NCBI GenBank assembly: GCA_012729395.1
Contig: JAAYDF010000198.1
Location: 1 to 48,741, forward strand
Direction: 5' to 3'
Length of the DNA: 48,741 nucleotides
Source of the DNA: Phycisphaerae bacterium
Lineage (GTDB): Bacteria > Planctomycetota > Phycisphaerae > UBA1845 > PWPN01
Shown here: positions 1 through 48,741 of the stretch, piece by piece
How positions within the stretch are numbered: the stretch's first letter is position 1
Layout: each line of letters starts with the position of its first letter
Notes under the pieces: generated by a model
Seen by the model: the letters and a program-made list of their open reading frames with translations, nothing else
Databases searched by the model: none
What the model was told of the DNA's origin: nothing
Program-made: the position numbers and the translations under genes

Positions 1-2
1 CG

Positions 3-86
3 AACGGCCGCTGTCAGGACTTGGTCCGCGCCGGCCTGTTCTCCAACGCCGCCGCCTGCCGCCAGTTCTTCAACCAGGCAAAGTGA
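3..86 (+). CDS. C-terminal end of an unidentified protein (partial)
   Basis: An open frame runs in from the left edge and ends at a TGA at 84-86, giving about 27 residues that begin NGRCQDLV and end FFNQAK. The bases before the stop read cleanly in this frame, and no other gene covers them. The fragment is too short to assign to a family. The cysteine spacing and the NGR start recall the calcium-repeat tails of secreted planctomycete proteins, but this is only a resemblance. The next gene starts about 330 bp downstream. Confidence 0.35.
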   Translation, partial: NGRCQDLVRAGLFSNAAACRQFFNQAK

Positions 87-235
87 TCTCACTCCAGGGC
101 GGCTGGTGATCGAGGCGTCACTCCTGCGCCAGAACGCGTTGCTGAACCAAGGCCGGCTCCCATCGACTGTCCCGAGGATCCACGCGAGTCGCTGACCTGA
201 TGCGTCCGCAGGCAAGGCGGGGATAAACCCCGCCG

Positions 236-334
236 CTCGCTTGGTTCCTGTCACCGCTCGCTTGGTTCCCGTCACCGCTTGCTTGGTTCCTGTCACCGCT
301 CGCTTGGTTCCCGTCACCGCTCGCCTGGGTTTCG
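236..334. repeat. 21-bp tandem repeat, four full copies plus a partial
   Basis: Four consecutive 21-bp units start at 236, 257, 278 and 299, with a degenerate fifth from 320. The consensus is CTCGCTTGGTTCCYGTCACC plus a final G. Copies differ only at one C/T in the middle and one C/T near the start, and the middle difference alternates between neighbouring copies. The array fills much of the gap between the partial gene at the left edge and the solute-binding protein gene. 21 bp is a multiple of three and the array can be read as protein, but no coding context supports that. Confidence 0.9.
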
Positions 335-371
335 CGGCTGCAAGCGGGATTGCGTGTGTCGAGCGTGGGGT

Positions 372-400
372 TCGTCATGAGGACGGCCATGCGGTAGAAT
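372..400 (+). promoter_or_regulatory. Possible promoter of the solute-binding protein gene
   Basis: TCGTCA at 372-377 and TAGAAT at 395-400 are separated by 17 bp and each match four or more positions of the sigma-70 consensus. The -10 box lies only 12 bp before the ATG at 413, so the transcript would be nearly leaderless. That agrees with the lack of a Shine-Dalgarno sequence there. Confidence 0.35.
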
Positions 401-412
401 CTGACATGCACC

Positions 413-2398
413 ATGCGTTACGCGCTCACGATCATCATGCTCATCGTTGCTGCGTTGGCCGTCGTGATGCTCACGGGGACCGGACGGCGCGAGGCCGACT
501 TTCGTTTCATCAGCCGGGGCGGCGTGCAGACCCTCGACCCGGCCCAGATGAGCTACATGCAGGATATCCAGGTCGCCCAAACGCTGTGGGAAGGATTGAC
601 CCGGTTGCACCCTCGCACCTGCGAGCCAATCGAGGGGGTCGCGTATATGCCCCCCGAAATCAGCGAGGACGGCCGGCGATACCTGTTCACGCTGCGCCCG
701 GAGGCACGCTGGTCCAACGGCGACCCGGTGACCGCCGCCGACTTCCTGCGCGGATGGCGGCGAGCCATCGAGCCGGGCACCGCCGACGTCTACGCAGAGT
801 TGATCACCAATCACGTTACGGGAGCAACCGCCTACGCCGATTGGCGTAACGCGTGGGTCGAGGTGCTCGGAGTCATTCGGCTACGCCAACGGTCGTCACC
901 GATCAAGGCGGAGAGCTTGGCCAAGGCCTTGCGCGGTCAGGCCGGGGGCGTGCTGACTCAAGTCTTGGATCAGGTCATCCCCGAACCCTTGCCGGCCGTG
1001 CAGGATCCGTTTTGGCAGACCTGCGTGGTCAGGCTTGAGCAGGCACAGGCGGACTGGAAGGCACTCGGCGACCACTTGCTCGACAAGCACATCGCCGAGA
1101 TGGAGTCACGGTTCAGCCAGGTCGGTATCCGCATGCTGGACGATCATCGCATCGAGGTCCACCTCCAAAGGCCTACCCCTTTTATCCTCGACCTCACCGC
1201 GTTCTCGACCTACATGCCGGTCCACGAAAGCATCGAGCTACTCCGTGAGCGATACGAAGACCGGCCGCTCAGCGACACTGGAATCTGGGCTTACGATCCA
1301 CAATGGACCAAACCCCGGTATCGGCGTCACGGCTACACCGGGCTGATCACCAACGGCCCGTATATGCTGACCGAATGGGTCTTCAAGCAGAATCTGCGGT
1401 ACGAGGCCAACCCTTTCTACTGGGACCAAGCCAGCGTTCGCTCGCAGGTCATCGAATCCTTCGAGGTCGAATACCAGAACGCCGGCTTCTTGCTCTATGA
1501 ACAAGGCCTCGTCGATATGATGTTGGATCTCGCGATGGACTATACCCCCGAGTTGGTTCGCCAGGGTCGGGAGGGCCGACGGGACGACATCCACTCGGTG
1601 CCGTCCTTCGGCACGTTCTACTTGACCTTCAACTGCCGGCCGCTGCTCAACGACGGACACCCCAACCCGGTCGCCGATCCTCGTGTTCGCCGGGCGCTGT
1701 CGCTGGCCATCGATCGGCAGGCGATCGTGGATCACGTCGTCAGACTCGACAACCCTGTGGCCACGACCTTTGTGCCCAGGGGCCAGATCCCCGGCTATCG
1801 GAGCCCCGCGGGTTTGAGTTACGACCCAGAGCGGGCCCGTCGTGAACTGGCCGACGCGGGCTACCCCGAGGGACGCGGTCTGCCCGTGGTCGAGTACCTG
1901 TACAACACCGGCTCCAACCAGGAGGGGGTCGCCCAGGCACTGAAGCGCATGTGGGAGCGCGAACTGGGTGTCCGCGTCGAGCTGGTCGGCAAAGAAACCA
2001 AGGCCTACTCCGAGGACAAGACCGAGCATCGCTTCACCATCTCCCGCGGTGGCTGGTTCGGTGACTACATGGACCCCACCACCTTTCTTGATCTTTACCA
2101 GTCGGAGAATGGGCACAACAGTGCCGGGTACGACGACCCGCGTTTTGACGCTCTGCTCGGCGAGGCGGCGCGAGAGCCCGACCCGCGGAAACGTCTCGAT
2201 CTACTCAGCGAGGCGGAACGCCAAATGGTCGAGGAAGGCGTGCCGATGGCGCCGATCTTTGTGTATGTCATGGTCTACACCTGGCGGCCGAACGTCGTGG
2301 GCGTCTACCCTAACCCACGGGCTCAGTTTCCCACGCAGTACATCGGGGTCGAAAGGGAGAAGTACGCTGCTCCTGACCGCCGCCAATCCGTACGATGA
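413..2398 (+). CDS. ABC transporter solute-binding protein, family 5 (oligopeptide type)
   Basis: This 661-residue protein binds oligopeptides or similar solutes outside the membrane and would deliver them to an ABC permease. An uncleaved or signal-type hydrophobic helix covers residues 4-22. Family 5 hallmarks follow: a 'QTLDPAQ...TLWEGLTRLHP' opening, 'ARWSNGDPVTAADFLRGWRRAIEP' near residues 98-121, and a C-terminal lobe with 'RRALSLAIDRQAIV'. Roughly residues 145-236 hold about 90 extra, mostly helical residues between the 'YAEL' segment and the 'RMLDDHRIEVHL' strand. OppA-type proteins join these with a much shorter linker. No permease or ATPase genes lie within the window, so it is an orphan binding protein. 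The chosen ATG is the only one before the hydrophobic segment; no ribosome-binding site is evident. Confidence 0.9.
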   Translation: MRYALTIIMLIVAALAVVMLTGTGRREADFRFISRGGVQTLDPAQMSYMQDIQVAQTLWEGLTRLHPRTCEPIEGVAYMPPEISEDGRRYLFTLRPEARWSNGDPVTAADFLRGWRRAIEPGTADVYAELITNHVTGATAYADWRNAWVEVLGVIRLRQRSSPIKAESLAKALRGQAGGVLTQVLDQVIPEPLPAVQDPFWQTCVVRLEQAQADWKALGDHLLDKHIAEMESRFSQVGIRMLDDHRIEVHLQRPTPFILDLTAFSTYMPVHESIELLRERYEDRPLSDTGIWAYDPQWTKPRYRRHGYTGLITNGPYMLTEWVFKQNLRYEANPFYWDQASVRSQVIESFEVEYQNAGFLLYEQGLVDMMLDLAMDYTPELVRQGREGRRDDIHSVPSFGTFYLTFNCRPLLNDGHPNPVADPRVRRALSLAIDRQAIVDHVVRLDNPVATTFVPRGQIPGYRSPAGLSYDPERARRELADAGYPEGRGLPVVEYLYNTGSNQEGVAQALKRMWERELGVRVELVGKETKAYSEDKTEHRFTISRGGWFGDYMDPTTFLDLYQSENGHNSAGYDDPRFDALLGEAAREPDPRKRLDLLSEAERQMVEEGVPMAPIFVYVMVYTWRPNVVGVYPNPRAQFPTQYIGVEREKYAAPDRRQSVR

Positions 2399-2580
2399 GG
2401 TGATGGAACCTGCGTCCGATCTTCTGGTTCGCATACAGCAGAGCGCCAGGAAGAAGATGCTGTTTCTGCCGCATGCGGTTCGGCAGATGCCCAGGCCAGA
2501 CCGAATGATCAAGACCAGCGATGTCCTGGCGGTCGTTGAGCATGGAGAAGTCATCTGGAGCGATTCACGCCCCATCGATC

Positions 2581-2594
2581 TTGACAATTGTCAA
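2581..2594. promoter_or_regulatory. 14-bp perfect palindrome
   Basis: TTGACAATTGTCAA reads the same on both strands and lies just before the palindromic repeat inside the DUF4258 fragment. A perfect dyad of this length could be an operator half-site pair, and it also contains a -35-like TTGACA on each strand. No regulator or promoter pairing was identified. Confidence 0.4.
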
Positions 2595-2601
2595 GAAGGT
2601 A

Positions 2602-2680
2602 GTAGCGGTCGCCCCCCGACTTCGGCGAGCTCGCTTCGTCTGAGCTCAGCGTCGAAGACAGCCGAGCCGTGGCGACCGGC
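2602..2680. repeat. Long palindromic (REP-like) element
   Basis: The left arm begins GTAGCGGTCGCC and the right arm ends GGCGACCGGC. The two arms pair almost throughout: CGGTCGCC with GGCGACCG outside, then CTTCGGC/GCCGAG and TTCG/CGAA blocks, closing on TGAGCTCA at the centre. The outer arms are the same as the short 46-bp units tandemly repeated at 9971-10264, in opposite orientation; those units lack the roughly 45-bp centre. The element disrupts the end of the DUF4258 fragment. Confidence 0.75.
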
Positions 2681-2700
2681 GTATTCCTTGCGAGTTAGCG

Positions 2701-2720
2701 GGCCACCAGGGGTGGCGGCC
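2701..2720. repeat. Small hairpin next to the long palindrome
   Basis: GGCCACC at 2701-2707 pairs with the following GGTGG(C)GGCC segment, and the flank GCTACG resembles the flank of the REP-like units. It may be a decayed second unit of the same repeat family. Confidence 0.4.
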
Positions 2721-2881
2721 GCTACGCCATTGCGTGAAATGCTCTAGGACTGCTCGGACGATCCCCGAGGCCACAGTTGCCTGCTTGTGGGTCTTGTTGC
2801 GGGCCGGCCGATCCATGTGGTCTGTGCTCCGAGAGATGACTGCCTTGCCGTCATCCGCAACCCACGGGCCTGCTTTCCGAC

Positions 2882-2939
2882 GTACTACATCAGGACGCGG
2901 AGGGAGTAGGGTACTACATCAGGACGCGGAGGGAATAGG
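2882..2939. repeat. 29-bp direct tandem repeat, two copies
   Basis: Two adjacent copies begin at 2882 and 2911 with GTACTACATCAGGACGCGG and differ by a single G/A near the end. They lie in the 292-bp gap between the DUF4258 fragment and rpmB, which holds no other gene. The gap is mixed-composition sequence with no clear terminator. Confidence 0.9.
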
Positions 2940-3039
2940 ACCAAGAATCGCCGCGGACAGCGATTGCCGACGGTGTTGGTCAGGGACGACCGTGCCGCTC
3001 AGGATCAAGAACGCGGCCCGTGGCGGACGGGATGGCCTG

Positions 3040-3309
3040 TCAGGCTTCCGCCTCGTCGGTCACCGGCTTGTACACGCGCTTGAGGGGTTTGGTCACCAAG
3101 CCGTTGCGGATGGCCTTGGCGCTGGCCCGAACGCGGGTCACCTTGCCCTCAATGACCGCACGGACCTTCTGGATGTTGGCCTTGAAGGTACGCTTGGTGC
3201 GGCCGGTGACTTTGCGCCCGACACCGCCCAGGTACTTGGCCTTACCGCGGTGAGCATAGGTGCGACCCGCTCTGGTCTTCTTGCCGGTGAAGTAGCAAAC
3301 GCGCGACAT
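3040..3309 (-). CDS. rpmB: 50S ribosomal protein L28
   Basis: This 89-residue protein is part of the large ribosomal subunit. It starts MSRVCYFTGKK, the family signature, then has the basic loop 'HRGKAKYLGG' and the core 'TKRTFKANIQKVR', and ends with 'RVRASAKAIRNG' and 'KPLKR'. It is longer than the usual 62-78 residues because of about eight extra residues in the basic loop and a C-terminal KPLKR extension; I recall both from planctomycete L28. Only one cysteine remains, so the zinc-binding four-cysteine form is excluded. It is transcribed alone on the minus strand and is divergent from the SGNH hydrolase. Confidence 0.95.
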   Translation of the reverse strand: MSRVCYFTGKKTRAGRTYAHRGKAKYLGGVGRKVTGRTKRTFKANIQKVRAVIEGKVTRVRASAKAIRNGLVTKPLKRVYKPVTDEAEA

Positions 3310-3728
3310 CAGAACACCTCATCCTCTTCATGCCGGCTCGCAGGTCCGGTGTCGGCGCTGCCAGCCAAGTCCGATTGAGCTCCGCATTGTACCGCCTCGC
3401 CGGGGGAATGCAAATCGCGAGGCGGGCTTTTTGCAGCCGCCCAGCCTCCCCCAGAGACGTTGGAGCCGGTCTGGGGCAGGGCGGTCAACTGGATCTTCTC
3501 ACTTGAAAGTTGATTTATTCGTGCGTTAACTGATCTCCGCACGGCAGGATGCCACGATGTGACCGGTCCCGCCGCCCGCAGCCATAGCGGGGCGGTATGG
3601 GACGGCTGCCCTGAGATCGGCCTTGCCGTCGGCTTGCCTCTTCGCGAGAAACGCGTACAACTGTCGTTGCGCGAGCCCCACGGAGTCTGTGGTGCGGCAG
3701 GTGGAGCATTCTGAGAACGGAGGAATCC
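3310..3728. other. Divergent intergenic region between rpmB and the SGNH hydrolase
   Basis: This 419-bp stretch has no convincing gene. It must hold the rpmB promoter on the minus strand and the hydrolase promoter on the plus strand. Reading plus, TTGAAA (3503-3508) and TTAACT (3526-3531) are spaced 17 bp in the only AT-rich patch and are a plausible but weak promoter. Confidence 0.4.
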
Positions 3729-4529
3729 ATGAGCGGACGAACACGAGTTACGAGCCGGGTGGGATTGTGGTTGTTGGTCGCGGCTAGCGTGGTGCCGATG
3801 CTGGGCTGCGGGAGTGTGGCCGGGCCGCTTAGGGCTGGCAGGACAGACGTCGAACGCGAGCAGCTCATCAAGCCGGGCACTTTTGGCAACAATGCGGCAG
3901 CCGATCGCCGTCGCGGGTTCTTCGACTTCTGGAATGAGCAAGTGATTCGTGAGGACGTCGCGGTCAGCACGGTCTTCATGGGTGACTCGATCACCGAGTT
4001 GTGGCAGCTTGGGGTCTACTTCGTGCCCAGCGACGGCCTGATTCTCAATCGAGGGATCAGCGGCGACCTGGCCACGCACATGGCCAAGCGATTCCAGGCG
4101 GACGTGGTTCAACTCCACCCGCGGCAGGTTGTCATCTTGGCGGGTACCAACGACGTGGCCCGCATGTCCAGCGGGGGCAAGACGGACGAGGAGATCATTA
4201 CCTCAGTGACGACCTCGGTGCAGGACATGATGGGCCAGGCTCGGGCGGCGGGTATTCGCGTGCTGGTTTGCTCCATCCTGCCGACAAACAGCGACACCAA
4301 GAACCACGAGCCCAAAGCTCGCATTCTGCCGCAAATCAACGAGAAGCTGCGGGCCGCCTGTACGGAACAGGGAGCCATCTACGTCGATTACGCGGAAGAG
4401 ATGCGCGACGACCAGGGGGCTCTGCTGAAGGATCTTGCCCGCGACGGTTTGCACCCGCACTACGCCGGCTATCGCATCATGGCCGACGCTCTCAAGGAAG
4501 TCGCCGCCCGGCACGGGCTGCGATTGTGA
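3729..4529 (+). CDS. SGNH/GDSL-type hydrolase, lipoprotein
   Basis: This 266-residue protein is a probable esterase or acylhydrolase anchored as a lipoprotein. A signal peptide ends in the lipobox VPMLGC, with the lipidated cysteine at residue 27. All four SGNH blocks are present. GDSIT gives Ser87, NRGISGD gives the block II glycine, GTND gives Asn141, and DGLHPH carries the catalytic Asp/His pair near 239-242. The start is supported by a GGAGG about 6 bp upstream. Proteins of this type in planctomycetes often de-acetylate carbohydrates (related to PAF-acetylhydrolase-like esterases), which fits the second esterase 77 bp downstream. Substrate is unknown. Confidence 0.9.
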   Translation: MSGRTRVTSRVGLWLLVAASVVPMLGCGSVAGPLRAGRTDVEREQLIKPGTFGNNAAADRRRGFFDFWNEQVIREDVAVSTVFMGDSITELWQLGVYFVPSDGLILNRGISGDLATHMAKRFQADVVQLHPRQVVILAGTNDVARMSSGGKTDEEIITSVTTSVQDMMGQARAAGIRVLVCSILPTNSDTKNHEPKARILPQINEKLRAACTEQGAIYVDYAEEMRDDQGALLKDLARDGLHPHYAGYRIMADALKEVAARHGLRL

Positions 4530-4606
4530 AGCTGATCGCTTGCGGTGTCGCATGACGGCCAGAGCCAATCGGTTCACGATGTCGCGGTCCCAAAGGAGCT
4601 ACCAGC

Positions 4607-5761
4607 ATGTGGATTGGCGGCAAGTTGCTTGGTTTGCTGTTGGGGACGGCCGCGTCCGGAGCGGAGACTCGCCCGGCCAATCCTCCGGTTCGATGGCGGT
4701 CCGATCCGCCCGTGATTCGCAGCTCCTGGGATGATCTGTTGGAGGGTATCACCAGCCGCGAGGAGTGGCTGGCGCACAAAGAGGTCTTGCGGCAGCGATA
4801 CCTCGATCTCTTGCGCGACGATCGCAAGCCGGCCAAGCCGCCGCTCGATCTGCGGGTCGAGGAGTCCGTGGTCGTTGAAGATGCTTACGTCCGCAAGCTG
4901 ATCAGCTACCACGTCGAGGCCGACGAGCGGGCCCATGCGTACCTGGGCGTGCCGCTGAACCTCACCGGCCCGGCGCCGGGGGTGGTTGCCCTGCACGGAA
5001 CCTTCAAGCAGGGCAAGGAACAGGCGTCAGGCCTGCTCGACAACCCCGAGAAGGCCTATCTTGACCACCTCGCCCGGCGCGGGTACGTGGTTATCGCCCC
5101 GGATCACTTTGTGGCTGGTCATCGCATCCCGCCGGAAGGCCCGTACGAGACCCGCCGCTTCTACGAGAAGCATCCGGAATGGACGGCGGTCGGTAAGTTC
5201 ACCTACGAGCACTCCATCGCGATCGACGTGTTGCAGTCGCTGTCCGAGGTGGACCCCGAGCGCATCGGAGCCATGGGACATTCGTTGGGCGGGCAGGGCA
5301 CCTATTTTCTGGCAGCCTACGACGAGCGGATCAAGGCCGCGGCCAGCAATTGCTCCGCGGCGTTCTTTCGGCACAACCCCGGCGTCGAGCACTGGGCTCG
5401 CAATCGCTGGTACGTCTACTTCGGTCACGTCAGGCCCATGCTGCTGGCCGGCCAACTGCCGCCCATCGACATGCACGAGATCATCGCCCTGATTGCTCCC
5501 CGCCCGTTCCTTGACCTTTCGGGACTCAACGACGGCAGCCCGCTCATCCAGCGTCAGCGGGTGCTGATGAACCTCGCGATCATGAGCGTTTACGAGCTCG
5601 AAGATGCCCCCGCCCACTTTGCGTTTTACAGCCATGGCCAAGGCCACAGTATCCACCATGATTCCCGCATGCTGATTTACGGCTGGCTGGACAAGCATCT
5701 CAAGCCGCCGGAAGCCACGCAGTCTCGGTTGGTCGGGGCGGGAGCGATGAATAACGAGTGA
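4607..5761 (+). CDS. Secreted alpha/beta hydrolase (acetyl-xylan esterase / dienelactone hydrolase-like)
   Basis: This 384-residue protein has a short N-terminal hydrophobic segment (residues 5-17) and an alpha/beta-hydrolase core from about residue 85. The oxyanion strand is 'VVALHG' (126-131), the nucleophile elbow GHSLGG places Ser226, and likely partners are Asp309 in 'GLNDG' and the histidine cluster around 343-351 ('HGQGHSIHH'). This is the layout of S9/DLH-type esterases including acetyl-xylan esterases. The start follows an AAAGGAG about 10 bp upstream. It is 77 bp downstream of the SGNH hydrolase on the same strand and is probably co-transcribed. The pair suggests de-esterification of polysaccharides, which is inference. 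Confidence 0.85.
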   Translation: MWIGGKLLGLLLGTAASGAETRPANPPVRWRSDPPVIRSSWDDLLEGITSREEWLAHKEVLRQRYLDLLRDDRKPAKPPLDLRVEESVVVEDAYVRKLISYHVEADERAHAYLGVPLNLTGPAPGVVALHGTFKQGKEQASGLLDNPEKAYLDHLARRGYVVIAPDHFVAGHRIPPEGPYETRRFYEKHPEWTAVGKFTYEHSIAIDVLQSLSEVDPERIGAMGHSLGGQGTYFLAAYDERIKAAASNCSAAFFRHNPGVEHWARNRWYVYFGHVRPMLLAGQLPPIDMHEIIALIAPRPFLDLSGLNDGSPLIQRQRVLMNLAIMSVYELEDAPAHFAFYSHGQGHSIHHDSRMLIYGWLDKHLKPPEATQSRLVGAGAMNNE

Positions 5762-6059
5762 TGGGTGCTGGGTGAGCGGGGGCACTGCGGCTGGGGGCGG
5801 CCGATCCCTACTGGCCGGCAGGTGCGATCCATGCCTGTTGTGTGTTCTTAACTCATTTGAATAAAATGGTTTACATTCACTTCGCGGTTGCGGGCTTCTC
5901 GCCCGTGATGATTGACGACGAAAAATTATTATCTTCATCAAACTATTTCTGAGTGTTTGTGTCTTTCCTGGTGGAGACGGGACCTGTGGGTCGCCGACAG
6001 GGAGTCGCGAGCCGAGGTCCGGGGCCCAGAGCCTCCGCGAGAGGCCGGGAGGATTTGCC
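5762..6059. other. Intergenic region upstream of the repetitive secreted proteins
   Basis: This 298-bp stretch has no gene. Its second half (about 5850-5950) is clearly AT-rich against the high-GC background and is the likely promoter region of the downstream pair. No box pair with good spacing could be picked with confidence. Confidence 0.4.
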
Positions 6060-6779
6060 ATGAAACGCATCGCACTTTTCGCAGCGGGTTTGATGTTGAG
6101 CGGCGGCCCGGCGGTCTGGGCGGCGTCGGCCACCGCGTCGTCTGTGGCCAGCAATGGGGGCTCCAGCAGCGCCAGCGCTCAGGCGGTCGGTCATGCGGAC
6201 GCCACCGCTCATGCTGGGGCGACCCGCGGGGGCCAAGCGGTCGCGGACTCGGTGGCGATCGGGGATGGCAACGGGTATGCGGCCAGTGACGCCGTGGCAG
6301 CGGCGGATCGGGGTCTGGCGATCAGCAATTCGCGGGCGGATGCCCGTGGGTGGTACGGCGGGAGCGCCCTGGCGACCAGCGAGAGCATGGCTGGGGCGAT
6401 GGGCGGGGTGGCGATCAGCAACAGCGACGCACTGGCCAGTGGGACCCTCGGCGGGCAGGCCCGCAGTCAGTCCTACTCTACTTCGCTGACCCGCGGGGGC
6501 GTGGCCCGTAGCGACAGCAGCGCGGTGAGCGAAGGCTACTGGGGGGGCAGCGCACGGAGCGTCAGCGATTCTCTCGCGGACACTGTCGGGGGTCGGGTAG
6601 CCAGTCGCGTGGTGGCCTTGAGCGGTGCCCGGTATCACGCTTCGGCCGAGGCCAACGGACGCGGGGTGAGCGTCAGCGGTTTCAGCCGCACTCGTCCGGT
6701 GGAGGTGCGGGCGACCAGCCAGGCTCAACGGTTCGGGTCGAGCCGGTCCAATGCGGTCGCGGTGCAGGTCCGGCGGTGA
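6060..6779 (+). CDS. Secreted Ala/Gly/Ser repeat protein, probable beta-solenoid
   Basis: This 239-residue protein begins with a clear signal peptide (MKRIALFAAG..., cleavage near residue 21). From about 57 to 178 it consists of units 15 or 16 residues long. Each opens with GG (residues 57, 100, 115, 131, 146, 162, 177; degenerate openings at 72 and 85) followed by x-A-x-S-x-S-x-x-A/S. Later spacings are 15, 16, 15, 16, 15. Such short Gly/Ala/Ser repeats with alternating small residues are what beta-rolls and solenoids look like (the trimeric-autotransporter head and some ice-interacting proteins are the known analogies). No family was recognised. A GGGAGGA precedes the ATG. It is followed after 70 bp by a related gene and the two are probably an operon. 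Confidence 0.8.
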   Translation: MKRIALFAAGLMLSGGPAVWAASATASSVASNGGSSSASAQAVGHADATAHAGATRGGQAVADSVAIGDGNGYAASDAVAAADRGLAISNSRADARGWYGGSALATSESMAGAMGGVAISNSDALASGTLGGQARSQSYSTSLTRGGVARSDSSAVSEGYWGGSARSVSDSLADTVGGRVASRVVALSGARYHASAEANGRGVSVSGFSRTRPVEVRATSQAQRFGSSRSNAVAVQVRR

Positions 6780-6849
6780 AGGCGGTCAGATGGTCGCGCG
6801 GTTGACGAGGATGACAGGCCAACGAACGGATGATGAGAGGAGATCAGCC

Positions 6850-7413
6850 ATGAAAGCGATGCGAAGATATCTCGGCGGAATGGGGATGATGCTGGCGATG
6901 AGTGCGAGCGTGATGGGCGGGCAGGCGATGACCCAGGTGTCGGCCAGCCACGGGAACCGGTCGGGTGACGGGGTAGCCTCGGCGATGGCCAACTACGAAG
7001 GTCAGGGCGGGCAGGGTATCGCCCGGACCCGTACTGAGACCGGCGACATCAATTTGGCTCGGGCGCTGGCGGTGGGCGTGGACCGCAACGGGATGGACAT
7101 CTCGTTCAGCCACGCGATCGCGGGACCGTTCGGGATTCTGCCGGCCTACGCGGGGACCTTCAACCTGAGCATCGGCCGGGACGGGAGCGTGGCGGGCAGT
7201 TACGGCGGTGCTTTGGCGAGCGGTGGTTTGGTTCGGTCGGCGGAGGCGGGTGGGGTGACCAGTTCGGGGCCGCACGGCAGCACCGCCCAAGCGACCGCGG
7301 GCGGCTCAGCCACCCCGGGAGGCAGCGTGCGGGCTCGGACCGACTCGTACAGCCGGCCCAGTCTGCGGAGCTTGCCTCGCCAGCCGGTGACCGTGATCAG
7401 GCGCGCCCGGTAG
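6850..7413 (+). CDS. Secreted Gly/Ala/Ser-rich protein, partner of the preceding repeat protein
   Basis: This 187-residue protein of unknown function has a Met-rich signal peptide (residues 1-25, ending MGGQA). The mature chain is rich in Gly, Ala and Ser, with strands such as 'GQGIARTRTETG', 'GTFNLSIGRDGS' and 'GGLVRSAEAGG'. The repeats are looser than in its neighbour. The tail is basic and ends VIRRAR; the neighbour also ends in a basic 'QVRR'. I chose this ATG over the in-frame one at 6751 because a GAGAGGAG lies just upstream and a signal peptide follows directly. The 70-bp spacing and shared composition suggest the two proteins work together outside the cell. Confidence 0.75.
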   Translation: MKAMRRYLGGMGMMLAMSASVMGGQAMTQVSASHGNRSGDGVASAMANYEGQGGQGIARTRTETGDINLARALAVGVDRNGMDISFSHAIAGPFGILPAYAGTFNLSIGRDGSVAGSYGGALASGGLVRSAEAGGVTSSGPHGSTAQATAGGSATPGGSVRARTDSYSRPSLRSLPRQPVTVIRRAR

Positions 7414-7453
7414 GGCGGTGCGGTGGGCTGAACAACCGAAGAGCGATGCGCAG

Positions 7454-7515
7454 GGCTCCGATCCGAGCGACCATGCGTCAAGGCGAAAGGCCGACGCAGA
7501 GCACGGGTCGGAGCC
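7454..7515. terminator. Nested inverted repeat, possible terminator or structured RNA
   Basis: GGCTCCGA (7454-7461) pairs with TCGGAGCC (7508-7515). Inside it GCGTC (7475-7479) pairs with GACGC (7493-7497) around an AAGGCGAAAGGCC loop region. The outer right arm is followed by TTTGGTTTT. It lies 40 bp after the stop of the secreted pair, where a transcript end is expected. The long loop is unusual for a simple terminator. The remaining gap up to the sulfatase (to 7683) shows a TATAGT at about 7630 but no convincing -35. Confidence 0.5.
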
Positions 7516-7683
7516 TTTGGTTTTGGCACTGGTGGCGGCATTTGCGTCGGCCCTTGCCGGTCTCCCGTGGGCGTCTTGCGAGGCCAGGGGAGCTGGGGCG
7601 GGCGCATGGTTCATGGTCTGGGTGTCCGTTATAGTCTCGGCGTGGTGAAGTGGCAGCCATCGGCACTTCTGTGAGGAACGATC

Positions 7684-9102
7684 ATGTCCATCTGTCGTCA
7701 GGGTCAATCCGCGAGTCGGGTTATTGTGGCCGGCTTGGCCGTTTGGGTGGCCTCGGCGGCGATCGGTTTGCCGGCGGCTCAGGGGCAGGAGCAGCCGGGT
7801 CGCAAGCCCAATATCCTTTTCATCTTCACCGACGATCAGCGGGCGGACACGATCGCCGCTCTGGGGAACCCGGCTATCCAGACACCGGCGTTGGATTCTC
7901 TGGCCCGCCGGGGTTTTGTGTTCAGCAACGCCTACTGTTTCGGCAGCAACTGCCCGGCGGTTTGTCTGCCGAGTCGGAATATGCTCCTCAGCGGTCGGAC
8001 TTACTTCCGATGGGAGGGGCCGCAAGCCTCTGCTGATCAGCCCAATTTGCCGGTCACCTTGAGGCAAGCGGGCTATGTGACCTACCATCACGGCAAGAAG
8101 GGCAACACCGCGCTGAAGATCCAGGAGAAGTTCGATGTCAACAAGTACGTCGCCGACGATGCGGATCGCAGAAGCGAGCCGGCGCTGGCGATCGTGAATG
8201 AAGCCATCGACTTTCTGAGGAACAGAAAGGATGATCGGCCGTTTCTGATGTATCTGGCTCTCGGCAACCCGCACGATCCGCGTGTTGCTCCGCAGTCCTA
8301 TCTGGATTTGTACGAGGGTAATCGGATTCCGTTACCGAAGAACTTCCTGCCAGTTCATCCGTTCAACAACGGCGAGATGGTCATTCGCGACGAGCTTCTG
8401 GCCGGGTGGCCGCGGACGGAGGGGGAGATTCGGCGCCATGTGCACGAGTACTACGCGGTTATCACCGCGATGGATCATCAGATTGGCCGCCTGCTGGGTG
8501 TGCTGGGGGATCTTGGGTTGGAGAAGGACACGATCGTGATCTTCTCGTCTGACAACGGGTTGGCGGTCGGGAGTCACGGGCTGATGGGTAAGCAGAGTCT
8601 TTACGAGCACAGTACGAAGGTGCCGTTGTTGTTTGCCGGGCCGGGGATTCCGCAAGGTCGCAGTGACGCTCTGGCTTATCTGTTGGATGTGTTTCCCACG
8701 ATCTGTCAGTTGGCCGGGGTTGACGTGCCCGCGGGCTTGGATGGTCTGGGACTCAAGCCGGTGATCGAAGGCCGGCAGGAGAAGGTCAGGAACCATGCGG
8801 TGTTCGCCTATCGAGATCTGCAGCGGGCGATTCGGGGATCTCGCTTCAAGTTGATCCGCTATCCGAAGATTGGCAAGACGCAGTTGTTCGATTTGCGGTC
8901 GGACCCGGATGAGTTGCGGGACTTGTCTGATGATGCTCGCTATCAGGAGCGGCAGGAACGGCTGATGCGGCGTCTTGCCGAGGAGTTGCGTCGGCTGGGT
9001 GACGAGGCTCCGCTGACGGTTGAGCCGCCGGAAGATCCCACGTTTACGCCACCGACGGGCGAGGCGTTGGAGAAGCTGCTCGCACCGTTCAAGGCGAACT
9101 GA
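7684..9102 (+). CDS. Type I sulfatase, secreted
   Basis: This 472-residue arylsulfatase-family enzyme hydrolyses sulfate esters, probably on a polysaccharide. A signal peptide covers about residues 1-35. 'NILFIFTDDQR' supplies the paired metal-binding aspartates (50-51). CLPSR at 94-98 is the C-x-P-S-R motif, where Cys94 is converted to formylglycine. 'SSDNG' and 'HGLMGKQSLYEHSTKVPLL' give the later metal and substrate-binding blocks. Length and motif order match the family, so it should be active once matured. No formylglycine-generating enzyme is in the window. An AGGAA precedes the ATG. The gene converges with the lipoprotein gene 37 bp downstream. Confidence 0.95.
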   Translation: MSICRQGQSASRVIVAGLAVWVASAAIGLPAAQGQEQPGRKPNILFIFTDDQRADTIAALGNPAIQTPALDSLARRGFVFSNAYCFGSNCPAVCLPSRNMLLSGRTYFRWEGPQASADQPNLPVTLRQAGYVTYHHGKKGNTALKIQEKFDVNKYVADDADRRSEPALAIVNEAIDFLRNRKDDRPFLMYLALGNPHDPRVAPQSYLDLYEGNRIPLPKNFLPVHPFNNGEMVIRDELLAGWPRTEGEIRRHVHEYYAVITAMDHQIGRLLGVLGDLGLEKDTIVIFSSDNGLAVGSHGLMGKQSLYEHSTKVPLLFAGPGIPQGRSDALAYLLDVFPTICQLAGVDVPAGLDGLGLKPVIEGRQEKVRNHAVFAYRDLQRAIRGSRFKLIRYPKIGKTQLFDLRSDPDELRDLSDDARYQERQERLMRRLAEELRRLGDEAPLTVEPPEDPTFTPPTGEALEKLLAPFKAN

Positions 9103-9139
9103 GGGCGGGTTGTACTGGCCGTGGGGGCATTGGGTGGCT

Positions 9140-9715
9140 TCAATCGGCGGTCTGGCGTTCGAACCACAAGTCGGGCCCGATGAGCCACGCGCCGCGCTCG
9201 CGGTGCAATGGAATCACGAGCAGGTACTCGGTTTCGCTGGAGGCGGATTTGCCGCGAACACGCACGAAAGCCTCCTTGCCGCTTTCGAGATTCTCACCGA
9301 TCACGGTTGCGGAGCCGGGCTCGAAGAGCCGGTACTTGTGTAGCCAGGAGTCCATGACCATCTCGACGGCCTGCTCGGTTTGCAGGTTATCAGCCAATCC
9401 TTGCACCACGAGAAGTTGTCGCATGGCGGCCATGGCGGCTTTGGGGTCGGCGAGGGCCTTGAGGTTGGAGCGGTCCTGCTCTTCCAGGGCTTTGAGGAGG
9501 ATCCGGACGACGTCGGAGGGGGCACTGGTGGCGGACAGGCCGGCCGGGTAGGTGGTTGGCGTCGTGGTTGTGGTGGGGGCGGGGGCGGTGGTGGCGGGCT
9601 GGGTATCGGGCGGTGGTGCGTCTTTGGGCCGTTCACAACCGATCAAGGTCCAGGAGAGAAGGGTGCCGCCCGTGAGAACACAGGCACTTATTCGCGAGGA
9701 AAACCGGCCGGTCAT
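9140..9715 (-). CDS. Hypothetical lipoprotein
   Basis: This 191-residue protein starts MTGRFSSR and has a lipoprotein signal ending in LIGC. A Pro/Thr-rich linker of about 35 residues follows, then a compact alpha/beta domain with helices around 'RILLKALEEQDRSNL' and strands such as 'EAFVRVRGKS' and 'EYLLVIPLHRERGAWLIG'. That strand pattern recalls small NTF2-like or DUF4878-like folds, but I cannot assign a family. I preferred the ATG at 9715 over the in-frame one at 9787 because the signal peptide begins there and a GGAG lies about 9 bp upstream. It is convergent with the sulfatase. Confidence 0.7.
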   Translation of the reverse strand: MTGRFSSRISACVLTGGTLLSWTLIGCERPKDAPPPDTQPATTAPAPTTTTTPTTYPAGLSATSAPSDVVRILLKALEEQDRSNLKALADPKAAMAAMRQLLVVQGLADNLQTEQAVEMVMDSWLHKYRLFEPGSATVIGENLESGKEAFVRVRGKSASSETEYLLVIPLHRERGAWLIGPDLWFERQTAD

Positions 9716-9970
9716 GAGCGATGCTCCGCGTTGGGCTCCAGTGATCTGCCGCAGGGCGAGAGGATGCCTCGCCCTCGGTTGGGTCATGATACCGGACTAT
9801 GGCGGCAGACCACAATATGCGGGCGGAGGTTGTGTCATGGCATTCCGGCGTATCCTTCATGGCTCGATTCACCGGTCGAGAATCGGGGTTGGTGATGCCG
9901 TATGCGTTTCTGGCACCTCTTGTGAGAGCGCCGCGGGGAGCTCTGGGTCGGCTGCGGCTTGGCTGAGCTC

Positions 9971-10264
9971 GCCGGTCGCCACGGGGGGCGACCGCTACGG
10001 GGTTGGCGTGATGCTCGCCGGTCGCCACGGGGGGCGACCGCTACGGGGCTGGCGTGGTGTTCGCCGGTCGCCGCGGGGGGCGACCGCTACGGTGGGCGTC
10101 CGTGTGGCACTGCCCTGTGAGCCGTGCATGTGTGCAGGGCTTCCTCGGCACCGGCCTTGCCACCAAGCACGCCCCGGTCGCCGCGGGGGGCGACCGCTAC
10201 GGGGCTGGCGTGATGTTCGCCGGTCGCCGCGGGGGGCGACCGCTACGAGGCTGGCGTGATGCTC
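9971..10264. repeat. Tandem array of 46-bp palindromic (REP-like) units
   Basis: Units start at 9971, 10017 and 10063, then after an interruption at about 10173 and 10219; the period is exactly 46 bp within each block. Each unit carries CGGTCGCC, a short loop rCGGGG, then GGCGACCG, so each can form an 8-bp-stem hairpin. GCTACGGGGYTGGCGTGATG follows, then TTCGCC or CTCGCC leading into the next unit. Copies vary at A/G in the loop and T/C downstream. The block between units 3 and 4 (about 10100-10172) is unrelated sequence. The same arms flank the longer palindrome at 2602-2680. The array sits beyond the 3' end of the zinc-ribbon membrane protein gene. The remaining intergenic part, 9716-9970, shows no gene. 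Confidence 0.9.
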
Positions 10265-10274
10265 GCTGGCGTTG

Positions 10275-11231
10275 TTACTCGATGGGCTTGGTTGCTGAGT
10301 TGTGCGCTCGGATGGTCTGCGTCAGCATGGAGACGCACGCCAATGAGGTGGTCAGGGTGGCGACGTAGGTCAGGAGCCCCAGCAAGACAAGAAGTACTTG
10401 GCAGCAGGGGGCCTGATAGCCAATAAGCGATGTCATGGCGTTGAGTGGAGCTGGCGTCCAGAGAGCATGGACAGCAAGCAGCCCGATCAGGATGGCGGCC
10501 AGGAGCATCCAGAGGGCGAGCAAGGCGGTAGAGACTTTGGCAGCACGCAGCACGGTTTCGTTGCGGGCTCGCCGGCCGAGTCCCGAAATGGTTCGGAGGC
10601 TGAGTATACCGGCCGCGCCGCATATCAGGAATGACAGGGATATTGTGAGCGAGGAGAACGCAAGGATGCCGCAGACAAAGAGGAAGCCATCGATCAGAAG
10701 CAGGGCGATGATGGCCGATGGTGGCCAGGGACTCGGTTCGGCATGCCTGGTGGCGAGGGGGGCGCTGATGCCCATCAGGCCACAACCGAGCAGGAGCAGG
10801 GCTAACGCAGAGCCCCCAACTCCGAGGACTGGGGCACCAACGCACAATCCGCCAAGAACGACAATCGGTGCCACATGCCCCACGGCCAGCATGATCGCCG
10901 CCGCCCGGAGACCTTTTAGCCCGTTGAGGGGCGCGTAGCGCAGTTCACTGGACCGGAGGCTGTCGATGACCTCGTGGCCGCATTCCGGGCATCGCGAGTT
11001 GATGGGCATTGTCCGCAGGTTGTAGCCGCAATGCACGCAGGAGACATCGGTCGCGACGGTCAGATCGGTTTGGCGGATGGTCTCCAGTGCAATGGAGGCC
11101 CCAATTGGCTGGCCGCAGTGGGGGCACACGTCGTGGAGTTTCGCACCTCGCAGGTTGCCGTCGCAGGCTACGCAGGTGATGTCCGCGTCCAGCGTTGCCG
11201 CGGTGTCATTGCAGTGGGTGTCCGTGTTCAT
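10275..11231 (-). CDS. Membrane protein with two N-terminal zinc ribbons
   Basis: This 318-residue protein opens with two CxxC...CxxC zinc-ribbon units: 'CVACDGNLR...CPHCG' and 'CVHCGYNLRTMP...CPECG'. Five or more hydrophobic segments follow ('AAIMLAVGHVAPIVVLGGL', 'GGSALALLLLGCGLMG' and later ones), so the ribbons face the cytoplasm on a polytopic membrane domain. The 'C-GYNLR-CPECG' ribbon on membrane proteins is a frequent planctomycete theme of unknown function. The ATG at 11231 was chosen because a GGAG is placed upstream; an in-frame ATG at 11267 would add 12 residues. The 3' end abuts the palindromic repeat array. No partner gene suggests its role. Confidence 0.75.
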   Translation of the reverse strand: MNTDTHCNDTAATLDADITCVACDGNLRGAKLHDVCPHCGQPIGASIALETIRQTDLTVATDVSCVHCGYNLRTMPINSRCPECGHEVIDSLRSSELRYAPLNGLKGLRAAAIMLAVGHVAPIVVLGGLCVGAPVLGVGGSALALLLLGCGLMGISAPLATRHAEPSPWPPSAIIALLLIDGFLFVCGILAFSSLTISLSFLICGAAGILSLRTISGLGRRARNETVLRAAKVSTALLALWMLLAAILIGLLAVHALWTPAPLNAMTSLIGYQAPCCQVLLVLLGLLTYVATLTTSLACVSMLTQTIRAHNSATKPIE

Positions 11232-11255
11232 CAGTGGTCGCCGCTCCAGATGGTT

Positions 11256-11310
11256 GCGGGTGGGCACCCGCGGGAGGCTTTCATACTCCAGGCTTGCCGA
11301 TTTGGCAAGC
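11256..11310. promoter_or_regulatory. Two perfect stem-loops in the leader of the zinc-ribbon gene
   Basis: GCGGGTG (11256-11262) pairs with CACCCGC (11265-11271), and GCTTGCC (11292-11298) pairs with GGCAAGC (11304-11310) around GATTT. Both are perfect 7-bp stems between the end of the nrnA-like gene and the start of the membrane-protein gene. Neither is followed by a T-run, so a classical terminator is unlikely; an RNA leader structure or operator sites are possible. Confidence 0.45.
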
Positions 11311-11407
11311 GTGATACCTGCGAAAGGAGCGAGCGCCGCGCGGATTGCAGCCGAGCGGCTCTCGGGTATGGCGAACGGTGGCTCTCACAAACAGCCATTC
11401 TGCGGTA

Positions 11408-12433
11408 TCAGCCGCTCGTTACCGCGGCGATGAGCTTGGGTAGGATTTCGTTCTGGGCTCGTTCGAGAGGGCCGGCGACGCGGACACCAGCGGCACGGCG
11501 ATGGCCTCCGCCGCCCAATTCCTTTGCCAGGGCGGACACATCGACATCGCGGCCGCAGACTTCGGGCGATTTGCTTCGCAGGTTGACGCGGACGCGTCCG
11601 TCTTCGAGCACGTTGAAGAGCACGGAGGCGACGACCTGTGCGGCGGCCATGGGCTCGTTGATCAACTCCTCGCAGTCGGCCGGTGTTGCCCCGGCGACTT
11701 GGAGCATGTCGGGCGTGAGGATCATGCCGGCGACGCGGCCTTCGGCGTGCAGTTGGAGCGTGGCGAGTAGGAGGGCCTTGAGTCTCAGGCGGGCCGGCGT
11801 CCAGGACTCGTACAGGCGGGCATAGAGCATGTCGGCTTTGACGCCCAGACGCAGCAGCTGGGCGGCGGCGGTCAGGGTGCGGTCGTCGGTATTGGAGAAG
11901 CGGAACCATCCGGTGTCGGTGGCGATGCCGACGAACAGGTCCTCGGCCGTGGTTTGATCGATGGGCCAGTTCATCAGTCGGCACCAGTCGAACAGCAGCC
12001 CGCACGCCGACGCGGACGACGCATCGCCCGCGTAGATTGCGGTGGTGCCTTGTCCGTCGAGGGCGTCCCAGGTGGCGTGATGATCCAGCACGATGCGTGG
12101 CAGCCTGCTGGCCCGCAGGTAATCGGCCGCCGGCTCGAGTTGGGACCAACTACCGGTGTCCACGATCAGGATGCCGTCATAACCGGCGTCCATTTGTGCG
12201 GGATCATGGAGCGGGCAGCGCTCGAACGGGCAGGACTCGGTGAGAAAGGCATAGCGTGGCAAGCAGTCGCCGTAGATGCAGGCGGTGGCCTGCCGGCCCG
12301 CGGCGGTGATCACTCGCCACATGGCCGCCATCGCGCCGTAGGCGTCGCCGTCCGGACGGTCGTGGGACAGCAGCAGGGTCCTCGGCCATAGCTGGACTTG
12401 CTGGCCCGCCTGTTGGAGGAGCGCGACGTTCAT
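11408..12433 (-). CDS. DHH/DHHA1 phosphoesterase, NrnA-like (oligoribonuclease / pAp phosphatase)
   Basis: This 341-residue cytoplasmic enzyme is of the type that degrades nanoRNA and, in many bacteria, dephosphorylates pAp. DHH motifs I-IV are intact. 'SHDRPDGDAYG' (23-33) and 'VDTG' (91-94) supply metal ligands, LDHH (116-119) is the name-giving motif, and 'GIATDTGWF' places Asp173. The C-terminal DHHA1 domain carries the substrate loop GGGGHRRAAG near residue 310. Length fits NrnA. It could also act on cyclic dinucleotide breakdown products, as related DHH proteins do. It is divergent from the PAS/AAA+ regulator and followed, after 140-176 bp, by the zinc-ribbon protein on the same strand. 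Confidence 0.9.
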   Translation of the reverse strand: MNVALLQQAGQQVQLWPRTLLLSHDRPDGDAYGAMAAMWRVITAAGRQATACIYGDCLPRYAFLTESCPFERCPLHDPAQMDAGYDGILIVDTGSWSQLEPAADYLRASRLPRIVLDHHATWDALDGQGTTAIYAGDASSASACGLLFDWCRLMNWPIDQTTAEDLFVGIATDTGWFRFSNTDDRTLTAAAQLLRLGVKADMLYARLYESWTPARLRLKALLLATLQLHAEGRVAGMILTPDMLQVAGATPADCEELINEPMAAAQVVASVLFNVLEDGRVRVNLRSKSPEVCGRDVDVSALAKELGGGGHRRAAGVRVAGPLERAQNEILPKLIAAVTSG

Positions 12434-12927
12434 GTGACGTTTCCGTCGGCCGAGCCATTGTGCCGCGTGGCATGCGTTCCGATCGGCCCGTCGGATCGCG
12501 CCCCCGGTGCAGTGCGTCGGCCCGGGGTCCGTACGTGTTTAGCGTTTAGGAAAGGGGGACAGGCACTTTCTTGCCTTGAAGCCCTTCTGACGCAACGGTA
12601 TCGCCAGGCCCTCAAGTGACTGATCCACGTGGAAAGCCTCCATGTCTGCAAAAAGGAGCCAGTCCCCGGACGCCAAAGACGCACCAAAGTTCGGCCCGGG
12701 CATAGTAACCGAAGCGGCAAGCGGGTTAAAGGCAGATTGAACGGGCGATGGTTGCCCCTGCGGCCGCTTGCGTGTCTTCGTTTGCCGCATCTGTCCTGGT
12801 TTCGGGCGCTGAGGGCGGTGCCCGCGTGGATACGCTGAGAAAAATGCGCGTGTTGCTTGACTCTTGGGGCACCACCCCTACGATCCCGTGTGGCCAGCCT
12901 TCCTACCCTTGGACCGGGGCAAATACG
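12434..12927. other. Divergent intergenic region holding a repeat element
   Basis: This 494-bp gap separates the NrnA-like gene and the PAS/AAA+ regulator, which are transcribed away from each other. It contains the inverted-repeat element at 12555-12667. Otherwise there is no supported gene; reading frames across it look like repeat sequence. Promoters of both genes should lie here but none is clear. Confidence 0.5.
12555..12667. mobile_element. Miniature inverted-repeat element with GGGGAC termini
   Basis: The left end GGGGACAGGCACTTTCTTGC (12555-12574) and the reverse complement of the right end, GGGGACTGGCTCCTTTTTGC (12648-12667), match at 16 of 20 positions. An inner inverted repeat (CTTGAAGCCC near 12575 with GGCCCTCAAG near 12607) makes it highly foldable. 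From memory, GGGGACAGGCAC-type sequences occur as REP-like elements mobilised by Y1 (IS200-type) transposases in several phyla. No transposase is encoded here, so it would be a non-autonomous copy. Confidence 0.65.
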
Positions 12928-14379
12928 ATGAGCGACCAAACGCTGGAAACGATTTCAATGGATCGCATTCTCGCAAACACCCAAGACGGTGTTTTTGTTC
13001 TTGACGAGCAGAGGCGATTCGTGTTCTTCAATCCGGCGTGCGAACGGTTGACCGGCTTTCGCGCGCAGGAGGTGCTCCAGAGCGACCGTGCTTGCAGTGA
13101 GTTTCTGGATTGTCGGGATGAGCAGGGGCGACCGCTGGCGGGAGGTCTCTGCCCGGGCTTGGGCGTCGCCAGGGGCGATCGGTCCGTGGCCCGTCAGGTG
13201 ATGCAGTTGACCACGCGTGCGGGCGAGCGCCGTTGGATCGAGACGCTGTACACGCCGCTGCGCGATGCCCATGGCGAAGGCGGGGGGCTGATCGGGGTGA
13301 TGCGTGAGATCACCGAGCTGCGGGAGCGTGAGGAGGGCTATCGCGAGACGATCGAGGAGCTGCGTGACGAGGTTGAACGACTGCATCAGCGTATGCGCGA
13401 GCAGTACGGTTTCGTCAGTATCGTGACCCGTTCGCCGGGTATGCGGCTTGTGTTGGACAGGATTCGGTCCGCTTGTGAGAACGGCAGCCCGGTGCTGATT
13501 TGCGGTGAGGCGGGCACGGGCAAGGAGCGGGTTGCTCGGACGATCCACTTCAACGGCTTGCAGAAGGACGGCCCCTTTGTGGCGTCCAGCGTAGCGGCCG
13601 CGCCCGCGGATCGGATCGAGGCGGAGCTGTTCGGGCAGGTGGGCGTCGGGGCGGCGGTCGGCAGCGGAGAAGGCTGCGGGCTGTACCGTGCGGCGGATGG
13701 TGGCACGCTGTTCATCGAGGGCGTGGACCGCTTGCCGGGCAGCACGCAGGCCAGGTTGTTGGGGGCGATCGAGGAACGTGCGGTTCGGCCTGTCGGGGGC
13801 ATCGAGCCGGTGGCGGCTCATGTACGGGTGATCGCCTCGGCGAACCTGCCCTTGGAGGCTCTGGCTTCTTCGGGTGCCTTGCGTGAGGATCTGCTCTACC
13901 GTCTGAGTGTGATTTCGATTGAGATGCCGCCGTTGCGTGCCCGCAAGGAGGACATTCCCCTGCTGGTTCACCAGTTCATCGGGCAGCTCAACCAGCAAGG
14001 CATGCGGCAGGTAAAGGAAGTGGGGGCGGAAGTGTGGGAGATCCTTGATCGGCACGATTGGCCGGGGAACGTTCAGGAGTTGCACAACGTGATCGAGTCC
14101 GCGTTCGCGTCGGGCACCGGTGAGGCGCTCACCGGGGAGGCGATTCGCCTTCCGGCGGCACATGTGTCTCTTCATGAGTCGGCGGGCCGGGCGGGAGGCT
14201 CCGGTGTCCTGCCTCTCGATGATTTGCTGGCCGACTATGAGCGGCAGGCGATCTTGAACGCGTTGCGGCAGACCAACGGGCAACGAAGCCTTGCCGCGCG
14301 CAGGATGGGTATTTCCCGCAGTCGTCTGTATCGCCGCATGGAGGCGTTGGGCATCGTTCCCAAGCTGGCAGGTATGTGA
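12928..14379 (+). CDS. PAS-AAA+-Fis regulator resembling sigma-54 activators, with degenerate core motifs
   Basis: This 483-residue protein has a PAS sensor (about 12-130) with cysteines at 56, 62 and 75. A short coiled coil (130-160) leads to a sigma-54-type AAA+ domain (about 165-395) and a Fis helix-turn-helix (435-475, 'RSLAARRMGISRSRLYRRM'). Walker A is fine (GEAGTGKE, 193-200), and the arginine segment 'LREDLLYRL' and 'WPGNVQEL' are normal. The sigma-54 contact loop GAFTGA is replaced by GAAVGS (241-246). The Walker B pair Asp-Glu is Glu264-Gly265, removing the residue needed for ATP hydrolysis. I infer DNA binding without canonical sigma-54 activation. The ATG at 12928 was chosen because the PAS domain begins right after it; the longer frame runs into repeat sequence. 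Confidence 0.85.
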   Translation: MSDQTLETISMDRILANTQDGVFVLDEQRRFVFFNPACERLTGFRAQEVLQSDRACSEFLDCRDEQGRPLAGGLCPGLGVARGDRSVARQVMQLTTRAGERRWIETLYTPLRDAHGEGGGLIGVMREITELREREEGYRETIEELRDEVERLHQRMREQYGFVSIVTRSPGMRLVLDRIRSACENGSPVLICGEAGTGKERVARTIHFNGLQKDGPFVASSVAAAPADRIEAELFGQVGVGAAVGSGEGCGLYRAADGGTLFIEGVDRLPGSTQARLLGAIEERAVRPVGGIEPVAAHVRVIASANLPLEALASSGALREDLLYRLSVISIEMPPLRARKEDIPLLVHQFIGQLNQQGMRQVKEVGAEVWEILDRHDWPGNVQELHNVIESAFASGTGEALTGEAIRLPAAHVSLHESAGRAGGSGVLPLDDLLADYERQAILNALRQTNGQRSLAARRMGISRSRLYRRMEALGIVPKLAGM

Positions 14380-14457
14380 TCGGGATCGTGATGGCGGCTG
14401 GATTCGGTCGGACGGCAGGGTGATCGATGGCAGGGCGTCCAGGCATGATTTCCGCGT

Positions 14458-15159
14458 TCAATCGTTGATCCGCGTGGTCGAGAGATCGGCTTTGCGCATC
14501 AGCACCACATCTTGTGTGGGAATCTCGCAGTCCCAGCCGAGTTGTGCCGCGAGGTAGTGGAAGGTTTGCGGGCGATAGAACACGACGTGGGTCGGGTCGC
14601 GGCGGTAATGCCAGTCGGCGAAGCGTCGATCGTCGGTGGCGAAGCAGGTCATGATCGCCAGCCAGCCGCCGGGCCGCAGCAGGGCGTCGAGCCGGGCGAA
14701 CTCGCGGGCGGGCTGATGGAAATGCTCGGCCACCTCGGTGCAGGTGATGAAATCGTAGGTGTGTCGCAGTGCCGAGGCGTCGGGGTGGAAGAAGGGGTCA
14801 TAGAGGCGGACGGTATGTCCGGCCTCGGTGAGCATATGGGCAAGTGCCGGCCCGGGTCCGCAGCCATAGTCGAGGCCCTCGCGGCCGGGCGGAAGCTTGT
14901 CCAGCAACGGCGTGGCCAGCCTGCTGAGGAAGCTCCTGTAACCGGCGTCGTGCGGATCGTTCTCGTGCAGCAGGTAACGCGCTCGCTCAGTGGGCCTGTC
15001 GGGAAGCTGTGCGATATCGAGGAAAGTGGCGGCGCAGGTGGGGCAACGCCAGTAGTCTTGTCCCTCTATCACCTGGAAAGGGATAACATGGCCGGACCGG
15101 CAGACCCGGCAGGGATTCGCAGCGGGAAGGCAGTCGTTTTGGGTTGCCAAGCCGGTCAT
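14458..15159 (-). CDS. Class I SAM-dependent methyltransferase with zinc ribbon
   Basis: This 233-residue protein has an N-terminal zinc ribbon ('CRVC...CPTC', residues 18-41) and a Rossmann methyltransferase domain. Motif I is 'LDYGCGPGPALAHML' (about 95-109) and motif II acid lies in 'RLYDPFFHPD'. The post-I segment 'TCTEVAEHFHQPAREF' and 'LLRPGGWLAIMT' follow. The arrangement matches methyltransferase domain-containing proteins whose substrate may be lipid or sugar; it cannot be deduced here. It starts 67 bp after the stop of prfC on the same strand, with a GGAG immediately upstream, so the two may be co-transcribed. The gene converges with the PAS/AAA+ regulator. Confidence 0.85.
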   Translation of the reverse strand: MTGLATQNDCLPAANPCRVCRSGHVIPFQVIEGQDYWRCPTCAATFLDIAQLPDRPTERARYLLHENDPHDAGYRSFLSRLATPLLDKLPPGREGLDYGCGPGPALAHMLTEAGHTVRLYDPFFHPDASALRHTYDFITCTEVAEHFHQPAREFARLDALLRPGGWLAIMTCFATDDRRFADWHYRRDPTHVVFYRPQTFHYLAAQLGWDCEIPTQDVVLMRKADLSTTRIND

Positions 15160-15226
15160 CGCTCCATCAACTCTTCAAGTCCGGTTCTCACTGTGTTGGG
15201 AGTCCGGCCCGTGATGCCTTTGCGTC

Positions 15227-16861
15227 TCACCGGGGTACCAGCGTTGGCGATGCGTTGGTGAAGGGCAAATCGCTGACCTTGATTTCTTTGTTTCGTTCCT
15301 GAAAGTATCGGAGTTTCCAGTCGTCTTGGAAGAGGAGAACGCGTTGGCCCTGTCCGTCGGTGGCGAGGCGTACGCCGTGGGGGAGCATGAGGTCTTCCGG
15401 CCGCACGGCGGGGTCGAGCCAGCGAGCGACGGTCCAGGGCGCCCCCTCGATGCGTGAGGCGGCGCCGTATTCGCTTTCGAGCCGGTACTGCACGATTTCG
15501 AACTGGAGGGGGCCGACGGCGCCGAGCAGCGGGACTTTGCGGGTGGCGTCGGCGAGTTCGTAAGTTTGCACGACGCCTTCCTGGAGCAGTTGGCCGAGTC
15601 CGTCGCGAAACCGCTTGAAGTTGGCGGGCTCGGGATTCTCGAGGTAAGCGAAGCATTCGGGGGCGAAGCGTGGAATCTCGTCGTAGGTGATGGCCGGGTC
15701 TTCGGTCAGTGTATCGCCGATGGCGAACTTCGCGTTGCCAACAATTCCCACCACGTCGCCGGGGTAGGCTTCGTCGACGGTTTCGCGTTCCTGTCCAAAG
15801 AGTTTGGCGGCGTTGGCGAGGCGGATGGTTTTTCCGGTCCGTGGGTGTGTGACGGTCATGTCGCGTTCGAACTTTCCGGAGACGACGCGGACGAATGCGA
15901 TGCGGTCGCGGTGGCGTGGGTCCATGTTGGCCTGGATCTTGAAGACGAACCCTGAGAAGGCCGGGTGGGTGGGCTCGATCAGGCCGGTCCCGCTTTGCCG
16001 GCCGGTCGGTGGCAGTGAATGCTCCAGGAAGCCGTCCAAGAGCAGTTGCACGCCGAAGTTGTTGAGGGCACTGCCGAAGTAGACGGGTGTGGTGTGTCCG
16101 GCTCGGACGTCGTCCAGTCGAAACTCCGCTCCGGCGCCTTCGAGCATCTCGACCTCTTCGCAGACGGTGCGGTAGACATGCTCTTCGAGGCAGTCGCGGA
16201 CCAGGGGATCGGAGAGGCCTGCGGTCGAGACCGGGGCGCGATAGGCTCCGCCGCGGGTTCGCTCGTAGAGGTGGGCCATGCGGGTGCGGCGATCCCAGAC
16301 GCCTTTGAAGTTGACGCCAGAGCCCAGCGGCCAGTTCATGGGGTAGGCGGCGATGCCCAGGACGTTCTCGAGTTCGTCGAGCAGGAGCAGCGGATCCCGT
16401 GCGGGGCGGTCGAGCTTGTTCATGAAGGTGAAGATGGGCACGCCCCGGTGCCGGCAGACTTCGAAGAGTTTACGGGTCTGGCTTTCGATACCCTTGCCGG
16501 CGTCGATGACCATGACGGCGGCGTCTACGGCGGTGAGGACGCGATAGGTGTCCTCGGAGAAATCCTTGTGTCCCGGCGTGTCCAGGAGGTTGATGCGGAA
16601 ATCGCGATAATCGAACTGGAGCACGGTAGAGCTGATGGAGATGCCGCGTTTCTTCTCGAGTTCCATCCAGTCGGAGGTGGTGGCTCTCTGGGTTTTGCGT
16701 GCGGTGACCGAGCCGGCCAGGTTGACCGCTCCGCCGTAGAGGAGGAACTTTTCGGTGAGTGTGGTCTTGCCGGCGTCGGGGTGGGAGACGATGGCAAAGG
16801 TCCGGCGTCGGGCGATCTCCCGGCGTGCGAGGCGGCTTACTGAAGTTGCGGGCATATCCAT
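15227..16861 (-). CDS. prfC: Peptide chain release factor 3
   Basis: This 544-residue translational GTPase recycles RF1/RF2 from terminated ribosomes. The G domain is complete: G1 'SHPDAGKTT' (26-34), an RF3-type G2 region 'KRGISISSTVLQF', G3 'DTPGHKDF' (94-101) and G4 'NKLD' (148-151). The downstream domains match RF3, including 'ANMDPRHRDRIAFVRVVSG' and the C-terminal 'VGPLQFEIVQYRL'. Length and motif order distinguish it from EF-G and LepA. No mutation of a key residue was seen. It stands alone upstream of the zinc-ribbon methyltransferase. Confidence 0.97.
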   Translation of the reverse strand: MDMPATSVSRLARREIARRRTFAIVSHPDAGKTTLTEKFLLYGGAVNLAGSVTARKTQRATTSDWMELEKKRGISISSTVLQFDYRDFRINLLDTPGHKDFSEDTYRVLTAVDAAVMVIDAGKGIESQTRKLFEVCRHRGVPIFTFMNKLDRPARDPLLLLDELENVLGIAAYPMNWPLGSGVNFKGVWDRRTRMAHLYERTRGGAYRAPVSTAGLSDPLVRDCLEEHVYRTVCEEVEMLEGAGAEFRLDDVRAGHTTPVYFGSALNNFGVQLLLDGFLEHSLPPTGRQSGTGLIEPTHPAFSGFVFKIQANMDPRHRDRIAFVRVVSGKFERDMTVTHPRTGKTIRLANAAKLFGQERETVDEAYPGDVVGIVGNAKFAIGDTLTEDPAITYDEIPRFAPECFAYLENPEPANFKRFRDGLGQLLQEGVVQTYELADATRKVPLLGAVGPLQFEIVQYRLESEYGAASRIEGAPWTVARWLDPAVRPEDLMLPHGVRLATDGQGQRVLLFQDDWKLRYFQERNKEIKVSDLPFTNASPTLVPR

Positions 16862-17163
16862 GATCGAGAGTCCAAAGTATCGGGTTCTATGGTCCTATTA
16901 TCGTCGTCAGGCCGGCGAGCGAATGGCCGTGACAATGGCCGGGGATGGGGGCCATCAGGTCAATCGGAAGAATCGTGGTGGATAGTTAGGGTGGAGTCGT
17001 GCCCCAGTGCAAGGGGATCGCGAACGGGGCCGCCTTTTGGATCGTCAACGTGCTCATCATCCGAGACATTATACCGCCGTGGGCCGTCGGGGAGAAGAAC
17101 CCCGCGACCATTTGTATCGGCAGGGCGTCTCATACGGGTTCTGGCGTTGCAGGGTGGGGCGTC
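16862..17163. other. Intergenic region between prfC and the second methyltransferase
   Basis: This 302-bp stretch lies upstream of prfC and downstream of the methyltransferase at 17164-17970, both on the minus strand. I see no gene, repeat or convincing terminator. A few AT-rich hexamers (for example around 17065-17075) could belong to the prfC promoter. Confidence 0.4.
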
Positions 17164-17970
17164 CTATTCTGCTGCGACACCGGTTCCCTTGAAGAAGGTG
17201 TAGCAGAATGTGCCCCCGCCATCGGCAGTGCGACGAAGGTCGGCGATGCCCCGCTCCCATGATGCCGGGTCGATCAAGCTGGCGGCCAGGGCTTGGTCGC
17301 GGACTCCGGCGACCATGGCGGTGAAGGTGTTTCGGGTGAAGCCCTGGACCAGATCGGGCCGGCTGTCGTCCACATAGACCATCCGTGGGGAGACGGCGAC
17401 CTGGCGGTACCCCGCGTTCAGCAGGAGCGGATACAGTTGCCGTCCGATCAGCGAATCGCCGCCTATCCGGGCCTGCAGCTCGACAAGGCACTTAATGCAG
17501 CGCTGAGCGGCCTCACTGGCGGGATGGTAGTAGGCTGAGCCGTGGTCGCCCTCGATGGCGGTGATGGTTCCACCGGGTTTGAGCATTGGCAGGAGGGCAC
17601 GCAGTGCCTGGGCCGGGTCGGGTAGATGCTCCAGGACAAAGCAGACGAAGACATGGTCGAAGCGCTGGGTCTCGAACGGCAGGTGGAGGAGGTCCGCCTG
17701 CTGAAATGTGACGTTGCGGATTCCCCTCGCATCGATCGCGGATTGGGCCTGGGCGAGGGAATCGGCGGAGATGTCCACGCTGGTGATGACGGCGTGGGGA
17801 TTTCGGCCGGCGAGGTGGATGGTCTGGGCGCCGACGCCACAGCCCGCTTCGAGGATGTGGGCGCCTGGCGGATAGACCGAGTCGTGATGGAGCAGATCGG
17901 CGAGCGTATCGGCCTGATCTCGGAGTCTGCCGCTTTCAATGTTGTCGTAACCGTGGACGTAGGGACGCAT
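17164..17970 (-). CDS. Class I SAM-dependent methyltransferase
   Basis: This 268-residue methyltransferase has motif I 'ILEAGCGVGAQTIHLA' near residues 40-55 and motif II 'VITSVDIS'. Then come 'QQADLLHLPFETQRFDHVFVCFVLEHLPDP' and 'LLPMLKPGGTITAIEGDHGS'. It belongs to the UbiE/Mmy-like small-molecule group; the substrate is unknown. The start could be the ATG at 17970 or an in-frame GTG at 17979 (three more residues); neither has a clear ribosome-binding site. It is transcribed alone, divergent from the GHL10 gene. Confidence 0.85.
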   Translation of the reverse strand: MRPYVHGYDNIESGRLRDQADTLADLLHHDSVYPPGAHILEAGCGVGAQTIHLAGRNPHAVITSVDISADSLAQAQSAIDARGIRNVTFQQADLLHLPFETQRFDHVFVCFVLEHLPDPAQALRALLPMLKPGGTITAIEGDHGSAYYHPASEAAQRCIKCLVELQARIGGDSLIGRQLYPLLLNAGYRQVAVSPRMVYVDDSRPDLVQGFTRNTFTAMVAGVRDQALAASLIDPASWERGIADLRRTADGGGTFCYTFFKGTGVAAE

Positions 17971-18324
17971 CAAAGACACCGCATTCGCCGACGTGGAGAG
18001 CGAGGCTCACGCACCGCTTCACTCGGCCAAGAGAACCCAGATACTACTCCTTAAACCCTCCTTGGCAAGCGAAATGGACTCTACCAGACGAGTGCTTTTC
18101 TGTCAATTGGCTTCCGGTTGTTCATGCTGCGACGTCTGGAGCGGCGGTGGCCGACCGTCCGTTTCTGTGCGGCGGGCTGATTTGGGGAGGTGGCGCGGCA
18201 GGCGGGATTATTGTACAATGATGGTAGGCCCCTGACGGCATAGGCGGGCGAGCTTCTCACGGGGGTGCCCGACCGAGGGCCCGAGCTTTGCGATCCGTGG
18301 GACGGGGCACGATCGGAGACGGCG
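17971..18324. other. Divergent intergenic region before the GHL10 gene
   Basis: This 354-bp stretch has no gene. A TACAAT at 18214-18219 in an AT-rich patch is a candidate -10 for the GHL10 gene, giving a leader of about 100 bases; its -35 is poor. No repeat was seen. Confidence 0.35.
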
Positions 18325-20832
18325 ATGATGAGAGTCTCATCCGTACTGTTGGCTCTCGCGGTGGCTGGAGGGGTCACACTGCACCCAACCGTGTTATGGG
18401 GCCAGGATCCCGAGTTTCGGGCGATGTGGGTGACCCGGTTCGAGTGGCCCCATGCCGACCGGGCGACATGCCAAGCGAAGATCGACAGCGTTATGCAGTC
18501 GTTGGCGGCGCACCATTTCAACGCGGTTTTCTTTCAGATCCGCGGGCAGTGCGATGTGTTTTATCCCTCGCCCGAGGAGGTCTGGTCGCCTCTGATCGGG
18601 GGGGCAGATCCCGGTTGGGATCCGTTGGCCTACGCGATCAGCGCGGCGCACGCGGCTGGCATCGAGTTTCACGCCTATATCAACACGCATACCTGCTGGC
18701 TGGCTTCGGGTGGAGCCTTGCCGGCGAACCTGAATCACCTTTTCTACAAGCACTGCAACGCGGCCGACCCAGCTCGCCATGACTGGCTGATATGCGATTC
18801 GCAAGGGGATCCGGTCCAGCGGGCCGGCGGTTACGTCTGGATCGCTCCCGGCATTCCGGACTTCCAGGCTTATTGGCGCAGGCAGGTCATGTACGTGGTG
18901 CGGAACTACGACGTCGATGGCGTCCACTTCGACCGCATTCGCACGCCTGGGGCGAGCTACTCGTACGATCCGATCAGCCAGGCTCGCCTGGCGAACTCGC
19001 AGAGCAATCCGAACGCACTGGACTTCGCGGCCTGGACGGCCGATCAGACCACCCGGCTGGTTCGCGACATGTATGCGGAGATCATGGCGGTCAAGCCGCA
19101 GATCGTGGTCAGCGCCGCGGTCTTCCCGAACCCGGCCACGGCCCCGACGGGTGTGTATCAGGACAGCCTGGTGTGGGCCCAAACCGGCGGCATGGACATG
19201 CTGGTTCCCATGATGTACTCCACGGGCGGGGCCGGCTCGGGCTGGGATACTACGCTGCAAGCATGGCTTGCCGGCAGCGCCGGACGTCACGTGGTGGCGG
19301 GGCACAATACCAATGGAGGCGTGGCGGAACTTCTGGCCCAGGTTGAGCTGACGCGAACGCGCGGCGGGCAAGGCAACAGCACCTACTCCTACAACTCGTT
19401 CACCGGCTGGAGCGACTACTTGGCCGAGGTGTACCAAGCGGCGGTGCCGACCCCGGGGATGACATGGAAGAGCAACCCGACCACCGGGATCGTCTATGGA
19501 TACGTGCGGGATGCGCAGGGTATGCCCGTTGTGGACGCCCAGGTGTCGTGGTCCGGTTCGACGTACAAGGCATTGTCGAGCGGCGATGGGCTCTACTCGT
19601 TTCTGCTCGTTCCGCCGGGTACATACACAGTGACTACTTCGCACATCGGCTACGATCCGGTCAGCCCGGCACAGGTCACGGTGGCCGCGGGTACGGTCGC
19701 ACGCCTGGATATCACGCTTGGATCGCTGTTGCCGCCGATCATCGCCGCGGTGAGCCCCGATCCAGACTCGGCGGTTCGAGGTCGGGAGTACGTTTGCCAG
19801 TTGACGTTGGCTCAGGGCATCGCGGACTCATGGAGTCTGCTCCAGGGGCCGAGCGGCGCGACAGTGGATAGTGTTTCGGGCCTTGTTCGCTGGGTACCCA
19901 TGCCAAGCGACTCGGGGCGTCTGGTGGCCTTCTCCGTGCGGGCATCGAGTGCAGCCGGCGACGATGAGGCAACATGGAACGTGCAGGTGGAATCGATACC
20001 GGCGTGCGAGACGTTCGGTTTGACCGGCTTCGAGGAGTACAGTGAAGGGACGCGGGTGATGTTCCGGAATCCTCGCTACAGTGGGTCATCCGTTCCCCAT
20101 CTTGCCCCGACGCCGGATGTCAGCGAGGTGACCGAGGCGATCCCCGCGTTCGGTGGGGGCAAGTGCTACATGTTGCAGTGGGAGTACCTCGACACCAGCT
20201 TGCAGCGATGGGCTCGCGTTACCACAGCGGGAGGGGCTTACATCCCCAACCCGACGGTTGATTTGAATCGTCCCATCCGGCTCCGCCTGCGGCTGGACAG
20301 CGGTCGCCTGCGATTGGCGGTGGGGATTCGCGAGACGGGTACCACCGCGGACCTCGGGGCGGATGGGGATCGGGTCGGGAGCATCGAGTTCCTCGGGGCC
20401 GCGGTGACGGTCGACGGGGCGCCGCAAGGGGTGCTCATCGAGCCGATGCCCGGCGAGTGGCAGACGTTTACCTTCGATCCGCGAAACGACGCTATCGTCG
20501 AGTTCACGGGCGACGGGGTACTACATACCCCCAGTGGAAAGGGGACCCTGGAGTGCCTGGCGTTTTCCATTGTCGACGGCGTTGGTCCCTATACGGTCTA
20601 CCTTGACGAGATCGACTTGCCGTGTGATGTGCCTGGCGACTTCGACCATGATGGCGATGTGGACCTGAGCGACTTCGGTCATTTTCAGCGTTGTTTCAGT
20701 GGCCCGGGCAATCCATTTCCGGACGGCTGCCGTTCCGCCGACTTCGATCTTGACGGTGACGTGGACGGTCTGGACTTCGACGGGTATCGCGGCTGTCTCC
20801 ACGGTGCCAACCTACCGCCCGGATGCTGGTAG
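18325..20832 (+). CDS. Secreted GHL10-type glycoside hydrolase-like protein with calcium-repeat tail
   Basis: This 835-residue protein has a signal peptide (about 1-26). A GHL10/DUF187 TIM-barrel domain (about 28-370) opens 'EFRAMWVTRFEW', with 'FQIRGQCDVFYPS' and 'YDVDGVHFDRIR' typical of the family. A carboxypeptidase-regulatory-like beta-sandwich (about 400-470), an Ig-like stretch and a jelly-roll-like region (about 560-780) follow. The last 55 residues hold two EF-hand/dockerin-like repeats ('DFDHDGDVDLSDF' and 'DFDLDGDVDGLDF'). The family acts on glycans or peptidoglycan-related sugars; the substrate is not known. The ATG at 18325 (or 18328) follows GGAG and begins the signal peptide. 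The gene converges with the serine hydrolase 22 bp away. Confidence 0.85.
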   Translation: MMRVSSVLLALAVAGGVTLHPTVLWGQDPEFRAMWVTRFEWPHADRATCQAKIDSVMQSLAAHHFNAVFFQIRGQCDVFYPSPEEVWSPLIGGADPGWDPLAYAISAAHAAGIEFHAYINTHTCWLASGGALPANLNHLFYKHCNAADPARHDWLICDSQGDPVQRAGGYVWIAPGIPDFQAYWRRQVMYVVRNYDVDGVHFDRIRTPGASYSYDPISQARLANSQSNPNALDFAAWTADQTTRLVRDMYAEIMAVKPQIVVSAAVFPNPATAPTGVYQDSLVWAQTGGMDMLVPMMYSTGGAGSGWDTTLQAWLAGSAGRHVVAGHNTNGGVAELLAQVELTRTRGGQGNSTYSYNSFTGWSDYLAEVYQAAVPTPGMTWKSNPTTGIVYGYVRDAQGMPVVDAQVSWSGSTYKALSSGDGLYSFLLVPPGTYTVTTSHIGYDPVSPAQVTVAAGTVARLDITLGSLLPPIIAAVSPDPDSAVRGREYVCQLTLAQGIADSWSLLQGPSGATVDSVSGLVRWVPMPSDSGRLVAFSVRASSAAGDDEATWNVQVESIPACETFGLTGFEEYSEGTRVMFRNPRYSGSSVPHLAPTPDVSEVTEAIPAFGGGKCYMLQWEYLDTSLQRWARVTTAGGAYIPNPTVDLNRPIRLRLRLDSGRLRLAVGIRETGTTADLGADGDRVGSIEFLGAAVTVDGAPQGVLIEPMPGEWQTFTFDPRNDAIVEFTGDGVLHTPSGKGTLECLAFSIVDGVGPYTVYLDEIDLPCDVPGDFDHDGDVDLSDFGHFQRCFSGPGNPFPDGCRSADFDLDGDVDGLDFDGYRGCLHGANLPPGCW

Positions 20833-20854
20833 ACGGGGTATTACCGCGGTTCCA

Positions 20855-21739
20855 TCATTTTGCGGACTTGGGAGCCTGCATCAAGTCGTCGACGGCTTTG
20901 GCCAACTCGGCGAGATAGTCATCCCCCTTGGGGTGGCAGGTGAGTGCGACAAGGATGTAGTGACGGTTCGGGCCGGTGATGACCGCGGCGTCGTGGAGCC
21001 AGTTTTCCCAGGTGCCCGATTTGCGGATGATCTGGAGATCGCGGCCGGCGAGGCCTTGGACGAATTTGGCGTCGTTGTGGGGGATCTCGGGAGAGGCGAA
21101 GATCTCGCGCATGGTCCTGGAGGCGTCCGGGGAGACGAGTTTGCCCTGTTCGAGGAGCAGGAAGTACCGGAGCACCTGCCGGAGGGTGGCGGCGTGGGAG
21201 TGATCGCCGACGGGATCGGGGTACCGCTCGTTGTCTTTGCCGTAGTGTTTGCCCACCCAGATGCCGCCGCCGTGGTCCTCATCGTAGAAGCCTTGGTCAT
21301 TGAGAATGCCCTGGATGGTCTTGAGGCCGATTTGCCGAGAGTACTTGGCGGCCATCTCGTTGCTGCTGACCTTGATCATGAGGCCCAGTTCGTGTTGGGT
21401 GACGGGATCGAGCTGGGTGGCCGCCTCGGGGTGTGACTGGAAGTAGGCCAACAGGATACCGATTTTGGGCACACTGGCGGCGTATTCGATGCGATCGGGA
21501 TGGATCATGGCCAGCCGCGGACTTGTAAGGTCCAGCACGCCGAGGGCGGTCTGCTCGGTGGTCATGTCGAATTGCTTGCGTAGGGCGGTATCAATCTGTT
21601 CGATCCTTGCCTGCAGGTTGGGATCGACGGGTGATTCGTAAGTGAGCGTGTACCGATCGATCGGCCGACCCGATGGTCCAGCTGTGCAGGAACAAAGGCA
21701 GGTTACCGCGGGTAGAGTCATCGCAAACAGGTGTCGCAT
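20855..21739 (-). CDS. Serine hydrolase of the class A beta-lactamase / penicillin-binding fold
   Basis: This 294-residue protein begins with a signal whose cysteines ('TCLCSC') suggest a lipoprotein. The beta-lactamase-like active-site triad is visible: SVPK places Ser89 and Lys92, 'SSNEM' gives the SxN element at 125-127, and 'KSGTW' is the KTG equivalent. A class A omega-loop with its Glu is not evident. The enzyme may therefore be a carboxypeptidase or esterase-type relative rather than an antibiotic-resistance determinant. I chose the ATG at 21739 because the signal starts there with a GGAG upstream; the longer frame to 21970 overlaps the sulfatase region. It lies 113 bp downstream of that sulfatase on the same strand. 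Confidence 0.8.
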   Translation of the reverse strand: MRHLFAMTLPAVTCLCSCTAGPSGRPIDRYTLTYESPVDPNLQARIEQIDTALRKQFDMTTEQTALGVLDLTSPRLAMIHPDRIEYAASVPKIGILLAYFQSHPEAATQLDPVTQHELGLMIKVSSNEMAAKYSRQIGLKTIQGILNDQGFYDEDHGGGIWVGKHYGKDNERYPDPVGDHSHAATLRQVLRYFLLLEQGKLVSPDASRTMREIFASPEIPHNDAKFVQGLAGRDLQIIRKSGTWENWLHDAAVITGPNRHYILVALTCHPKGDDYLAELAKAVDDLMQAPKSAK

Positions 21740-21852
21740 CGGGAGGCTCCGTTGGGGGCTTAGTTCGCACCTGGTGGGAAGATACAGTTCTGGGCCGGGC
21801 ACGTAAAGGCCGGCCAAGATGGGCTTTCTTGCCGATCGCGTTGCGGGGTGTT

Positions 21853-23337
21853 CTATTCCGTTGGATTGGCGCGGCGTTGGCGTTCGTTTTTGCGGGGTTG
21901 CCGCGGTCGGTCGGCGGGGCGATCGGCTTTGTTGGCCGTGGGCATGGGGGCCTTGATCCGCTCGCGCCACGCGTTAAGCCGGGCGTGGAGATCCCTGGCG
22001 TGGTCGGGCATGTCGGCGGCGAGGTTTCTCTTCTCGCCGATGTCCTCGCGGAGGTTGTAGAGTTCGAGCCGGCCGTCCTCGATAAACTCCATGAGCTTGA
22101 AGTCGCCGACGCGGATGGTACTGACGGGCAAGGTACGCCACTGGTTCTGTCCGGACCCGAGGTAGCCGGGGAAATGCCAGAACAGGGCCTCGCGTTTGAG
22201 TTGGGCCTTGCCACCGCTGGTCAGCAGTTCGAGATAGCTGACGCCGTCGAGCGGGTATTCAGGCGGAGGCGTAGCCCCGGCAAGTTCGAGCAGCGAGGGG
22301 TAGAGATCCACGCTGTTAATCGGCTGGCTGCATTCCGTGCCGGCGGGGATTCTGCCCGGCCAGTGGAAGATATAAGGTACGCGGACGCCGCCTTCGTAGA
22401 GCATGCCCTTGCCGCCGCGCAGCGGAGCGTTGTCGGTGGTGCTTTTTGCGAACGTGATGCCTTCTCGCTGATATCCACCCACGCCGCCGTTGTCGCTCGA
22501 GAAGATGACCAGGGTGTTGTCCGCGAGCTTGAGCTCGTCGAGTACCCGCATGACGCGGCCGACGCTTTCATCCACGCTGGCGATCATGGCGGCATAGACC
22601 GGATCGTGGTGGCCGCCCGCGGGTGCCTTGGGTTTGAACCTGGCGATCAGGTTGTCCTTGGCCTCGTGCGGTGTATGCACCGCGAAATGCGACAGGTAGA
22701 GGAAGAACGGCCCGGCTTGGTGTCGGCGGATGAAGTCGACGGCTTTGTCGGTGAGGAAATCGGCGAGATAGGTGCCCTCGGGGTAGTCGACCTCGGGGCG
22801 AGTCTCAAAGTTGAAGTGCTTGCCCATGGAGACGATGGCCTCGTCGAATCCTCGCTGGCCGGGGTGGTGCGGCCCTTGCTCGCCGAGGTGCCACTTGCCG
22901 AAGAGACCGGTGGTGTAACCGGCAGATTTGAGTGTCTGGGCGATGGTGATCTTGTCGAGCGGCAGGGCGGGCACGTTGTCCGCGGGTCGCAATGGACGGC
23001 TTCGCCAGTTAAAGCGATCGATGCTGCCGACGGTGTAGACGCCGGTGCGCGGCCCGTATTGCCCGCTCATCAACGCCGCCCGGGTGGGCTGGCAGTTCGG
23101 GCCGCAGGTGTACCCGCTGGTGAAGCGGATGCCTTGTGCGGCGAGGCGGTCGATTTGGGGCGTTTCGTAGTACTTGCTGCCGTAGCAGGCGAGGTCGGTA
23201 TAGCCGAGATCGTCGGCGAGGATGAAGACGATATTGGGCCTGGCTCTGGATGTCTCGGCGACGGCGGCGGATACCGGTCCGCATACGATGAAGGTAGCCA
23301 GGAGGCTGATCGCGAGGAGGGTTTGGACGGGACGCAT
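21853..23337 (-). CDS. Type I sulfatase, secreted
   Basis: This 494-residue arylsulfatase-family enzyme has a signal peptide (about 1-28). 'NIVFILADDLGYTDLACYG' supplies metal-binding Asp42-Asp43. CQPTR (82-86) is the C-x-P-T-R maturation motif, the Thr variant common in PVC bacteria. Further blocks include 'TGLFGKWHLGE', 'SSDNGG' and 'LRGGKGMLYEGGVRVP', as in N-acetylgalactosamine- or choline-type sulfatases. The C-terminal 30 residues are an unusual Arg/Pro-rich tail (about 465-494). A GGGAGA precedes the ATG. It differs from the sulfatase at 7684 and is not a recent duplicate. It is 113 bp upstream of the serine hydrolase, both on the minus strand. Confidence 0.95.
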   Translation of the reverse strand: MRPVQTLLAISLLATFIVCGPVSAAVAETSRARPNIVFILADDLGYTDLACYGSKYYETPQIDRLAAQGIRFTSGYTCGPNCQPTRAALMSGQYGPRTGVYTVGSIDRFNWRSRPLRPADNVPALPLDKITIAQTLKSAGYTTGLFGKWHLGEQGPHHPGQRGFDEAIVSMGKHFNFETRPEVDYPEGTYLADFLTDKAVDFIRRHQAGPFFLYLSHFAVHTPHEAKDNLIARFKPKAPAGGHHDPVYAAMIASVDESVGRVMRVLDELKLADNTLVIFSSDNGGVGGYQREGITFAKSTTDNAPLRGGKGMLYEGGVRVPYIFHWPGRIPAGTECSQPINSVDLYPSLLELAGATPPPEYPLDGVSYLELLTSGGKAQLKREALFWHFPGYLGSGQNQWRTLPVSTIRVGDFKLMEFIEDGRLELYNLREDIGEKRNLAADMPDHARDLHARLNAWRERIKAPMPTANKADRPADRPRQPRKNERQRRANPTE

Positions 23338-23453
23338 GACAGTTCTCCCATGGCCAGCGCGTTGTTGGGTTTGCTCTGGTGCTGGACTTGTCGTGGCGGG
23401 CTGGCCACAAAGCCGATCCGATGGTGGCCGGCCGGCCGACTGCTGAAGTGATG

Positions 23454-24542
23454 CTATCTGGGCCGTGGTTGCGGTTCAAGGCCGATTCGTTCCAGTTCGC
23501 GGCCGCGGTAGGCATCATAGATGCTCCTCGGCTCGGCTCCACGCATGGGATCCCAATACTGCTGGTAGCCCCAGGTGATGGTGGTGCGGCTGAACTCATG
23601 GGCCAGTCGGATCTTGTCGCGCAGCTTGTCTGGCGGGACGGCTCGCCAGTCAGATTGGGTGCGGGGATCGTTGACGTGGGTCTTGCGGCCGAAGCGGTGG
23701 GCATAGGCTTCAAGGCCATCCACGTGCAGTTCGCCGGTCTCGATGTTGATCCACAGCCGCCGGCCGGTACGTGTGCAGGCCCGCCGCATGGCCGCCAGGA
23801 ACGGTCGGCGGTCGTCCAGGCTGTAGCAGCTCAGGTGCTCGCCGCTGTCCTGAAGGGCGACGACGTCGATCTGCGTAGCCGCCAGCAGGTCCGCCCAGAA
23901 GTCCTCGTACTCGTCCGGCTCGGCGAAGCGAAAGTCGCCGAGATAGCCCTTGCGGTCGAGGATGAAGAAGGGCGAGAGCACGACGAGCTTGTCCGCCGTG
24001 GCCGCCTTGCACATCCGCGACAGCCCGGCGTACAGCTCGCGCATGTAGCGGGCCTGGTCGTCCCACATGACGTAGATCTCATGCGGGATGTACCAGCCGG
24101 CGAAGTTTGGGTGGCGGCCGTAGCGTTCGGTCAGCCGGGCGATCACCGAGGCGTTGGTATCGAGCTCCTCGGCCAAGTCCCAGCGTCCATACCACTGCGG
24201 ATGTGACCACAGCGACAGGTAGACGCGCAGTCCGGTCCCGCGGCTGGCGTTCATGAAATGGTCGAACGGCACAAGCCGGGCGTCGGCGGCCTCGGTTAAC
24301 ACGTCATAGCTTGGCCCGCTCATGATCACGTGCCGGAAGCCCGCCCGCCGCATGTACTCCACCTGCCGGCCCCACTCCTCAGCCGGCCACTGCCGCGCCG
24401 GCTCGTCCATCCAGTAGAGGCAGCCGTCCAGCCCGCTGCCGCCGTGCTGGCAAGCCAGGCAGGCCATCATCAGAAAGGGTAATAACCCAACTGGAACGAT
24501 CCGCGTTCGCACCGCCAGCCACTCCATGCCCCGAATCGCCAT
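23454..24542 (-). CDS. DUF4434-type TIM-barrel protein, secreted lipoprotein
   Basis: This 362-residue protein has a signal ending in a probable lipobox ('ACLAC'). A TIM-barrel-type domain of the DUF4434 kind follows: 'WGRQVEYMRRAGFRHVIMSG' opens it, 'VYLSLWSHPQWYGRW' and 'FAGWYIPHEIYV' are the strand ends, and 'VALQDSG' and 'LWINIETGE' carry the acidic residues expected in a glycosidase-like pocket. The true substrate is unknown. Start choice is between 24542 and an in-frame ATG at 24524; neither has a strong ribosome-binding site. It shares the minus strand with the sulfatase 116 bp downstream, suggesting a catabolic group. Confidence 0.75.
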   Translation of the reverse strand: MAIRGMEWLAVRTRIVPVGLLPFLMMACLACQHGGSGLDGCLYWMDEPARQWPAEEWGRQVEYMRRAGFRHVIMSGPSYDVLTEAADARLVPFDHFMNASRGTGLRVYLSLWSHPQWYGRWDLAEELDTNASVIARLTERYGRHPNFAGWYIPHEIYVMWDDQARYMRELYAGLSRMCKAATADKLVVLSPFFILDRKGYLGDFRFAEPDEYEDFWADLLAATQIDVVALQDSGEHLSCYSLDDRRPFLAAMRRACTRTGRRLWINIETGELHVDGLEAYAHRFGRKTHVNDPRTQSDWRAVPPDKLRDKIRLAHEFSRTTITWGYQQYWDPMRGAEPRSIYDAYRGRELERIGLEPQPRPR

Positions 24543-24733
24543 ATGCCTGCCGAGGCCTTACCGTGATATCACACGGTTCACGCTGAGGCACGGAGGATGC
24601 CGAAGGCACAACACGGGCTTTGCCTACAGCCCAGAGGATCGGGAACCGCCCATGGCCGCGGATGGACGCCGATGCTTGCTGAAAGCCCCTCCAGGCCAAC
24701 GCCATGGCTCATGCCGCATCATGGATGGTCGGG

Positions 24734-25657
24734 CTATTTGAATTTCGCGAGGAAGACAGCTAAGAAGTCGAGACACTCGCTACCCTCCAGTACGGGGAAC
24801 CCGATCTGGGCGAACAGGTCGCTCGCCATCGTTCGGACGGGCATGAGCACCGAGTCGGAGCGACCGTCCAGGTAGCCGATATTGGTTCGTCCAAGGCCCG
24901 GATCAATGATTGTTGCACCAGACATTCTTGGTCGTTTCAAGATACTGTGTCTGGCAACGATTTCGTCGGTGACGTTGAAGTTCCCTTCACAGTTGACGTT
25001 CTTGTTGCGATACGGATGCTCCTCGACCAGGACGAACATCTGGGAGTCTGTCCAGCGGAGAGAGTTATGCTGGGGGCTGGGCACAGGTTGCCCGTTGCGG
25101 TCTTTTCCCTCCACCGGCCATCCGGCCGGGCGTGTTGGGCGGTACAGTTTGTCGGGGGCCTTGTGAGCGATGTAGGCGTTCATGGAGTAGCTGTTCCGGC
25201 CGTTGCCGTCGCCGCCTTCGGGAGTATCTGAAGGTTGGCCCGTGCGCTCGGAGGGGCACACGTAGATCTGCCGGTCTCGCGTGTACCGGAAAATACTTCC
25301 GCGTTGTGGGCAGTCTTCCTTGAAAAGCTGGGAGTCCTTACCCCCGCTGCCTGCGTAGCTCTGCACAGCGCCGTCCCAGACGGGGAGTGTTCTTTTGAGA
25401 TCAGTGGGCCGGGCGATTGGCCAGAGGCCGTTGCGATAGTAGACGGTCTGGCTGCCGGGCAGGGTCTTCTGGTCGTGCACATACATGAGCGTGCCCAGCA
25501 TGATCTGCCTGACGTTGGCCTTGCACATGGCCGAGCGAGCTTGGTCTCGTGCTCTGGTTAACGAGGGCAGCAGGATCGCAATCAACAGCGCGATGATCGC
25601 CACGACCACCAGCACTTCGATCAACGTGAACGCAGTACGGCGTGAGGAGTTGCACAT
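24734..25657 (-). CDS. Type II secretion/type IV pilus-like pseudopilin
   Basis: This 307-residue protein starts MCNSSRRTAF. Its prepilin motif (TLIEVLVV after a phenylalanine, residues 11-18) and hydrophobic helix follow directly, with 'CKANVRQIMLGTLMY' after the helix. The mature region is beta-rich and rich in Cys, Gly and Asn. It ends with 'YLDGRSDSVLMP', the H-x9-DG-like tail typical of planctomycete pseudopilins, which occur in many paralogues. The residue before Phe is Ala, not the usual Gly. The ATG at 25657 was chosen over 25681 because an AGGA lies upstream and the motif is closer. A good promoter lies at 25751-25779. Confidence 0.9.
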   Translation of the reverse strand: MCNSSRRTAFTLIEVLVVVAIIALLIAILLPSLTRARDQARSAMCKANVRQIMLGTLMYVHDQKTLPGSQTVYYRNGLWPIARPTDLKRTLPVWDGAVQSYAGSGGKDSQLFKEDCPQRGSIFRYTRDRQIYVCPSERTGQPSDTPEGGDGNGRNSYSMNAYIAHKAPDKLYRPTRPAGWPVEGKDRNGQPVPSPQHNSLRWTDSQMFVLVEEHPYRNKNVNCEGNFNVTDEIVARHSILKRPRMSGATIIDPGLGRTNIGYLDGRSDSVLMPVRTMASDLFAQIGFPVLEGSECLDFLAVFLAKFK

Positions 25658-25750
25658 GAGAGGATCCTTTCCGAGACACATGAATATGCCGTCTTCGCCT
25701 GACGTGGATCCCGGGAGGTTTCCCAGAAGGGCACGCCCGGCTACAAAATC

Positions 25751-25779
25751 ATTATATAACTATAATGGGTCGCGCCCAA
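25751..25779 (-). promoter_or_regulatory. Promoter of the pseudopilin gene
   Basis: On the minus strand TTGGGC (25774-25779) and TATAAT (25751-25756) are 17 bp apart, the -10 being a perfect match, in the only strongly AT-rich patch nearby. The -10 lies 93 bp upstream of the start at 25657, so the leader is about 90 bases. Confidence 0.7.
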
Positions 25780-25871
25780 GTGAGCAGCCCAGTCTTTTTC
25801 AAAAAAACCGCGCCGCATCCAGGTACTGTGGGACTGTATTTTATGTGGATCGTGTTTGGCGGGTCATTCCG

Positions 25872-27149
25872 TCAGCGCTGGCAGTTGGTGAGCAGTGCCT
25901 CGATCAAGCTGCAGGTCTTGCCCAGTGGGTCTTCACTGCAGATGCGATCCGCGAGCGTTCGGGATGTAGCCAGGACCTCCCGGGACTCCAGCAGCCGTTT
26001 TAGCCGGTGGGCGACGCGTGGGGCTTGGTAGGCGTCAGGGCTGATCTGGTCGGCGCCGCCCAGTGCGGTGAGCCGCATGGCGTTGTCCGGCTGGTCGTTA
26101 CAGGAAGGCATGAGCAACTGGGGGATCCCGGCCGCCAGGGCCTGGGCCATGGTGCCGATCCCCCCGTGATGCACGATGGCCGCGCATCGTGGCAGAAGCC
26201 TGCCGAAAGGCAGATACGGGTAGTGCCGTACGCCGTCGGGCAGGTTTGCGGGGATCTGCTCGGGGTATTGGGTCAGCAGGAGACCGCGGCGGCCAAGGAG
26301 CCGGCAAGCCTCGGCGGAGGCCTGGAAGAACCAATCGACCCCGCGGATTGGGGAGCCCGGGGTGAAGACCAATGGCGGGTCGCCCGCCTGGAGGAACGCC
26401 TCGGCGTCCGCGGGCATGGGCTCGGCGTCCTCGGCGTCGTAGAGCGGGAAGCCGGTGAGCCGTGTCTGCGAGGGCCAGTCGGGCTGGGGCTTGGCGAACC
26501 ACTCCGGGAACAGCCCGATCACTCGTTGCGGGGAGTTCCACCATGTGGACACGAAACGGGGTATGGGGCGTAGTCCGATCTGGGCGCGGAAGTCGTTGGT
26601 CATTTTCAGCAGTAGTCGGTCCACCACCAGCAGGTCGACCAGCATGAACACGGCTCGGCAGCAGGCCTTGGGGATCCGACGAAGCAGAGGGAGTCCGCAG
26701 ATCATCGGCGGTTCATAGATGCTGCGGAAGGACGCGGGCTGAAGGTGGACGGTGGCCAGTGGGATGCCGGTTTTCTCGTGGGCGGCGCGTGCGGCGAAGA
26801 TGTTGCCGCTGGCGGCCATGACCGTCTGGCCCGGCACGTGGCGATCCATGATCGCTTGGTAGATGGGTGGCATGAGGCGCGGGGCGATCACCTCGGCGAA
26901 TTTGCGGAAGGCTTTGTGTGGATGCCAAAGCTCGGGATCTTGCATGATCTCCTGGTATTCCTGGGCGGTGCCCAGGGCCACGAAATCGAGACCCGCTTGC
27001 CGGGCGTGGGGCTCGAAGTAACCACTGGTGATGAGGGTCACATGGTGTCCACGGGCTCGCAGCCGGCGACCTATCCCGATGTAAGGATGGACATCGCCCG
27101 CGCTTCCCAGTGGCATCAGCAGAGCATGCATGACGGTTTCTGTTCCCAT
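25872..27149 (-). CDS. GT1-family glycosyltransferase (UDP-glycosyltransferase-like)
   Basis: This 425-residue enzyme transfers a sugar from a nucleotide donor to a lipid or small-molecule acceptor. The N-terminal domain starts 'MPLGSAGDVHPYIGIGRRLRARGHHVTLIT' and the C-terminal domain has the donor-binding block 'IVHHGGIGTMAQALAAGIPQLLMP' followed by 'NDQPDNAM', as in YjiC/MGT-type and sterol glycosyltransferases. The frame extends another 800 bp upstream, but that part is antisense to the kinase gene. I therefore placed the start at the ATG at 27149 (27131 is an alternative). It lies 205 bp downstream of the giant kinase on the same strand. The acceptor cannot be deduced. Confidence 0.85.
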   Translation of the reverse strand: MGTETVMHALLMPLGSAGDVHPYIGIGRRLRARGHHVTLITSGYFEPHARQAGLDFVALGTAQEYQEIMQDPELWHPHKAFRKFAEVIAPRLMPPIYQAIMDRHVPGQTVMAASGNIFAARAAHEKTGIPLATVHLQPASFRSIYEPPMICGLPLLRRIPKACCRAVFMLVDLLVVDRLLLKMTNDFRAQIGLRPIPRFVSTWWNSPQRVIGLFPEWFAKPQPDWPSQTRLTGFPLYDAEDAEPMPADAEAFLQAGDPPLVFTPGSPIRGVDWFFQASAEACRLLGRRGLLLTQYPEQIPANLPDGVRHYPYLPFGRLLPRCAAIVHHGGIGTMAQALAAGIPQLLMPSCNDQPDNAMRLTALGGADQISPDAYQAPRVAHRLKRLLESREVLATSRTLADRICSEDPLGKTCSLIEALLTNCQR

Positions 27150-27354
27150 TGCGGCAGCCCCGCGTTGTTCCGACGGCTTTGCCCGCCCACACCGGCTGCC
27201 CAGGGGGGGGCGGCAGCATGTACGAGCAGAAGGGGGCGACCATCGCCGAGCCGGCTCCTCGCACACGGGTTGGGATTCTACAGGGATAGGCATTGCAGGC
27301 ACAGGGCAGGGGGGATGATGAAGCTCCGAGTTCGGGGGCCGGGTGGTGGCGTGC

Positions 27355-30300
27355 TCACTTGGGTGGATCTGAGACAAGGACGCAGAGTCGTAGCCAGCCG
27401 GGCGCGTTGGCGACATTGAGTCGGGGGTTGAGGAATCCGCCGTCGAGATCCTTGGGTTGGGATGCGACTCGGCTGACGACTTCGGATTGGATCTGGCCGG
27501 TGAGCCAGTCGTCAAGCCGACCGCTGCCGCGCAGGGCGTAGACGAACAGGGCGTTGGAGACTTTGAGGTCTCGGGCGCCTGGGTATCGCATGGATTGGAG
27601 GGCGGCGGCGGGCTCGCCGGTGGCGATCTGCCAGGGTACTCGCCAAAGCTGCGCGGGGTTTGCGGGCTGCTGAGGTGGCGGCCCGGCGCTGACCATGGTC
27701 CAAACCGAGATGTGCAGGTTTGGGTTCTGCCCGCCGGTGCACAGGCCTGCCACATTATAGAGGGCTTCGGGGACTTGGACCTTGCCTTGCACGGTTTGTT
27801 CGGTTCGAGTTTCGGCGTCGGCGGTGATGTCGGGTCGCGCTCCCGGGAAGGGCAGATGCGGGAGGGCGAGGAAACACATGGGCCCGTCGGGTGCGATGAC
27901 GATGCCGAAGGAGCGGGTTTGCGATTTGAAGAAATCGGCTTCGCCGACAACGGGGCCGAGCAGGGTGGCTCCGAGTGTTCGGCCGACCTCGGCGTCGGCT
28001 TGCTGGACCATTCGGGCCGTCGTTTGGCTCAACAGCCGTGCCGGTCCAAGGCGTACGTAGCGAGCGTAGACGGCTTGGGAGCGGTTCTCATCGGTGTCGG
28101 TGGGGGTCAGCCAGTAGATGGCGTGGACGTGGCGTTGGCCCCAGAAGTACTCGATGAAGCGGCACGGGCGTACGAAGATGGCGTTGTCGGTGCTGCGTCC
28201 AGTGGAGGACAGATCCTGCCGGGCTTTCTGGGTCCAGTCTTCGAGTGACTGGGCGCCACTGCCGCTCTCGTTGGACATCCACTTGAGGCGGGCGATTTGT
28301 TGCAGGTACTGCCAAGCCTTGGCGCTGCCGCCGGGCACATCGACCGGCTGACCGTCCTGTACGGTGACATTGGCGGCGGCCAGATCGTTGATGATTTCGC
28401 GTTCGAGCTCTTGGCGTTGAACCCACCATTGCAGGTACTGCTGGCGATCGGTGGGTGTCTGGGCCTTGAGGTGTTCGATGAGTTTGGCGGAGACGGTCTC
28501 CGCGGGCTTCTCTGTGCCGATCTCGTCGGTTTTGAGGGCCAGTGGCGGCAGTGTTTCGCCCCATGGGTAAGCGAGTTGGCTGGTCACCTGCTCCGGAGTT
28601 GCGGTGATGCGCAGCGGCTCGCCCAGCAGTTCGGGTTCGCCTTCCGCCTCGCCCAGCCAGGTCGCGAAGGCTCGCAGCCAAGTGAGGTTCCCCTGTGCCT
28701 GCTCCAGCAGGGCGGGTACCAGTGCGGCCAAGACCTCGGGTGGCCGGACCTCGATTCGCTCGCTCTCGATTGTCAGGGTGTGGCGTTGAGGGGCTCCGAT
28801 CTCGATCGGCATGCGCTGCTCGCGGAGCCGTTCTTTGACTGCCGGCGGGAAGTCCAACCGCAGGGTTACCGCCTCGCGATTCTCGATGGCGGACACATCG
28901 GCGAGGCTCCAGGTCAGTTCCCGACTCTGGCTGGCCGCGGGAAACTCGACTTTGCCGACTTCGCGACCTTCGCCGGAGTCGAACAGGTGCACCTGGAGCG
29001 GCTCGGCGATTGTGCCGTCGTCCGCGACGTCGAGGCGGATGCCTATCTTATGCTCGGCAAGCGTGGAGCGTTTCGTGCGGCTGTCCGGGTGGACGAAGGC
29101 TACGGTGGCCCGGTCTTCGTCGATCACCTCGATGATGATTGGGTCGGATTTGAGGTTCTCATAGGCGGCGTCCTGGCTTTCGCAGCGTAGCCGAATCGTG
29201 GCCGTGTGGCTGCCGTCCACCGTCCGATCGCGGATCGCGGCGATGGTGATGGTCTGCGGACTGGACCAGTTGTCGGTGGTGAAGTTGAGCCTGTTCGGGG
29301 TGATTCGGACCTGGTCGGCCGCGTCGTGTTCGAGGCTGATCTGGACGGGCGCGGTGGGGTGCGAAGTGAGCTGCAGCGTAGTCGTGTCCTCCTCCCCTTC
29401 GCGGATCTGCATACGTGATTGGCCGCAAGTGAGCCCGGCATGGTCGTCATCGACGATCGCGACGGTGGCGGTGGCGGGTTGTTCGAGACGGGCCCCGGTC
29501 GCGGACGTCGCCTGGACGGTGACGAACTTGCCGGGATTGACGATCTGGTCGTTTACGGCCTCGATGGTCAGCTCGTGTTCACTCTGCCCGGCCCGCAAGT
29601 CCACGGTCTGGTCTTGAGAGAGGCCCGATACGGTGAAGTGCTTGCCCGGCTCTGCGGTAGATCCCTGGAAGTCAAAGGCGATGGTCACGGCTTCACTGGT
29701 CTCGCCGGCGAGTTTGAGCGTGATGGTCGCCTTTCCTCCCGCCTCGGCGATGCGTGGCGGGCTGGGATTGATGTTCATAGTGAGGACGACCGGCGGGAGG
29801 GTTGTCGGCGCGTGTCCTTCGGCGGCGGTCGCGGTGGCGGGTGATACGTCAGTGGGTGTGGGCAAGTCTGTCCGTGGGGCTGGGTCCGTCGGACGGGGTG
29901 AGACGCTGGTGGTGTCGGTTTGTCCGGGCGAGGGGGGCTGCCGGCTCAGCCACCAGTAACCACCGGCGCCGGCCGCGAGGACGACGGCAAGCCCGGCGGC
30001 GGCGAGTTGAAGCTGCCGAGCGCGGCGGTTTCGCTGTCGTCGGGCATGATCCTGGGCCGCTTCGGTCAGTGCTTCCTGTGCCTTCTGCTGGATGCGGCGG
30101 GCTTCGGCGTGTAGATCCTGGACATAGGGAACCGCCAATACGGCCTGAGCGCAGTCGATGGCTCCCCGGTGGTCGCCGGCGGCGTGCGCTTCGTTAGCCG
30201 CACGGAGATCACGGCTCGCCTTGGACTGCCGGGCGGCAATGTCCTTTTGGGTGGCCTGGATCTCCTCAGTCAGGCTTTTGACGCGGTTGCGGATGTCCTC

Positions 30301-33300
30301 GTTCCCGTGGTGCCTGACCGCCTCCGCCAGTCGGAGGGCCTCGTCGAGGTTCTCCAACTCGGCGGGGTCGTTGCGTTTGCGTTGCTCGAACTGTGCTCGT
30401 GCGAGCTTGAGATCGCTTTGAGCTTCTTCGATATCGAGGGTTTTGAGGAAGCTCTGGAGCGCGGCGGCCATATCGGCGGCGGTGGGGTAACGTTCTTGAG
30501 GATCGTCGGCGATTGCCCGTTCGCAGATTCGGGCCAGTTCGGGTCGAACGTTGGGTGCGGCTTTGGCTAGAGGCTTGTAGTGCGCCCGCAGTGTATTCAG
30601 CAAGGTCTGGGAGATCGACGCCACCGAGAGGGCGGTCCGGGCGGCGGCATCGCCGGGCTCGTGGAAGGGGGGCCGGCCGGCGAGCAGCTCGTAGAGCACG
30701 CAACCCAGGGCGAAGATGTCAGCCCGCTGATCGACCTGGTCGCCCATGGTGGTGATGACTTCGGGTGCGATGTAGCCTGGGGTGCCGCAGAGCCCGGTCT
30801 TGGCTCGCTGGTCGGTCATGGATCGTATGTACGCCAACCCGAAGTCGATCAACCAGGGGCCTTCGCCTTCCGCTTCGCCGAGGTAGATGTTCTGCGGCTT
30901 GACGTCGCGGTGCAGTACGCCGTGCTGGTGGGCATAGGCCAGGGCCTCCGCCACGGCGATGAGGATCTCGGCTGCCTGCCGTTCCGTTGGCTTGTGTTTT
31001 CGCGTGTACGAGGCCAGGTCCTGGCCTCGGATGTAGTTGGTATCGAAGTAGCGGCGGCCCTCGATGATGCCCGAGCTGTTGATGTGCATGATGTGGGGAT
31101 GGCTCAGCCGGGCGACGGCCTTGGCTTCGTTTTCCAGGGCCTTGTCCAGCTCGGGACTGATAGCCGCGGTGGGGGTCAGCTTGAGGGCGACCTCGCGGTC
31201 CAGGTCCAGGTCTCGGGCCCGGTAGACTTCGCCCATTCCCCCCCGTCCGAGCGACTCGATGATCTCGTATTTGTCGCCGAGGCGGTCGGAAGGGGCCAGG
31301 GGCTGAATCTGCGGGTCGACGACTACATCGCTGCTGCGGTCGTCCACGAAGTTGTCGATCGTGGTCAGTGATACCTGCAGCCACTGGGGCAGGCTGGATT
31401 TGGATTCGACGAGTTCACCGCTGTCACCGGCGAGTTGTGCGCGTTCAGCTCGCCGCCGCAGGTGCTTCCGGATGCCAGCGATGAGCACCTCTGCTTGTCT
31501 GTTTTTGGCTCGCTTGCGAAGTAGAGTGGCCACTTGGGCTTGCCGGCTGCCGGGCTCGCTCTGGGAGAGGATCTGCTCGAAGGATCGCAAGGCGTTGGAG
31601 AACTGCCCCTGGTCCGCCAGGGCCTGGGCTGATTCCAGCGGGGGCAGGAGATCGATCAACTGCCGCGCTGTTCTGGCGAGGGCATCTTCGGTATGCGGGT
31701 TCGCCAGAACATCTTCTGTTAATCGCCTGGTGGTGACGAGATCTCCCAATTGGAAGCTGGCCAGGGCCCGCTCGTAGTCCGACGCGGTTGCCTCGCGTGC
31801 CTGCTTCTCGGCCGCCACCAGGGCGTCGGTCTGCTGGATGAGCTGCTCGCTCCGATCGCGCAAGGCGAGATCCGCATGGTCGGTTTCGAGCACCTGTCGG
31901 GCGGCGAGGACCACGGCGTCGAACTGCCTGCGTTTGAGCATTTCCTCGGCTTCGTCGAGACGTTGCCGGAGTTGCTCGCGTTCCCGTTCGAGCCGTTCTT
32001 CGATCCCGCGAAGGAGTTCCTGGGCCGACTCGACGATTGTCGGGAACTCGGAGCGCACGAGCAGCTCGGCCACGTGCCGAGCCTTGATGAGGTGGCCCTG
32101 TTCGGCCTCGGACTGCGCCCGGCCGAGATCCTGCTCTTGTCGTTCGAGTTGGCGGATGTTCTGATCGACAAGGTCGAAGACCTGCTCGCGCAGTTGAGCG
32201 ATACGTCCGGCCAGGTCGCGAGCGCGTTCTTGCTGTGCGGGCGACAGGTGGTGGATGGCCACGACCTCTTCGATGATGGCGTCGGCTCGGCTCAGGCTGG
32301 TTTCATCGAGCATGCGCGGCGGCTGATTGATTGTCGCCTCGACGGCGTCGAGCAGTGCTTCGGCTCGCTGGCGGGCCTGGACCTGGTGCTCGCGCTGCTC
32401 GCTGATTTGCGATTCCTGATCGTCGACGCGGGTTCGCAGCGTGCGGGCCTGGTCGGCCAAATCGGGGTGGGCTTCCTGTCGCAGGATCGGTTCGAGCAGG
32501 TTGCGTGCTCCGTCGAAGTCCTGATCGGCGAGCAGGTCGGCGGCTTGTCTGAGTTGTCCGCGCAGCTCCTCGCGAAGCCGCTGGCGGTCTTCCTCCTTGC
32601 TGCGATGCTGGGTGAGTTGCGTGGCCAGGGCGGCTGCTTCGTCGTCGATATCGATGAGCCACTTGGGGTGTTGGTCGCGCTGGCGCAAGCCCTCATCGAG
32701 CTTGTCCCACTCGCCGTCGTCGCGGAACTGGCGCAGGCGGGCCAGCCAGGCATGTGCGGTCTCGCGGATCCGCTCGATGTCCGGATCAAGCTCGGCGCGG
32801 CGGTGGGCCAACGTTTGCCACAGGGCCAGGCTTTGTTGATACAAGGTGGGCGGCAAGGCTTGCGGCCCGCTCGATTGTTCAAGGTAGCTTTGCAGAGAGG
32901 CGATGGCCGCGTCGGCCTCGGGGAGGCCGAGGGGTTGGTTGCCGGTCAGGGCGGCTTCGATTTCCTGTAGACTGCGGTGGGTGTTCTGAGCCGCGGCGGC
33001 CCGCTGCCGGATGGTTTCGACGCAGCGGTCCAGCTCTCCGGGCAGGTTCGCGGGACGGGGTAGAGCGATCAGCTCGCTTGCGGCCGTCTCCCAATTCTCG
33101 CCGGCCATGTTCCGGAGGTTCTTGGCCGACGCGAGGAGGAAGCCCGCTGTTTCCGTGACGTTGGCGGGCATGTCGGGCGCCTCGGCCAGTAGCCTGATAT
33201 CGCTTGCCACCCGCTCGTCAGCCAGTTCCTCCCAACTTGCCTGGGAGAGCCGGTCCGCGATGAGCTCCAGTCGTCGGCCCATGATTTCGTCGGGCTCGAC

Positions 33301-34191
33301 GGGCTTGATCCCGGCGGCTTTGAGTCGCTTGACGATGTCCGGAGCCGACGGTCGCCCTTGGGGAATGCGGTCGATCATCTCCCAGAGCAGCTCGCGCCAT
33401 ACCTTGACGGTCGGTTCCTCCGACTCGCGCAGGTCGGGTCGCAGGGTGTTGAACGGCACGGGAGCGCCGAAGGCCATGGTCTCGGCCAACTCGGCACTGC
33501 GCAAGGCCTCCGGCTCGTTGTAGAAGTAGGGGTGGCGATGCTCGGTCAGGAGATAGAGCAGGAATCCGGCCGCGACCACGTCTCCGCTGCGTTCGAAGCT
33601 GCGGTAGAGTTGTGTGCCGTACTTCTCCGGGTCGATGAAGGCACAGATGCGGTCGTCGCGATCAGGCACGTTGGGGTCAAGGATCTCCCAGATTCCGGTG
33701 GCGCCTTCGATGAGGGTTCCGGCTTTGGCGGCCTGGACGGCGAGGTTGAGGAACCGCTGCTCGCCCAGACCGTCGCAGATGGCGGGCCCGAATCCGAAGT
33801 CGGCGACCTTCTCGACGCCGTTGAGGTCTCGGAGCAAGACGCCGGGGCACAGGCCGCCGTGGACCACGGGTTGGCGGGCCTGGGTGGAGTGTGCCGCCCG
33901 CAGCCCATCGAGCAGAGCGATGGACATGCGCCAGATTGTCTCCCGGTCGGCGCCGGGGGTGGTGGGGTCGAAGAGGTCGGCCAAGGGCAAGGGGGCGGCC
34001 GGCTCGTGCTCCACGAAGAAGCAATGATCGTCTTCCTGCAGCGTGCCCACGAGTTGGAGGACATGGGGCGATCGCGAGCCGAACTGCTTCTGGGTCTCGA
34101 TGGCGGCATCGAGTCCCTTGGCCAATCGCGCACGAGCCTGTTCGTCCAGGTCGGGGGGTTTGAGTACGACTCGCCTGTACAACTGGCTCAT
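27355..34191 (-). CDS. Giant membrane Ser/Thr kinase: pseudokinase, helical region, kinase, Calx-beta ectodomain
   Basis: This 2278-residue protein has several parts. Residues 1-295 are a kinase-like domain without glycine loop and with HGGLCPGVLL in place of HRD-KP-N, but with DFG at 131-133: a pseudokinase. Residues 300-950 are helical and charged with TPR-like pairs. Residues 975-1245 are a complete Hanks kinase: GRGGMGEVY (982-990), Lys1004, HRDVKPQN (1094-1101), DFG at 1116 and APE at 1142. A second helical stretch, about 1250-1390, precedes the single membrane helix at about 1393-1415. Outside are a Pro/Thr linker, two Calx-beta-like domains (about 1470-1690) and some 590 unassigned residues. 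The canonical kinase should phosphorylate cytoplasmic partners. The ATG follows AAAGG. Confidence 0.9.
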   Translation of the reverse strand: MSQLYRRVVLKPPDLDEQARARLAKGLDAAIETQKQFGSRSPHVLQLVGTLQEDDHCFFVEHEPAAPLPLADLFDPTTPGADRETIWRMSIALLDGLRAAHSTQARQPVVHGGLCPGVLLRDLNGVEKVADFGFGPAICDGLGEQRFLNLAVQAAKAGTLIEGATGIWEILDPNVPDRDDRICAFIDPEKYGTQLYRSFERSGDVVAAGFLLYLLTEHRHPYFYNEPEALRSAELAETMAFGAPVPFNTLRPDLRESEEPTVKVWRELLWEMIDRIPQGRPSAPDIVKRLKAAGIKPVEPDEIMGRRLELIADRLSQASWEELADERVASDIRLLAEAPDMPANVTETAGFLLASAKNLRNMAGENWETAASELIALPRPANLPGELDRCVETIRQRAAAAQNTHRSLQEIEAALTGNQPLGLPEADAAIASLQSYLEQSSGPQALPPTLYQQSLALWQTLAHRRAELDPDIERIRETAHAWLARLRQFRDDGEWDKLDEGLRQRDQHPKWLIDIDDEAAALATQLTQHRSKEEDRQRLREELRGQLRQAADLLADQDFDGARNLLEPILRQEAHPDLADQARTLRTRVDDQESQISEQREHQVQARQRAEALLDAVEATINQPPRMLDETSLSRADAIIEEVVAIHHLSPAQQERARDLAGRIAQLREQVFDLVDQNIRQLERQEQDLGRAQSEAEQGHLIKARHVAELLVRSEFPTIVESAQELLRGIEERLEREREQLRQRLDEAEEMLKRRQFDAVVLAARQVLETDHADLALRDRSEQLIQQTDALVAAEKQAREATASDYERALASFQLGDLVTTRRLTEDVLANPHTEDALARTARQLIDLLPPLESAQALADQGQFSNALRSFEQILSQSEPGSRQAQVATLLRKRAKNRQAEVLIAGIRKHLRRRAERAQLAGDSGELVESKSSLPQWLQVSLTTIDNFVDDRSSDVVVDPQIQPLAPSDRLGDKYEIIESLGRGGMGEVYRARDLDLDREVALKLTPTAAISPELDKALENEAKAVARLSHPHIMHINSSGIIEGRRYFDTNYIRGQDLASYTRKHKPTERQAAEILIAVAEALAYAHQHGVLHRDVKPQNIYLGEAEGEGPWLIDFGLAYIRSMTDQRAKTGLCGTPGYIAPEVITTMGDQVDQRADIFALGCVLYELLAGRPPFHEPGDAAARTALSVASISQTLLNTLRAHYKPLAKAAPNVRPELARICERAIADDPQERYPTAADMAAALQSFLKTLDIEEAQSDLKLARAQFEQRKRNDPAELENLDEALRLAEAVRHHGNEDIRNRVKSLTEEIQATQKDIAARQSKASRDLRAANEAHAAGDHRGAIDCAQAVLAVPYVQDLHAEARRIQQKAQEALTEAAQDHARRQRNRRARQLQLAAAGLAVVLAAGAGGYWWLSRQPPSPGQTDTTSVSPRPTDPAPRTDLPTPTDVSPATATAAEGHAPTTLPPVVLTMNINPSPPRIAEAGGKATITLKLAGETSEAVTIAFDFQGSTAEPGKHFTVSGLSQDQTVDLRAGQSEHELTIEAVNDQIVNPGKFVTVQATSATGARLEQPATATVAIVDDDHAGLTCGQSRMQIREGEEDTTTLQLTSHPTAPVQISLEHDAADQVRITPNRLNFTTDNWSSPQTITIAAIRDRTVDGSHTATIRLRCESQDAAYENLKSDPIIIEVIDEDRATVAFVHPDSRTKRSTLAEHKIGIRLDVADDGTIAEPLQVHLFDSGEGREVGKVEFPAASQSRELTWSLADVSAIENREAVTLRLDFPPAVKERLREQRMPIEIGAPQRHTLTIESERIEVRPPEVLAALVPALLEQAQGNLTWLRAFATWLGEAEGEPELLGEPLRITATPEQVTSQLAYPWGETLPPLALKTDEIGTEKPAETVSAKLIEHLKAQTPTDRQQYLQWWVQRQELEREIINDLAAANVTVQDGQPVDVPGGSAKAWQYLQQIARLKWMSNESGSGAQSLEDWTQKARQDLSSTGRSTDNAIFVRPCRFIEYFWGQRHVHAIYWLTPTDTDENRSQAVYARYVRLGPARLLSQTTARMVQQADAEVGRTLGATLLGPVVGEADFFKSQTRSFGIVIAPDGPMCFLALPHLPFPGARPDITADAETRTEQTVQGKVQVPEALYNVAGLCTGGQNPNLHISVWTMVSAGPPPQQPANPAQLWRVPWQIATGEPAAALQSMRYPGARDLKVSNALFVYALRGSGRLDDWLTGQIQSEVVSRVASQPKDLDGGFLNPRLNVANAPGWLRLCVLVSDPPK

Positions 34192-34628
34192 GAAAAAGCC
34201 TTTGGCCGGCGGATCCGGTCACCTGTGCTGGGCGGCATCGCGACTGTGTGCCGTGCCCTTGGGACGCCTTGCCTTGGCGGTCCGCGACAAGGCGGCCGCT
34301 CGCTGCCGTTTATACTATCACCATCACGGTAGCCGGACAAAGCGGCCGGGACACCGGCCGTCACGACGGCAATGAGGGGGCCGCGCGACGGGAGAGGCGA
34401 CGTCGACGGATGCCTGCCTGGAGGGGCGGCATGCGAGCGGCATGGGTTACCTTATCCGCGGTTTTCGCAATGCAGTGCCCCCGCTCGGATCACACTGCTG
34501 CCCTTCAGCCTTTAATCTTCGGTCTTCAGTCTTGACCCTCGGCCTGCCGCCCTCAGCCCTTGTTGACCGGCGAGTAGTCGCGATAATGGCGGCACGTTAC
34601 TGGTTCTCAGGCTCGATGGAGGATCATC
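34192..34628. other. Divergent intergenic region between the kinase and the Nramp-fold gene
   Basis: This 437-bp gap has no supported gene. Besides the kinase promoter it has, reading plus, TTGTTG (34561-34566) and GATAAT (34583-34588) 16 bp apart, a fair candidate promoter for the transporter gene. A pyrimidine-rich stretch with repeated CTTC/CAG words lies around 34500-34560. Confidence 0.4.
34312..34340 (-). promoter_or_regulatory. Candidate promoter of the giant kinase gene
   Basis: On the minus strand TTGTCC (34335-34340) and TAGTAT (34312-34317) are 17 bp apart, each four of six to consensus. They lie about 120 bp upstream of the kinase ATG, in an AT-rich spot of a GC-rich gap. Confidence 0.35.
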
Positions 34629-36197
34629 ATGGCACAGCAAGGCGCAGGTCTGCCCATGACCAGCAAGTGGGATCCCGAGAGACTCCAAAAAGAAGTTGAG
34701 GTTCTCAAGGAGCTCAACACCCGGCCGTTCCTGGGCAGGGTCCGCGGCTACTTGAGCCTGACCGGGCCGGGGTGGATGCAAAGCGCCATGACCCTGGGGG
34801 CGGGGAGTGCGGTGGCCTCGGTGGTGGCGGGGGCCTTCTACGGCTATCAGTTGTTGTGGGTGCAGCCGATCGCCATGCTGATGGGCATCGCGATGATGTC
34901 CGCCCTGGGCAACATTGTGCTGACCAAACGCGAACGGGCTTACTCGATCGTCTCGCGCGAGTTGCATGTCGGCCTGGCGTTCCTGTGGGCACTGGCGACG
35001 TTGGTGGCGACGATCATTTGGCACTTCCCGCAGTACGGGTTGGCGGGAGCGGCGATGTGGGATGCCGCCAACACCCTGGGTATCTCCAACCCGGTCGATG
35101 CCAGCGGCGAGGTGACCTCCCGGTTGCCCGAGTACCTGGTGAAGTTCGCCGTGGGGTTTGCGGTGCTCTTCGTGAGCATCAATGTGGTTTGGAGCTACGG
35201 CTCCAAGCCCAAGGGTATCAAGATCTACGAGACTTTCCTGCGGTGGGTGATCCGCCTGGTGATTCTCGCCTTTTTGATCGTGGTGGTGCGGCAGTTCATG
35301 CGCGGCGGGCTCGACGTGGTAGGTATCATCAAAGGCTTCACCACGTTTCAGATTCCCGAGGAGAACCGACAGCAGGCGATCACGACCATCCTGGGGGCGA
35401 TCGGAGCGGCCGTGGGGATCAACATGACTTTCCTGTATCCCTACTCGATTTTAGCCAAGGGCTGGGGGCCGCATCACAAAGGGCTGGCCCGATTCGATCT
35501 GTTCGGCTCGCTGCTGCTGCCGTACGTCGTGCTCACGTCGCTGATCATGATCGCGATGGCCAGCACGCTGCACCAGCCGCCGTTCGGGACCAACCTGGCA
35601 GCCAATCCGGGACTTACCGAACTGACGCCGACCGACGCCGCCCAGAGCCTCGCGCCGCTTCTGGGCGAGTACGGCGGGCGGTTGATCTTCAACCTGGGAT
35701 TCTTCGGCATGGCCTGCGGGGCGATCACCGCTCACATGGTGGTTTGCGGCTTCACGGTGTGTGAGATGTTTGGCCTGGAATACACGCCTGGCCGGTACAA
35801 GCTCTTCAGTCTCTTGCCGGCTGTTGGTGTGTTGGGCGTGGTGTCCCCCGCGCCTTTGTGGCTGCCGATCGCGGCGTCGGCCATCGCGTTCTCGATGCTG
35901 CCCATCGCCTACATCGTCTTCCTGATCCTGCAGAACAAACGCAGTTACTTGGGCGATGCTGTCGGGAAGGGATTGCGGCGGACGGTGTTCAATTTCATTC
36001 TGATTCTGGCTGTGGGCATGTCGCTTATCGGCGCGTACATTCAGCTCCACGACCGGGTCATCAAGCCGATCCAGAAGATGTGGGCTCCGCCGGCGGTGGA
36101 GAAGCCCGCCGATCCGGCGCCGGCGGTTGTCCCGGGGGTCGACACACCGGCCGTCGTCCCCGAGGCAGAGCAGCCCGAGGCGGAGGAGAGCCCATAA
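34629..36197 (+). CDS. Nramp-fold transporter lacking the metal-binding motifs
   Basis: This 522-residue polytopic membrane protein has about 11 hydrophobic segments. It opens with 'LTGPGWMQSAMTLGAGSAVAS' (44-64), which aligns with the first Nramp helix; 'YGYQLLWVQP' continues that alignment. The essential DPGN of Nramp is replaced by GAGS (57-60). The sixth-helix MPH block is replaced by 'GINMTFLYPYS' (about 259-269), so the usual Mn/Fe ligands are gone. The fold is convincing, but substrate transfer from Nramp is not justified; another ion, an organic solute or a sensor role is possible. A soluble Pro/Ala/Glu-rich tail covers the last 45 residues. GGAGG precedes the ATG. It is divergent from the giant kinase. 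Confidence 0.85.
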   Translation: MAQQGAGLPMTSKWDPERLQKEVEVLKELNTRPFLGRVRGYLSLTGPGWMQSAMTLGAGSAVASVVAGAFYGYQLLWVQPIAMLMGIAMMSALGNIVLTKRERAYSIVSRELHVGLAFLWALATLVATIIWHFPQYGLAGAAMWDAANTLGISNPVDASGEVTSRLPEYLVKFAVGFAVLFVSINVVWSYGSKPKGIKIYETFLRWVIRLVILAFLIVVVRQFMRGGLDVVGIIKGFTTFQIPEENRQQAITTILGAIGAAVGINMTFLYPYSILAKGWGPHHKGLARFDLFGSLLLPYVVLTSLIMIAMASTLHQPPFGTNLAANPGLTELTPTDAAQSLAPLLGEYGGRLIFNLGFFGMACGAITAHMVVCGFTVCEMFGLEYTPGRYKLFSLLPAVGVLGVVSPAPLWLPIAASAIAFSMLPIAYIVFLILQNKRSYLGDAVGKGLRRTVFNFILILAVGMSLIGAYIQLHDRVIKPIQKMWAPPAVEKPADPAPAVVPGVDTPAVVPEAEQPEAEESP

Positions 36198-36496
36198 TCC
36201 GCTGCTCTTCGTGTCATGGAAGGCGTCCAAGCGCGTCGAGAGCGTGGTCTCGGGCGGTTATCCATCTTGCCCGGCCTTGCGGCCTTGGTGATCGCGTGGT
36301 TGGCGGGGTGTACATTTTCCGTTTGCTCTTGCCGGTCGTTGAATCTTATGTACATGAGTAGGGTTGCCGCCACTGGGCCTCGTTGGAGGCCTTGGTGCGC
36401 GTCAGGCTGATCCGCCGCGCCCGGGTAGCGGAATGAACGTGGACGGGCCATGGGTGCCGGTCTGCGCGGGTGCGCACTCGTTGTAGGGGAATAGGC
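36198..36496. other. Intergenic region before the PEP-CTERM gene
   Basis: This 299-bp stretch has no convincing gene. A small frame at 36216-36410 (64 residues) has a hydrophobic segment ending LAGC, like a tiny lipoprotein, but has no ribosome-binding site and a nondescript tail. ATGTACAT near 36348 is a short palindrome. Confidence 0.3.
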
Positions 36497-37216
36497 ATGA
36501 TTCGAGCACGGATTCTCTGTGGATGCTTGGCTGCGTTTGGGTTGCTGGCTGTCGCCGTTGAGAAGGTGGGCGGCGCGCCGATTCTGACCATCGACTTGCT
36601 GCCTGGGGCCGGCTTGTCGACTGAGAATACCGGCGCCAGCGGGCGGCTCACGCTCGCGTTCTACCGGCACAAGGAAATCGATTTTCTGTCACTGACCATC
36701 GAGAACACGACGCCGATATCGCTCGGCTCGAAGCTGACGGCTGTGGGGATCGAGATGCCGACGTTGTTTCCGAGTCGGCCGGTTTTCGCGGCCGACGGTG
36801 TGGGCACGTACTTCAAGTACATGGAGTACAATGTCTCGGTGCCGCCGGGATGGCTCAACGCGCCGGGGGGCTACGATCTCGCGTTGACCAGCGACCGCAA
36901 CTTCCTTGGTGGAGGCGTTCACGGGGCGCCCGGTGCGGGTGAGTCGCACAAGGTGACTTTGGCGTTGGGCAACACGGGGTACACGCCGGAGGAGCTGTCG
37001 AGCGCGTTTCTGAGCTACTATGAGGATCTTGATGGTCCGATCGGCATCGCCCGTTTTCAGTCGGTAGGTTCAAGAGGGAGAGACTCGGACCGGGTGATCA
37101 GCACACGAGTAATCGCCGAAGAGGTGATACCTGAGCCGGCCACGCTGATGTTTCTGATAGTGGGGGGAGCCGTGCTGGCGGTCCCGGGGCGATGGGGAAA
37201 CCGAGTACGCAGGTGA
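36497..37216 (+). CDS. PEP-CTERM sorted secreted protein
   Basis: This 239-residue protein has a signal peptide (about 1-26). A beta-rich body of unknown family follows ('ILTIDLLPGAGLSTENT', 'FLSLTIENTTPISLG'). The classic sorting tail at the C-terminus is 'VIPEPATLMF', a hydrophobic helix and the basic 'RWGNRVRR'. PEP-CTERM proteins are exported, processed by an exosortase and often linked to extracellular polymer. No exosortase lies in the window. The ATG at 36497 is preferred over 36470 because GGGGAA lies upstream and the signal peptide begins there. It precedes the FHA-cyclase on the same strand by 240 bp. Confidence 0.85.
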   Translation: MIRARILCGCLAAFGLLAVAVEKVGGAPILTIDLLPGAGLSTENTGASGRLTLAFYRHKEIDFLSLTIENTTPISLGSKLTAVGIEMPTLFPSRPVFAADGVGTYFKYMEYNVSVPPGWLNAPGGYDLALTSDRNFLGGGVHGAPGAGESHKVTLALGNTGYTPEELSSAFLSYYEDLDGPIGIARFQSVGSRGRDSDRVISTRVIAEEVIPEPATLMFLIVGGAVLAVPGRWGNRVRR

Positions 37217-37369
37217 GGCTGGGTCTGGCGGGTCGGCTGTGTGGATGGGGTGGGAGCGGCGGCGGGCGTCGAATGGGCGAGATGCGGTGACCGCGAAGCG
37301 GCAAGCCCGCGGCACAGTTGCTCGCTTGTTGGTGGGGTACGTTTTCCTCGCTTGCCGGTAATACACGTC

Positions 37370-37398
37370 TTGGCCGGTGCACGCGACCAGGGTATGCT
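37370..37398 (+). promoter_or_regulatory. Candidate promoter of the FHA-cyclase gene
   Basis: TTGGCC (37370-37375) and TATGCT (37393-37398) are 17 bp apart, each four of six to consensus, about 60 bp before the start at 37457. Confidence 0.45.
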
Positions 37399-37456
37399 GA
37401 TTCGACAACTGAGCGGTCAACGCATTGACGGCTGAATCAGAGAGTACCTGGTGGCC

Positions 37457-39223
37457 ATGGAAAAGGAACAGAGCACGCGCGCGGGTATCTGGCTTGTTGC
37501 CCGGCAGGGCGAGCAAGTTGTCGGCCGGTTTCCAGTGCCCGAGGGTGTCGATCTCGTGCTGGGGGCGTCGCCGCAGGCCGACTGTGCCCTGAGTACGGAG
37601 CGTTACCTCAGTCGTCGCCACGTCCAACTGCACTACAGCGAGGAACAACTGCGGGTCGAGCGGTTGCCGAGCGCCTCGAACCCGATCATGTACCGCGGGT
37701 CGAGTGCGGAGCGGTGTGCCTTGCGGCCGGGCGATTACTTCGTGATTGGCACGACGGTGTTTCAGCTGGAGGGCCCATCGATCGGGTCGTCCGGCTTGTC
37801 AACCAGCCGGGGCGAGTCTCAACCGACGGACGTCTTCACCTTGGGTGCTGCCGACGTGCAAGTGCGGGCGGACGTGACGGATCGGTTGCGTCTGCTGGAT
37901 CTGATGAAGCTTCCCGAGGTGCTGCGGACGCGAAGCCGCAAGGATTTTTACCTGTACGCGTGCGGCGGCCTGCGGATGGCGACGGGTGCCCGGTACGTCC
38001 AGGTTCTGGGATTCGAGGAGGGGCATGCGCGGGTGTTGTGTGAGGATGCGGGGCTGGACCGTGGGCCGGCCAGGTCGCAGAGCCGATCGCTGGTCGAGGC
38101 GGCGGTGGCGGCGTCTCCCCATCCGGTAACGTATTGCTGGCGGAAGGAGGCTTCGTCGAACGATCTGATGGCGACGGCCTGCGAGGGCATCGACTGGGCG
38201 GTCTGCTGTGCCGTTCCGGTGCCTGGCGAGGCGCCGCTGTTGTTTTACATCGCGGGCGACGGTAACGGTTCGCGGCCGGGCGGTGGGGCAACGCTCGACC
38301 TGCGGGATACCGCCCGGCTTGTCGGGCTGGTTGGCGACGCGATCATGCGTGCGGTGGCGATGCAGAAGTTTGAGGAGTGGCAAGCCAAGCTGGGCCACTT
38401 CTTCTCCGGCAAGCTGGTCACCAAGATCCTCGAGTCCGAAGACCCCCGGCAACTGGAACCGCAGATCCGCGAGTCGACGGTGATGTTCTTCGACATTCGC
38501 GGCTTCTCGCTGTTGACGGAGGGTAACCTGGAGCGGATTCTCGCCTACCAGGGCGAGCTCAAGCGGGCGATGACCGCCATGACTCAGTGCGTCTTCGATC
38601 ATGACGGCGTGGTCATTCGCTACATGGGGGACGGCATCCTGGCCTGCTGGAACGTGCCTTACGATTTGCCGGACCACACCGAGCAGGCCTGTCTGGCGGC
38701 CCTGGGCATGACCGCGTTGCTTGGCGAGGTGACGGCGGGCTGGACGTGTGGCATTGGGCTGGGGGTAGGGGATGTCGTGGCCGGCTCGCTGGGCTCGGAG
38801 CAGGTTTACGCGTACGACATTCTCGGCCCGGTGGTCAATCAGGCCAGCCGGGTCGAGGGCATTACCAAGGCGGTGGGCGTGCCGATTCTGGTTACAGAGG
38901 ACGTGGCCAAGGCGGTCTCGCCGGAGCGCATCCTGACCCGTCGTGTCGCCCGTTTTCTGCCGGTGGGCGTGGAGACGGAGGTTGATCTGTATACCATCGA
39001 GGCGACGCCGACCGACGCCGCTGCTCGCGAGACGATCGAGCACCGCCACCGGTTACATGCTCAGGCGTTGACGGCGTTCGAGCAGGGCGACTGGGAGACT
39101 GCCTTTGATATTCTGCATGCCATCGTGAAGGAGGACGCCGCCGCCCGGTATGTGTACACGTTGGCCTTGCAGCGCAAGCCGCCGCGGGATTGGCGCGGCG
39201 TGGTCGAGATGAGCAGCAAGTAG
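37457..39223 (+). CDS. FHA-GAF-class III nucleotidyl cyclase
   Basis: This 588-residue cytoplasmic protein is predicted to make a cyclic nucleotide, probably cAMP. The FHA domain (about 10-105) includes 'LSRRHVQLHY', which reads phosphothreonine. The middle (about 145-310) is GAF-like. The class III catalytic domain follows: Asp346 ('FFDIRGF') and Asp392 ('MGDGILACW') are the metal ligands, and Asn461 and Arg465 ('NQASR') stabilise the transition state. Asp454 is the adenine-specifying residue, but the partner lysine is Arg388. The FHA domain suggests control by a Ser/Thr kinase; the giant kinase lies 3.3 kb away. The ATG at 37457 was preferred over the GTG at 37451. The C-terminal 70 residues are a TPR-like helical segment. 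Confidence 0.9.
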   Translation: MEKEQSTRAGIWLVARQGEQVVGRFPVPEGVDLVLGASPQADCALSTERYLSRRHVQLHYSEEQLRVERLPSASNPIMYRGSSAERCALRPGDYFVIGTTVFQLEGPSIGSSGLSTSRGESQPTDVFTLGAADVQVRADVTDRLRLLDLMKLPEVLRTRSRKDFYLYACGGLRMATGARYVQVLGFEEGHARVLCEDAGLDRGPARSQSRSLVEAAVAASPHPVTYCWRKEASSNDLMATACEGIDWAVCCAVPVPGEAPLLFYIAGDGNGSRPGGGATLDLRDTARLVGLVGDAIMRAVAMQKFEEWQAKLGHFFSGKLVTKILESEDPRQLEPQIRESTVMFFDIRGFSLLTEGNLERILAYQGELKRAMTAMTQCVFDHDGVVIRYMGDGILACWNVPYDLPDHTEQACLAALGMTALLGEVTAGWTCGIGLGVGDVVAGSLGSEQVYAYDILGPVVNQASRVEGITKAVGVPILVTEDVAKAVSPERILTRRVARFLPVGVETEVDLYTIEATPTDAAARETIEHRHRLHAQALTAFEQGDWETAFDILHAIVKEDAAARYVYTLALQRKPPRDWRGVVEMSSK

Positions 39224-39312
39224 CCCTGGGAGGTCCGTTTTGCCGCCGCGATGCGGAATGGCGCGGTGGGTGACGCAGGTGCGACAAGGATGCGAGCGAG
39301 TGGAGTACGAGA

Positions 39313-39867
39313 ATGCCACGCGTGCCCGACAGGATGAACCCGGACGATACGGTCCTGCTGGTGGTAGACGTGCAGGACAAGCTTCTGCCCGCCATTCATG
39401 AGGCGGACGCCTGTGTCGAGCAGTGCCGACGCATGATCGAGGCGGCGAAGGTGCTCGGCGTGCCGCTGTTGGTTACCGAGCAGTATCCGTCCGGACTGGG
39501 CGCCACCTGTGCCGTCCTGCGGGACGCGTTGGGGGGCGCGGAGATGTTCGAGAAGACCGCGTTCAGCTCCTGCGTCGAGCCGTTGGTCGCCCGGTTGCGA
39601 GAACTGGCCCGGCCGAACGTCGTCGTGGCGGGCATCGAAACCCATGTGTGCGTGCAGCAGACGGTGCTGGATCTCCTGCGACTGGGTTACACCGCCTGTG
39701 TGTGCGCCGACGCGGTTGGTTCCCGGCGGCCGCTGGATCGCGACATGGCCGTCGCACGCATGCGCCAGGCGGGTGCGATCATCACTACGATCGAGAGTGT
39801 CATCTTCGAACTGACCGGCGAAGCGGCTACGGACATTTTTCGCCGGGTTCTGAGGATCGTGAAGTGA
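39313..39867 (+). CDS. Isochorismatase/nicotinamidase-family hydrolase
   Basis: This 184-residue cysteine hydrolase has the catalytic triad Asp19 ('VVDVQDKL'), Lys81 ('EKTAFS') and Cys113 ('GIETHVCVQQT'). The cis-peptide glycine-valine-glutamate neighbourhood is also present. Family members act on nicotinamide, isochorismate, ureidoacrylate or similar amides. The metal ligands that define nicotinamidases are not obvious, so the substrate is open. A GGAG lies about 9 bp upstream. It follows the FHA-cyclase gene by 89 bp on the same strand and could share its transcript. Confidence 0.88.
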   Translation: MPRVPDRMNPDDTVLLVVDVQDKLLPAIHEADACVEQCRRMIEAAKVLGVPLLVTEQYPSGLGATCAVLRDALGGAEMFEKTAFSSCVEPLVARLRELARPNVVVAGIETHVCVQQTVLDLLRLGYTACVCADAVGSRRPLDRDMAVARMRQAGAIITTIESVIFELTGEAATDIFRRVLRIVK

Positions 39868-40263
39868 GCGGGGAGCATGGGGGGCTGCGAACATGTGATG
39901 TTGAGGATGCGAGTTGTTGGGGGATAGAGGTATGGAGGCGCGGAGGCACAGAGGCGCAGAGGCAGACAGGTGGATAGGCGGGGGGAGTCGGGCTTGGTGA
40001 GGCGGTGGCAGCACACATCTCCGTCGTTGTTTGTTCTCGTGGTTCAGGTTCTTGGTGGGTTGAGTTCGCGGCCGGCAGCGCTGAACAACAGCGACACAGC
40101 CCCTCGGCGTTGCAGAATGTACCATCACTGAGACTTGCAGGGCACAGCGACTACTGACGGTTTCGTTGTGTCACGGGCACAGACCAGTCCTCATGACGCA
40201 AGCTACATCGGCTGGCCCGAGCGGTGATAATCGCTATCATGTCCCGGTCACAGAGGAGGCACG
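39868..40263. other. Intergenic region before the queuosine-precursor transporter
   Basis: This 396-bp stretch has no gene. A short low-complexity run (GGAGGCGCGGAGGCACAGAG) lies near 39933-39960. TGATA (40225-40229) and TATCA (40235-40239) form a small dyad just before the transporter start. No preQ1 riboswitch consensus is visible. Confidence 0.4.
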
Positions 40264-40980
40264 ATGACCGGCTTGAACGAGTTGATCTTCATAGTGCATT
40301 TACTGGCCGCTGGGACGCTGCTGCTGGCGGCGGCGCGGGCGGGGCGGGTGTGGATTGTGGCATTGGTCGTCACCTGCACGCTGCTGATGAACATCCTGGT
40401 CATGAAGCAGGTGACCTTGTTTGGTTTGGCGGTGACGGGCGGCAATGTGCTGTACGCGATGGTGTTCTTGGCCAACGACGTGCTGAACGAGCATTACGGG
40501 CGGCAAGCTGCCAAGCAGGCGGTGCTCATCGGCTTTGCCGCGGGCCTGGGGGCCATGGTGCTGATGCAGTTTGGGCTATGGTATGAGCCCAATCAGTTCG
40601 ACGAGGCCCAAGGTCGCCTGGAGTACTTCTTCCGTGTGGCCGCATTTCCTCGGATCATCATCGCTTCGATGCTCAGCTATCTGCTGGCCCAATTGCTCAA
40701 CACCACGTGCTACCATTGGATTCGCACCGCCACCGGGGCGAACCGATTGATGTGGCTGCGAAGCAACGCTTCGACCTGGATGTCGCAGGCATTCGATACG
40801 GTGCTGTTCACGACCGCCGCACTGGCCGGCACGGTGATCAACTCCTGGGTGGAATGGCGGGATGCGGTGCTCTTCGCCTGGCTGATCAAGATTGCGGTGG
40901 CGGCGGCGGCAACGCCTTTTCTCTATCTCACCACGTGGCGTCGCCTTTGCCCGCGGGATTCGCAACGCGGACAGTTCTAG
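40264..40980 (+). CDS. yhhQ: Queuosine-precursor transporter (VUT/YhhQ family)
   Basis: This 238-residue integral membrane protein imports 7-cyano-7-deazaguanine or a related queuosine precursor. The family hallmark 'FLANDVLNEHYGRQAAKQA' (about 68-86) is present. About six hydrophobic segments fit the family, as do 'ASMLSYLLAQLLNT', 'SNASTWMSQAFDTVLF' and the C-terminal 'SWVEWRDAVLFAWLIK'. The family annotation is strong; the symbol is a best match. AGAGGAGG precedes the ATG. It stands alone, with no queuosine biosynthesis gene in the window, so the cell may salvage precursor. Confidence 0.85.
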   Translation: MTGLNELIFIVHLLAAGTLLLAAARAGRVWIVALVVTCTLLMNILVMKQVTLFGLAVTGGNVLYAMVFLANDVLNEHYGRQAAKQAVLIGFAAGLGAMVLMQFGLWYEPNQFDEAQGRLEYFFRVAAFPRIIIASMLSYLLAQLLNTTCYHWIRTATGANRLMWLRSNASTWMSQAFDTVLFTTAALAGTVINSWVEWRDAVLFAWLIKIAVAAAATPFLYLTTWRRLCPRDSQRGQF

Positions 40981-41109
40981 CGGTCTCCGCCAGATACCCT
41001 GTGATACAGCGTCGGCCAGGGCGAGGCGCCTGGCCCACACCTGCGAGACGCCCACCATGGCGGGCAGGCCGGGGCCACGCCTCAAGACACAGGCCGCTTG
41101 GCGGTCGCA

Positions 41110-43395
41110 TTAGTCGCTTGTACGGCCCATGAGCAGGGCGCGGGCTTGCGGATGGTCGGGAGCAATCTCCAACGTGCGCTGCAGGGCGTCGCGGGTTTCC
41201 TCGGACAGGCCGAGTTGATGCAGAATCGTTGCCCGAGCGTAAGGATAGTCGGCGACACCAGGATCGAGTTCCTCGGCCTTGTGCAGATGGCGGATCGCGG
41301 CTTGGGGATCGGCGAGCTGGTTCTCGGCGAGGGCGAGGTTGTACCAGTAGCGGCTTTGGGCGGGGTCGCGTTCAACGGCCAGCCGTAGGGCGTCGCGGGC
41401 CTGGTCGATGTGACCGAGTTCGCCGTAGAGCAGAGCGAGCGAGTAGGGGTGGGCCGCCTGGTCGGGCTCCGCCGCCGTGGCCTTCTTCAACTGCTCGACG
41501 GCGTCTTGCGAACGCCCGGTGTTGTGCAGGGATATCGCGTAGGCGTGGTTGAACATCGCGGGGCCTGGATCCCAGCGGATGGCTTTCTCGTACCAAGGCA
41601 ATGCCTGGGCGGGCTGGCCTCGGTCCGCGAGGAGATTGGCCCACTGGAAGGCCCCGAGCGGCTGGTCCTGGTTGAAGTTGAGGTAGCCCATCAAGTCGCG
41701 TCCGGCGAGCGAGTCGAGATCTAGGTGGTGGCGGAAGAGCCAGGCGGTTTTGACTCGCACCAATCGCGAGGGGCTGTCGAGCTTCGGTCTGAGCCGGTCG
41801 GTCAGCAGGGGGGCGAACGGATCGAGGGCCTCGATGGCCGCGGCCTGAGGGACGGGCGAGGGGTCGTTCAGCATGTCGGCGAGTGCGTCGATCAGGGCCG
41901 AGCGGGTCGCCGGGTCGCGCACCGCGGGCACCGACGGGGCCAGCATTCGGGCGTATACCGCACGCCAAGTGGGGTTGGTTTCCTTCTGGAGCAGGGCCAG
42001 GGCTTCGGGCACGGCGCTCAGGTCGTGGGCTTTGAGCCGTGCGAGTGCCCGAGCTCGATCGCGCGTCGGGCGATCCATGCGTTTGCCGTACCATTCCTCG
42101 ACGAAGTACAGAGACCAGTCCACCTCCTCGTCGGCGTGGCAGCGGGTGCAGGCGTTGGGGATGCCGTGCTCCTTGGTCAGGAGCGGGTCGGGGATGGTCA
42201 TGCCGTGGTCGTGCCGCCAATGTCGTTGCATGTACGCGGTCTGAGGCATGTGACAGTCGAAGCAGGCGAAGCCGGCCGCGTTGGGTGGGTGCTGACTGTG
42301 CTCGGCCTCGTCAATGGGAATGCGGCCGGCGATGCCCTGCTGGTGGCAGCGGAGGCAAAGACGGTTGTCCTTCCGAGTGACTTTCATGGTATGCCAGTCA
42401 TGGCAGTCGGTGCAGCGGACGCCCCAAGCGTGCATGGCGCTGAGGCTAAAGGCTGCGTACTCGAAGTCCTCGTCGTGGATTTGGCCGTCCGGGTAGAACA
42501 CTTCCGAGGTGTCTGGCAGGACGAGGTCGAAATGTTCGTGGAAATCGTCACCGGGCATGAACCGGCCGGTCAACTCGGCGCGGCGCGAATGGCAGGCGGC
42601 GCAGGTGTTGATGTACCGTTCGCGGTCAAAGGGCCGCAGGGTGGGGTCGCCCTCCTGGTCTCGGTGAGCGGTCTGCCATTCCCCGTGGTCGCGCATCGGG
42701 CCGTGGCATTGTTCGCAGCCGATGCCCAGTTCGAGGTAGGTGGTGCGGTAGGCGTCGGTCTTGGCGTCGTAGTTCTTGTGGAAACCGGTGGTGTGGCAAG
42801 TGGCGCACATGGAGTTCCAGTTCATGCCGCGGCCGGTCCAGTGGCCCCATTCTTCTGGCCTGCGGTCCTCCTCGCCGTAGACGTTGAACCATTCCAGTTT
42901 GGCCGGGTCGAACGCCAGCTCAGTGACCTGGACTCGCCCGCCGGGCCAGGGGATAAGGTACTGCCGAAGTGGGTCGTGCCCGATGACCTCGACGGGCTCG
43001 TATGCCTGCGGGCGTCCGTCGGGGCCGGTGGTGGTGATGGTGTAGCGGTCGTTGACGCGCTGAGCGAGTGAAACCTCGGATCCGTGGGGAATGAGCCGCG
43101 GCGGATCGAAGGCATCCTGATCGGCGGTCGGTGAGACTGGTCGCTGGGCCAGGGCATGGTGCGAGGTCCGCCAGTCGTCGTAAGCCTCCTGGTGGCACTC
43201 GGCACAACTGTATGAGCCGGCATAGGCTTTGTAGGGCTCGATGCCCGCGGGCATGGACGTTGGAAGCGCGCCCGCCGACACTGCCCGAGCAACGCCCATG
43301 AGCAGCATCCCCAGTAGAGCGACGCGGCCCGCCATCCATGTCGTGAGGCCGAGACTTGGTCCGCATGCTTCGTTTGTGTACGTACGCCTATTCAT
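41110..43395 (-). CDS. Octaheme cytochrome c fused to HEAT and TPR repeats
   Basis: This 761-residue exported protein has a signal peptide (about 18-42) and eight CxxCH heme-binding motifs at residues 64, 197, 227, 265, 328, 347, 378 and 416. Their spacing and segments such as 'SYSCAECHQEAYDDW' and 'GIGCEQCHGP' resemble the octaheme cytochrome family, including hydroxylamine-oxidoreductase-like and nitrite-reducing relatives. From about residue 430 it continues with HEAT-like helical repeats, and from about 560 with at least five TPRs ('QPAQALPWYEKAIRWDPG' and later). This fusion occurs in planctomycetes. No partner oxidase or cytochrome-maturation gene is near, and the electron donor and acceptor are unknown. 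A GGAG lies 5 bp before the ATG. Confidence 0.9.
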   Translation of the reverse strand: MNRRTYTNEACGPSLGLTTWMAGRVALLGMLLMGVARAVSAGALPTSMPAGIEPYKAYAGSYSCAECHQEAYDDWRTSHHALAQRPVSPTADQDAFDPPRLIPHGSEVSLAQRVNDRYTITTTGPDGRPQAYEPVEVIGHDPLRQYLIPWPGGRVQVTELAFDPAKLEWFNVYGEEDRRPEEWGHWTGRGMNWNSMCATCHTTGFHKNYDAKTDAYRTTYLELGIGCEQCHGPMRDHGEWQTAHRDQEGDPTLRPFDRERYINTCAACHSRRAELTGRFMPGDDFHEHFDLVLPDTSEVFYPDGQIHDEDFEYAAFSLSAMHAWGVRCTDCHDWHTMKVTRKDNRLCLRCHQQGIAGRIPIDEAEHSQHPPNAAGFACFDCHMPQTAYMQRHWRHDHGMTIPDPLLTKEHGIPNACTRCHADEEVDWSLYFVEEWYGKRMDRPTRDRARALARLKAHDLSAVPEALALLQKETNPTWRAVYARMLAPSVPAVRDPATRSALIDALADMLNDPSPVPQAAAIEALDPFAPLLTDRLRPKLDSPSRLVRVKTAWLFRHHLDLDSLAGRDLMGYLNFNQDQPLGAFQWANLLADRGQPAQALPWYEKAIRWDPGPAMFNHAYAISLHNTGRSQDAVEQLKKATAAEPDQAAHPYSLALLYGELGHIDQARDALRLAVERDPAQSRYWYNLALAENQLADPQAAIRHLHKAEELDPGVADYPYARATILHQLGLSEETRDALQRTLEIAPDHPQARALLMGRTSD

Positions 43396-43754
43396 GCTGA
43401 CTCCGTCAACAACTTCGGAGTACGTCCAGGCCCACTGGTGGTGTTACTGCCTCTGATGCCCCTCGCCGGCGCCACATCTGAGCTTGCGTTATGCCCGCCG
43501 GGCGGCATCATGATAGCGGAACCGGCTCGGTTTGGCTCAATGGATCGGGTGTGACTCGCTTCCCGTGCGAAACAGGAACGGGCACCGCCAAAGCGCGGCA
43601 TCGGCGGTCCTCAACGCAATTCGCATCCGAGGGTGTTTCATGTATCAGGCGTCGTTGGGGCGGAGCCAGTTCCTGTTTTGCTGCGGTCTCGCCATCTCCA
43701 CGAAGGTAGTCAGCGAGTTGCACCCTCATGGATGGTCGGACAGATTTCGCATGG
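43396..43754. other. Intergenic region between the octaheme and phosphatase genes
   Basis: This 359-bp stretch between two minus-strand genes has no gene. An imperfect palindrome with ATGCC/GGCAT ends around CCCG/GGG lies near 43490-43507. No clear promoter or terminator was found. Confidence 0.35.
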
Positions 43755-45134
43755 TCAGCTCATGCGCAGTGCGAAGGCGGTGATGTCGTCGTGGGGCCAG
43801 TCGGCAGGTTCTCGGCTGGCGGCGAGGAGGCGGATCTGCTCGAAACACGCGTCAGGGCCTTCGTCGGCAAGCTGTCGCATCCAGTCGGTCCGCAAGATAG
43901 CTTCGTCGCCATATGTATTGGGGCGGTCGAGGAGGATGGCTTCGAGGCCGTCGGTGTAGAAGAGCAGCAGATCGCCGGGGGCCAAGCTGTGCCGCACCAC
44001 CTCGAACGATTGCTCGTCCACGGCACCGATCAACCCGCCGCAGCTGCGGATCTGGCGTGGCTCTTGGCCCGGCCGAAAGAGAACGGGATAGGGCATGCCG
44101 CCGCGTGCCCACCGGATTTCGCCGGCCGTCCGGTCGAAGATCGCGTGCAGCGCGGTCACAAAATGGCAATGCTGCAGGTGGGCGGCCAGCAGCTCGCGGT
44201 TCAGTCGGCTAAGCAACTCGTCCGGCTCGATGATGCGATAGGAGCCGTCGACGATCTCCTTGCCGCGAAGCGAGTTCTTGACCAGGATGGCCAGCAGAGC
44301 GGCCGGTAGCCCATGGCCGGTCGCGTCCGCCAGGGAGAAGCCGAAGCAATGCTCGTCGAGGCGGGTGATGTCGTAGGTGTCGCCGCTGACGTAGTCGGCA
44401 GGCAGGTAAAGCGTCGTGACGGATAGCGGAGCGGTATCCGCCGTCGGCTGCGGCAACAGGTCATTCTGGATTTGGCCCGCGATGCGGAGTTGTTCGTCGA
44501 TACCGGGCGCGAAGCTCTGGGTGTGAGCCTGCCGAAGCTGCCGCAACTCCTCGCGCATTTTGCGAAGCGGATGCCTAATCTCGCACAGGGCCTTGATCCG
44601 GCCGGCGAGTTCGTCGGCATTGAGGTCGGCATCCCCATTTCGACGTTCCGCCAGAAGTCCGCGTTTGTTGCACGGCCGACCGTTACCGTTTGTTGGCCCG
44701 TTTCGGCAACTGGCCGACGGGAGTACCAAGGCGGCGCAGGTGCTGTCCGAACCCTCGGCGAAGAATCGGTTGAGGGCTTCGGGCTCGCGGTCTTCTGCGG
44801 GTAGGACGACGCAGAGGTCGGCGGATGGAGAAACACCGCTGGCCAGGACCTTGTCCAGTGAGCGGATGGACACGCGGGCGTTCATTCGGTTGAGCGCGGC
44901 TCGCAGAGAGGCCGGCGGAGCCGTGTCATGGTCGAGAACGAGGTGTACGTGCGGCGTCGACAAGGCCTGACATCCAGGACGAGTTGGCGCGGTTCCGCCG
45001 ACCTGTGCGTATACACTCGACGTGACAGGGGGCGGCCTCGCGCTTCCACTCACTTCCTGGTTCGGCGGAAATCGCGCGCGACTTGATTTATTACCGGAAT
45101 CTGCGCGGCCTTGCCTCGATTTTTCGTTTTCCAC
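43755..45134 (-). CDS. PP2C/SpoIIE-type Ser/Thr phosphatase with receiver-like N-terminus
   Basis: This 459-residue phosphatase is of the RsbU type. The catalytic domain spans about residues 215-459: 'SGDTYDI' (250-256), 'LADATGHG' (268-275), 'FYTDGLE' and the final 'HDDITAFAL' supply the metal-binding acidic residues. The first 60 residues are low-complexity. About 60-140 looks like a two-component receiver fold ('HVHLVLDHDT...'), but the phosphorylatable Asp position reads 'CVVLPAED', so it is degenerate. A coiled coil (about 175-210) joins them. The reported start is GTG at 45134 and is uncertain; no ribosome-binding site is seen. It starts 21 bp after the end of the 1071-residue secreted protein on the same strand. 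Confidence 0.82.
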   Translation of the reverse strand: MENEKSRQGRADSGNKSSRARFPPNQEVSGSARPPPVTSSVYAQVGGTAPTRPGCQALSTPHVHLVLDHDTAPPASLRAALNRMNARVSIRSLDKVLASGVSPSADLCVVLPAEDREPEALNRFFAEGSDSTCAALVLPSASCRNGPTNGNGRPCNKRGLLAERRNGDADLNADELAGRIKALCEIRHPLRKMREELRQLRQAHTQSFAPGIDEQLRIAGQIQNDLLPQPTADTAPLSVTTLYLPADYVSGDTYDITRLDEHCFGFSLADATGHGLPAALLAILVKNSLRGKEIVDGSYRIIEPDELLSRLNRELLAAHLQHCHFVTALHAIFDRTAGEIRWARGGMPYPVLFRPGQEPRQIRSCGGLIGAVDEQSFEVVRHSLAPGDLLLFYTDGLEAILLDRPNTYGDEAILRTDWMRQLADEGPDACFEQIRLLAASREPADWPHDDITAFALRMS

Positions 45135-45155
45135 GCGAAGCCGGCAGCAGTGGGG

Positions 45156-48100
45156 CTACCAAGCGACGGTGACGGTGGCCTCCGGTGCCGGTTGGGTGAA
45201 ACGGATCAGCAAGGCACGAGCGTGCTCATCGTAGAGCCATCCATCCGACGATTGATGTTCTGGATCGGTATGGGCTTCAAGAGGCCGGCCTTCGACACGG
45301 ACCTGCCGGGGCCGCTCTGGGCCGGCGAGAAGCAGCTCATTGGGCTGCCCTTCCGGGAAGGAAACGCGGACAGACCAAGCGGTTGGCGAGGGTGGCGATG
45401 CACACTGAAGCAGCGTGCCCCAGCCGCTGACATGCCAGCGTCGCGAGGAAGCCGCCTCGGAGAGGATGCGAGTCCAGGTTTGCGGCCATGACGGGAGGCG
45501 GCCCTGGGCTCGCAGGCATGCGGCCGGCAGCATGGCGCTGATGAATGCTCCCGTTGCCTGGTTGGTGGTCACGTCCCAGACGTCGGGATAGAGGCCGACC
45601 CAGGGCTCGCGGTCGAAGGTTTGCTGCAGGCCGCTGAGGACCACGCCGTCGGCGATGTACCGCAGCAACGGGTCGGGCCGATCGGCGTCCAGCTCGATGA
45701 CCTTCCACGCCCATTCCAGCCCGCACCATTGAACGATGACGCCGAACCAGTTGATGACGTAGAACGTCGGGCCGAGCACGGGGACGGTACCGAACGGCGT
45801 TACCTGGCGATGAGGGTTTTGAAAGGCGTCGGCAAGTGGCAACGCTTGCCGTGCCCAATCGTCGCGATCGTGCGAGGCGAGCACGCCGCCGGGCAGGTGC
45901 TCGATGGGCACCCGCCAACTGTAGGCGAAAGGCACGCCGGTCCAGGCCCAGTGCGACGCTTCGTCCAGGTACCGGCGATCACCGGTGATCTGGTAGCCGA
46001 GGTGGAACGCTTCGACGGCGAGGGCGGCGGCCCGGATGTCCGGGATGTCCTTGTGTACTTCCCAGACCTGGGCTCCGCGTGGAACGCGGAAGGCCATCAT
46101 CGCGTTGAGGGCCTTGGTTGCCGCGTCCACGTATTCGCGTTCGCCGCTCAGAGCCGCGTGCCGGATGATCGCCAGGGCGGGCTGGACGCAGGTGCCCAGA
46201 CTGGTTGAGCCCTCCTCGCCCAGTGAGTCGTACTGGCCGCCGGTGAACTCGCGGGTCCGCTCTCGAGCCTGCTGATTGTCCGCGTAGGGCCAGGTGCCGT
46301 CGGGTCGCATGGCGGCCATCTGCCTGCGGGCGTGGGCCTCGCCGTGGCGCAGGCGGGCGGCGAGCGTCCCCTGGGCGTCGATGATTGACCGTCCTTCCAT
46401 GCCCGTCCGACGTACCCAGCGGTCGTCGCCGGTCTTGATGGCGTGGGTGATTAACTCGGCGGCCATGAAGTGGACGAACCGGCTGCTCTTGTCCAGGTAC
46501 CAGTGCGTTCGCCAACCGCGGTCTTGCGGCCAGTACATGGTTTCGCCGTAGTGCCGCGCGATCATGTCGTAATTGCCTTGGTCGTCATGGACCACGGGAG
46601 GGGGCGCGGGGCAGCCATAGACTTCGTACCATCGACGGGCGGTCTCGACGACGCTCTGCCCGGGCTCGGCCAGCAGGTGGCAACGTAGCGTCAATGGACG
46701 CTCGGCCCGCATGATGTAAGGTTGCCGGGCCAGCTCTTCGTTCTCTTCTCGCCATTCCGGGATCGTCGGCAGCGAGAGGGCCATGAGATGGTTGGGCTGG
46801 CCGTCGAGGAAGTTTGGCGACGCGAAAGTGGCGGCGGGCATGAGGGCGTGCCCGTCCCAGGAGTCCAGCGGCTGCCAGAGCATGGCGGTCGTCAGCCCGG
46901 CCGCCTCGATCGCCATGACCGGCAGAGTGACCTTGAAGGGGTGCGGCTGCCAGCGGTCGGCAAAACGATCTCCCACCGCTCGGTTGCTGGAGGACGGCCA
47001 GCCCGGATCGAGGAACTCCAGCCCGCCGAAGATGGCGGAGCGGTCCAGTGGGTCGGCGTTGGCAGGCTCGCGATCCGCTCGCAGGACCGGGGCCGTGAAG
47101 TCGAGCAGTTGCCCGCCCTGGGGGCCGGTGAGTTCGGCTGAAACCCGCAGGAGCGAGCAGCCTTCCTTGGTGGCGTCCGTTAGCGTCAGCGTGACCTCCC
47201 AGTCGCCGGCGGCGTCCACGCGGCCTCGCAGGAGCAACGCATGGCCCGATCTTTCCGCCGTGGTCATGCGAACATGCCGGCGAAGAATGCGACCGTCGCA
47301 AGCCCGCACGCTGACCTCCGCCAGCGGCATGAGCCAGCCCGTCTGCTGCCAGCCTCCCGCGGCGTCGCGGATCTGCCAGCGGGCGGCCCCGAAACCCTCC
47401 CCCTGAGCGGCGGGTACGAGATCCAGACGTTGGCGGTCAGTTCGCAAGCCCGCTTCGAGCGGCAGGAGGGCGCCTTGCCCGGCAATGACCGAGGCGTCGA
47501 GCTCCCAATCGGGCAGATCGGATGCCGCGCGAAGAACGACCCGCGGTTGGTGCACGCCGGCCTGCTCGAAGCGGATGGTGCCCAGGTCAACGGGCTTGGT
47601 CTGCGGTACGACGCTGTGGGTGGAAACGGTGAGTCCAGGTAATTCGGGTCGCCACCCCTGTTGTGCGGCCATGCCTGCCGCCTGGGTCATGCGTATCCGC
47701 AAGGTTGTCGATTCGCCCACCTCGATTCGGGCGGCGTCCGTTTGCAGCCGGGCGAGGACCACCGGTGGCAGGCGAAGGATCTCGACCGAAGCGATCTCGA
47801 CGGTGCCGGATAGGTTGCCGTTGTACGGATCGATACGCAGGGCGGTGAGCTTGCGTCCCTGCTCGGCCGGTCCGCCCAGAGAGAACTGCACGGTGACGAA
47901 GCCGTCGCCGTCCTCTGCCGCCGGTCGCCCCGGCGTGTTGCGGCTTTGCTGCAACTGCTCGCGGAAAGGTCCGAGCCCGTCGGTTTGCCAGTAGATCTGG
48001 GTGTAGCCCTCGCGATCGGACCGCAGGCGGATACGAATGTGGCAGCCATCCAGCGGTACGTCGAGCGGTGGGGCGATGAGATAGGCGTCCGGACCGGTCA

Positions 48101-48371
48101 TGGTCATGCGCAGGACGCCGTCCTGGACCGCTAGATCTGTCAGGTGGTTCGCGGCATGCCAGGGGGCGGCGGCGTCCGGGGAGCGGAAGTCCCATTGTTG
48201 CACGATGATCGGTTCGGGTTTGGCGCCCGCGGGTGCTCCCATCGCGTCGGCCACCAGGCTCATGGCCGCGACAAGGCAGCACATGGCAGCGCGCCGAAAC
48301 GAGATGGCGGGTCGGTTGCCGTGCAGGCATGGGCGGTGCGGAATGCTCGGATTGCGATGCGTTGCGGTCAT
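45156..48371 (-). CDS. Large secreted protein with CBM-like and (alpha/alpha)-barrel-like regions
   Basis: This 1071-residue exported protein has a signal peptide (about 20-45). Residues 50-200 form a jelly-roll-like module ('WDFRSPDAAAPWHA', 'GDGFVTVQFSLGG'), as in planctomycete carbohydrate-binding domains. A beta-rich middle follows (about 200-570). From about 580 helical pairs ('FVHFMAAELITHAIKTGDDRWV', 'CVQPALAIIRHAALSGEREYV', 'AALAVEAFHLGYQITGDRRYL') resemble the (alpha/alpha)6 barrel of glycosidases and polysaccharide lyases. I cannot name a GH or PL family or assign catalytic residues. An AAGGG precedes the ATG at 48371; the frame extends further upstream but without a signal. The phosphatase gene follows after 21 bp. 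Confidence 0.75.
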   Translation of the reverse strand: MTATHRNPSIPHRPCLHGNRPAISFRRAAMCCLVAAMSLVADAMGAPAGAKPEPIIVQQWDFRSPDAAAPWHAANHLTDLAVQDGVLRMTMTGPDAYLIAPPLDVPLDGCHIRIRLRSDREGYTQIYWQTDGLGPFREQLQQSRNTPGRPAAEDGDGFVTVQFSLGGPAEQGRKLTALRIDPYNGNLSGTVEIASVEILRLPPVVLARLQTDAARIEVGESTTLRIRMTQAAGMAAQQGWRPELPGLTVSTHSVVPQTKPVDLGTIRFEQAGVHQPRVVLRAASDLPDWELDASVIAGQGALLPLEAGLRTDRQRLDLVPAAQGEGFGAARWQIRDAAGGWQQTGWLMPLAEVSVRACDGRILRRHVRMTTAERSGHALLLRGRVDAAGDWEVTLTLTDATKEGCSLLRVSAELTGPQGGQLLDFTAPVLRADREPANADPLDRSAIFGGLEFLDPGWPSSSNRAVGDRFADRWQPHPFKVTLPVMAIEAAGLTTAMLWQPLDSWDGHALMPAATFASPNFLDGQPNHLMALSLPTIPEWREENEELARQPYIMRAERPLTLRCHLLAEPGQSVVETARRWYEVYGCPAPPPVVHDDQGNYDMIARHYGETMYWPQDRGWRTHWYLDKSSRFVHFMAAELITHAIKTGDDRWVRRTGMEGRSIIDAQGTLAARLRHGEAHARRQMAAMRPDGTWPYADNQQARERTREFTGGQYDSLGEEGSTSLGTCVQPALAIIRHAALSGEREYVDAATKALNAMMAFRVPRGAQVWEVHKDIPDIRAAALAVEAFHLGYQITGDRRYLDEASHWAWTGVPFAYSWRVPIEHLPGGVLASHDRDDWARQALPLADAFQNPHRQVTPFGTVPVLGPTFYVINWFGVIVQWCGLEWAWKVIELDADRPDPLLRYIADGVVLSGLQQTFDREPWVGLYPDVWDVTTNQATGAFISAMLPAACLRAQGRLPSWPQTWTRILSEAASSRRWHVSGWGTLLQCASPPSPTAWSVRVSFPEGQPNELLLAGPERPRQVRVEGRPLEAHTDPEHQSSDGWLYDEHARALLIRFTQPAPEATVTVAW

Positions 48372-48741
48372 GGCGAACCCTTTCGTTTGGCTACCGCGGG
48401 GCGACACGGTGAATCGTATCCCCAAACTACTCTCGCCGATCGGGGGCGACGGGGCAAGGTTCTTGCGGAAAGCCGTGGTTCGCGCTGACAATAGGGCACG
48501 AAGGCGCCCACGGCGTGTGAACGATCCCGGGGGCAAGCGAGCGGGAAACCCTGGGCTTGCGAAGTGTACGTCGTTGGCGTTCCGCTTCCCGGCGTCCGCG
48601 CTTTGGGCTTGTTGTTGGCTCAACTTACCCTTGCTGGGACAAGGTAAGCCGTTGCACGTCATAGGCTTAAGCGGGGATTTCGATTTCACGGGTGTGGCTA
48701 CGCGCGTGTGTTCCGCGGGTTTTGCCGAGGGGTAGACGTTC
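48372..48741. other. Right-edge region upstream of the large secreted protein
   Basis: This 370-bp stretch shows no gene. It should hold the promoter of the minus-strand secreted protein, and contains the stem-loop at 48617-48650. Confidence 0.4.
48617..48650. promoter_or_regulatory. Stem-loop near the right edge
   Basis: CTTACCCTTG (48624-48633) pairs with CAAGGTAAG (48640-48648) apart from one bulged C, around a 6-base loop; outer GGCT/AGCC may extend it. No T-run follows, so it is not a clear terminator. Confidence 0.5.

Follow-up and report, generated by a model that had tools for sequence, protein, structure and literature searches.

Flat beta-solenoids are known from proteins of very different function. 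SufB and SufD are cytosolic iron-sulphur assembly proteins with a beta-helix core. The antifreeze protein of the beetle Rhagium inquisitor is a compressed two-sheet solenoid with small residues inside. Curli are built from an exported two-sheet solenoid, CsgA, and typically have a two-gene arrangement of a major and a minor subunit. The repeat number of curli varies, from 5 to 15.5 repeats according to an excerpt of PMC10192328. For genes under the control of ECF sigma factors, the excerpted part of PMC8103513 gives AAC and CGT as the hallmarks of the -35 and -10 promoter elements.

Here we describe two neighbouring genes, ORF1 and ORF2, in a stretch of 48,741 nucleotides from a Phycisphaerae bacterium (the window). 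We lean, by a modest margin of belief, towards reading them as a single module under ECF sigma control, whose two exported beta-proteins work together. The putative promoter ahead of ORF1 (Table 1), which lies outside the interval covered by the preliminary description of this locus, is the strongest result of the analysis.

Table 1. Features of the gene pair and its putative promoter in the window
Feature	Position	Strand	Remarks
Putative ECF-sigma-type promoter	5941..5964	+	AAC (-35-like), 16-base spacer, TGTCT (-10-like); motif conserved upstream of ORF1
ORF1, predicted exported beta-solenoid protein	6060..6779	+	239 aa
ORF1 putative signal peptide, residues 1-21	6060..6122	+	By eye; precedes ASATASS
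ORF1 residues 100-191, six regular half-coils	6357..6632	+	GG at 100/115/131/146/162/177
ORF2, predicted exported beta-meander protein	6850..7413	+	187 aa from conserved ATG
ORF2 putative signal peptide, residues 1-23	6850..6918	+	By eye
ORF2 predicted ten-strand core	6919..7356	+	AlphaFold2 model, mature residues 2 to 146, pLDDT mostly >90
ORF2 basic tail	7357..7410	+	Model pLDDT 50-60 at end; +6 over last 20 residues

The gene pair and its distribution

The two genes were described earlier as lying 70 bp apart, which is the distance from the ORF1 stop to the conserved ORF2 start (6780-6849). The earliest ATG in the ORF2 frame is at 6751; relatives support 6850, and the start was therefore set there. 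Signal peptides had been claimed for both chains, and a visual reading of the two sequences agrees; for ORF1, the assignment goes with an alignment in which the N-terminal part varies and the mature part is nearly gapless. A GDSL hydrolase, an alpha/beta hydrolase and a sulfatase flank the pair (3729-5761 and 7684-9102, plus strand), and in a clustering of 21 loci they were not conserved neighbours of it. Elsewhere in the window, on the minus strand, are a protein of 2278 aa that has a Calx-beta match besides a protein kinase domain (27358-34191) and a protein joining multihaem-cytochrome-like and TPR matches (41113-43395). Two further open frames, of 1177 aa (45159-48689, minus strand) and 592 aa (21673-23448, plus strand), have no Pfam match at 1e-5.

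Neither ORF1 nor ORF2 has a match in Pfam at E<=1, which for ORF1 includes the SufBD sequence family, and Pfam and NCBIfam gave no match to a TPS or autotransporter domain in either. NCBIfam returned no relative (the single row for ORF1 has a negligible E of 0.16), nor did a sequence search of the PDB, where all matches of ORF1 have E>=0.88. The pair is not described in the literature consulted on beta-solenoids and secreted proteins of Planctomycetes and on functional amyloid with ECF sigma factors.

Within the window's family the pair is found in 6 of 13 genomes, its own included, with constant gene order. Profile searches of the order detected ORF1 in 45 of 114 genomes and ORF2 in 43, all 43 being among the 45, and neither gene in the other 69. 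The search for homologous pairs that had been proposed earlier thus finds both genes in 43 of the 114. In the two genomes with ORF1 only (G344 and G324), ORF1 is at a contig end. By our own count, the genes are adjacent in 32 of the 43 genomes, about 2.4 kb apart in one (G395), and located elsewhere from each other in ten (G309, G315, G318, G320, G323, G326, G327, G328, G329, and G335), some of which are fragmented assemblies. In G315, a single contig, about 0.9 Mb separate ORF1 from ORF2. For the co-occurrence counts (43/2/0/69), Fisher's test gives 2e-29, uncorrected for kinship. ORF1 and ORF2 therefore co-occur almost perfectly, also where the genes are apart. The pair is missing from most members of family f99, implying that it is dispensable within the order.

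Neither protein was found outside the order in the class and phylum samples. In a class sample of 298 genomes, ORF1 had 33 matches, 32 of them in the order, and ORF2 had 31, all in the order; a class match to ORF1 in G500 (E 8.7e-4, a 66-aa frame with an internal stop) was dropped as chance. In samples of the phylum, only the window's own genome was found (1/392 for ORF1 and 1/294 for ORF2). The sole second match in that genome (L002, E 0.06), with 30% identity over part of the query, was also attributed to chance; the DNA opposite it carries what we take to be lipid A biosynthesis genes. A non-exhaustive contig scan with one peptide pattern found 20 loci, whose record titles all read Phycisphaerae, Phycisphaerales, Planctomycetota, or planctomycete. 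One of them is titled 'fen_1342', and as the excerpted part of PMC11266412 places family FEN-1342 in UBA1845, the order in question is probably UBA1845 of the class Phycisphaerae.

Predicted structures of the two proteins

The spacing reported earlier for the repeat units of ORF1 is exact: the GG pairs follow each other at steps of 15, 16, 15, 16, and 15 residues. The strict pattern GGxAxSxS begins at residues 115, 131, 146, and 162, four occurrences where shuffled sequences have a mean of 0.03 (maximum 2). At a lag of 31 (15+16), 47 residues are identical against 22 expected, a value reached in none of 5000 shuffles. The alternating 15/16 spacing can be read as two half-turns of one 31-residue coil. 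The "looser repeats" ascribed to ORF2 were an overstatement, as its lag-31 identity is equalled by 647 of 5000 shuffles and ORF2 is without such a period. Its basic tail, on the other hand, holds (Table 1) and recurs in relatives: in 15 of 16 aligned rows, the window's included, the last 20 residues have a net charge of +2 to +9, and the sixteenth (L077) is cut by the contig.

ORF1 is 239 aa long in nearly all relatives, and the alignment of 30 mature sequences has only 2 gap cells and 0 insertions. AlphaFold2, given 21 sequences, produced a model with a mean pLDDT of 92.4, a pTM of 0.87 and 15 strands of 8-13 residues; confidence among the five models ranged from 92.4 down to 78.7. Across the 30 sequences, the inward positions of the strands are 91% Ala, Ser, or Gly (A 49%, S 35%, G 7%), with a mean entropy of 0.47 bits against 1.96 bits for the outward positions. 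The outward residues are of mixed kinds, with polar and charged ones (R 15.6%, D 11%, N 6.7%) besides V, T, and I.

In VIA-align, about 196-201 of the 218 residues of the ORF1 model align with SufB/SufD chains (Z 12.0-12.6, rmsd 3.2-3.4 A). It also matches CsgA of Pontibacter korlensis (8c50; Z 12.6, rmsd 6.7 A, 168 residues), with a second CsgA match at Z 9.0 (the CsgA entries named are 8c50 and 8enq), and, over 137 residues, the antifreeze protein of Rhagium inquisitor (4dt5; Z 11.6, rmsd 5.9 A). Foldseek gave no match to ORF1 at E<=0.001, the best E-value being that of FapC (1.5e-3, TM 0.13). Note that a family missing from such a list of structure matches is not thereby excluded. The 31-residue period, the 15 strands, these matches and the small inward residues together support a model of ORF1 as a flat beta-solenoid whose 31-residue coil (15+16) contains two strands. 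Sparse alignments can give AlphaFold2 the wrong handedness for curli-type solenoids, according to the same excerpt of PMC10192328, and for this reason the model does not settle the handedness of ORF1. The last strand departs from the pattern, with an inner small-residue fraction of 0.51 and charged residues pointing inward, which suggests that this end of the predicted solenoid is capped.

ORF2 is modelled quite differently. From 16 sequences, AlphaFold2 (mean pLDDT 90.5, pTM 0.80) predicted ten strands, each 9-13 residues long, and a tail of low confidence. In the model ORF2 is thus no solenoid but a meander of ten beta-strands that ends in the basic tail. Strands 4-7 have one small-residue face and one hydrophobic face. 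Structural matches in VIA are a mixture of outer-membrane barrel stretches and other meanders (best FhaC, Z 7.9, 98 residues), and naming the fold from them was dropped; Foldseek gave no match at E<=0.001. The idea that both proteins are solenoids is ruled out by this model. Prediction of each mature chain, suggested in the preliminary description as a check on its regular beta-roll, thus upholds the roll for ORF1 and replaces it by a meander for ORF2.

Promoter motifs and the predicted ECF regulon

Of the 35 distinct loci, 19 lie outside family f95, among them the window, and every one of these has the motif AAC-N16-20-TGTCT at -96 to -119 of ORF1. In f95, 13 of 16 loci have [TCG]GAATA-N15-17-CGT[CT] at -80 to -115 of ORF1, the exceptions being L021, L023, and L030. 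One or the other motif therefore precedes ORF1 in 32 of 35 loci, where shuffled means are 0.37/35 for the former and 0.20/35 for the f95 motif. They are read as ECF-type because they fit the AAC/CGT hallmark, as excerpted from PMC8103513. Note that the motif of the window's lineage differs from that of f95, and the observations on sigma genes come from f95. A stricter form, AACTATT-N12/13-TGTC, has a single match in the window's own genome (5.74 Mb), ahead of ORF1; a control pattern also occurs once, so that the position is evidence and the count is not. In six genomes of the window's family the strict form and the control pattern have five matches each; of those of the strict form, four are ahead of ORF1.

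Thirteen f95 loci have the f95 motif also on the opposite strand beside ORF1. In the loci checked by Pfam (L072, L082, and L122), the gene next to ORF1 towards which it points encodes an ECF sigma factor. Downstream of this gene in L072 comes one for a protein without a Pfam match which, judged by eye, has a single apparent membrane segment and resembles an anti-sigma factor. Where ORF2 is unlinked from ORF1 in f95, it has the f95 motif ahead of it in 8 of 8 loci. Adjacent copies of ORF2 have their own motif in the intergenic region in 2 of 25 distinct loci, and the window has none. The ORF2 of L050 (family f100), about 2.4 kb from ORF1, has neither motif as written, though a near variant is visible by eye. 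Co-occurrence and a promoter motif still shared after separation indicate that ORF1 and ORF2 act together. From the promoter motifs we predict that the two genes form one ECF regulon and appear to be switched on together. The gene pair, its conservation at the level of the order, the co-occurrence and the shared ECF-type promoters are all strongly supported.

In five f95 genomes the exact f95 motif occurs 36 times and the reversed pattern 5 times, so about one in seven of the exact matches that define the wider regulon is expected by chance. Thirty of the 36 matches became loci that were read, and their targets include ORF1, ORF2, and an orthologous sigma gene. This sigma gene is 58-75% identical to that of L072 and has the motif at loci away from ORF1 as well (L105, L118, and L119). 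Several other matches have no convincing gene downstream.

Further genes were seen behind the f95 motif. One is a second, less similar ECF sigma gene (L112, 34-40% identity; L123), which may point to a sigma cascade. Others code for small proteins, secreted or lipoprotein-like, with a high content of Tyr, Gly, and Asp (L121, L128, L129, L130, and L133), possibly further parts of the same structure, and a secreted protein with a sub-threshold LolA_like match (L109:524-1417).

Proposed role and relation to known systems

Our best guess is that ORF1 and ORF2 are an envelope or extracellular structural module, a reading based on the signal peptides, the ECF-type control and the nature of the co-regulated genes. 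An envelope signal would free the sigma factor from its membrane anti-sigma factor, and ORF1 and ORF2 would be produced and then exported by Sec. Folded ORF1 would be a rigid plank with about seven coils, and ORF2 might bind it, cap it, or tether it to the cell surface via the basic tail; the two together would make a coat, a matrix or some other structure in the envelope. The ECF-type promoter and the shared regulon make a role in the envelope or outside the cell likely, and among such roles those proposed in the preliminary description (surface layer, sheath or adhesive) are possible for the pair. More tentatively, and with clearly less conviction than we have in the module itself, the pair could be the two-component material of an order-specific, ECF-induced protein coat or fibre, in which a length-locked solenoid with a silk-like Ala/Ser interior has an obligate meander partner, unlike curli, Fap, and known S-layers.

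Other explanations were weighed against this structural module. That the two frames are spurious, or encode disordered low-complexity chains, might be supposed from the high G+C content, the skewed composition and a long open frame antisense to ORF1 (261 aa, 5943-6728, minus strand), which we take to be a high-G+C mirror frame. This reading has next to no probability left and is refuted by dN/dS values of 0.05-0.28 in five close pairs (four of ORF1, one of ORF2), by conservation across the order and by confident models of both chains; dN/dS and the relatives support ORF1 and ORF2 as real coding genes. Disorder of both chains, or absence of the pair from related genomes together with a spurious coding bias, had been named beforehand as grounds for abandoning the original idea. 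Neither chain is predicted to be disordered, and the pair recurs in relatives. Ice or mineral binding, a more speculative option of the preliminary description, is suggested by the likeness of the ORF1 model to the Rhagium protein. It is very improbable: the ORF1 of the window has no TxT, the 30 sequences have a mean of 0.4 TxTxT each, and record titles of the relatives name groundwater, fen, and sediment, not ice.

We consider two further explanations unlikely, and about equally so. In a curli-like functional amyloid, fibres would form by end-to-end stacking of ORF1 as the subunit, with ORF2 as nucleator or accessory protein. The match to CsgA, the best Foldseek E-value being that of FapC, and the two-gene arrangement are all consistent with this. 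ORF1, however, has no curlin repeat, given the absence of Pfam matches at E<=1. Its length is fixed where curli vary in repeat number, its last strand is cap-like, and the model of ORF2 is not a solenoid. Of the 45 genomes counted as pair-bearing, 25 have a match to the CsgG family, and of the 69 that lack the pair, 23 do, which is no clear association; seven of the eight best matches (E<=1e-17) are in pair-lacking genomes. The strongest CsgG-family matches of the order are those in G306, G308, G368, G374, G376, G378, and G380, which lack the pair. Given the CsgG distribution, the fixed length and the apparent cap, curli-type assembly of ORF1 is not supported, though some self-assembly may still occur. 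Alternatively, ORF1 or ORF2 could be a periplasmic stress effector that binds a ligand, a wall polymer or a lipid when the ECF system fires. The ECF-type control, the adjacent anti-sigma-like membrane protein in f95, the polar and charged outward residues of ORF1 and the hydrophobic face of ORF2 strands 4-7 would suit such a role. By eye, however, the alignments contain no conserved pocket or catalytic-looking cluster, and the uniform coil of ORF1 is more like a scaffold.

Read as an ECF-controlled structural module, the pair adds two protein families that neither Pfam nor NCBIfam names, forming one predicted regulon, and a testable model of an envelope structure in an order known chiefly through metagenomes. 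ORF1, as a natural solenoid with a fixed coil number and a near-pure Ala/Ser core, would be a test case for core folding and for designed beta-solenoid materials.

The SufB/SufD core is the best structural match over almost all of ORF1 and is likewise a flat solenoid with long strands. ORF1 differs from it in having a signal peptide and an Ala/Ser core, and the two share only 8-10% identity. Curli resemble the pair in having an exported two-sheet beta-solenoid (CsgA) and two genes, whereas ORF1 lacks a curlin match, has a fixed length and an apparent cap, and has a partner of different fold and no clear association with CsgG. The Rhagium antifreeze protein shares with the ORF1 model a two-sheet solenoid with a small-residue core, but ORF1 is without threonine arrays, and the coil length and the biology differ. 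ECF sigma/anti-sigma regulons are like the pair in their boxes (AAC...TGTCT and TGAATA-N16-CGTC) and exported targets, and like the f95 loci in an autoregulated sigma gene with a membrane anti-sigma-like neighbour; what sets the pair apart is that the predicted targets here are protein families without a Pfam entry.

Follow-up and report, generated by a model that had tools for sequence, protein, structure and literature searches.

The 27355–34191 gene of a Phycisphaerae bacterium encodes a 2278 amino acid transmembrane protein that begins with a predicted pseudokinase domain. The family to which this domain belongs is associated with the type VI secretion system (T6SS), a bacterial apparatus for the injection of toxins; the association is well supported. 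It is the strongest clue to function and was invisible to the earlier sequence-only reading of this DNA. The best explanation of the protein, with a probability of roughly 0.6, is a T6SS membrane scaffold or sensor akin to PpkA or EssB/YukC, to which catalysis was added secondarily in cis. The term window refers here to the whole stretch of DNA analyzed, 48,741 nucleotides in length.

Open reading frame and domain organization

The gene is a single open reading frame situated on the minus strand. The stop-to-stop frame is merely 9 codons longer (2287), thus no glycine loop is hidden in frame upstream of the ATG. PK1 and PK2 denote the N-terminal and the internal kinase-like domain. The features of the open reading frame are as follows.

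27355..34191, minus strand: whole open reading frame, 2278 aa, ATG start
33313..34191, minus strand: PK1, predicted pseudokinase domain, residues 1–293; profile match 395 bits, kinase fold
33853..33861, minus strand: HGG (residues 111–113) at the HRD site; Asp lost in 43/43 family members
33793..33801, minus strand: DFG (residues 131–133); Asp retained in 42/43 members
31312..33255, minus strand: helical linker, residues 313–960; homology to T6SS-linked relatives until about 555–645
30484..31269, minus strand: PK2, complete Hanks-type Ser/Thr kinase, residues 975–1236; Pkinase match and motifs
29947..30015, minus strand: single membrane helix, residues 1393–1415; hydropathy, basic residues N-terminal to the helix
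29443..29778, minus strand: Calx-beta domain, residues 1472–1583; Pfam PF03160 above cut-off
27835..28320, minus strand: conserved C-terminal module, residues 1958–2119; common to long-ectodomain members

The sequence-only reading had described a single 2278-residue chain with an N-terminal kinase-like domain that lacks the glycine loop and carries HGG for HRD but keeps DFG, a complete second kinase and one membrane helix at 1393–1415. All of these observations are confirmed. The membrane helix, as in the relatives, is called from hydropathy alone, which gives one hydrophobic helix near residue 1394 with the basic sequence RRQRNRRARQ just before it. Calx-beta-like domains had been proposed in the plural; one match, at 1472–1583 (E-value = 4e-7), is the sole one reaching the cut-off, and a second is not established. 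No PASTA domains were found in the window protein.

The outermost part of the chain had been read as some 590 residues of unknown fold. Residues 1690–2278 indeed show no Pfam match in a search of the whole chain, but about 155 residues of this segment, at 1958–2119, are conserved in 16 other sequences. An AlphaFold2 model of residues 1691–2278, built from three sequences, gave no usable fold (pLDDT 34). A search for related loci with the C-terminal part as query found none, and no second copy of this part was found within the window genome.

The N-terminal domain is a predicted pseudokinase

PK1 alone (residues 1–312) matches the Pkinase family with 26 bits and an E-value of 5.8e-6, which is under the curated cut-off; 13 of 15 aligned members of the PK1 family also match Pkinase. 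In a PDB profile search, the profile of PK1 homologues matches GCN2, StkP, PknB and PknA with a best E-value of 1.9e-16. The top match is GCN2 residues 363–471, which we take to lie within the GCN2 pseudokinase domain.

An AlphaFold2 model of PK1 from a nine-sequence alignment (pLDDT 67, pTM 0.68) is good to about residue 170 and has a poor C-lobe after about residue 218. A kinase fold is predicted for residues 1–278. Comparison of the model with kinases gives Z-scores of 12–13 over about 200 aligned residues, the maximum being 13.3 with Stk1 (202 residues aligned, rmsd 3.9). The structural alignments begin at beta-3 of the target kinases, which indicates that PK1 is without beta-1, beta-2 and the glycine loop. 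In CDK2, MEK1, TTK and PknA the aligned ranges start six residues ahead of the beta-3 Lys. In this register the nearly invariant Arg7 of PK1 would occupy the catalytic Lys site, as judged from the aligned ranges rather than from a residue-level alignment.

The losses extend throughout the family. The HRD Asp is absent from all 43 members, with Gly as the third residue in 39, and the catalytic Asn is lost in 43/43; the DFG Asp is retained in 42 of the 43. A pseudokinase is a kinase fold without the beta-3 Lys, the HRD Asp or the DFG Asp; by sequence and model PK1 has such a fold and lacks one or more of the catalytic residues, and it is predicted to be a pseudokinase. Both the structure prediction and the survey of orthologs uphold the earlier reading of this domain.

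The pseudokinase family in Phycisphaerae

Residues 1–312 used as a query in the genomes of relatives give 14 homologues with 28–51% identity. A PK1 profile run over 114 genomes of the order, many of which are fragmented public metagenome assemblies, finds 43 members in 38 genomes. There is a gap in family scores between at least 175 bits and at most 67 bits; a borderline member in genome G092 scores 66 bits and lies 4.8 kb from tssK. Among 391 planctomycete genomes sampled outside the order, 81 of them with TssK, no family members were found (six candidates per genome scored). PK1 thus appears, from these profile searches, to define a family in one planctomycete order of the Phycisphaerae.

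A typical member consists of a pseudokinase of about 300 aa, a linker mostly of about 650–850 aa, a single membrane helix at roughly residue 950–1170 and an ectodomain of about 430–1120 aa, and carries no active kinase. The window protein is homologous to T6SS-linked relatives through PK1 and the linker until about residue 555–645, and the homology returns at 1958–2119.

The second kinase domain and its fusion

PK2 matches Pkinase with an E-value of 4e-54 and displays GRGGMGEVY at 982, VALK at 1001, HRDVKPQN at 1094, DFG at 1116 and APE at 1142. With this set of motifs (glycine loop, VAIK Lys, HRD, DFG, APE) PK2 is a predicted active Hanks-type kinase. It also shows a partial match to NF033483, far under the family cut-off. 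PADLOC matches to anti-phage defense systems (PD-T4-6, MAD6, PglW and others; best 25) are centered on PK2 and represent generic kinase similarity; a defense role was rejected.

At the search threshold, no family member besides the window protein shows a second kinase domain; about 28 members extend beyond the membrane helix. A truncated relative in genome G012, which is of the same taxonomic family as the window genome, does show a pseudokinase followed by a kinase-like N-lobe, the same order as in the window protein. Its contig stops inside this N-lobe, in which the glycine loop is degenerate (GSRYEIREFINRSSTGDTYRA). Another G012 contig bears a C-terminal half matching that of the window protein. 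The kinase matches found in G012 could not be connected to the gene as its missing middle. Since G012 shows the same domain order, misassembly is an unlikely cause of the PK1–PK2 fusion. The G012 pseudokinase lies on a long branch, apart from that of the window, and the two arrangements may represent either a single shared fusion or two separate ones.

At the position of the conserved pre-membrane segment of its relatives, the window protein has a kinase and a short helical stretch. Simple insertion of PK2 within the shared linker is not favored, as the non-kinase pre-membrane segment of the relatives is unrecognizable in the window protein. From these comparisons the arrangement looks more like replacement of the pre-membrane segment than insertion.

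Association with type VI secretion

In the 114 genomes of the order, the family and TssK are found together in 34, the family alone in 4, TssK alone in 3 and neither in 73 (Fisher p = 4e-21). TssK is thus present in 34/38 family-positive genomes vs 3/76 others. The association persists inside four separate taxonomic families and therefore does not reflect one old split. A distance of at most 6.1 kb separates the family gene from tssK in 18 genomes. The neighbors of family genes encode TssK, TssL, a lipoprotein in the TssJ position and a coiled-coil protein; farther away are found TssM, a TagF-like protein, TssA, TssC and ClpV.

Of the three genomes with TssK alone, G048 and G057 carry a TssK just 36–38% identical to that of the linked genome G027, and in G083 the contig breaks within the coiled-coil gene, which adjoins the usual site of the family gene. 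Four family-positive genomes are without a detected TssK; among them is G040, which is 93% complete, and these count against a T6SS reading. No kinase, FHA or SpoIIE-type phosphatase genes were found in the T6SS loci examined (the FHA query was a single sequence, which makes this a weak negative).

Several neighbors are of interest in their own right. The coiled-coil protein, about 400 residues in length (L104 14590–15786 and homologues), is the most constant neighbor of the pseudokinase gene; its gene is usually divergent from the pseudokinase gene and ahead of the tssJ-like gene. It is a candidate new T6SS component. In several genomes an outer-membrane-like protein adjoins the pseudokinase gene. 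By eye, it combines a signal peptide with regions resembling TPRs and a barrel, and neither Pfam nor NCBIfam gave a match for it. A FecR-like protein also adjoins the pseudokinase gene in several genomes (loci of the two: L104 3650–7029, L110 12524–15965, L114 202–2535, L126 9803–13348). The two are possibly outer-membrane partners of this T6SS. Near the pseudokinase gene of G033 there is a mycosin-like subtilisin protease (L029 13080–15764; T7SS-type by NCBIfam, below cut-off), which has a homologue in G030.

The window genome

Contig C235 of the window genome carries genes for TssC, TssK, TssL, TssM, TssJ-like, TagF-like and coiled-coil proteins. Its TssK and that of the linked genome G027 share 70% identity, and in a tree the window pseudokinase clusters with T6SS-linked ones. 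The window genome is thus T6SS-positive as predicted from its genes, apparently with the same T6SS lineage as the linked relatives. The window gene lies elsewhere, on contig C170, beside an Nramp-type transporter gene; its separation from the T6SS genes counts against a T6SS reading. There is no further family copy in the genome.

Other open reading frames of this genome were also observed. In the window, 37451–39223 (plus strand) encodes a cyclase whose N-terminal part gives a weak FHA-like match, and 43755–45134 (minus strand) a SpoIIE-type phosphatase; both are at most 11 kb from the kinase gene, and the set of kinase, FHA and phosphatase recalls the T6SS threonine-phosphorylation trio, any link being at most putative. 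The 1177-residue open reading frame at 45156–48689 (minus strand), second in size to the kinase gene, displays no Pfam family. One chain, at 41110–43395 (minus strand), contains motifs like those of multihaem cytochrome c554 together with TPRs and weak HEAT-like matches. The protein encoded at 18265–20832 (plus strand) resembles GHL10 glycosyl hydrolases, contains a carboxypeptidase regulatory-like domain and has a type I dockerin at its end. Elsewhere in the genome, contig C78 (18736–19563, locus L152 of genome G000) encodes another sheath protein, TssC/VipB-like but divergent (97.7 bits), which perhaps belongs to another contractile injection system.

Comparison with known systems

Acidovorax PpkA has its kinase at the N-terminus, followed by a membrane helix and a periplasmic region; it binds TssJ, TssM, TssL, TssE and TssF, bringing components of the T6SS together at the membrane (PMC12607579). 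The window protein shares with PpkA of Pseudomonas, Serratia and Acidovorax the N-terminal kinase fold, the single membrane helix, an extracytoplasmic C-terminus and, through its family, a tie to T6SS loci in which a TagF-like gene is present as well. It differs in that PK1 is predicted to be dead and is without the glycine loop, the linker and ectodomain are far larger, and the active kinase is an additional domain inside the chain, found essentially in one lineage. The position in the T6SS locus is PpkA-type in the 18 relatives with the gene close to tssK, whereas the window gene is elsewhere. For Fha and PppA, the partners of PpkA, single-sequence queries gave no counterparts in the T6SS loci. 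Because HGG replaces HRD, the window protein is not classed as PpkA, though its function may be alike.

EssB/YukC of the T7SSb is a single-span pseudokinase that acts as a structural hub of the secretion system (PMC12599244, PMC9600267). It likewise has a cytoplasmic pseudokinase, one membrane helix, an external domain and a contact-type secretion system. However, the secretion system and phylum are different, the PK1 family retains DFG and the window protein is far larger; EssB is absent among the best 60 PDB profile matches of PK1. In GCN2 and JAK a pseudokinase also precedes an active kinase, but here the pair is not conserved in the family, the second kinase being present in the window protein and in part in G012. 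PK2 is of the general type of PknB/StkP receptor kinases, which also have a single membrane helix. The window protein differs from these in the lack of detected PASTA domains and in the presence of PK1 in front.

Proposed role and alternative explanations

We infer a scaffold role, the sensing of a signal and the phosphorylation of T6SS parts. Most likely, PK1 and the helical linker would serve in the cytoplasm, without catalysis, as a platform on which the membrane complex or baseplate of the T6SS docks, with TssJ, TssK, TssL, TssM and the coiled-coil protein, which are encoded adjacent in relatives, as putative partners. The ectodomain (Calx-beta and the conserved C-terminal module) would most likely read an envelope or contact signal, as a sensor or anchor. 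The protein would in this way license or position T6SS assembly, as PpkA does in Proteobacteria and EssB/YukC in the T7SSb. The family would thus do a PpkA-type gathering job in the T6SS of Phycisphaerae without catalysis, to which the window lineage added a kinase. The active kinase stands where linked relatives have a non-kinase segment, and the window chain therefore probably adds a phosphorylation output.

The sequence-only reading had proposed that the pseudokinase switches the active kinase allosterically. The pseudokinase call stands, but the cis switch cannot be the ancestral role, since the search, at its threshold, gives no second kinase in the other members. Cis regulation is possible in the window protein alone, and that interpretation is as a whole partly supported. 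As a full explanation, a receptor kinase in which PK1 controls PK2 as in JAK or GCN2, driven by the ectodomain and with no necessary role in the T6SS, is unlikely. It would account for two domains in one chain, the full set of catalytic motifs of PK2, GCN2 residues 363–471 as top profile match, the same domain order in G012 and the unlinked position of the window gene. However, PK1 is conserved in a family with no other second kinase domain and hence for another reason, and the window genome still holds the T6SS lineage that usually accompanies PK1.

The unlinked position, the new kinase domain and the loss of the pre-membrane segment are also consistent with a T6SS link that is historical only, where, after moving out of the locus and acquiring a kinase, the gene came to serve a different envelope-sensing pathway, in which the FHA-like cyclase and SpoIIE-type phosphatase encoded within 11 kb might also take part. 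This appears quite unlikely, as the matching T6SS is retained in a genome with no other family copy, the C-terminal module is still conserved and the cyclase and phosphatase neighbors are not seen on the G012 contig. Finally, the conserved DFG Asp and several invariant residues with no known role (the nearly invariant R7, Q34, H111, W168, D204) could point to a PK1 that catalyzes other chemistry, e.g. AMPylation or glutamylation as in SelO or SidJ. This is very improbable, since the glycine loop is missing and no member retains the HRD Asp or the catalytic Asn, which makes nucleotide binding doubtful.

Implications

A T6SS membrane scaffold or sensor remains the preferred reading. A more specific form of it is put forward tentatively, with the odds slightly against it: a lineage-specific T6SS in which a transmembrane pseudokinase is a dedicated membrane component replacing PpkA, and in which one branch regained catalysis through a second kinase domain with its gene outside the T6SS locus. 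In the open-license literature searched, no description of a T6SS using a pseudokinase in this way was found, and a T6SS in Phycisphaerae has at most a passing mention. The family offers a candidate component for the planctomycete T6SS, on which there is almost nothing in the literature searched. If the explanation is true, PpkA-type control of the T6SS and EssB/YukC-type pseudokinase assembly of the T7SS would be combined in one counterpart. It would also mean that this T6SS travels with a dead kinase and that the window lineage is a natural example of catalysis restored. The scaffold job of such receptors would then be separable from the phosphorylation job, which would be testable across the relatives.

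Follow-up and report, generated by a model that had tools for sequence, protein, structure and literature searches.

A clade of Nramp-fold carriers without the canonical metal motifs as candidate importers of sugar-derived solutes

Departures from the canonical Nramp (SLC11) substrate site have been described before. In the accessible part of a January 2026 preprint (PMC12873925), Nramp-related proteins are reported to carry diverse residues in place of the DPGN and MPH motifs and to be paraphyletic to the canonical Nramps, with some characterisation available only for the NRMT-like group and for the 'G-motif 3' group that contains MntG. An Nramp outgroup is also described in the available passages of PMC9606685, PMC10606218 and PMC4072509, the last of which cites the view that it bridges carriers of non-metal substrates and carriers of metals. 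EleNRMT is reported to transport Mg2+ in hydrated form although it lacks the canonical site (PMC8806188, as excerpted), and YcsG/MntG of B. subtilis, encoded within a catabolic (5-oxoprolinase) operon, is reported to be an Mn2+ importer (PMC10448178, as excerpted). Since the Nramp-related class and the outgroup are already in print, loss of DPGN and MPH is of a known kind, a point that the first-pass annotation of the gene described here did not make.

A second group of known systems is provided by sugar catabolism. As far as the available text of PMC10066097 goes, levoglucosan loci combine Gfo/Idh, PF01261 and ROK genes with an ABC or MFS carrier, and PF06439 is associated, in the corresponding part of PMC9007349, with the hydrolysis of 3-keto-disaccharides by Caulobacter and Bacteroides. 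A literature search, with most subscription journals outside its scope, returned no paper tying an Nramp-type protein to Gfo/Idh or 3-keto-sugar operons. The Nramp-related proteins of PMC12873925 resemble the carrier clade described below in matching PF01566 without either metal motif and in lying outside the canonical Nramps, but no sugar-operon link for them was found in the accessible text. The present clade is, as far as we have seen, uncharacterised. Its new element is the sugar-enzyme gene context, and not the motif loss itself.

The window, by which we mean the whole stretch of 48,741 nucleotides from a Phycisphaerae bacterium that was analysed, encodes a 522-residue carrier with a match to one Pfam family only, Nramp (PF01566, E 6e-21, 75.3 bits versus a gathering score of 29.8). 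Three NCBIfam Mn/Fe Nramp models gave weak matches, all of them below cut-off (25.8 against 430, 22.1 against 50 and 19.7 against 272.5). The first-pass annotation had anticipated that automatic pipelines would label the protein a Mn/Fe transporter; this holds for Pfam by virtue of the family name, but not for NCBIfam. The acidic soluble tail that it had noted is present, with eight D/E and one K/R among the 37 residues, and in the predicted model this segment is probably disordered. The positions of the carrier, its substrate-site helices and the surrounding reading frames are given in Table 1.

Table 1. Coordinates of the carrier gene, its principal features and neighbouring reading frames within the window
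Feature	Position	Strand	Basis and remarks
Nramp-related carrier CDS, 522 aa	34629..36194	+	ATG start; stop codon 36195-36197
Helix 1 region, residues 46-77 (GPGWMQSAMTLGAGSAVASVVAGAFYGYQLLW); substrate loop G57-A-G-S60 replaces DPGN	34764..34859	+	Alignments; model helix break 56-57
Helix 3, residues 114-149; conserved W131, H132, Q135, Y136	34968..35075	+	Family alignment, model
Helix 6, residues 247-277; loop V262-G-I-N265 replaces VMPH; conserved MTFLYPY next	35367..35459	+	Alignments, model
C-terminal Pro/Ala-rich acidic tail, residues 486-522	36084..36194	+	Composition; low pLDDT
2278-aa ORF upstream of carrier	27355-34191	-	By eye: protein-kinase-domain-like, repeats, Calx-beta-like stretches
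248-aa ORF downstream of carrier	36470-37216		No Pfam match; C-terminus PEP-CTERM-like by eye
Adenylate/guanylate cyclase-domain ORF	37451-39223		Pfam; weak FHA-like (Yop-YscD_cpl) N-terminal match

Local alignment of helix 1 to DraNramp and to human DMT1 and NRAMP1 places SIAYMDPGN over SAMTLGAGS with no gap, the D, P, G and N of the canonical motif corresponding to G57, A58, G59 and S60. In helix 6, GATVMPH of DraNramp lies over GAAVGIN, so that M, P and H correspond to G263, I264 and N265, and a two-residue insertion follows GIN before the next conserved stretch. The same placement was obtained when the carrier was aligned jointly with 56 PF01566 proteins encoded in genomes of its order and phylum. 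Both canonical motifs are thus absent, and neither an acidic nor a sulphur ligand is left at the aligned metal positions. In the canonical Nramps, helix 3 carries acids of the proton pathway and helix 9 carries arginines. Alignment of helix 3 to these proteins requires a gap; the conserved central residues of this helix are all non-acidic. The flanking matches cited in the first-pass annotation are correct in that helices 1 and 6 align with Nramp, but the stretch GYQLLWV lies directly after helix 1 (helix 1b/2) and not in helix 6.

The replacements are shared by the protein family. Among 84 aligned family sequences, G263 and N265 are invariant, as is Q135 of helix 3; G57 is found in 81 of 82, G59 in 82 of 83 and S60 in 74 of 83, while W131, H132 and Y136 are present in 83, 72 and 79 of the 84, respectively. 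Because the family conserves the GAGS and GIN positions, chance or a pseudogene can be excluded as their origin, and conservation across the 84 sequences likewise rules out a decayed gene. Judged from the alignments, GAGS and GIN represent a conserved design rather than decay.

An AlphaFold2 model, calculated with 68 of the 84 family rows as the alignment, has a mean pLDDT of 89.4 and a pTM of 0.87. Helix breaks are predicted at residues 56–57 of helix 1 and 262–265 of helix 6, which are the two LeuT-fold substrate loops. Since these breaks fall at GAGS and GIN, neither DPGN nor MPH can be brought to the site by a different alignment, and a misalignment concealing the motifs is ruled out by the agreement of alignment, family and model. 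The carrier is therefore predicted to have an Nramp (LeuT-type) fold with altered motifs at the substrate site. This agrees with the first-pass description of an Nramp-fold transporter without the two motifs, and with its view that the sequence does not support Mn/Fe transport.

Comparison with solved structures gave the best match to canonical DraNramp (6d91; Z 37.5, 2.5 Å rmsd over 390 residues, 18% identity), although the carrier lacks DPGN and MPH and lies outside the canonical clade. EleNRMT (7QIA) follows with a Z-score of 32.6 over 380–381 residues and 18% identity, and a model of YcsG/MntG (9a52) with 31.2 and 14% identity. The top match outside the Nramps is AgcS (Z 27.2), and SLC7A10, AdiC, CHT1 and CodB are also found below the Nramps. 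The predicted site is lined by glycine, amide, hydroxyl and aromatic residues, with no conserved acid in the loops of helices 1, 3 and 6, and would appear more suitable for a neutral organic solute than for a divalent ion in dehydrated form.

Relatives were sought in 84,980 bacterial and archaeal genomes, and at least 568 were found, with up to 68% identity to the window carrier. The best 80 of these come from Verrucomicrobia, Kiritimatiellales, Planctomycetota, Aminicenantes, Acidobacteriota, Bacteroidota (Alistipes) and a few other groups. Of 61 genomes from the carrier's own family and order, 11 gave a match at E <= 0.001, in some cases only a weak one to a canonical Nramp or a different PF01566 type, and a search of plasmids gave a single weak match (Haladaptatus, 26%). 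All 68 family rows that were scanned match Pfam Nramp at E <= 0.001. The genome of the window encodes three PF01566 proteins, namely the window carrier, a paralogue of the same family (C219, 38% identical) and a protein with a GPGS-type helix 1 (C283). DPGN is absent from all three, and this genome thus has no canonical Nramp.

In a tree of 75 proteins, as had been suggested in the first-pass annotation, the family falls outside the canonical, NRMT and GPGT clades: its 30 rows are set apart from all others by a branch with support of 100/100, and the 10 canonical rows form a separate clade, also with 100/100. The NRMT-type (5), GPGS (12), GPGT (4), GAGD (8) and GSGE (3) rows, which carry motif labels chosen in this analysis, each form one clade, and the canonical, NRMT-type, GPGS and GPGT clades group together with support of 97/90. 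Only the support values of the larger clades were used in reading the tree. The positions of the single rows L139 and L159 were not used because their branches are very long and their placement may be false. L159 presumably resembles the MntG type (label GVSH_MntG), but it had no match among PDB sequences, so the tree contains no verified YcsG relative. Membership of the window protein (P0001) in the canonical Nramps or in NRMT is ruled out by the separate clade together with the motifs of helices 1 and 6; the NRMT-type rows (L117–L119, L121 and L122) have DAGG in helix 1 where P0001 has GAGS.

Besides the GxGS/GIN family, at least nine types of helix 1 and helix 6 motif occur under this single Pfam name among PF01566 proteins of Planctomycetota (L112–L160): DPGN/MPH, DAGG, GPGS, GPGT/VPY, GAGD, GSGE, GTGD, GTGS and GVSH. 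One genome from the class of the window organism contains a GAGS-type and a GGGS-type member back to back (L170, 9405–12795), and the L141 gene adjoins another family member oriented away from it.

It could be argued that the carrier still moves a divalent cation, Mg2+ or Mn2+, in the manner of NRMT or YcsG/MntG, with a largely hydrated ion bound without acidic ligands and the metal supplied to nearby isomerases or dehydratases. The fold shared with DraNramp and EleNRMT agrees with this, as do the reports, in the sections available, of Mg and Mn transport by NRMT and YcsG/MntG in spite of their lacking the canonical site (PMC8806188, PMC10448178), and the genome of the window has no canonical Nramp that would otherwise serve. 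NRMT has a reshaped substrate site like that of the carrier but, according to the excerpted text of PMC8806188, keeps the helix 1 aspartate within DxxG-TxxA/T, at the position that is G57 in 81 of 82 relatives; the carrier has GAGS and GIN and belongs to a separate clade. YcsG/MntG, although likewise Nramp-related and encoded in a catabolic operon, differs in its neighbours and in its reported Mn2+ import (PMC10448178, in part). The genome also encodes two FeoB and two ZnuA-type metal importers.

Some NRMT members, but not all, have an Mg (M-box) riboswitch upstream of the gene. No metal riboswitch was detected in 18 loci of the family, some with short upstream DNA, and the only hit at gathering score was a tRNA. 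On this evidence, and on that of the gene neighbourhood described below, we consider a divalent-cation substrate unlikely.

The first-pass annotation had also called for inspection of gene neighbours in related genomes, and these point to the metabolism of carbohydrate derivatives. Genes were called by length and amino-acid make-up, and 84 loci were asked for genes touching the carrier. Left out before counting were L043 and L079, which share a contig with L023 and a region with L024 respectively, L051, in which the caller had joined the carrier and another ORF into one, and L062 and L084, in which it had missed the carrier; L024, a truncated copy, was retained. Pfam scans covered 40 of 41 upstream and 45 of 48 downstream same-strand adjacent genes, the missing ones being upstream in L107 and downstream in L028, L061 and the window itself. 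Among the matches listed, the commonest family is Gfo/Idh/MocA (8 of 40 upstream, 7 of 45 downstream), and PF01261 TIM barrels account for six upstream and two downstream. The other families listed include ABC ATPases (5), RF-1 (4), tRNA synthetases (3), ThuA and URO-D, the RF-1, ABC and tRNA synthetase matches falling in syntenic groups of close relatives. The pxpABC 5-oxoprolinase genes to which YcsG/MntG is linked do not appear among the families listed (25 of 32 and 25 of 37) for these 85 adjacent genes.

Gfo/Idh and PF06439 (3-keto-disaccharide hydrolase) genes are common in the genome of the window, with 62 and 25 matches respectively (the former over cut-off), and neighbour controls therefore matter. 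When profiles derived from the loci were applied, 24 of the 89 same-strand genes lying within 300 bp were assigned as Gfo/Idh or xylose-isomerase-like TIM barrels, versus 9 of 312 genes at least four places away (odds ratio 12.4, Fisher p 1e-10, relatedness ignored). Taking one representative per 65% cluster (23 clusters) the counts are 5 of 21 versus 1 of 95 (p 7e-4), and per 55% cluster (7 clusters) 3 of 8 versus 0 of 44 (p 0.0025). A Gfo/Idh or TIM-barrel gene lies within 1.1 kb in 22 of 83 family loci, compared with 1 of 48 loci for other PF01566 types, of which 24 have full flanks of 1.5 kb. In two additional family members that turned up in the control set, L147 and L148, the carrier is immediately followed by a Gfo/Idh gene, as confirmed by Pfam for L148. 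Sugar-derivative enzymes are thus enriched beside relatives of the carrier.

Several counts speak against reading this context as evidence for a sugar-type substrate. The 24 neighbours are spread over 19 of the 84 loci, leaving 65 with no adjacent same-strand Gfo/Idh or TIM-barrel gene, and the linkage is present in 6 of the 23 clusters. Both gene families are abundant in the phyla of the relatives. The window gene itself stands alone, with no Gfo/Idh or TIM-barrel neighbour, and its closest relative among the matches listed (L032) has no such partner on the same strand; nearby on the opposite strand are a TIM-barrel gene and one resembling pectate lyase.

The most informative loci belong to Bacteroidota. 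One Alistipes locus (L098) has the order SusC-like (TonB-plug), SusD, 3-keto-disaccharide hydrolase, short ORF, Gfo/Idh, carrier, TIM barrel; a second (L102) has 3-keto-disaccharide hydrolase, TIM barrel, Gfo/Idh, carrier, TIM barrel; and L103 has SusC-like, SusD, 3-keto-disaccharide hydrolase, heparinase II/III-like lyase, short ORF, TIM barrel, carrier. The downstream TIM barrel of L098, the Gfo/Idh of L102 and the TIM barrel of L103 were assigned with our own profiles. A ROK gene lies upstream of the carrier in L048. Enolase-superfamily (MR_MLE), Oxidored_FMN, DAO and/or DUF993 genes surround it in L163, L164, L166 and L167, not all of them in each locus. The carrier is the sole protein with at least six predicted helices in most of the gene runs checked; a second polytopic protein occurs in L044 and L041, and some lie farther away in L039 and others. 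The arrangement resembles that of levoglucosan and 3-keto-sugar operons, in which Gfo/Idh and PF01261 genes, in some cases with PF06439 or ROK, surround one carrier gene, but the levoglucosan carrier is of ABC or MFS type, as far as the source extends, where the family loci have PF01566 (PMC10066097, PMC9007349).

The sugar-type oxidoreductases among these neighbours argue against a metal substrate. Enolase-superfamily and xylose-isomerase-like enzymes, however, commonly require Mg or Mn, and a metal supplier could therefore also sit beside them.

The substrate might instead be an organic solute other than a sugar, such as an amino acid, amide or small carboxylate, in line with the earlier 5-oxoproline proposal for YcsG. 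In LeuT-fold carriers, amino-acid carboxylates are bound by glycine-rich helix 1 loops; the nearest folds below the Nramps are those of amino-acid and amine carriers, and beta-eliminating lyase and M42 peptidase genes lie downstream of the carrier in L042. Function does not follow from a common fold, however, and the recurrent neighbours are Gfo/Idh, PF01261, PF06439, SusC/SusD and ROK. We regard a substrate of this kind as quite improbable.

Loss of transport altogether, leaving a membrane sensor or scaffold, would accord with the solitary window gene, its acidic tail and the disappearance of the known ligands. Strong conservation throughout the carrier fold, including the substrate loops and the helix breaks, makes this very hard to sustain, as does the placement of the relatives in catabolic gene runs, mostly as the sole polytopic protein.

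We therefore lean, with somewhat better than even confidence, towards import of a sugar-derived organic solute by the clade. The protein would be an inner-membrane Nramp-fold carrier in which the metal site is replaced by a neutral pocket lined by glycines and amides, formed by G57-A-G-S60, N265 and Q135 together with the conserved aromatic residues W131 and Y136. A small carbohydrate-derived solute, possibly a keto-sugar, sugar acid or cyclitol, would enter by alternating access and feed cytoplasmic Gfo/Idh/MocA dehydrogenases and xylose-isomerase-like enzymes. The organic and sugar-like nature of the substrate and the inward direction of transport are inferred, and the window gene, lacking a sugar-type neighbour, would presumably act as its relatives do. 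The carrier is an oddity of an expected kind, whose gene context yields a clear, testable prediction.

A broader proposal, which we hold at close to even odds and only tentatively, is that a wide bacterial Nramp (SLC11) clade acts as an inner-membrane keto-sugar or sugar-acid permease, and not as a metal transporter, in operons for glycan degradation of the Planctomycetes-Verrucomicrobia group, Acidobacteria and Bacteroidota, where it would take the place that elsewhere belongs to an ABC or MFS carrier. On this view, the metal-carrying Nramps could have emerged inside a superfamily whose substrates also include organic solutes. If sugar derivatives are indeed carried, the Pfam annotation named after Mn/Fe would mislead for hundreds of genomes, given the number of relatives, and would conceal a candidate permease for 3-keto-sugar pathways. 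A living organic-solute member of the Nramp family would also make the origin of the metal carrier within the LeuT-fold superfamily testable.

Other neighbours recur in subsets of the loci. The paralogue in the genome of the window (L027 on C219, about 7093–11082) is flanked by two genes that look URO-D-like by eye, the upstream one having no Pfam match at 1e-5. L026 and L029 partly share these neighbours, and in L087 the gene immediately upstream is assigned to URO-D by Pfam. In Acidobacteriota, L104 and L107–L110 have in common a downstream ABC-transporter ATPase gene that adjoins the carrier.
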